A stretch of DNA of 21,672 nucleotides, from positions 1 to 21,672 of IMG/VR virus record IMGVR_UViG_3300005531_000033; one strand, 5' to 3'. This document shows positions 1-21,672 of the stretch, piece after piece. The position numbers were made by a program, and so were the translations under genes. The notes beneath the pieces were generated by a model, which saw only the letters and a program-made list of their open reading frames with translations, did not search any database and had not been told where the DNA came from. This stretch comes from a virus. The first letter of the stretch is position 1, and every line of letters begins with the position of its first letter.

Positions 1-875
1 TACGGTTTTGGCGCGACCTCGCGCGCCGCCCTGAGTTCGTATTTGAGTCGCCATCCTTCCCCGACGATACCGCCGGCGTCGCCGCAAGCCGTAATGAGCA
101 GCTGTTTCAGCTGCTCGATCTTGCCCTCGTGCTGCTCGAGTTCGCGCTTCGCCTCGAAGTACTTCGAGGCGAGCAGCTCCACTTCATCGCCTGCGCGGAC
201 GACGGGTCCGCCGCCGGACGGGAAGAGCTTGCGCAGCATGCGGGCGCTTCCATCCGACCCGTCGACCGCCGGCGGCTTCTTCGTGAGGACGTGGTCGGCC
301 CAGAAGCGATCGGCGACCTCGCGCAATGCCTCGATGACGTGCGCGATGTCGGGGGTGAGCTCGACGCGGTACGCGCGTACCTGCGTGCCAATGAGGGCGC
401 CGACGTGCTCGACGACCTGCATCGACACGTATAGCTCCCACGCGCACTGGATAAGCACGTACTCCGGGATGCCGTCGGCGGTCTCGGTGTCCTCAGCCCA
501 CTCGTGAGCCGTTCGCAGGCCGACCACCTTGACCTGAGCGATCGCCTCGGGGTCGTGAACGGCGGTCTTTGCGAGCCACGCGTCCGGCGTCGCGAGATGG
601 TGGGCCACCCGAGGGTGGCGCATCGTCAGTGACTCCGGGTCGACGCGCAGCACGTGCAGACCGCGCTTCTCGGCGAGTCGCCGGAGCACGATCGGCTCGA
701 GTTCGTTGCCGAGGGACATGGCCTCGCTCTCGCTCGTCGCCGACGACATGCCCATCTTGTCGAGCCACACGTCGTGCGGCGATCGCCCGTAGGGGTCGAG
801 GCCGGAGAGCGCGCGCACGTCGGTGGCGGTGATGCCCGAACGGCGCATAGCGAGCTGCTTTTCGGTGAGACTCAT
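1..875 (-). CDS. YqaJ-type viral recombinase / exonuclease (3' end outside window)
   Basis: The frame reads leftward from an ATG at 875-873 and is still open at position 1, giving at least 291 residues. GGAGG at 885-881 is a strong ribosome binding site 5 nt upstream. The N-terminus (RRSGITATDVRALSGLDPYG, then DVWLDKMG) matches the start of the YqaJ/lambda-exonuclease family of the PD-(D/E)XK fold. The GNELEP block holds E60, TPDAWL holds D98, and the next strand is AQVKVV with K116. Position 114, usually the Glu of the ExK motif, is Gln (codon CAG). The C-terminal part (about 235-265) is a charged coiled coil. Family members digest double-stranded ends for phage recombination, usually with a single-strand annealing protein, which would have to lie left of the window. 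It is the last visible gene of the leftward operon and overlaps the upstream stop as ATGA. Confidence 0.85.
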   Translation of the reverse strand, partial: MSLTEKQLAMRRSGITATDVRALSGLDPYGRSPHDVWLDKMGMSSATSESEAMSLGNELEPIVLRRLAEKRGLHVLRVDPESLTMRHPRVAHHLATPDAWLAKTAVHDPEAIAQVKVVGLRTAHEWAEDTETADGIPEYVLIQCAWELYVSMQVVEHVGALIGTQVRAYRVELTPDIAHVIEALREVADRFWADHVLTKKPPAVDGSDGSARMLRKLFPSGGGPVVRAGDEVELLASKYFEAKRELEQHEGKIEQLKQLLITACGDAGGIVGEGWRLKYELRAAREVAPKP

Positions 876-961
876 CGGAACCTCCAAGGCATCGTCGCAA
901 CAACGAGCGCGATCGTGATGGCGACCCCGCTCGCAAACCCGCTCCACCAGGGCCAGCTCAC
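872..961 (-). CDS. 29-residue single-pass membrane protein
   Basis: GTG at 961-959 overlaps the stop of the upstream gene (GTGA), and its own TGA overlaps the ATG of the recombinase (ATGA), so it sits exactly between two coupled genes. The peptide starts VSWPWWSGFASGV, continues with ITIALVVATM and ends in a basic WRFR tail. That is a short hydrophobic helix with an aromatic N-terminal edge and a positive C-terminus. No family is recognised. The exact four-base overlaps on both sides are the main evidence that it is translated. It could be a small inner-membrane effector or merely a coupling peptide. Confidence 0.5.
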   Translation of the reverse strand: MSWPWWSGFASGVAITIALVVATMPWRFR

Positions 962-1176
962 GGCACCACCGTGTGCTCGTGGCCGAGCAGCAAAAGGATC
1001 GTGCTCTTGAGAAACCGCTCGTCCCTGTCGCGAAGCCACTCGAGCACGCTGTCGCGCGTGAGCCACGCGATGTCCGCATTCATGAACTGCGCGCCGCCTG
1101 GCCACTCGGCGCGGACGAGTATGCCGGTGTTCGGCTCTTGCTCGGCGTACCGCCTCGGATCGATGGTCAGGCTCAT
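958..1176 (-). CDS. Hypothetical 72-residue early protein
   Basis: ATG at 1176-1174 overlaps the preceding stop (ATGA) and its TGA overlaps the next GTG. The product begins MSLTIDPRRYAEQEPNTGI and contains WPGGAQFMNADIAWLTRDSV, followed by EWLRDRDERFLKSTILLLLG. It is a small, mixed alpha/beta, soluble-looking protein with no signal peptide and no cysteine. I do not recognise the family. Its place in the PL operon immediately upstream of the recombinase suggests an early function in recombination, replication or host takeover. Confidence 0.6.
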   Translation of the reverse strand: MSLTIDPRRYAEQEPNTGILVRAEWPGGAQFMNADIAWLTRDSVLEWLRDRDERFLKSTILLLLGHEHTVVP

Positions 1177-1361
1177 CGCAGCACCGTCCGGCGCCGTATG
1201 ACCGCGAGCGCGATGCGCTGCGCGTCGCTCGCGGCACGGCGGGCGCCGACCGCAAGGCAAAACTCCGGAAAGGACATCGTGTCGATCGCCTCGTCCGGGT
1301 CGAGGCCGACCGAGCGCGCCGTTGCGCGCAGCTTGTCGGTGGTCGTTTGGTCGGTGTGCAT
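1173..1361 (-). CDS. Hypothetical 62-residue protein, first gene of the PL operon
   Basis: This is the promoter-proximal gene of the leftward operon. ATG at 1361-1359 starts a product beginning MHTDQTTTDKLRATARSVGL, with a DPDEAIDTMSFPEFCLAVG segment and a basic C-terminus. No Shine-Dalgarno sequence precedes it. The -10 box of the PL-like promoter (1374-1369) ends only 7 nt before the ATG, so the transcript probably starts at the A of the ATG and is leaderless. An in-frame ATG at 1373 would add four residues but lies inside the -10 box. The function is unknown. First genes of such operons are often antiterminators, but nothing here proves that. Confidence 0.6.
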   Translation of the reverse strand: MHTDQTTTDKLRATARSVGLDPDEAIDTMSFPEFCLAVGARRAASDAQRIALAVIRRRTVLR

Positions 1362-1368
1362 GAGACAG

Positions 1369-1405
1369 AGCATAATGGCTGTTACCAACGTTGGCAAGAG
1401 CCAAC
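1369..1405 (-). promoter_or_regulatory. PL-like early promoter with embedded operator
   Basis: On the minus strand the -35 box is TTGCCA (1397-1392), the spacer is 17 nt and the -10 box is TATGCT (1374-1369), followed by 7 nt and the ATG at 1361. The -35 lies within an operator-like repeat: GTTGGC-AAGA-GCCAAC at 1390-1405 is a perfect inverted repeat, and CCAACGTTGG at 1385-1394 is a perfect palindrome. A 20-bp stretch (1404-1385 on the minus strand) recurs at 2244-2263 with one mismatch. A repressor bound here would cover the -35 box. Confidence 0.7.
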
Positions 1406-1475
1406 AAACAATCGACATGGGGCCCGACGCCGGCGAGGCTTGCGGGGCCGCCATCGAACGCGGACACTTCCCGGC

Positions 1476-1850
1476 ATGCGCTGGACGTCCCTCACCACCG
1501 CAGCCCTGTCGGTCGCCACAAGCCTCTCGTGCGCCCCATCGATGTGCGGCGCCCCCGGCGACATCGTCGAGCCGTCGCACGTGTCCGACGACAGCGGAGG
1601 CTATGACCGCGCGGGCGAGCGCCCCCATGTGCGCACGGCCGACGACGTTGCGCGCTGCCGGTCGAACGTGCAGCGATTCGACGGTGCGTTTGCGGCCGGC
1701 GCGGGCGCGTTCGCCGCGCACCCGCTCGGGCCTGGTGCTCAGGGCCGAGCATGCTTCTCGTCGGCGAACTGCTATCGGTGCGAGGCGTGCGTTCGCGTCG
1801 CGTCGGACGATTCCGCGGGAAGTTGCGCCCGAATCGTAGGCTGCTACTAG
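1476..1850 (+). CDS. Small Cys-rich putative lipoprotein in the immunity region
   Basis: The 124-residue product begins MRWTSLTTAALSVATSLSCA, a short basic start followed by a hydrophobic stretch ending at C19. This resembles a signal peptide with an imperfect lipobox (S-L-S-C rather than L-x-x-C). The mature part has eight more cysteines (C24, C61, C93, C99, C102, C105, C117, C123), clustered at the C-terminus, as in disulfide-bonded or metal-binding exported proteins. No Shine-Dalgarno sequence is visible before the ATG. It lies between the PL-like promoter and the repressor gene, the position of the rex genes in lambda but on the opposite strand. Its stop overlaps the convergent repressor stop in a shared CTAG. 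It may be a lysogenic conversion or superinfection-exclusion gene. Antisense frames here are long, so coding status is not certain. Confidence 0.55.
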   Translation: MRWTSLTTAALSVATSLSCAPSMCGAPGDIVEPSHVSDDSGGYDRAGERPHVRTADDVARCRSNVQRFDGAFAAGAGAFAAHPLGPGAQGRACFSSANCYRCEACVRVASDDSAGSCARIVGCY

Positions 1851-2203
1851 CGGCGCCTGGCCGTCTTCGGCGGCGGCGGGGACGTCGACGGCCTGGGCGT
1901 CGACATGGGGGGCGGCGGTTCGGAGCGGCTCGGCTTGCGCTCGTCGCCGTACCAGATTTTCATCGGATCGGTTCGCAGCGCCTCGCAGAGCACGAAAAAG
2001 TTCCCGACGCTCATCTCCGGCTGCAGTCCTCGAAGCATCTCGCTCAGCGAGCCGATATCGATGCCCGTCTCTGCGGACAGCTCGCGCAGTGGGATCTTGC
2101 GCCCCATCTCGCGCTCAAGTTCCCCCTTCCGAATGTTCAGCCGTTGCCCTGCAAGCTTCACGGATTGTGCATAACGCTCGCTTCGCGCCCGACGTTTAGC
2201 CAC
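1847..2203 (-). CDS. XRE-type helix-turn-helix repressor (CI-like)
   Basis: The product from GTG 2203 is 118 residues. Residues 38-86 form an XRE/Cro-CI domain: IPLRELSAETGIDIGSLSEM, then LRGLQPEMSVGNFFVLCEAL and a closing RTDPMKIWYGDE, the usual end of helix 5 in these repressors. A basic, Lys/Arg-rich segment precedes it and a Pro/Ser-rich tail ending KTARRR follows. There is no LexA-type autoprotease domain, so induction would need an antirepressor or another signal. The start is uncertain: a TTG at 2257 would add 18 residues but overlaps the PR -35 region. It is divergent from the Cro-like gene and is the best candidate to bind the paired operators. Confidence 0.75.
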   Translation of the reverse strand: MAKRRARSERYAQSVKLAGQRLNIRKGELEREMGRKIPLRELSAETGIDIGSLSEMLRGLQPEMSVGNFFVLCEALRTDPMKIWYGDERKPSRSEPPPPMSTPRPSTSPPPPKTARRR

Positions 2204-2243
2204 CTCGTCCAGTTCAGTCGAGGATGACGCAGCGCGCTCATGT

Positions 2244-2287
2244 TTGGCTCTTGACAACGTTGGCAGTTCGCAACACTCTGGCGATAC
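2244..2287 (+). promoter_or_regulatory. PR-like promoter with operator; probable leaderless start
   Basis: A consensus -35 TTGACA (2251-2256) is followed by a 17-nt spacer, a weak -10 CACTCT (2274-2279), 8 nt, and the ATG at 2288. The stretch 2244-2263 is the same 20-bp element as in PL (19/20 identical). The half-site pair GTTGGC (2259-2264) and CGCAAC (2269-2274) has the same 16-bp layout as the perfect inverted repeat at 1390-1405. The match to PL in -35, spacer length and distance to ATG supports a real, co-regulated promoter. The poor -10 suggests low strength or activation. Confidence 0.65.
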
Positions 2288-2560
2288 ATGGGTCTGCTCA
2301 TCTACGTGCGCGGGCCTCTCGGTCCGAACTTCTCCGAGGGGTCTCGCCTTCTTTTTCTGGCGGCGAAACGTGCGGGGCTTACGCAAGAGGCTCTCCGTGC
2401 TCGCCTGGGTCGAAGCAAGGGCGTCGTCGGCGACTGGCTGCGCGGGAAGTCGAAGCCCGACGGTGAGTCTCGCGGAAGGATCTACGAGAAGTTCGGGATC
2501 AAGCCGCACCTCTTTGACCAAAAGCCCACGAAACCTTTCTCGCTTGAGTCTGCGGCGTGA
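2288..2560 (+). CDS. Cro-like helix-turn-helix regulator
   Basis: The product has 90 residues. Residues 19-76 form an XRE-like HTH: SRLLFLAAKRAGLTQEALRA, then RLGRSKGVVGDWLRGKSKPD and a closing helix IYEKFGIKPHLFDQ. It is the first gene of the rightward operon and is divergent from the CI-like repressor, the position of Cro in lambdoid phages. No Shine-Dalgarno sequence precedes the ATG, which fits a leaderless mRNA from the promoter 8 nt upstream. Its stop overlaps the GTG of the next gene (GTGA). It probably represses the same operators and favours the lytic state, which is an inference from position and fold. Confidence 0.75.
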   Translation: MGLLIYVRGPLGPNFSEGSRLLFLAAKRAGLTQEALRARLGRSKGVVGDWLRGKSKPDGESRGRIYEKFGIKPHLFDQKPTKPFSLESAA

Positions 2561-3075
2561 GTCGCAAGATGGCAGCTGCCTACGTTGTGCGCAAGGCGGC
2601 GCTCCTGTTCAGCGCCACGGCGCTCACCGCCTGCTTCGCGCCACCTCCGTCGACGACGGGCTACAGCCTGTTCGTCTCGCCCGACTTTTCCACCGACGAG
2701 GCGTCCGACGTGCTCGCCGCCGCGTCGCAGTGGACGGGCGCGATCCCTACGCTCTCGCTCTCGCCGGCGATCGCTCGCTGCCCCGACCCGCGCCCCGACG
2801 CGACGATTTGCGTCGAGCCCGGCCCGGACGGCGCGGCACCGGCCAACATCCTCGGCGCCACGACCTATCGCGGTTCCTACGGCGGCACCTCGACGCTCTA
2901 CGTGACGCACGTCGCTGGGTTCGGTCTGCCGCTGCAGGGGACGGCGCTCCATGAGCTCGGCCACGCGATGGGCCTCACGCACCACCCGGCCGGCAACGTC
3001 ATGGCGGCCACGGAGAACGAACAGGCCCAGGCGCCGACGACCGACGACGTCCAGCAATGGAGGGCGACCCGATGA
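2557..3075 (+). CDS. Matrixin-like (metzincin) zinc metalloprotease lipoprotein
   Basis: The 172-residue product begins with a basic region and hydrophobic segment ending in the lipobox LTAC, with C26 as the acylation site. It is therefore probably an exported lipoprotein. Residues 131-143 read LHELGHAMGLTHH, a full HExxHxxGxxH zinc site (H132, E133, H136, H142), followed by a Met-turn, GNVMA, at 146-150. Together these define the metzincin clan. At about 145 mature residues it is a minimal catalytic domain without prodomain. GTG 2557 overlaps the upstream stop, and an ATG at 2569 is an alternative start. Such cargo is unusual in a PR operon. It may be a lysogenic conversion factor, a defence against competing phages, or an aid to host lysis. 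Confidence 0.8.
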   Translation: MSRKMAAAYVVRKAALLFSATALTACFAPPPSTTGYSLFVSPDFSTDEASDVLAAASQWTGAIPTLSLSPAIARCPDPRPDATICVEPGPDGAAPANILGATTYRGSYGGTSTLYVTHVAGFGLPLQGTALHELGHAMGLTHHPAGNVMAATENEQAQAPTTDDVQQWRATR

Positions 3076-3293
3076 CCGACAAGACCGATACGATCGTTCC
3101 GCCGGCGGCCGACACTGTTCCGGCGCCGCGGCCGCGCGGGTTCGCGGCGATGGACCCTGCCCGGGTGCGCGAGCTCGGTCGCAAGGGCGGCAAGGCTGCG
3201 ACGAACCGAAACCGCTGGACGACCGAGACGGCGCGCGAGGCCGGGCGGCGCGGGGGCAAGGTCACGAGCGAGCGGCGAAGGGGGCTGGCGTGA
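3072..3293 (+). CDS. Small KGG-motif (Con-10/YciG-like) protein
   Basis: This 73-residue protein starts at an ATG overlapping the metzincin stop (ATGA). Residues 22-44 read RGFAAMDPARVRELGRKGGK followed by AAT, close to the KGG stress-protein repeat (GFASMDPEKxxEIAxKGG). A second, degenerate copy ends in EAGRRGGKV. The protein is small, basic at the C-terminus and disordered-looking. KGG proteins are linked to general stress responses, but their biochemical role is poorly known. Its job in the phage is unclear and it may bind nucleic acid. Confidence 0.65.
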   Translation: MTDKTDTIVPPAADTVPAPRPRGFAAMDPARVRELGRKGGKAATNRNRWTTETAREAGRRGGKVTSERRRGLA

Positions 3294-3769
3294 TTGGCGC
3301 CGTCGCCGTGACATGCGGCCTCCTCAGCGCCGCTTGCTCGCTCGCCCTCATCGAGATGGGCAAGCGCATCGCGTGGCGACGCATGCGCGCGATGGCCGAT
3401 CTCGCCGCGGAGAGTCAGAAGGCGGCGGCATCCCCGCCACCGCTGACCCGTCGCAACGGCTTCCAGGCCAGGCCAGCCGGAGAGCGCTCGCGGGAACTCT
3501 TCGCGGGCACCGTCGCGGGGCCGAGCAGCGAAAGTGACTGCATCGGCTCGGCCGAGTGGACCGTGTCGACCGGCAGGATCGAGCACAACGGGCGCAGCTT
3601 CCCAGGCTGTCTCGTGTCGGTGAAGCAGAACGGGGCGCACGTTTTCGAGCATCCGATGGCGGCCGACGAGGTCATCGCGCTCGGCCGCTACCTCATCGAC
3701 CGCGCGCGCACGGCCCAGGCCATCGAGGCGATCGCGAACGCGCGGCCCGCCACGGAGCGCCCGTCGTGA
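3290..3769 (+). CDS. Hypothetical membrane-anchored protein
   Basis: GTG at 3290 overlaps the preceding stop (GTGA), giving 159 residues. The N-terminus VIGAVAVTCGLLSAACSLAL is a hydrophobic segment followed by a basic stretch (MGKRIAWRRMRAM), so a single membrane anchor with the rest cytoplasmic is likely. The C-terminal half contains a small beta-rich block (SAEWTVSTGRIEHNGRSFPG, then CLVSVKQNGAHVFEHPM) and an amphipathic helix. I do not recognise the family. It is co-transcribed with regulators and the integrase. Confidence 0.6.
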   Translation: MIGAVAVTCGLLSAACSLALIEMGKRIAWRRMRAMADLAAESQKAAASPPPLTRRNGFQARPAGERSRELFAGTVAGPSSESDCIGSAEWTVSTGRIEHNGRSFPGCLVSVKQNGAHVFEHPMAADEVIALGRYLIDRARTAQAIEAIANARPATERPS

Positions 3770-3912
3770 AGGGCAAGAAGCGCGGCACGAAGAACGGCGT
3801 GCGATCCCACCGATGGATCGCGAAGCGACTCGGCGTCTCGCACGCCACGGTCATCCGCATTGAGAAACGGGCGCTCGCGAAACTGCGAGCCGCTCTCGAG
3901 GCTGAATCGTGA
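3766..3912 (+). CDS. 48-residue sigma-70 region-4-like HTH protein
   Basis: GTG at 3766 and the stop at 3910-3912 overlap their neighbours as GTGA on both sides. Almost the whole product is one helix-turn-helix: SHRWIAKRLGVSHATVIRIE, then KRALAKLRAALEAES. This closely resembles region 4.2 of sigma-70 factors, where the pattern is IGxRLGVTRERVRQIExRALxKLR. Regions 2 and 3 are absent, so it cannot be a complete sigma factor. It could bind DNA alone, or dock on RNA polymerase like an anti-sigma factor or activator. The resemblance is by eye and should be tested with a profile search. Confidence 0.6.
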   Translation: MKGKKRGTKNGVRSHRWIAKRLGVSHATVIRIEKRALAKLRAALEAES

Positions 3913-4274
3913 ACGCGCCTGACGCCGTCCTGCTCACCGCTCCCGCGATCGCCGAACGTCTCGGCTGCTCCGAGGATCACGCCTACCGGCTCATCACGAG
4001 CGAGATGGTGCACTGCAAGGTCGGCAACCTGCTCCGCGTGACCGAGGTGGACTTTCAGGCGTGGCTTGACTCGAAACGACGGGAACCCCGATGCGGCTCT
4101 ACAAGCGAGGGGAGTACTGGTGGTGCTCCTTCCCCTGGCAAGGCCAGACGATTCGGCGTAGCACGCGCTGCTCGACGAAATCCGCCGCCCTGCTCACTGC
4201 CCAGCGCTGGGAGCGCGAGCGAGCAGACCCCGATCACGCCGCGGCGGCATCCGCGACGTTCGGTGGCGCGGTGA
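3909..4274 (+). CDS. Excisionase-like MerR/HTH_17-family DNA-binding protein
   Basis: GTG at 3909 overlaps the preceding stop. Residues 8-57 fit the excisionase/HTH_17 pattern: VLLTAPAIAERLGCSEDHAY, then RLITSEMVHCKVGNLLRVTE and DFQAWLDSKR. This is a winged HTH that usually bends DNA at attachment sites. It lies immediately upstream of the integrase, as expected for a recombination directionality factor. The frame runs to 121 residues and its last 184 nt overlap the integrase gene in another frame. The tail (from about residue 62) is low-complexity Arg/Pro/Ser sequence and may have no function of its own. Confidence 0.7.
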   Translation: MNAPDAVLLTAPAIAERLGCSEDHAYRLITSEMVHCKVGNLLRVTEVDFQAWLDSKRREPRCGSTSEGSTGGAPSPGKARRFGVARAARRNPPPCSLPSAGSASEQTPITPRRHPRRSVAR

Positions 4275-5179
4275 ACGCGTTCCTCGCGACGCTCGGCCGC
4301 ACCGACAAGGCCGAGGGCACAAGGAGGATGTACCGGGAGAAGTGCGGCGTGCTCGTGCGTCACTTCGGCGCCGATCTTCCGCTCGCCCAGGTCGACGCGC
4401 GCCGGGTCGATCGGTTCATCGAGGCGCGCGGGGGCGAGGCGGTCGCGTTCGACGCCGAGGGCAAGCCGTCGCGCTTGGTCACCGCGAACACCATCCACAA
4501 GGAGCTCGTCGCGCTCCGCCAGGTGCTCAAGCATGCGCGCCGGCGCGGGGAGTTCCGGCGGGCGACCGACGAGGTTCTCCCCGTGGGCTTCTCGCCCAGG
4601 TACGAGCCGCGCAAGGTGGCCCTGACGCTCGAGCAGGCGGCGAAGCTCTGCGCCGAGCTCGAGCCGCACCGGGTCGCCGTCGTCGCCTTCGTCCTGGCGA
4701 CCGGCGCGCGCCGTAAGGAAGCGAGCCTCGCCCGCCCCGAAGACGTGAACGTCCAGACCGGGCTCGTGCACCTGAGAGGGACGAAGACCGCGGGCGCCGA
4801 GCGCTCGGTCACGGTGCCTGAGTTCGCGCGCGGCCTGCTCGGGTACGCGGTGCTACACGGCGCCGGAGCGGGCGGCCTGCTCCTGAAGCCCTGGCCGAAC
4901 GCTCGCCGGGGGCTCGGTCGCGCGTGCGCGCGCATCGGGGCGCCGCCGGTCACGTGGAACGACCTCCGGCGCACGTTGGCGACCTGGCTCATCGAGGCCG
5001 GTGTGTCGGACTACGTGGTCAGCAAGGTGCTCGGCCACGCGTCGACGACGATGGTGCACCGCGTGTACGGAAAGCCGCGCACCGACGCCGTGGGAGAGCT
5101 TCTCGCGCGGCAATCCGCAGCCATCGCGCCTGTACACGTACCGTACGTGTCCCCCGACGAAACCGAACGAAAGGAGTAG
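4091..5179 (+). CDS. int: Tyrosine site-specific integrase
   Basis: This 362-residue tyrosine recombinase is usual in length. The N-terminus MRLYKRGEYWWCSFPWQGQT is an arm-binding-type domain, residues 55-165 form the SAM-like core-binding domain, and the catalytic domain follows. Visible catalytic residues are R207 in TGARRKE, K232 in RGTKTAG, R293 in NDLRRT, H316 in LGHAS and the nucleophile Y326 in HRVYGK. The box II position that is usually His (HxLR) is Asn290. It would catalyse phage integration into and excision from a host tRNA-Lys gene. The attP core begins 42 bp after its stop and one pair of arm repeats lies in its last codons. It sits in the same rightward operon as the Cro-like gene, so its expression is probably tied to PR. 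Confidence 0.95.
   Translation: MRLYKRGEYWWCSFPWQGQTIRRSTRCSTKSAALLTAQRWERERADPDHAAAASATFGGAVNAFLATLGRTDKAEGTRRMYREKCGVLVRHFGADLPLAQVDARRVDRFIEARGGEAVAFDAEGKPSRLVTANTIHKELVALRQVLKHARRRGEFRRATDEVLPVGFSPRYEPRKVALTLEQAAKLCAELEPHRVAVVAFVLATGARRKEASLARPEDVNVQTGLVHLRGTKTAGAERSVTVPEFARGLLGYAVLHGAGAGGLLLKPWPNARRGLGRACARIGAPPVTWNDLRRTLATWLIEAGVSDYVVSKVLGHASTTMVHRVYGKPRTDAVGELLARQSAAIAPVHVPYVSPDETERKE
5134..5150. repeat. Integrase arm-type site pair, P side
   Basis: ACACGTA (5134-5140) and its exact inverse TACGTGT (5144-5150) are separated by CCG. They lie inside the last codons of the integrase, about 70 bp from the attP core. The same heptamer recurs on the other side of the core. Its placement fits arm-type binding sites of a tyrosine integrase. 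Confidence 0.6.
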
Positions 5180-5220
5180 GTCTTGAGCGAACGATTCTCC
5201 GGTGATTCTTGCGATCATCG

Positions 5221-5262
5221 TGGGCCGACCGGGACTCGAACCCGGGACCTACGGATTAAAAG
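5221..5262 (-). other. attP core: 3' half of tRNA-Lys (anticodon TTT)
   Basis: Read on the minus strand, this is the 3' part of a tRNA. It has the anticodon loop CTTTTAA (5262-5256), the 3' anticodon-stem strand TCCGT, variable loop AGGTC, a complete T arm (CCGGG-TTCGAGT-CCCGG, 5245-5229), the acceptor strand TCGGCCC (5228-5222) and discriminator A (5221). The 5' half (D arm, 5' acceptor strand) is absent beyond 5263. The fragment would restore the host tRNA-Lys gene after integration. Phage genes continue on both sides, so this is attP rather than a prophage boundary. The exact core ends need the host attB. Confidence 0.8.
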
Positions 5263-5293
5263 GCCGGGTGAGCATTCGACGGCGCAGCCAAAA

Positions 5294-5328
5294 ACACGTA
5301 GTGACGTCGACACACGTACAAAACGTGT
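5294..5328. repeat. Integrase arm-type sites, P' side
   Basis: ACACGTA occurs at 5294-5300 and 5312-5318, and the inverse ACGTGT at 5323-5328. The last two form ACACGT-N5-ACGTGT. These repeat the heptamer found at 5134-5150 on the opposite side of the tRNA core, 32-66 bp from the core edge. The layout of two sites on one side and three on the other is typical of phage integrase arm sites. Confidence 0.55.
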
Positions 5329-5475
5329 CCGTGTAGTAGACGCGTCGCGACGCGGCAAAAGCGCGTCAAAGCGCCCGCGAGGCCGAAAAGGGCGGCAATC
5401 GTTCCCCGCCCGCGCGCTGCACGCCGCGCTCCGCGCCCTGCGCGCCATCCACACACCGGCGCGGGAGGTGTGGCC
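5329..5475. other. Intergenic region with palindrome before the rightward small-gene operon
   Basis: No convincing gene is seen here. CGCGTCGCGACGCG (5341-5354) is a perfect 14-bp palindrome. A weak sigma-70-like promoter can be drawn upstream from TCGACA (5307-5312) to TGTAGT (5332-5337), but the 19-nt spacer makes it doubtful. A promoter for the genes starting at 5476 is expected in this stretch. GGGAGG (5463-5468) is the ribosome binding site of the next gene. Confidence 0.4.
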
Positions 5476-5601
5476 GTGACCGCCGTCGCCAACGCCCTGG
5501 CCGCCCTCGGCTTCTCGATCGTCTTCGCGACGCTCGCGTTCGTCGAGGACACGAGCATCCGTCGCAAGCGTCGCCGCCGCGCGGTGTCGGGGGTGCGGTG
5601 A
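5476..5601 (+). CDS. 41-residue single-pass membrane protein
   Basis: GTG at 5476 follows a strong GGGAGG with good spacing. The product starts VTAVANALAALGFSIVFATL, a hydrophobic helix, then FVEDTSI and a strongly basic tail RRKRRRRA. This predicts an N-out, C-in small membrane protein. Its stop overlaps the next start (TGATG). It is the first gene after attP on the late-gene side. The family is not recognised. A holin is possible for a small membrane protein, but no endolysin is nearby, so that is not claimed. Confidence 0.55.
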   Translation: MTAVANALAALGFSIVFATLAFVEDTSIRRKRRRRAVSGVR

Positions 5602-5780
5602 TGGCCTCGGTCGTCACCCACCTCTGGCTCACCGCCGAGCGCCGATGTCTCTGCGGCGCGCGCGACGGCGCGACCAGCATCGACCCGGCACGCACGACTT
5701 GCCCCGAATGCCTCGCCCTTCCGAAGGGCGGCCCGAGCCAACAGCCCACGAAGCGACGCCGCTCCCCCCTTGCCGGCTAG
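5601..5780 (+). CDS. Small putative zinc-ribbon protein
   Basis: ATG at 5601 overlaps the previous stop. A GTG at 5598 would add one residue. The 59-residue product carries a CLCG knuckle at residues 16-19 and a CPEC knuckle at 34-37, about 15 residues apart, the layout of a one-metal zinc ribbon. The C-terminus is basic and Pro-rich (QQPTKRRRSPLAG). It may bind nucleic acid. The last part of the gene forms one arm of a 19-bp inverted repeat that continues past the stop. The family is not recognised. Confidence 0.55.
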   Translation: MASVVTHLWLTAERRCLCGARDGATSIDPARTTCPECLALPKGGPSQQPTKRRRSPLAG

Positions 5781-5813
5781 CACGTAGGGAACCCGGCTCG
5801 GGCCGCCCTTCGG
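5715..5813. repeat. 19-bp perfect inverted repeat with a competing local hairpin
   Basis: The arm at 5721-5739 is exactly the reverse complement of 5795-5813, with a 55-nt loop holding the stop codon of the zinc-ribbon gene. The left arm also takes part in a local hairpin, GCCCTT-CCG-AAGGGC (5715-5729). The two structures are mutually exclusive. The right arm ends about 12 nt before the ribosome binding site of the next gene. It could be an attenuator, an mRNA stabiliser or a protein-binding site. Confidence 0.6.
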
Positions 5814-5837
5814 GGGGTCGACCGAAGGAGATCGAAC

Positions 5838-6050
5838 ATGGCACTGAATCGTACGAGCGCCGACGTCGAACGACTCGAGCAGGAGCTGCGCGACTTGCCC
5901 GCCCATCCTCCGGAGCTGCCCGAATCCATCAAGCGCGCATGGATCGCCGGGGTTCCGGCGAACGAGCTGCGGCCGCTCATCGACGCGCACGCGGAGCGCA
6001 CCAAGGGTCATCAGCAGCGGATTCGCGAGATCCGCTCGCTGCTCCGGTAG
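5838..6050 (+). CDS. Hypothetical coiled-coil protein
   Basis: ATG at 5838 follows AAGGAG (5825-5830) at good spacing, one of the clearest ribosome binding sites in the window. The 70-residue product is charged and mostly helical: residues 6-20 (TSADVERLEQELRDL) and 48-70 (IDAHAERTKGHQQRIREIRS and following) look like two coiled-coil segments joined by a Pro-rich linker. It has no cysteine and no membrane segment. The function is unknown. Its start lies just after the inverted repeat at 5721-5813, so its translation could depend on that structure. Confidence 0.6.
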   Translation: MALNRTSADVERLEQELRDLPAHPPELPESIKRAWIAGVPANELRPLIDAHAERTKGHQQRIREIRSLLR

Positions 6051-6056
6051 GGCGCC

Positions 6057-6218
6057 ATGCGTCGCAACGAAGACCGGCGCGCGGCCGTCACCGCGCGAAA
6101 CAAGGCCGTGGCCGGGCGCGCTCGGCTGCTCAGCGAAAAGCCGAAGGACGGGCTCGCCCCGTGGGAGCTCGACCCGAAGCTGCTTCCGAAGCGTCCGCCG
6201 GGGGCGGAGCGGCGATGA
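6057..6218 (+). CDS. Hypothetical 53-residue basic protein
   Basis: ATG at 6057 follows the upstream stop by 6 nt and the gene ends in an ATGA overlap with the next. The product begins MRRNEDRRAAVTARNKAVAG and has a basic helix followed by a Pro-rich tail (LAPWELDPKLLPKRPPGAE). The composition suggests nucleic-acid contact, but no fold is recognised. The coupled overlap and small-gene context support translation. Confidence 0.5.
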   Translation: MRRNEDRRAAVTARNKAVAGRARLLSEKPKDGLAPWELDPKLLPKRPPGAERR

Positions 6219-6430
6219 TCTGCGCCATCTGCTCCGAGCGCGAGGCCGAGCCGAAGCGCTGCACGTTCCTCGGCGCTCCGCCCATGTGCCAGCTCTGCCA
6301 CGCGAACCGCCGGCTCGTGCTGCGCTGCTCGTGCATGACGACCGAGCAGGCCATCGCCATCAGCGGGCACGAGACGGAGCCCGACGCGCGCAAGCTCGCG
6401 ATGGCGAAGATTCGGGAGGCGCTTCGATGA
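6215..6430 (+). CDS. Cys-rich putative zinc-binding protein
   Basis: ATG at 6215 overlaps the previous stop and the stop overlaps the next ATG. The 71-residue product has CAIC at 3-6, C16, CQLC at 25-28, and C38/C40 in CSC. The CxxC-N18-CxxC arrangement resembles a zinc finger or treble clef, and the C-terminus is helical. It is the second small Cys-rich protein in this operon after the one at 5601-5780. Such proteins often bind DNA, RNA or a host protein. No specific family is claimed. Confidence 0.6.
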   Translation: MICAICSEREAEPKRCTFLGAPPMCQLCHANRRLVLRCSCMTTEQAIAISGHETEPDARKLAMAKIREALR

Positions 6431-6780
6431 CCGCCACGTTTGAAGAGCGCGTGAAGGCCAAACTCGTAGAGATTTACGAGCTGTCGGAGGCGCTTTACCC
6501 ACGCGAAGGGAGGGTGCCGCGCGTCGAATTGGCGTCCTCCTTCGGCTACTCACGCTCGAGTGAGCGGGACCCATGGCGCCCGTACCTGGATTGGACGGTC
6601 CGCGTTTTCCACGCACCGGACAACCTGGACCACGACGAGGCGCACGGGGTCGACGTGCTCGAGACATTGGACGATGTCGTCGACAAGATGCGGGCGAGAG
6701 CCGAGGAGCGAGCAGCGTGTGCGCAGCACAAGGCGGATGCGCTCCGGCGGGTTCTTGCCGCGCATGGAGGCGGCACATGA
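6427..6780 (+). CDS. Hypothetical 117-residue acidic protein
   Basis: ATG at 6427 overlaps the previous stop (ATGA) and the stop overlaps the next ATG. The product starts MTATFEERVKAKLVEIYELS and contains an aromatic middle block (RDPWRPYLDWTVRVFHAPDN) and an acidic stretch (LDHDEAHGVDVLETLDDVVD), ending in a helical, Ala/Arg-rich C-terminus. Codon use here is less GC-extreme than in neighbouring genes. No family is recognised. Confidence 0.6.
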   Translation: MTATFEERVKAKLVEIYELSEALYPREGRVPRVELASSFGYSRSSERDPWRPYLDWTVRVFHAPDNLDHDEAHGVDVLETLDDVVDKMRARAEERAACAQHKADALRRVLAAHGGGT

Positions 6781-7442
6781 ACCCCACGGCGGAGCGGTGC
6801 ATCCAGGGCGCGCTCCGCGTCGCCCGGGAGCTCGGGGGGGCCGCCGGCGCGGCGCTCCAGGAGCTCCTGTCCGTCGCGCTGGAGGCCGAGGCGTCTTCGC
6901 TGGCCGCGACCGCGAGCCGCGCCGAGACCGCGCGCGCCGCCGCCAACGCGCGCTGGAGCAAACCCGCCGATGCGCCTGCATGCGAAACGCATGCGTCCGC
7001 ATCCTCTCTCTCTCTCTCTGATCAGAAGATCTTAAAATCCAGAGAGAGAGAGACGCCGCCGCCCATCGTGCGCGATGAGGGCATGGTGCACCGCGGCGAT
7101 CCGCTGCCGCTCGTCGCACTCGACCTCGCGCGAAAGCGTCGGCCCGACCTGACCGACGCCGAGGTCGCAACGTCGTGGGCGAAGTTCGCGGACCGCTACG
7201 ACGGCACGCGCGGCCGTGGGCGCTGGCAGCGCTGGATCGACGCCGAGCGCCCCGAGCGGGCCCCACCAGCGGCGCCCGCCCCGCCCCCGAGCGAGACCCG
7301 AATCAGGGCCGCCCCGGACCTGTCCGAGTCGGAACGGCAGGCGCTCGACTACGCGCGCCAGAACCCCGGGCTGCCTCCGATGCGCCTGGCCGACGCGCTG
7401 CATCTTGCGCAGGCCCCACCACCCGCGGCGCGCACCGGGTAG
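6777..7442 (+). CDS. Putative phage replication-region protein with disordered linker
   Basis: The 221-residue product has an Ala-rich helical N-terminal part (1-62), an ARWSKPADAPACETHASASS linker and a serine/charged run (SLSLSDQKILKSRERE). A C-terminal segment follows with a small folded block (LTDAEVATSWAKFADRYDGT, RGRWQRWIDAER) and a Pro-rich tail. Folded ends joined by a low-complexity linker after NxRW are common in phage replication-initiation or helicase-loader proteins, but no catalytic motif supports a firm call. The linker DNA carries a 14-bp inverted repeat of CT/GA and spaced ATGCG repeats, which may be an origin. ATG 6777 overlaps the previous stop. Confidence 0.6.
   Translation: MNPTAERCIQGALRVARELGGAAGAALQELLSVALEAEASSLAATASRAETARAAANARWSKPADAPACETHASASSLSLSDQKILKSRERETPPPIVRDEGMVHRGDPLPLVALDLARKRRPDLTDAEVATSWAKFADRYDGTRGRGRWQRWIDAERPERAPPAAPAPPPSETRIRAAPDLSESERQALDYARQNPGLPPMRLADALHLAQAPPPAARTG
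6970..7053. repeat. Structured repeat cluster inside the replication-region gene
   Basis: ATGCG occurs at 6970, 6980 and 6991 (10-11 bp spacing). GCATGCG-AAA-CGCATGC (6978-6994) is a perfect inverted repeat. A CT tract ends in TCTCTCTCTCTCTG (7007-7020) and is the exact reverse complement of 7040-7053, enclosing a 19-nt AT-rich loop with TTAAAA. Lambdoid phages carry their origin inside gene O, so this is a possible origin. Confidence 0.5.
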
Positions 7443-7495
7443 GCTGGATTTGCGCCCAGGCGGAAATACTGCGAAGCTGACGCTGGGTGAACCCT

Positions 7496-7507
7496 CAGCG
7501 GAGCCGG
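7496..7507 (+). promoter_or_regulatory. Repeated AGCGGAGCCG element, copy 1
   Basis: CAGCGGAGCCGG contains a GGAG Shine-Dalgarno-like core. It precedes an open frame (7491-7820) that has no ATG, GTG or TTG before a TTG at 7638. The downstream frame reads the element as AGC GGA GCC, the same phase as in the other three copies. Confidence 0.45.
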
Positions 7508-7508
7508 A

Positions 7509-7820
7509 ACGGCGTGTGAATCCTGCACGGCGCTGCGCCAGCAGCTCATCGCCCAGGGCCTGATCGTCCCTGCCTCGGTCGTCGCGCCGACCCACGCGGC
7601 GCCGACGCGGTTCCGCAACTTCGCGGGCGCGCCGGTCTTGGCGCTCGACGACCCCGAGTGCCAGCCGTGGGAGCCGGAGGAGCTCGTGGCGCCGGGCCTC
7701 CGCCGCGAACGGCTGGCGACGTACGCCGAACGCAAGGCCGACCGCCTCACCGGCTCGGGCGCCGGGCAGGGGCGCGGCTTCTCGATGGACCGCCGGGCTC
7801 AGGCCACGAGGGCAACGTGA
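7509..7820 (+). CDS. Hypothetical protein with CxxC motif; start codon not canonical
   Basis: The frame is open from 7491 (after an in-frame TGA at 7488) to the stop at 7818-7820. The segment before the first standard start (TTG 7638) looks like protein: ACESCTALRQQLIAQGLIVP, then a Pro/Ala run and NFAGAPVLALDD. The likely start is therefore upstream, near the ACG at 7509 or codon 7512, just after the repeated GGAG element. The conservative start is TTG 7638. A short GTG frame (7487-7519) would join this frame by a +1 shift at its TGA. The product is small, basic at the C-terminus and has a CESC pair. The family is not recognised. Confidence 0.45.
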   Translation, partial: TACESCTALRQQLIAQGLIVPASVVAPTHAAPTRFRNFAGAPVLALDDPECQPWEPEELVAPGLRRERLATYAERKADRLTGSGAGQGRGFSMDRRAQATRAT

Positions 7821-7860
7821 CCGCCCGTGCGCGCGCGCGCGCGACAGGAGGGCTTCGACG

Positions 7861-8334
7861 ATGAGTGGCCGCTACCACCAGGCGTTTCTGATGAAACCGT
7901 CGGGCAACGCGAATGACGGCATCAGCCAGCCCAACCCGCTGGTTTACCTCGATGGTTCGCAGGTCGTCGCCGCCGCCATGACGACCGTCCCGGTATTCGT
8001 CGCGAACGTGGACGGCTACAGCATCCAATTCGCGACCATCGCCGGCGACACGCTGGTTGGCACGCTCACGTTGCAGGCGTCGAACTCCAGAGGTAGCGGC
8101 CAGGAGCAGACCGAGAACCCCGACGTCACGCTCTACGACTGGACGACCATCGAGCTCTACGACTTCTCGACGGGCGCGTTCGCCGCGAACAAGGCCGTCG
8201 CGAGCGGCGCGGCCACGTATCTCATCGGCGTCCCGTCGCTCTACAACTGCGCCCGCTGGGTGCGCCTGGTCTTCGCGTTCACGAGCGGGAGCGGCCACCC
8301 GCGCGTGGGCTTCCAGCAGAAGGGCTGGGCCTGA
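7861..8334 (+). CDS. Beta-rich, probable virion-associated protein
   Basis: ATG at 7861 follows AGGAGG (7845-7850) after a GC dinucleotide run (7829-7840). The 157-residue product is nearly all predicted strands: VYLDGSQVVAAAMTTVPVFV, VDGYSIQFATIAGDTLVGTL and CARWVRLVFAFTSGSGHPRV are typical of small phage beta-sandwich proteins in which an expected-value/noise block ends in an RWVRLV strand. Such proteins are found near structural genes and are often decoration or fibre-like, but function cannot be assigned from sequence alone. It precedes the packaging genes and its stop overlaps the next start. Confidence 0.65.
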   Translation: MSGRYHQAFLMKPSGNANDGISQPNPLVYLDGSQVVAAAMTTVPVFVANVDGYSIQFATIAGDTLVGTLTLQASNSRGSGQEQTENPDVTLYDWTTIELYDFSTGAFAANKAVASGAATYLIGVPSLYNCARWVRLVFAFTSGSGHPRVGFQQKGWA

Positions 8335-8525
8335 TGGGGATGCCGATGGCCAAGCTCTGTCGATTCGGCCGCGTGGTCTCCACGGTGCCGGATTACGACG
8401 GCACGCCGATGCTCATCATCCGACGAGAGACCGTCAACGGCGGCAGCCCGCGACGTGAGGTGTACCTGAGGCGCGACGCTCCGAGCGGTACCGAGTTTCA
8501 TTACATCTACACGGAGCGGAGCTGA
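8334..8525 (+). CDS. Hypothetical 63-residue beta-rich protein
   Basis: ATG at 8334 overlaps the previous stop by one base (TGATG), and ATG 8346 is an alternative start. The sequence (KLCRFGRVVSTVPDYDGTPM, then LIIRRETVNGGSPRREVYLR) suggests a small all-beta domain. The gene ends in a one-base overlap with the next ATG, which has the ribosome binding site GGAGCGGAG. No family is recognised. It probably belongs with the virion-type protein upstream. Confidence 0.55.
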   Translation: MGMPMAKLCRFGRVVSTVPDYDGTPMLIIRRETVNGGSPRREVYLRRDAPSGTEFHYIYTERS

Positions 8526-8851
8526 TGCCCGGCTCCCCCCGCAAGCGCGCGCGCAAGCTGGGCCTGCACGTCCCGAACGCCGGCGGCCGGCCGCCCAAGC
8601 ACCCGCGCACGGTGGCGCCCGTGGCCGATGCGGAGCTGACGGCGCTCGCGCGCGCGGCGCTCGCGGAGGTGCTCGGCGCGACCGGCAAGCGCGCCAACGC
8701 GCACGCCAAGGTCGCCGCGGCCAAGGCCTGGCTCGAAGCGATGCGCCTGGCCGGCTCGCCGTCCATCGGCGAGCTCGAGACGCTCACGATCGAGGAGCTC
8801 GAACAGCGATACACCGCGGCGCAAGCCGTGCTGAGAGGACGCGTCCAATGA
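8525..8851 (+). CDS. Basic helical protein; possible small terminase-like subunit
   Basis: ATG at 8525 follows GGAGCGGAGCTG. The 108-residue product has a very basic N-terminus (MPGSPRKRARKLGLHVPN, then GGRPPKHP) that could contact DNA in an AT-hook-like way. Two helical segments follow (ELTALARAALAEVLGATGKR and AHAKVAAAKAWLEAMRLA) and an acidic C-terminal helix (LETLTIEELEQRYTAAQAV). The size, basic N-terminus and place upstream of TerL would suit a small terminase subunit, but no recognisable terS motif is seen, so this remains a guess. The stop overlaps the next ATG. Confidence 0.5.
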   Translation: MPGSPRKRARKLGLHVPNAGGRPPKHPRTVAPVADAELTALARAALAEVLGATGKRANAHAKVAAAKAWLEAMRLAGSPSIGELETLTIEELEQRYTAAQAVLRGRVQ

Positions 8852-9039
8852 CCGCCGAGACCCCCAAGCAATCCCGCGAAGACTGGCACGAGCTCGTCAA
8901 GAGCGCGCTGCCGGGCGACCCTGCGCCGGCGCTGCACGAGACGGACGCCGCGGTGCACTGGCTCTGCACGCGCCACGGCCTGGGCGAGCACGAGGCGCGC
9001 AAGGTCATCGCCGACGCGATGGCCCGAGCGGAGCCGTAA
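8848..9039 (+). CDS. Hypothetical 63-residue protein
   Basis: ATG at 8848 overlaps the previous stop (ATGA). The product starts MTAETPKQSREDWHELVKSA and carries a helical LHETDAAVHWLCTRHGLGEH segment ending in a basic helix. Its stop TAA (9037-9039) lies within the spacer between the repeated AGCGGAGCCG element and the next, startless frame. No family is recognised. Confidence 0.55.
   Translation: MTAETPKQSREDWHELVKSALPGDPAPALHETDAAVHWLCTRHGLGEHEARKVIADAMARAEP
9026..9036 (+). promoter_or_regulatory. Repeated AGCGGAGCCG element, copy 2
   Basis: GAGCGGAGCCG ends one base before the TAA of the upstream gene. The GGAG core (9030-9033) is 5 nt before an in-frame ACG (9039) and 8 nt before TCG (9042) of the GNAT-like frame. 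The phase relative to the downstream frame is the same as in the other copies. Confidence 0.45.
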
Positions 9040-9536
9040 CGTCGACGATCGCGGGCCTGCCCACCAAGATCCGGCCGCTGCGGCGCGAGGTCGACGACGA
9101 ACGAAACTTCGTCGCGCGCGCCTGGGCGAGCGAGATGCGCCGGGCGCCCATGTACCGGTACGAGCCGCAGGAGGTGTACTGGGACGGCCAGCACCGGATG
9201 ATCCACCGGCTGCTCGAGAGCGAGGCGTGTCTCATCGCCGCCGACGCCCAGGACGACGACCACCTCTACGGGTGCGTGGTGTTCACGCCGGCGAAGGCCG
9301 CGGTGGTCCACTGGATCTACGTGAAGGGGACGTATCGGCGCGTGCGCTTGGCGGAGGCGCTCTTGACCGAGGCGATCGGCGACAAGCGCCCCATCATCTG
9401 CACGCAGGCCAACGAGCTCTTCGACAACCGCGAGCTGGTTGCGCGCCATCAGCTCGTCTTCTGCTCGAGGCTGCTGCTCGGCATCGCGCCGAACCTGCCC
9501 GAGCTTGCGGCGCAAGGAGTTCACGTCGATGGCTGA
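9039..9536 (+). CDS. GNAT-fold acetyltransferase-like phage protein; non-ATG start likely
   Basis: The first ATG in frame is at 9135, but the frame already reads as protein from about 9042: TIAGLPTKIRPLRREVDDER, then NFVARAWASEM. This would supply the first strand and helix of a GNAT fold. Downstream, CVVFTPAKAAVVHWIYVKGT and YRRVRLAEALLTEAI match the central strands and the acetyl-CoA-binding loop region (VKxxxRRxGLAxxLL), though the R/Q-x-x-G-x-G/A loop is imperfect. No ATG, GTG or TTG occurs upstream. The GGAG element at 9030 places ACG 9039 as the best near-cognate start. Proteins of this type occur next to terminase genes in other phages. The substrate is unknown. From ATG 9135 the domain would lack its N-terminal strand. 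Confidence 0.6.
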   Translation, partial: TSTIAGLPTKIRPLRREVDDERNFVARAWASEMRRAPMYRYEPQEVYWDGQHRMIHRLLESEACLIAADAQDDDHLYGCVVFTPAKAAVVHWIYVKGTYRRVRLAEALLTEAIGDKRPIICTQANELFDNRELVARHQLVFCSRLLLGIAPNLPELAAQGVHVDG

Positions 9537-9816
9537 CCCCAAGATCGTCCCGGCGGGCGCGTCCCGCTTCGTCCGCCCCGTCGTCGGCGCGCTGCACGAC
9601 GTGCGCTTCGGCGGCGTCGTGCTGTTGCCCGGCGGCCGGCAGTGCAACCAGAACATGAACCCCTGCGCTCCCGACCAGAAAGGCTGGGAGGTGCGGATCG
9701 ACTGGGAGATGCGCGCCGTCTGGATCGGTCACTCCGGCGGCTGGGCGGTCGTGCCGTTCGAGGACGTGCGGTACATGGCCTTCAAGCCGGTCGAACCCCC
9801 GAAGGACGCGGCGTAA
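9529..9816 (+). CDS. Hypothetical 95-residue protein upstream of terminase
   Basis: ATG at 9529 follows AAGGAG (9514-9519) and overlaps the previous gene end by 8 nt. The sequence begins MADPKIVPAGASRFVRPVVG and contains beta-like blocks (VRFGGVVLLPGGRQCNQNMN, GWEVRIDWEMRAVWIGHSGG) ending in WAVVPFEDVRYMAF. This repeats a GW-V/I alternation seen in small SH3-like or OB-like domains, but no family is assigned. TerL follows after one base. Confidence 0.6.
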   Translation: MADPKIVPAGASRFVRPVVGALHDVRFGGVVLLPGGRQCNQNMNPCAPDQKGWEVRIDWEMRAVWIGHSGGWAVVPFEDVRYMAFKPVEPPKDAA

Positions 9817-9817
9817 C

Positions 9818-11284
9818 GTGGACCTCGCCGAGGCGCGCGCCATCGCGGTGCAGCGGGCCAAGCGCGCGACGCGCGCGGCCTCGATGCTCTCGGCCTGCCT
9901 GCCGGAGCAGCGCGCGGCGATCGTCGACCCGGCGCGCCTCAAGGCCCTTTTCTGCACGCGCCGCGCGGGCAAGTCGCTCGCCCTCGGGATGTACTTGCTC
10001 CTGACGGCGCTCGCGTACCCGCGCTCGAGCTGCCTGTACCTCGGCCTCACGAAGGCGTCGGCGACCGGCATCATGAACAAGGACGTGCTGCGCGTCCTCA
10101 ACGACCGCTTCCAGCTCGGCGCGCACTGGCGCGAGAGTCACTCCCGCTGGGAGCTGCCGAACGGCTCGTACATCTACCTGCGCGGGGCCGACGCGAACGC
10201 CTACGAAATCTCGAAGGTCGTCGGGCAGAAGTACCGGCTCGCGGTGCTCGATGAGGCGAGCAAATACCGCTACATCGTGCGCGACATAGTGTACGGGTCG
10301 CTCGTTCCCGCGATGGGCGACGACCTCGGCACCATCGTGCTGAGCGGCACGCCGAGCAACATCACGACAGGCCTCTTCTACGACGTGACGACCGGCGCGG
10401 AGAAGGGCTGGAGCGTGCACCACTGGACGTGGCGCGAGAACGTCTTCCGCCTCGCGAACATCCAGCGCAACCACGATGAGCTCGTCGCCGCGAACCCCGA
10501 CGTCATCAGGACGCCGCTCTACCGGCAGGAATGGCTGGGCGAGTGGGTCGTCGACGCGTCGGCGCTCGTCTACCGGTTCGACCCGCAGCGCAACGCCGCC
10601 GCGGAGCTCCCCAAGCCGCGCGCCGAGTACACGTACGTTCTCGGCGTCGACCTCGGCTTCACCGATCCGAGCGCTCTGGTCGTCGGCGCGTACCACCCGA
10701 ACGACCCGACGCTGTACGTCCCCTACGCCCACAAGGCCGCGGGGATGACCATCTCCGACGTGGCCGCGTTCATCAAGGGCCTCTGGTTCTGTCCGGGCTC
10801 GGGGCACCGCGGGCCGTACCCGTTCGCGGCGATGGTGGCCGACGCGAGCGCGCTGCAGGCCGTCGAGGAGATGCGCCAGCACCACCGGCTACCGATCGAA
10901 GCGGCCGAGAAGCCCGGCAAGCGCGGCGTCATCGAGGTCATGAACTCCGACCTCGTGACCGGCCGCATTAAGCTCCTGCCCGAGGCGATGGGGATCGCCG
11001 AGGAGTGGGACGCCCTCGTATGGGACGAGCGCGAGCGGGCGAAACTCCCATCGCGGTGGGTCGAGGATCCGCGCTTCCCGAACCACCTCGCCGACGCGGC
11101 GCTCTACTGCTGGCGCAAGGCGCGGGCCTACGACGCGCTCCCCGAGAAGCCGACGGAGCCGATGCCGGGGACCGAGGCGTGGGAGCAGCTCCGGCATGAG
11201 CGCGAAATGGCGCGGATCGCGCGGTTGCGCGCCGAGGGGCCGATCGCGATGGACGAGCTGCCGCCATGGCTGAGGGAGGTCTGA
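9818..11284 (+). CDS. terL: Large terminase subunit (ATPase-nuclease)
   Basis: GTG 9818 starts a 488-residue protein of normal TerL length. The ATPase domain has a Walker A variant FCTRRAGKS (about 45-53), Walker B LAVLDEA (141-147, with catalytic E146) and the coupling motif LSGTPS (175-180). The RNase H-like nuclease domain shows the three acidic positions D278 (LGVDLGFTDP), D342 (MVADAS) and D426 (HLADAALY). It pumps DNA into the capsid at the portal and makes the terminal cut. It is followed by portal, scaffold and capsid genes in usual head-gene order, with several extra small genes between. Confidence 0.95.
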   Translation: MDLAEARAIAVQRAKRATRAASMLSACLPEQRAAIVDPARLKALFCTRRAGKSLALGMYLLLTALAYPRSSCLYLGLTKASATGIMNKDVLRVLNDRFQLGAHWRESHSRWELPNGSYIYLRGADANAYEISKVVGQKYRLAVLDEASKYRYIVRDIVYGSLVPAMGDDLGTIVLSGTPSNITTGLFYDVTTGAEKGWSVHHWTWRENVFRLANIQRNHDELVAANPDVIRTPLYRQEWLGEWVVDASALVYRFDPQRNAAAELPKPRAEYTYVLGVDLGFTDPSALVVGAYHPNDPTLYVPYAHKAAGMTISDVAAFIKGLWFCPGSGHRGPYPFAAMVADASALQAVEEMRQHHRLPIEAAEKPGKRGVIEVMNSDLVTGRIKLLPEAMGIAEEWDALVWDERERAKLPSRWVEDPRFPNHLADAALYCWRKARAYDALPEKPTEPMPGTEAWEQLRHEREMARIARLRAEGPIAMDELPPWLREV

Positions 11285-11285
11285 C

Positions 11286-11483
11286 GTGCTGCTCTGGGGC
11301 CTCTGCTCGGACGGCGTCGCGCACGCCTTCGATGTCGAGCCGTACCAGCAGCTCGAGGCGCCACGCCTCAGCGTCTGCGAGCGCGCGCGCTCCGAGCACA
11401 TCGCGCAGGGCTTCCCGACCGAGCAGACGCCCGAATGCGGCGACTGCATCGCGTGGACGCCGCCGGCGACGGGGGGCAAATGA
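11286..11483 (+). CDS. Hypothetical 65-residue protein with Cys pair
   Basis: GTG at 11286 lies one base after the TerL stop, and the gene overlaps the next ATG. The product has C7, C31 and CGDC at 51-54, which could make a small metal site, but spacing is irregular. No family is recognised. Position suggests co-translation with TerL. Confidence 0.5.
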   Translation: MLLWGLCSDGVAHAFDVEPYQQLEAPRLSVCERARSEHIAQGFPTEQTPECGDCIAWTPPATGGK

Positions 11484-12088
11484 ACCTCATCCTTGTCCGA
11501 CACGGTGAGACGGCCCTCAACCGCAAGGGCGACGCCGAGGAGGGCACCGGCGAGAGCGCCGAGCGCATCCGCGGCTGGCTGGACGTCCCGCTCGACGACA
11601 ACGGCTTCCGGCAGGCCGTCGACACCGCGCGCAAGCTCGCGGGCCGGCGCATTGACCACGTGTACGCCTCGAACCTGCAGCGCGCGTACGTGACCGGCCA
11701 GCTCATCGCGGCGATGACCGACGCTCCCATCGAGCCGGAGCAGGCGCTTCGCCCGTGGAACGTCGGGCGCTGGTCCGGCCGGCCCGTCGACGAAGTGCTC
11801 CCGAAGATGAAGGAGCTCATCTCCCAGCACCCCGAGGAGTCGGCACCCGGCGGCGAGCCGTTCGCCGCGTTCGTGGCGCGCTTTCTCACGGCGCTGCGCC
11901 GGATGCTCGGGCACGCGAAGACGACCGACGGCGACGTCTGCGCCGTCACGCACACGCGCAACCTGCAGCTCGCGAAGGCCTGGGTGGCGGCGGGCGCGCC
12001 GGCGAGCTTCGCGTACGACCCGGCCGTCATGGACGACTACGACAACGAGACCGGGACCGGCGACTTCATCACGCTGGAGCCGCGATGA
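11480..12088 (+). CDS. Histidine phosphatase (phosphoglycerate-mutase-like) protein
   Basis: The 202-residue product starts MNLILVRHGETALN with the family-defining RHG motif (R7, H8). The second basic site is R68 in YASNLQRAY, the acid residue E126 lies in GGEPF, and the second His is H158 in VTHTRN. The core of the histidine phosphatase superfamily is therefore complete. These enzymes remove phosphate from small molecules or proteins through a phosphohistidine intermediate. The substrate here is unknown. It lies between TerL and portal, an unusual place for a metabolic enzyme, and could alter host nucleotide or signalling pools in late infection. ATG 11480 overlaps the previous stop (ATGA). 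Confidence 0.85.
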   Translation: MNLILVRHGETALNRKGDAEEGTGESAERIRGWLDVPLDDNGFRQAVDTARKLAGRRIDHVYASNLQRAYVTGQLIAAMTDAPIEPEQALRPWNVGRWSGRPVDEVLPKMKELISQHPEESAPGGEPFAAFVARFLTALRRMLGHAKTTDGDVCAVTHTRNLQLAKAWVAAGAPASFAYDPAVMDDYDNETGTGDFITLEPR

Positions 12089-12429
12089 TGGGCCGGCAGC
12101 TGTCGATCCCCGGGACGACGAGGTTTCAGCCGCAGGCGTGGCTCCGCGGCGACGAGCAGTTGCGCCAGGCGGCGCGCGCGCAGCGAAAGGCGAAGGCGAT
12201 GATGGAACAGAAGGCGAGCCTGCACCTGGCCGAGGTCGAGGAGCAGATCGGGCGCTTCGAGCAGGCCAAGAGCGACATCGAGACGAAGGTCAAGGCCCTG
12301 AACGAGCAGGGCGCCGAGCTGCAGGCCAAGTACGTCGACGTGATGCGCAACCTCGAGCGGCTCCACGCGGCGCGGACGGCGCTCCGGCACGTGGGGGCGA
12401 CGCTGCCGAGCGACCTGGTGGCAACGTGA
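12085..12429 (+). CDS. Hypothetical coiled-coil protein
   Basis: ATG at 12085 overlaps the phosphatase stop, and a second ATG follows directly at 12088. Residues 25-95 are a long, charged heptad-like helix (MMEQKASLHLAEVEEQIGRF, EQAKSDIETKVKALNEQGAE), the rest a short Gln-rich N-terminus. Coiled coils like this occur in scaffold or head-assembly helper proteins. The function is not shown. Its stop overlaps the next GTG (GTGA). Confidence 0.6.
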   Translation: MMGRQLSIPGTTRFQPQAWLRGDEQLRQAARAQRKAKAMMEQKASLHLAEVEEQIGRFEQAKSDIETKVKALNEQGAELQAKYVDVMRNLERLHAARTALRHVGATLPSDLVAT

Positions 12430-12998
12430 CCGAGCCCGACGTTCCCCCCGAGCTCGTGAGCGAGGATCGGCCCCTGGTGCCGACCGAGCCCGCGCCGCCC
12501 CCGCTCGACGCCGCGACCGAAGCGGAGCTCGCCGCCTGGCAGCCGAAGCCGAACGTCTTGGCCAGGCCGCTCGACGAACGCGAGGGCTTCCGCCGCCTCG
12601 AACGGATGCGCCAGTTTATGCGACGGCCCGGCGTGGCCGCCCCGCCGGCCAGCACCGCGGGCGAGGCCGAGAAGCGGGAGCGCGAGATGCGCGAAGCGGA
12701 GGTCACCGAGGCCGCGCGCCGCTCGCAGGCCGAGATCCGCCGCCACGTCGACGCGTACCTCAAGGAGCACTTCGAGGGCATCGTGACCGACGTCGCCAAC
12801 GTCGTCGTCGAGCACGTGCACGATCGGCTGATGAAGGGGATCGCGGGCCTCCAAGAGAACCAGGCGATCCGCCTCGACCAGATCGCCGCCGACATGCGCG
12901 CGCAGCTGCGCGCGTTCATTCGTGACGCCTGGGCCGGCAAGCCGGTCGCCAAACCCGCCCAACGGGCGCCGAAGGGGCGCGCCCGTGCCAAGCGATGA
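12426..12998 (+). CDS. Hypothetical protein with RPLxxxEGFRRL motif and coiled coil
   Basis: GTG at 12426 overlaps the preceding stop. The 190-residue product has a Pro/acidic N-terminus, the segment RPLDEREGFRRLERMRQFM (residues about 47-65), a Glu/Arg-rich helix, and a helical C-terminal part with VVVEHVHDRLMKGIAGLQEN and a basic Lys/Arg tail. The RPL-x3-EGFRRL motif is repeated in the next gene, KPLSNYEGFRRLDK. The last 14 nt overlap the next gene. No family is recognised. Confidence 0.6.
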   Translation: MTEPDVPPELVSEDRPLVPTEPAPPPLDAATEAELAAWQPKPNVLARPLDEREGFRRLERMRQFMRRPGVAAPPASTAGEAEKREREMREAEVTEAARRSQAEIRRHVDAYLKEHFEGIVTDVANVVVEHVHDRLMKGIAGLQENQAIRLDQIAADMRAQLRAFIRDAWAGKPVAKPAQRAPKGRARAKR

Positions 12999-13341
12999 CC
13001 CGCCGAAGGGCTACATCCGCAAGCCGCTGTCGAACTATGAGGGCTTCCGGCGCCTCGACAAGAGCTTCGAGAAGATCGAAGCGCGCGACCGGGCCCGCGA
13101 GAAGGTCTGCGACGTGTGCGGCCGCCGCATGCGCGCCTGGCGCCTGGTGCCAGCAACGTTCGGGCAGAAGCTCGGCATCACCCGCGCGGGGCTCTCCGGC
13201 GGGCTGACCGGGCGCAAGTTCGTCGTCGCGTGCGACAGCGGGCCGGACTCCTGCGCCGCGACGCTGCTACGCGCCGGCGTCGACAAGGTGGCCGTGCCCG
13301 AGCACGAGGCCATGGAGCGCCTGGGTCTGGTGCTGCCGTGA
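12985..13341 (+). CDS. Putative zinc-motif protein with EGFRRL motif
   Basis: GTG at 12985 is in frame, giving 118 residues; the ATG at 12995 is out of frame. The N-terminus contains KPLSNYEGFRRLDKSFEKIE, similar to residues 47-65 of the upstream protein. A CDVCGRRM knuckle (about 42-49) and a C-x7-C pair (CDSGPDSC) about 40 residues later could together bind one metal. The rest is helical. A nucleic-acid or protein-binding role is plausible. The stop overlaps the next GTG. Confidence 0.6.
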   Translation: MPSDDPPKGYIRKPLSNYEGFRRLDKSFEKIEARDRAREKVCDVCGRRMRAWRLVPATFGQKLGITRAGLSGGLTGRKFVVACDSGPDSCAATLLRAGVDKVAVPEHEAMERLGLVLP

Positions 13342-13580
13342 GCCCCGCCGACCTCGCGAAGTACGCCGAGGTGATGGTGCGCTTCGGCATCGGCCGGCTC
13401 GTCGTCGACGGCGTGACCATCGAGCGCCCCGCCATGGCGCCGATGCCCGACCACGACGAGAAGAAGCCGGACGACGAGGCGACCGCCGGCGACGACGCCG
13501 ACGAACTCACCAAGATCCAGCTGATGAGCCCCGACGCACAGGACGCGCGCCTGATGCTCGGACCGACGAGGCGACCGTGA
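13338..13580 (+). CDS. Hypothetical acidic 80-residue protein
   Basis: GTG at 13338 overlaps the preceding stop and the gene overlaps the portal start. The first 30 residues (VSPADLAKYAEVMVRFGIGR, then LVVDGVTIE) look folded. The rest is acidic and disordered (DHDEKKPDDEATAGDDADEL). The function is unknown. Its location is consistent with a small assembly factor. Confidence 0.55.
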   Translation: MSPADLAKYAEVMVRFGIGRLVVDGVTIERPAMAPMPDHDEKKPDDEATAGDDADELTKIQLMSPDAQDARLMLGPTRRP

Positions 13581-15493
13581 AGCGCCGCTCGGTCACCCGC
13601 ACACCGAAGACGTACACGACCGAGAAGCGCACCGTCGCGTCGAGCTCGCGCACCAACGTGCTGCAGTTCGTCGACTGGTACGAGCGCCAGGGCGCCGACC
13701 TCGCGGAGGCCGTCTTCGGGCGCGTGCGGCAGATCAAGCAGGCGCAGATCACGCGCCGATTCGAGCTCTACACCTACCAGCAGGCGTACAACTCCCGCTT
13801 CGGGCCGCAGCTGATGGCGCAGCTGTTCTCGCCGGCAACGCGCAACCCGTCGGCGGGCCTCTACGGCATCAGCGCGAACATCATCAAGAGCTGCATCGAC
13901 ACCGCGTGCGCCCGCATCAGCAAGGAAAAGCCGCGCGCGTTCGTCCTGCCGAAGAAGGGCAACTACCGGCTGAAGAAGAAGGCGCGAAACCTCCAGAAGT
14001 TTCTCGATGGCGTGATGCAGTCGAGCGGCTTCTACTCGGGCGCCGAGGACGTCTTTCGCGACGCGTGCATCTACGACGGCGGCGCGATGCTGATCTGGGC
14101 GCCCGACGGCGCGATCAAGGCCGAGCCGCTCAAGGTCGACGAGGTCCAGATCGATCAGGTCGACGGGATGTTCAACGACCCGCGCGAGGTGCACTGGACG
14201 CACCCGGAGCCGCGAAAGAAGCTGCTCAAGCGCTACCCGCAGTTTGCCAAGGAGATCGAGCTCGCCCGCTCGCAGTGGCGCGGCGAGATGAGCTTCATGG
14301 GTCAGGCAGACCTCGTCGAGGTCGTGCGCTCGTGGCGCCGCCCGTCCGCTCCCGGCGCCGGCGACGGACGCCACACCGTGGCGATTTGCACGGCCACGCT
14401 CGAGGACGAGCCGTGGACCAAGGACTACCTGCCGATCATCCGGTTCCACTGGACGCCGCCGACGTACGGGCCGTGGGGGGACGGCATCGCCAAGGAGCTC
14501 TTCGGCCTGCAGCGCGCGCTGACCGACATCCTGAAGGGCATCGTCAAGTCGATCCGCATGTTCGCGGTGCCGCGCGTGTGGGTCTCCAAGCTCTCGAACG
14601 TCGCGACGACGGTGGTCTCAAACGAGATCAGCGTGAACGAATACGCGGGTGATAAGCCCGTCTTCGAGACGCCGCCCGCCGCGTCGCCCGACGTCTATCA
14701 GTTCGTGCAGTGGGTCATCGACTGGGCCTACAAGCAGCTAGGTCTGTCGCAGCTGACGGCGCAAAGCGAGAAGCCCGCGGGCCTGAACAGCGGCGTCGCG
14801 ATGCGCACGTACCAGGACGTGGAGACGCAGCGCTTTGCCCTCGTCGGCCAGCGCTGGGAGCGCTTCTTCATGGCGGCCGCGCGCCTCTTCATCGACACGG
14901 CCGCCGACGTCTACAAGGACAAGGGCGCGCTCTCGATGACCGTGCCCGGCCGCGGCTTCGTCGAGCAGATCGACTGGAAGGACGCATCCATCGACGACGA
15001 CCTCTACGACCTCGAGATCTGGCCGACGGGCATCCTTCCCGAGACGCCCGAGGGTAAGTTCCAGGCCGTGCAGGAGTGGATCAACTCGGGCTTCATGCCC
15101 AAGGACATCGCCCTGCAGCAGATGCGCATGCCGATCCTGAACGACTGGATCGCGGAGGAGACCGCCGCGCGCGACAACATCGAGCGCTGCCTCGCGAGCA
15201 TCCTCGAGCGGCCCAAGCCGAAGTACCTGCCGCCCGACGCCATCACGAACGTGGACCTCGCGGTCACGATGGCCATGAGCGCGAAGCTCATCGCCGAAGA
15301 CGAAGACGTCGAGCCCGAGCGCATCGAACTCGTGCAGCGCTGGCTTGACCGCGCGCTGCAGCTGCAGGCGCTGAAGCGCGCCCCCCTGACGCCACCAGGC
15401 CAGCCGACGCCCGTGGTCGGCCAGGCCCCCACGCCGCCCCCCGCACCCATGGCGCCTGCCGGCGCCGGTCCGGTGCAGGCCGCGGCGGCATGA
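13577..15493 (+). CDS. Portal protein
   Basis: The 638-residue product starts at GTG 13577. A wing/stem-like domain is suggested by the arrangement of helices: FVDWYERQGADLAEAVFGRV and the conserved-looking NIIKSCIDTACARISKEKPR early, then the ACIYDGGAMLIWAP and WTHPEPRKKLLKRYPQFAKE region. A long helix WVIDWAYKQLGLSQLTAQSE with NSGVAMRTYQDVETQRFALV follows, the block often seen in podovirus-type portals. The C-terminus is Pro/Ala-rich. The portal is the dodecameric ring for DNA packaging and tail attachment. Its place between TerL and scaffold supports the call. Recognition is by overall pattern, not by a single signature motif. Confidence 0.85.
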   Translation: MKRRSVTRTPKTYTTEKRTVASSSRTNVLQFVDWYERQGADLAEAVFGRVRQIKQAQITRRFELYTYQQAYNSRFGPQLMAQLFSPATRNPSAGLYGISANIIKSCIDTACARISKEKPRAFVLPKKGNYRLKKKARNLQKFLDGVMQSSGFYSGAEDVFRDACIYDGGAMLIWAPDGAIKAEPLKVDEVQIDQVDGMFNDPREVHWTHPEPRKKLLKRYPQFAKEIELARSQWRGEMSFMGQADLVEVVRSWRRPSAPGAGDGRHTVAICTATLEDEPWTKDYLPIIRFHWTPPTYGPWGDGIAKELFGLQRALTDILKGIVKSIRMFAVPRVWVSKLSNVATTVVSNEISVNEYAGDKPVFETPPAASPDVYQFVQWVIDWAYKQLGLSQLTAQSEKPAGLNSGVAMRTYQDVETQRFALVGQRWERFFMAAARLFIDTAADVYKDKGALSMTVPGRGFVEQIDWKDASIDDDLYDLEIWPTGILPETPEGKFQAVQEWINSGFMPKDIALQQMRMPILNDWIAEETAARDNIERCLASILERPKPKYLPPDAITNVDLAVTMAMSAKLIAEDEDVEPERIELVQRWLDRALQLQALKRAPLTPPGQPTPVVGQAPTPPPAPMAPAGAGPVQAAAA

Positions 15494-15498
15494 CCCTC

Positions 15499-15509
15499 GA
15501 GCGGAGCCG
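15499..15509 (+). promoter_or_regulatory. Repeated AGCGGAGCCG element, copy 3
   Basis: GAGCGGAGCCG follows the portal stop by five bases. The GGAG core (15503-15506) is 8 nt before an ATA (15515) that directly follows an in-frame TGA and opens the frame leading into the scaffold gene. The phase is the same as in the other copies. Confidence 0.45.
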
Positions 15510-15673
15510 GATGAATACCTGACGCAGCCCCCGCACCGAACGCAGCCCCGAGCCCCGCCGCGACGCCGCCCGCGCCCGCGGCCACCCCGCCCGCGTCGAC
15601 GACCGCGCCGGCGCCGAGCTCCGGAGCGACGCCGAAGCCTCAGCCGCCGCTTCGCCGGCGCCTGGGCGACCCG

Positions 15674-16699
15674 ATGAGCAAGCCCATCGTCGTGCGGCCG
15701 ACGCGCCACGACGTCGCGACTGCTGCGCCCGCGCCCGCCGCGAACGCAGCGCCCCCGGCACCGACCGACAAGCCGATGCCGGGGGCTTCCGCGCCACCGG
15801 CCGTCCCGACGACAACCCCACCGACCACGGAGCAGGCGCAGCCTACCACGCCTGCGCCCGACGCGGCGGCGGCCGCCAAGCCCCCCGAGCCGCCGAAGCT
15901 CGACGAGGCCGAGGAGGCCAAGCGGATGGCGCGCATCCGCACCGCGGAGGGCCGCCTCGCGCAGGACCGGGCGACCTTCGCGCAGGAAAAAAGCGCCTTC
16001 GCCCAGGAGCGCGCGTCGCACGCCCAGGCGCTCGAGCAACTCAAGACGATCCAGCAGGCGGCGCAGACCGCGCGGCAGGACCCGATCGCCTTCATGCGGC
16101 GCCTCGGTGTGGAACCGTCGGTCATCCTCGAGGCGCTCATCGCCGACGGCGCGAAGCCGCCCGCGGCGCGCCAGCAGGAGATCGACGCGGCGCGCGATCG
16201 CGAATACCGCGCGCGACTGGACGAAATCCAGCGGCAGTTGCAAGCTTCCCAGGAGGCCCAAGCTCAAAGGGCCCAGGCCGAGCAGGTCTCCCAGTACAAG
16301 ACCGCCACCATCGCGCCTGTTCTCGCCGACAAGGCCAAGTACGAACTCACCCTCCGAGCTCTCGGGGATAAGGCCGTCGACGAGGTCTTCGCCGTTCAGC
16401 AGGCGTTCTACCAGCGCTCGCAGCGGCTGATCCAGGAAGGCAAGCTCTCAGAGCCGGTCGTGCTCTCACCGGCCGAAGCAGCAGACAAGCTCGAAGCTAA
16501 CTATCGGTCGCAGCGCGACCTGCTGAGCGGGACAAGCGCAAAGCCCGCCCCAGCGCCCCAGCCCCCGACACGGCCCGAGCCCCCGGCAGCTCCGACAAGC
16601 GGCTCCCCAGCGCCCAACCCGGCCACGCCCACCAGCAAGCCGGGAGCGTTCTCGGTGGCCGGCGAGTCATTAGACACCAAAAACTCTCGCCGCTTCTGA
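15674..16699 (+). CDS. Scaffold protein (possible upstream extension to 15515)
   Basis: From ATG 15674 the product has 341 residues. A long Pro/Ala-rich N-terminus (to about 75) is followed by a highly charged helical region with repeated FAQE units (RLAQDRATFAQEKSAFAQER) and EIDAARDREYRARLDEIQRQ. A Pro-rich, disordered region and a short C-terminal end follow. Long coiled coils flanked by disordered ends just before the major capsid gene are typical of scaffolds that direct procapsid assembly. The same Pro/Ala composition runs upstream in frame to ATA 15515, after the repeated GGAG element. The true start may be there, or the frame may be entered from the short ORF at 15490 by a +1 shift. 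No strong ribosome binding site precedes 15674. Confidence 0.75.
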   Translation: MSKPIVVRPTRHDVATAAPAPAANAAPPAPTDKPMPGASAPPAVPTTTPPTTEQAQPTTPAPDAAAAAKPPEPPKLDEAEEAKRMARIRTAEGRLAQDRATFAQEKSAFAQERASHAQALEQLKTIQQAAQTARQDPIAFMRRLGVEPSVILEALIADGAKPPAARQQEIDAARDREYRARLDEIQRQLQASQEAQAQRAQAEQVSQYKTATIAPVLADKAKYELTLRALGDKAVDEVFAVQQAFYQRSQRLIQEGKLSEPVVLSPAEAADKLEANYRSQRDLLSGTSAKPAPAPQPPTRPEPPAAPTSGSPAPNPATPTSKPGAFSVAGESLDTKNSRRF

Positions 16700-16711
16700 C
16701 GTGAGCGCGGC

Positions 16712-16724
16712 CCCGCGAAGCGGG
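16712..16724 (+). promoter_or_regulatory. Short hairpin before the major capsid gene
   Basis: CCCGC-GAA-GCGGG is a perfect 5-bp stem with a 3-nt loop, followed by AAAA and the GTG at 16732. Placed 7 nt before the start, it could affect capsid mRNA stability or translation. It is too small and lacks a T run, so it is not a typical terminator. Confidence 0.35.
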
Positions 16725-16731
16725 AAAAGCC

Positions 16732-18057
16732 GTGTCCACCTCCACTCAGCTCGACGCACTCTACAAGCAGCGATACCCCGACGGCCTCGAAGACCTGACG
16801 TTCCGCGATCGGCCGCTCCTCGCCCTCGTCGGCAAGAAAACCGACCTCGGGGGCGCCAACGCCACGACGAGCCGCGCCTACCACGTGCCGTTTCGGTACG
16901 CGTTCCCCTCGGCCGTCTCGGGAAGCTTCTCGTACGCCTCGACCCGGGCCGCGAGCGTCTCGTCACGCGTCGTCGCCTGGGAGCTGTACACGATGCACCA
17001 GTACAGCTTCATCAACATCGACAACGAGAGCCTGAAGCGATCCATCGGCAACGAGAACGCGTTCCTCGAGCTCCGGGGCTTCGAGTTCGATGGCGCCGTC
17101 GAGAACCTCGCCAACCGCCTGCACAACTTCCTCTACGGCGACGGCACGGGCGTCATCGCCCAGGTGGGTAACGCCACCCAAATGCCGAGCTTCGCGGTGA
17201 GCGTGCTCGTGCTCTTCAACAGCGAGGACGCGGCTCGCTTCGCGTACGGCGACGAGCTCGACGTGTCCGCGACGCGCTCGAGCGCGACCAACCGCGCCTA
17301 CGGCGCCAACGGCCATGGCCTCTACGTCATCGGCGTCAACATGGACGCCGGGACCATCACCGTCGGCAACGCCGCGGGGACGGCCGTGAACCTCAACGAC
17401 GCGAACGACGGGATCCCGACGATCGCCAACCTCGACTTCATCGCCCACCGCGGCGACCACCAGGTGGCCGGCACGCTCGGCGGGACGGTGCTCGACGGCT
17501 TCCAGCAGTGGGTGCCGTCGCTCGCGACGGGCATCTCGGGCGGAGACAACCAGTACAGCGTGAACCGCTCGGTCGCGCCGGACCTGCTGGCCGGGTCGCG
17601 CTTCGACGGCACCTCGTACGGCATCGAGGAGGCCTTCATTCGCGGCGCGAACGTCGTGGCGAAGAAGCAGGGCAAGATCTCGAACTACTTCACGACGCAC
17701 AAGCACTACTCGGACCTCGTCAGCGCGATCGCCTCGCGCGGCGTCGTGAACTTCCTCGAGTTCTCGCCCGCCGACAAGCCGGACATCGGCTTCGAGGGCG
17801 TGCACATCATCGGCGCCAACTCCGGCGCGATCGACGTCATCCCGGACTACGCGTGCCCCTCGACGGTCGGCGTCGGCATGCTGCTCGACAAGTGGCAGCT
17901 CGTCAGCGTGGGCGAGACCATCCAGATCATGAACACCGACGGCAACGAGACCCTTCGTTTGCCAACGGCCGACGGCGTCTCGGCCTACTGGTACTCGTAC
18001 AGCAACTTCGTTCCGATGTCGCCGCGCGACAACGTGAACGTGACGCTGCCCTTCTGA
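16732..18057 (+). CDS. Major capsid protein (HK97-fold type)
   Basis: The 441-residue product starts at GTG 16732. Features fitting an HK97-fold capsid are an N-arm (YKQRYPDGLEDLTFRDRPLL), an E-loop-like beta segment (YHVPFRYAFPSAVSGSFSYA), a long spine helix (ENAFLELRGFEFDGAVENLA, NRLHNFLYGDG) and a P/A-domain block of alternating strands (VIGVNMDAGTITVGN, IEEAFIRGANVVAKKQGK), ending VPMSPRDNVNVTLPF. It follows the scaffold gene directly. No protease is seen in this window, so it may assemble without cleavage. Copy number is expected to be high. The next frame begins in a short gap after its stop. Confidence 0.9.
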   Translation: MSTSTQLDALYKQRYPDGLEDLTFRDRPLLALVGKKTDLGGANATTSRAYHVPFRYAFPSAVSGSFSYASTRAASVSSRVVAWELYTMHQYSFINIDNESLKRSIGNENAFLELRGFEFDGAVENLANRLHNFLYGDGTGVIAQVGNATQMPSFAVSVLVLFNSEDAARFAYGDELDVSATRSSATNRAYGANGHGLYVIGVNMDAGTITVGNAAGTAVNLNDANDGIPTIANLDFIAHRGDHQVAGTLGGTVLDGFQQWVPSLATGISGGDNQYSVNRSVAPDLLAGSRFDGTSYGIEEAFIRGANVVAKKQGKISNYFTTHKHYSDLVSAIASRGVVNFLEFSPADKPDIGFEGVHIIGANSGAIDVIPDYACPSTVGVGMLLDKWQLVSVGETIQIMNTDGNETLRLPTADGVSAYWYSYSNFVPMSPRDNVNVTLPF

Positions 18058-18066
18058 GCGGAGCCG
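18056..18066 (+). promoter_or_regulatory. Repeated AGCGGAGCCG element, copy 4
   Basis: GAGCGGAGCCG overlaps the last two bases of the capsid stop. The GGAG core (18060-18063) is 8 nt before ATA (18072), the presumed start of a frame that has no ATG, GTG or TTG for more than 130 codons. The phase is the same as in the other copies. Confidence 0.5.
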
Positions 18067-18071
18067 AACGA

Positions 18072-18572
18072 ATAGGCAACCCCCTTTCCAACCGAGCCAC
18101 CGCAGGGCTCGAGAACGAAGGCCTCGAGATCGGCGGCTTCATCGCCCTCGACGGCTCATCGAACGTCATCGGCTATCTGCCGACAACCTCACCCTTCAGC
18201 GCCGCCGGCCCCTTCACGCGGTGGAGGGGCGCCCAGAAGCAGATCGGCCAGGCCGGCTCGATCGTCACGCAGCCCCACACCGCGACCGGCACGTACATTT
18301 TCACCCTCGACGAGCCGTGGTTTGGGGCGCTCGAGGCGTGGGTTCAGCTGGCCGACCAGGGCGCGGTCAACGCCCTGAACGGCTTCGTCGACGTCAACGC
18401 GACCGGCTTCACCGGGTCGACGTCGTACGGCTTCTTCCCGGGCCAGAACCAGACGCTCGCGGCGCAGACCGTGCGCGTGCGGTTCCGCAACGCGACCGGG
18501 ACGCTCACCGACCCGGTCGCCAGTACGGGCTTCTGGATCGGCGTCCTGCTCAAGCGCACCGGGACGGTGTGA
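18072..18572 (+). CDS. Probable head decoration / capsid-associated beta protein; no canonical start
   Basis: This frame clearly encodes protein, but no ATG, GTG or TTG is present from the capsid stop until about 18470. The natural-looking start is the ATA at 18072, giving 166 residues that begin IGNPLSNRATAGLENEGLEI; a CTG at 18054 overlapping the capsid stop (CTGA) is an alternative. The body is beta-rich (GFIALDGSSNVIGYLPTTSP, TATGTYIFTLDEPWFGALEA, NATGTLTDPVASTGFWIGVL), as in small proteins that follow capsid genes and bind the capsid surface. The function is inferred from position and beta content. The start is discussed under the repeated GGAG element. Confidence 0.65.
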   Translation: MGNPLSNRATAGLENEGLEIGGFIALDGSSNVIGYLPTTSPFSAAGPFTRWRGAQKQIGQAGSIVTQPHTATGTYIFTLDEPWFGALEAWVQLADQGAVNALNGFVDVNATGFTGSTSYGFFPGQNQTLAAQTVRVRFRNATGTLTDPVASTGFWIGVLLKRTGTV

Positions 18573-18575
18573 GCC

Positions 18576-18842
18576 GTGAGCGAGCTGGCGCGCATGCTCG
18601 CCGACTCGGACGACGGTGGCGGCTCGATGCCGCCGCCGTCCGATGACGGCGCGGACGCAAAGAAGATGGCCGAGGCCTCCACAAGGGCCTTTTTCGAGGC
18701 GGGCAAGGCCGGGGACTACGCCGCGGCGGCCTCCCACCTCTCGGCCGCCATCACGCATTGCCAGGCGGCGGACTACGGACCAGCCGAAGGAGACAAGGGA
18801 GCCAAGGGCGTCGTCATCGTGGCCACACCGCACAAGGGGTGA
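18576..18842 (+). CDS. Hypothetical 88-residue helical protein
   Basis: GTG at 18576 lies 3 nt after the upstream stop, preceded by GAGCC. The product starts VSELARMLADSDDGGGSMPP, an acidic flexible N-terminus, followed by Ala-rich helices (AKKMAEASTRAFFEAGKAGD, YAAAASHLSAAITHCQAADY). It is an unassigned structural-region protein. Confidence 0.55.
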   Translation: MSELARMLADSDDGGGSMPPPSDDGADAKKMAEASTRAFFEAGKAGDYAAAASHLSAAITHCQAADYGPAEGDKGAKGVVIVATPHKG

Positions 18843-18845
18843 TCT

Positions 18846-20315
18846 GTGACGCTGCCGACCGACCTCTCCGGCCTCATCGTCTGGTATCGCGGCGACAGCG
18901 TCACCGCGAACGGCACCGTCGTCGCGTCGCTGCTCGACAAGAGCGGCACGGGCGACCCGAACAAGGTCGCGAACCAACTGTCGGCGGGGCTGCGCCCGAC
19001 ACTCAACGCCGTCGACCCGAACTTCAACAGCAACCCGACGATCCAGTTCAACGGGTCTCAGTACCTGGTGACCGGCACCTTCACGACGCCGATCACCCAG
19101 CCCACGACGCGCTTCATCGTCGGGCTCGCGACGGGCAGCGGGCCCGACTACATCATCGATTCGATCAACCCGAGTCTCCAATACTCGGTGTCGGCGCCGC
19201 CCGGTTCCATCGTGCAGTTCAACGGCGGTACGCTCTCCATCGGCGCGAACTTCGCCGTGCCGGGGATCGTCATCATCGTCGACAACGGCGCGTCGAGCTC
19301 GTGCGTGCTCGGCACGACGGTGCTCAACAGCGGCAACGCGGGCCCCAACGGCGCCACGGGCCTGACCATCGGCGCCTACGCTGGGACGGGCTTCAACCTC
19401 ACCGGCACGATCGCCGAGATCATCATCTACAACCGGGTGCTGTCGGCGACCGAGATCCAGGCCGTCGCCGGCTACCTGCAGCAGCGCTACGGCATCCCAG
19501 TCTTCGCGGCCACCGTCTCGCCGACGCTCGTCGGGCCGTCGCTCGCGGACCTGCGCCTCGCCGCCCAGCAGCGCGCCGACCGCGTGAACGTCTCGACCAT
19601 CTCGACGAGCGAATGGAACTGGTACATCAACAAGAGCGCCCAGGAGCTCTACGGGCTGCTCGCGAGCACGTACCAGGACTACAACGTCAAGAGCGTCGCG
19701 GTGACGCTCCCCGGCGGGTCGCAGGCCGGCAACTCCTTCCAGGTCGGGCCGAACCAGACCATCGCGAGCGACTTCTTCCAGCCGCGCGCCTTGTGGCTGC
19801 AGATCGGCGGCTCGCCGACGCCGTACGTGACCATCCCGCGCCTCGAGAGCCTGAACGAGCGCAACCTCTACGTGTTCCCCAACATCGTGCCCGTCTACGG
19901 GGCGATCCCCTCGCGCTGGAACATCCTCGGTAGCACCATCGAGATCTTGCCGCCGACGGTCGGCGGAAACCAGTACGTCCTCTGGTACGTGCCGGCGCTG
20001 CCCACGCTCTCGAGCGACACCGACTCGATCGCCCAGTACTGGCTCAGCATCAACGGTTGGGACGAGTACGTCACGCTCGACGCCGCAGCCAAGGCGCTCA
20101 TCAAGGAGGAGAGCCTCGACACGGCGAACTTGCTGCTCCAGCAGAAGATGGCCCTGCGCGAGCGCATCCTGCGCGAGGCTGCGCCGCGCGACATCTCGCA
20201 GCCGCAATCGATCGTCGACATGAACCGCATCCGCAACCCCTGGGGCGGCTGGGGCGCGGGCGGGATGCCGGGCCCCGGCTGGGGCGGCGACGGCACCGGA
20301 ACGGGGTGCTGGTGA
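18846..20315 (+). CDS. Phage head-tail adaptor with N-terminal lectin-like (LamG) domain
   Basis: The 489-residue protein appears to be a fusion. Residues 1-218 resemble a LamG/concanavalin-like jelly roll: LSGLIVWYRGDSVTANGTVV, VASLLDKSGTGDPNKVANQL and the closing FNLTGTIAEIIIYNRVLSAT, EIQAVAGYLQQRYGI. Residues 230-465 match the phage adaptor pattern: SLADLRLAAQQRADRVNVST, SEWNWYINKSAQELYGLLAS, NVKSVAVTLPGG, EYVTLDAAAKALIKEESLDT and LLQQKMALRERILREAAPRD. The tail (466-489) is Gly/Trp-rich. Usual adaptors are about 220-250 residues, so the lectin domain is an addition. It would join the portal to the tail and could display a sugar-binding surface at the neck. The GTG start at 18846 is the first in frame. 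Confidence 0.75.
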   Translation: MTLPTDLSGLIVWYRGDSVTANGTVVASLLDKSGTGDPNKVANQLSAGLRPTLNAVDPNFNSNPTIQFNGSQYLVTGTFTTPITQPTTRFIVGLATGSGPDYIIDSINPSLQYSVSAPPGSIVQFNGGTLSIGANFAVPGIVIIVDNGASSSCVLGTTVLNSGNAGPNGATGLTIGAYAGTGFNLTGTIAEIIIYNRVLSATEIQAVAGYLQQRYGIPVFAATVSPTLVGPSLADLRLAAQQRADRVNVSTISTSEWNWYINKSAQELYGLLASTYQDYNVKSVAVTLPGGSQAGNSFQVGPNQTIASDFFQPRALWLQIGGSPTPYVTIPRLESLNERNLYVFPNIVPVYGAIPSRWNILGSTIEILPPTVGGNQYVLWYVPALPTLSSDTDSIAQYWLSINGWDEYVTLDAAAKALIKEESLDTANLLLQQKMALRERILREAAPRDISQPQSIVDMNRIRNPWGGWGAGGMPGPGWGGDGTGTGCW

Positions 20316-20626
20316 TGGCTGGCCCCAAGCGCTTCCGCAAGGTGCAGCTCACCGACCGCGGCGCCCAGTTGCTGCAGGAGAGCGTCAAGGCGTCGCTCGA
20401 CTCGGTGACCGGCCATCCGCTTCTGAACTCGAAGATCATCGCCCAGGTTCCGCTCGCGATCGGCTCGAACCTCGTGAGCCACGGGCTCGGGCGCGCGTAC
20501 CTGTCGTGGTTCGCGGGCAACCTTTCCGGCCCCGCGCGCCTGTCCTACGGCGTCTCGCCGGACAAGACCACCATCGTCAACGTCGTGTCGGACGCGAACG
20601 TCTCGGCCGACCTCCTGGTGCTCTGA
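20315..20626 (+). CDS. Small virion protein with HGLGR motif
   Basis: ATG at 20315 overlaps the previous stop (TGATG). The 103-residue product has a helical N-terminal half and a beta-rich C-terminal half: QVPLAIGSNLVSHGLGRAYL then PARLSYGVSPDKTTIVNVVS and DLLVL. Proteins with an N-x-V-x-HGLGR strand followed by a short alternating beta region are common in phage tail/neck operons, where they probably pack as trimers or rings. The call is by pattern. The stop overlaps the next ATG. Confidence 0.55.
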   Translation: MAGPKRFRKVQLTDRGAQLLQESVKASLDSVTGHPLLNSKIIAQVPLAIGSNLVSHGLGRAYLSWFAGNLSGPARLSYGVSPDKTTIVNVVSDANVSADLLVL

Positions 20627-21300
20627 TGCCGAGCACCGTCACGAGCCCCAACATGAACATCGTCGTGCCGGTGGTGCTCACCGACACGGGGCCGGACTGG
20701 GCGACGCGCGTCTACAACGCGCTGTTTTCGACGATCGACGCGCACAACCACACGAGCGGCAACGGCGTGCAGGTTCCGACGGCGGGCATCAACATCAACG
20801 CGGACCTGGCCTTTGGCTCGAACAACGCCACGAGCCTGCGGAGCGCGCGCTTCACGAGCCAGGCGAGCGCCCTGAACCTCGGCAGCGACGTCGGGTGCGC
20901 GTACAACGTGCTCGGAGACCTCTACTGGAACAACGCCGTCGGCACCGCGATCCAGCTCACCAAGAACGGCCTGGTGAACGTCGGTAGCTTCACGGCGCCG
21001 TTCAACATGACGGCCGTCACCAAGGCCGGTAGCTACGTCATCGACTCGGGGGGCGCCGACTGCGTCATCTTCGCCAACACGAGCGGCGCGGCGTGGAACC
21101 TGACGCTCCCGACGCCCACCGCGGGCCGGACGCTCTTCGTCGTCGACAGCACCGGGAGCTTCGCCGCGAACAACCTGACGCTCGTGCGCCACGGCGCCGA
21201 GAGCATCAACGGCGTGGCCGCGAGCAAGGCGCTGTCGGCCGCGTGGGCCATATACGTGATCGTCTCGGACGGCACCAACTGGTTCGTGAGGGGCATCTGA
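20626..21300 (+). CDS. Collar or fibre-like virion protein
   Basis: The 224-residue product begins MPSTVTSPNMNIVVPVVLTD and contains NALFSTIDAHNHTSGNGVQV followed by PTAGININADLAFGSNNATS and LRSARF. The DxHxHTSGNGxxVPxxGININ block occurs in phage tail-fibre and collar-type proteins, often trimeric beta structures in which the His may coordinate metal. The C-terminal half is beta-rich (VDSTGSFAANNLTLVRHGAE, AIYVIVSDGTNWFVRGI). It is probably an adhesive or structural fibre. Fibre identity is inferred, and no catalytic domain is seen. Confidence 0.6.
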   Translation: MPSTVTSPNMNIVVPVVLTDTGPDWATRVYNALFSTIDAHNHTSGNGVQVPTAGININADLAFGSNNATSLRSARFTSQASALNLGSDVGCAYNVLGDLYWNNAVGTAIQLTKNGLVNVGSFTAPFNMTAVTKAGSYVIDSGGADCVIFANTSGAAWNLTLPTPTAGRTLFVVDSTGSFAANNLTLVRHGAESINGVAASKALSAAWAIYVIVSDGTNWFVRGI

Positions 21301-21672
21301 TGGCGCGCGCATCGAAGACGTTCGCCTCAAGCGGCTCCTTCACGGTGCCCGCCGGCGTCGTGCTACTCGAGGCCGAGGGGTGCGGCGGGGGCGGGGGCGG
21401 CGGTGGCGGCGCGGGTGTCGGCGCGGCCGTGACGAGCAATCCCCCCGCGGGCGGCGCGGGCGGCGGCGGCGCCCTGCAGGTGCGCCGAGCGTTCGTCGTC
21501 ACCCCGGGCCACACGCTCACCGTGAGCATCGGCGCCGGCGGCACCTCGGGTGGCGCCGGGGCCTCGGGTGGCGCGAACCCCGGCAGCGCGGGCGGGCCGG
21601 GCGGCGCGACCACCGTCGCCGACGGCGCGTCCACCCTCTGGCAGGCGGCCGGCGGGTCGGGCGGCGCCGGGG
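21300..21672 (+). CDS. Glycine-rich tail fibre-type protein (3' end outside window)
   Basis: ATG at 21300 overlaps the previous stop. The visible part begins MARASKTFASSGSFTVPAGV, a pattern (GSFTVPAGVxxxxVEA) often found at the start of Gly-rich phage adhesins. It continues with CGGGGGGGGGAGVGAAVTSN, VTPGHTLTVSIGAGGTSGGA and further Gly/Ser/Ala-rich repeats up to the edge. Long polyglycine-II-like domains at fibre tips recognise receptors in some phages, so receptor binding is a plausible inference. The nucleotide sequence is extremely GC-rich here. Confidence 0.65.
   Translation, partial: MARASKTFASSGSFTVPAGVVLLEAEGCGGGGGGGGGAGVGAAVTSNPPAGGAGGGGALQVRRAFVVTPGHTLTVSIGAGGTSGGAGASGGANPGSAGGPGGATTVADGASTLWQAAGGSGGAG

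Follow-up and report, generated by a model that had tools for sequence, protein, structure and literature searches.

The window analysed here is the whole 21,672-base linear sequence of an IMG/VR virus record, and is probably a fragment. Its tyrosine integrase gene adjoins a tRNA-Lys(TTT) 3'-end sequence (~5219-5262) that is probably attP. A 42-base stretch of this attP-like tRNA-Lys sequence occurs exactly in four metagenome-assembled genomes (three Polyangiaceae and one Myxococcales), which makes a polyangial myxobacterium the likely host. Near the integrase, a gene at 2557-3075 gave weak matches to matrixin-type metallopeptidases and carries a HELGHAMGL motif. At 7003-7060, within the coding frame 6777-7442, a CT-repeat is followed by its own reverse complement (CTCTCTCTCT ... 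AGAGAGAGAG) and is capable of forming a hairpin. The late operon has the order terminase, portal, scaffold-like gene, capsid, post-capsid gene and SU10-like adaptor.

Four genes, referred to as sites 1 to 4, have no ATG, GTG or TTG near their onset, and each is directly preceded by a copy of the 10-base element AGCGGAGCCG (Table 1). Downstream, canonical codons first appear in frame at TTG 7638, ATG 9135, ATG 15674 and GTG 18471, respectively, so that the frame at site 4 runs for 133 codons without one. At site 1 the start is placed at ACG 7509, with ACG 7527 as a possible alternative. At site 2 the ACG overlaps the TAA of the preceding gene by one base (TAACG), and at site 3 an in-frame TGA (15512) lies between the element and the gene. 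The same GGAG at site 3 also stands 4 nt ahead of the ATG of an out-of-frame, three-codon minigene, which could compete for ribosomes.

Table 1. Coordinates of the four genes, the element copies and neighbouring features in the window
Feature	Position	Strand	Remarks
Tyrosine integrase gene	4091-5179		
Element copy 1, AGCGGAGCCG	7497..7506	+	GGAG is the likely Shine-Dalgarno sequence
Site 1 gene, 103 codons, CxxC motif	7509..7820	+	Proposed start ACG 7509; coding onset, detector match
Element copy 2	9027..9036	+	Lies in the 3' end of the gene before it (8848-9039)
Site 2 gene, GNAT acetyltransferase-like	9039..9536	+	Proposed start ACG 9039; Pfam PF00583 (E=1e-4); coding onset; L004 homologue
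Portal gene	13577..15493	+	GTG start; phrog_332 (E=1.5e-5)
Element copy 3	15500..15509	+	
Out-of-frame minigene ATG AAT ACC TGA	15511..15522	+	Overlaps the site 3 ATA; from sequence
Site 3 gene, judged scaffold-like from its place between the portal and capsid genes	15515..16699	+	Proposed start ATA 15515; L004 homologue
Major capsid gene	16732..18057	+	GTG start; phrog_14242 major head protein (E=9e-5)
Element copy 4	18057..18066	+	Shares the final base of the capsid stop codon
Site 4 gene, 166 codons, immediately 3' of the capsid gene	18072..18572	+	Proposed start ATA 18072; L004 homologue

A search of both strands of the window recovered exactly the four copies of AGCGGAGCCG that the initial annotation had reported by eye, all on the + strand and none on the - strand. 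Order-2 and order-3 Markov simulations of the window gave an expectation of ~0.1 forward copies, and none of the simulated sequences contained four. A 500 kb stretch of a complete Polyangia genome contained one copy, two strands combined. However, simulation also indicated that some 10-mer with at least four copies always turns up in sequence as GC-rich as the window, so the count by itself is little evidence and was dropped as an argument. The notable point is position: among 28 tabulated starts, the genes behind the 10-mer are the same four as those without ATG, GTG or TTG. The annotation had also noted that the downstream frame reads the element as AGC GGA GCC in all four cases, and that GGAG lies 5 nt before the ACG codons and 8 nt before the ATA codons, and both statements hold. 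The probability of about 1 in 27 that it attached to this shared phase does not, because spacings of 5 and 8 nt differ by 3 and the phase is not an independent observation.

All four sites have the same bases around GGAG, and sites 3 and 4 further have GAGCGGAGCCGRAYGAATA in common. No RNA hairpin or other structure common to the four sites was found, nor were tRNA or Rfam elements. A shared hairpin was dropped as an explanation. The ACG regions are structured, while the two ATA regions (-9.5 and -10.3 kcal/mol) are the least structured among the starts examined. The shared bases flanking GGAG could stem from intragenomic copying of a ribosome-binding segment, or form a translational operator.

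We used a codon log-odds model to locate the onset of coding in each frame. At sites 1, 2 and 4 the signal was positive from the proposed codon onward and negative upstream in frame, amounting to +22.6 across the 43 codons preceding TTG 7638 at site 1 and to +106 ahead of the first canonical start at site 4. At site 3, where the start region is alanine/proline rich, the onset was ambiguous, with a weak indication from the detector described below. This detector, which is blind to the motif, flagged 3 of the 32 window genes; these were sites 1, 2 and 4, each with a Shine-Dalgarno sequence and a near-cognate codon. None of 18 genes was flagged in the related contig L004 described below. In 500 kb of the complete Polyangia genome, which served as a stand-in for comparison and is not the known host, 3 of 328 genes were flagged and none combined a Shine-Dalgarno sequence with a near-cognate codon. 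The difference between 3/32 and 0/328 (Fisher p = 0.0006) is to be read as descriptive only, because the threshold was set after an earlier version of the detector had overlooked site 4 owing to a spurious upstream GTG at 17508. Smaller control sets, with their own models trained on little sequence, gave 3/80, 1/35, 0/43, 0/14 and 2/22 flagged genes, and the false-positive rate on fragments is therefore a few per cent. Site 4 (132 codons, 66 nats) is far beyond the false-positive range.

The sole close relative found was IMGVR_UViG_3300037205_000045 (L004). Capsid, terminase and post-capsid alignments revealed no further close relatives in IMG/VR, a pattern search of GTDB contigs yielded no capsid relative, Polyangia genomes yielded only distant ones, and INPHARED contained no capsid or post-capsid match. 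L004 has the same late-gene order as the window, with 78% identity in the capsid, 64-65% in the terminase, 64% in the post-capsid gene and 57% in the portal. Its post-capsid gene begins ATG GGC AAC CCC (MGNPLANR) and is preceded by TGA GGGAGATGATCC, whereas site 4 reads ATA GGC AAC CCC (IGNPLSNR), preceded by TGA GCGGAGCCGAACGA. The ATA at 18072 thus stands opposite the L004 ATG at the aligned first residue (IGNPLSN vs MGNPLAN), the clearest of three such comparisons. In the GNAT gene of L004 the ATG and the TGA before it share one base (TGATG), and the ACG of site 2 lies within one residue of it. The scaffold-like gene of L004, 42% identical to site 3, starts ATG CCG CCC GAC at 8854, where the window has ATA CCT GAC, and the residues RRRLGDP, encoded shortly before ATG 15674, correspond to RRTLGVP in L004. 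No homologue of the site 1 gene was found in the loci compared.

The start positions are thus fixed by both homology and coding onset at sites 2 and 4, less firmly by modest homology at site 3, and by coding onset only at site 1; none of these positions holds a canonical start. Distant portal relatives that were examined have ATG at the start of the gene after the portal, and since L004 has ATG at the three comparable starts, the start positions are right and ATG is probably ancestral, with the near-cognate codons derived in the lineage of the window. The annotation had looked to relatives both for ordinary starts elsewhere and for conservation of the motif. Ordinary ATG codons were indeed found in L004, but at the same positions, which supports the placement of the starts; neither AGCGGAGCCG, absent at the equivalent L004 starts, nor the near-cognate codons were conserved.

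Taken together, these observations make it likely that four phage genes are translated from near-cognate starts, namely ACG at 7509 and 9039 and ATA at 15515 and 18072. GGAG would pair with the 16S anti-Shine-Dalgarno and bring ACG or AUA into the P site at a normal distance, as in ordinary 30S initiation, and the initiator fMet-tRNA would be accepted at these codons. Ribosomes terminating at the adjoining upstream stop would probably assist by coupling. The spacings are workable, and the same GGAG distances occur at canonical starts of the contig (5 nt at ATG 6215 and 12085; 8 nt at ATG 8525 and GTG 3766). The host 16S 3' end was sought with no match. Stop-to-start junctions range from the 1-nt overlap at site 2 to 14 nt at site 4 and 21 nt at site 3, and TAACG is a junction of the kind seen as TGATG at 8334, 8525, 20315 and 20626. 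Near-cognate initiation behind a fixed Shine-Dalgarno element, as the annotation had proposed, is therefore supported as to initiation by the L004 ATGs, the coding onset, the spacing and the low likelihood of error or decay (see below); the fixed element is half right, as the 10-mer is no stronger a Shine-Dalgarno sequence than GGAG at canonical starts and is absent at the equivalent starts of the relative.

That ACG and AUA are actually used, with methionine as first residue and in sufficient yield, is what we infer from these features. Weak starts sit oddly with the abundance that scaffold and post-capsid proteins usually show. AUA starts in S. aureus yield ~10-30% of AUG (PMC13009471), and the GTC start of Streptomyces sigR is controlled (repressed) by IF3 (PMC5472188). 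Efficient initiation at ACG is disfavoured by the requirement, seen in vitro, for Watson-Crick pairs at the first two codon bases (PMC10158994). Our literature search found no phage genes with ACG or AUA starts. ATA makes up 2 of 5,476 internal codons, yet two of the starts. Decoding of AUA as methionine was considered and rejected: both AUA codons within genes fall at variable hydrophobic positions of the alignments and are uninformative, and the ACG starts would still be unexplained.

The missing starts could also be artefacts or lesions. Each site is one substitution from ATG, site 3 has an ATG (15511) that a single extra base would split from its frame, and the source is a metagenome contig, all of which would suit sequence or assembly error. 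We nevertheless consider it unlikely. Of the single-base changes possible in the late genes, 147 would abolish a start and 1,073 would introduce a stop within the first 90% of the gene, which puts start losses at 12% of the possible single-base nulls; four start losses with no recognised nonsense change have P ~2e-4 if changes are random, assuming an equal chance per change and no broken gene overlooked. Nor does random error predict a 10-mer common to the same four genes, and L004 has no such gene among 18. Decay of an inactive integrated phage would fit the integrase and attP-like tRNA-Lys sequence of a temperate phage, but is very improbable: the reading frames otherwise appear intact, null changes would be expected to be mostly nonsense or frameshift, and the shared element is again not predicted.

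That the true starts lie elsewhere is also hard to credit. Alternative start codons do exist, at the four downstream positions given above and, for site 4, at GTG 17508, but the downstream starts would sacrifice residues that L004 conserves, along with regions of strong coding signal. The GTG lies far upstream within the capsid gene in a frame scored at -174 for coding, and in L004 the ATG of the post-capsid gene is closely preceded by an in-frame stop. For site 3 this explanation could instead invoke a frameshift from ATG 15511. The context AUG AAU ACC UGA C recalls RF2-type programmed +1 frameshifting in having UGA then C shortly after an in-frame ATG; ACC-UGA, however, differs from the CUU-UGA slip site of RF2, the CUU-UGA-C site with an SD-like stretch upstream was not found, and L004 has no homologous frameshift.

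A further possibility, to which we assign a similarly low probability, is that AGCGGAGCCG is the target of an RNA-binding factor, of phage or host origin, that governs initiation at the four weak starts jointly. Identity beyond GGAG at all four sites, the additional GAGCGGAGCCGRAYGAATA at sites 3 and 4, and the placement of every copy at these genes would suit an operator. On the other hand, the core is explained by GGAG alone, the sites have no common RNA structure and the element is not conserved in L004. No factor gene was found in the contig, although one may lie outside this probable fragment. Operator and near-cognate starts combined would amount to a post-transcriptional regulon, with a phage or host factor (a change in IF3 activity, or an RNA-binding protein) turning on ACG/AUA initiation in the scaffold-like, post-capsid, GNAT and small CxxC genes as a group; we regard this scheme as improbable. 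Among the matches listed for AGCGGAGCCGNAACG in viral contigs (at least 119 stretches) there was no convincing near-cognate start, and the same was true of the 22 stretches with AGCGGAGCCGNNNGAATA. Three ACG candidates (L081, L150 and L168) passed a purely mechanical filter, but their frames were not coding-like or had a canonical start downstream. With no convincing second case among the viral-contig matches listed, the element was dropped as a candidate for a widespread phage initiation signal.

The proposed near-cognate initiation at the four sites has precedents in bacteria. The AUA- and AUU-started genes of S. aureus (infC, ccpN, citZ and cvfC1) likewise have a near-cognate codon, AUA included, at a position fixed by the Shine-Dalgarno sequence, and the AUA of citZ is limited to one strain lineage, just as the change in the window is lineage-specific (PMC13009471). 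Those genes, however, have extended, strong Shine-Dalgarno sequences and starts mapped by Ribo-Ret, whereas the phage sites have GGAG only, as at canonical starts of the contig, include ACG and are known from sequence. Streptomyces sigR, co-transcribed and coupled in a high-GC bacterium, resembles the window in its non-standard start (PMC5472188), but it is a single conserved regulatory gene with genetic proof, and the window has four phage genes whose near-cognate codons are replaced by ATG at the three comparable L004 starts. As neither conservation nor an extended or unusually strong Shine-Dalgarno sequence was found, the four genes fall outside the conserved regulatory class of infC, ccpN and sigR. 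The observation is real and unusual, and is best filed as a lineage-specific variant of known near-cognate initiation, seen in the sequence of one contig.

Gene finders restricted to ATG, GTG and TTG would shorten or miss these genes; at site 4, a 166-residue protein beside the capsid would be reduced to ~33 residues. If the starts are used, the phage offers a means of testing whether ACG and AUA can sustain the synthesis of structural proteins through Shine-Dalgarno placement, coupling or a trans-acting factor, and why a single lineage left ATG in several genes that follow one common sequence.

Two further features of the late region were observed. A histidine-phosphatase-like gene (MNLILVRHGETALNRKG; 11480-12088) lies in the packaging module between the terminase and portal genes, and a counterpart was not seen in L004. 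At 18846-20315, the SU10-like adaptor domain is fused to an N-terminal segment that gave weak matches of lectin/laminin-G type, whereas the adaptor of L004 is a separate gene of 257 aa.
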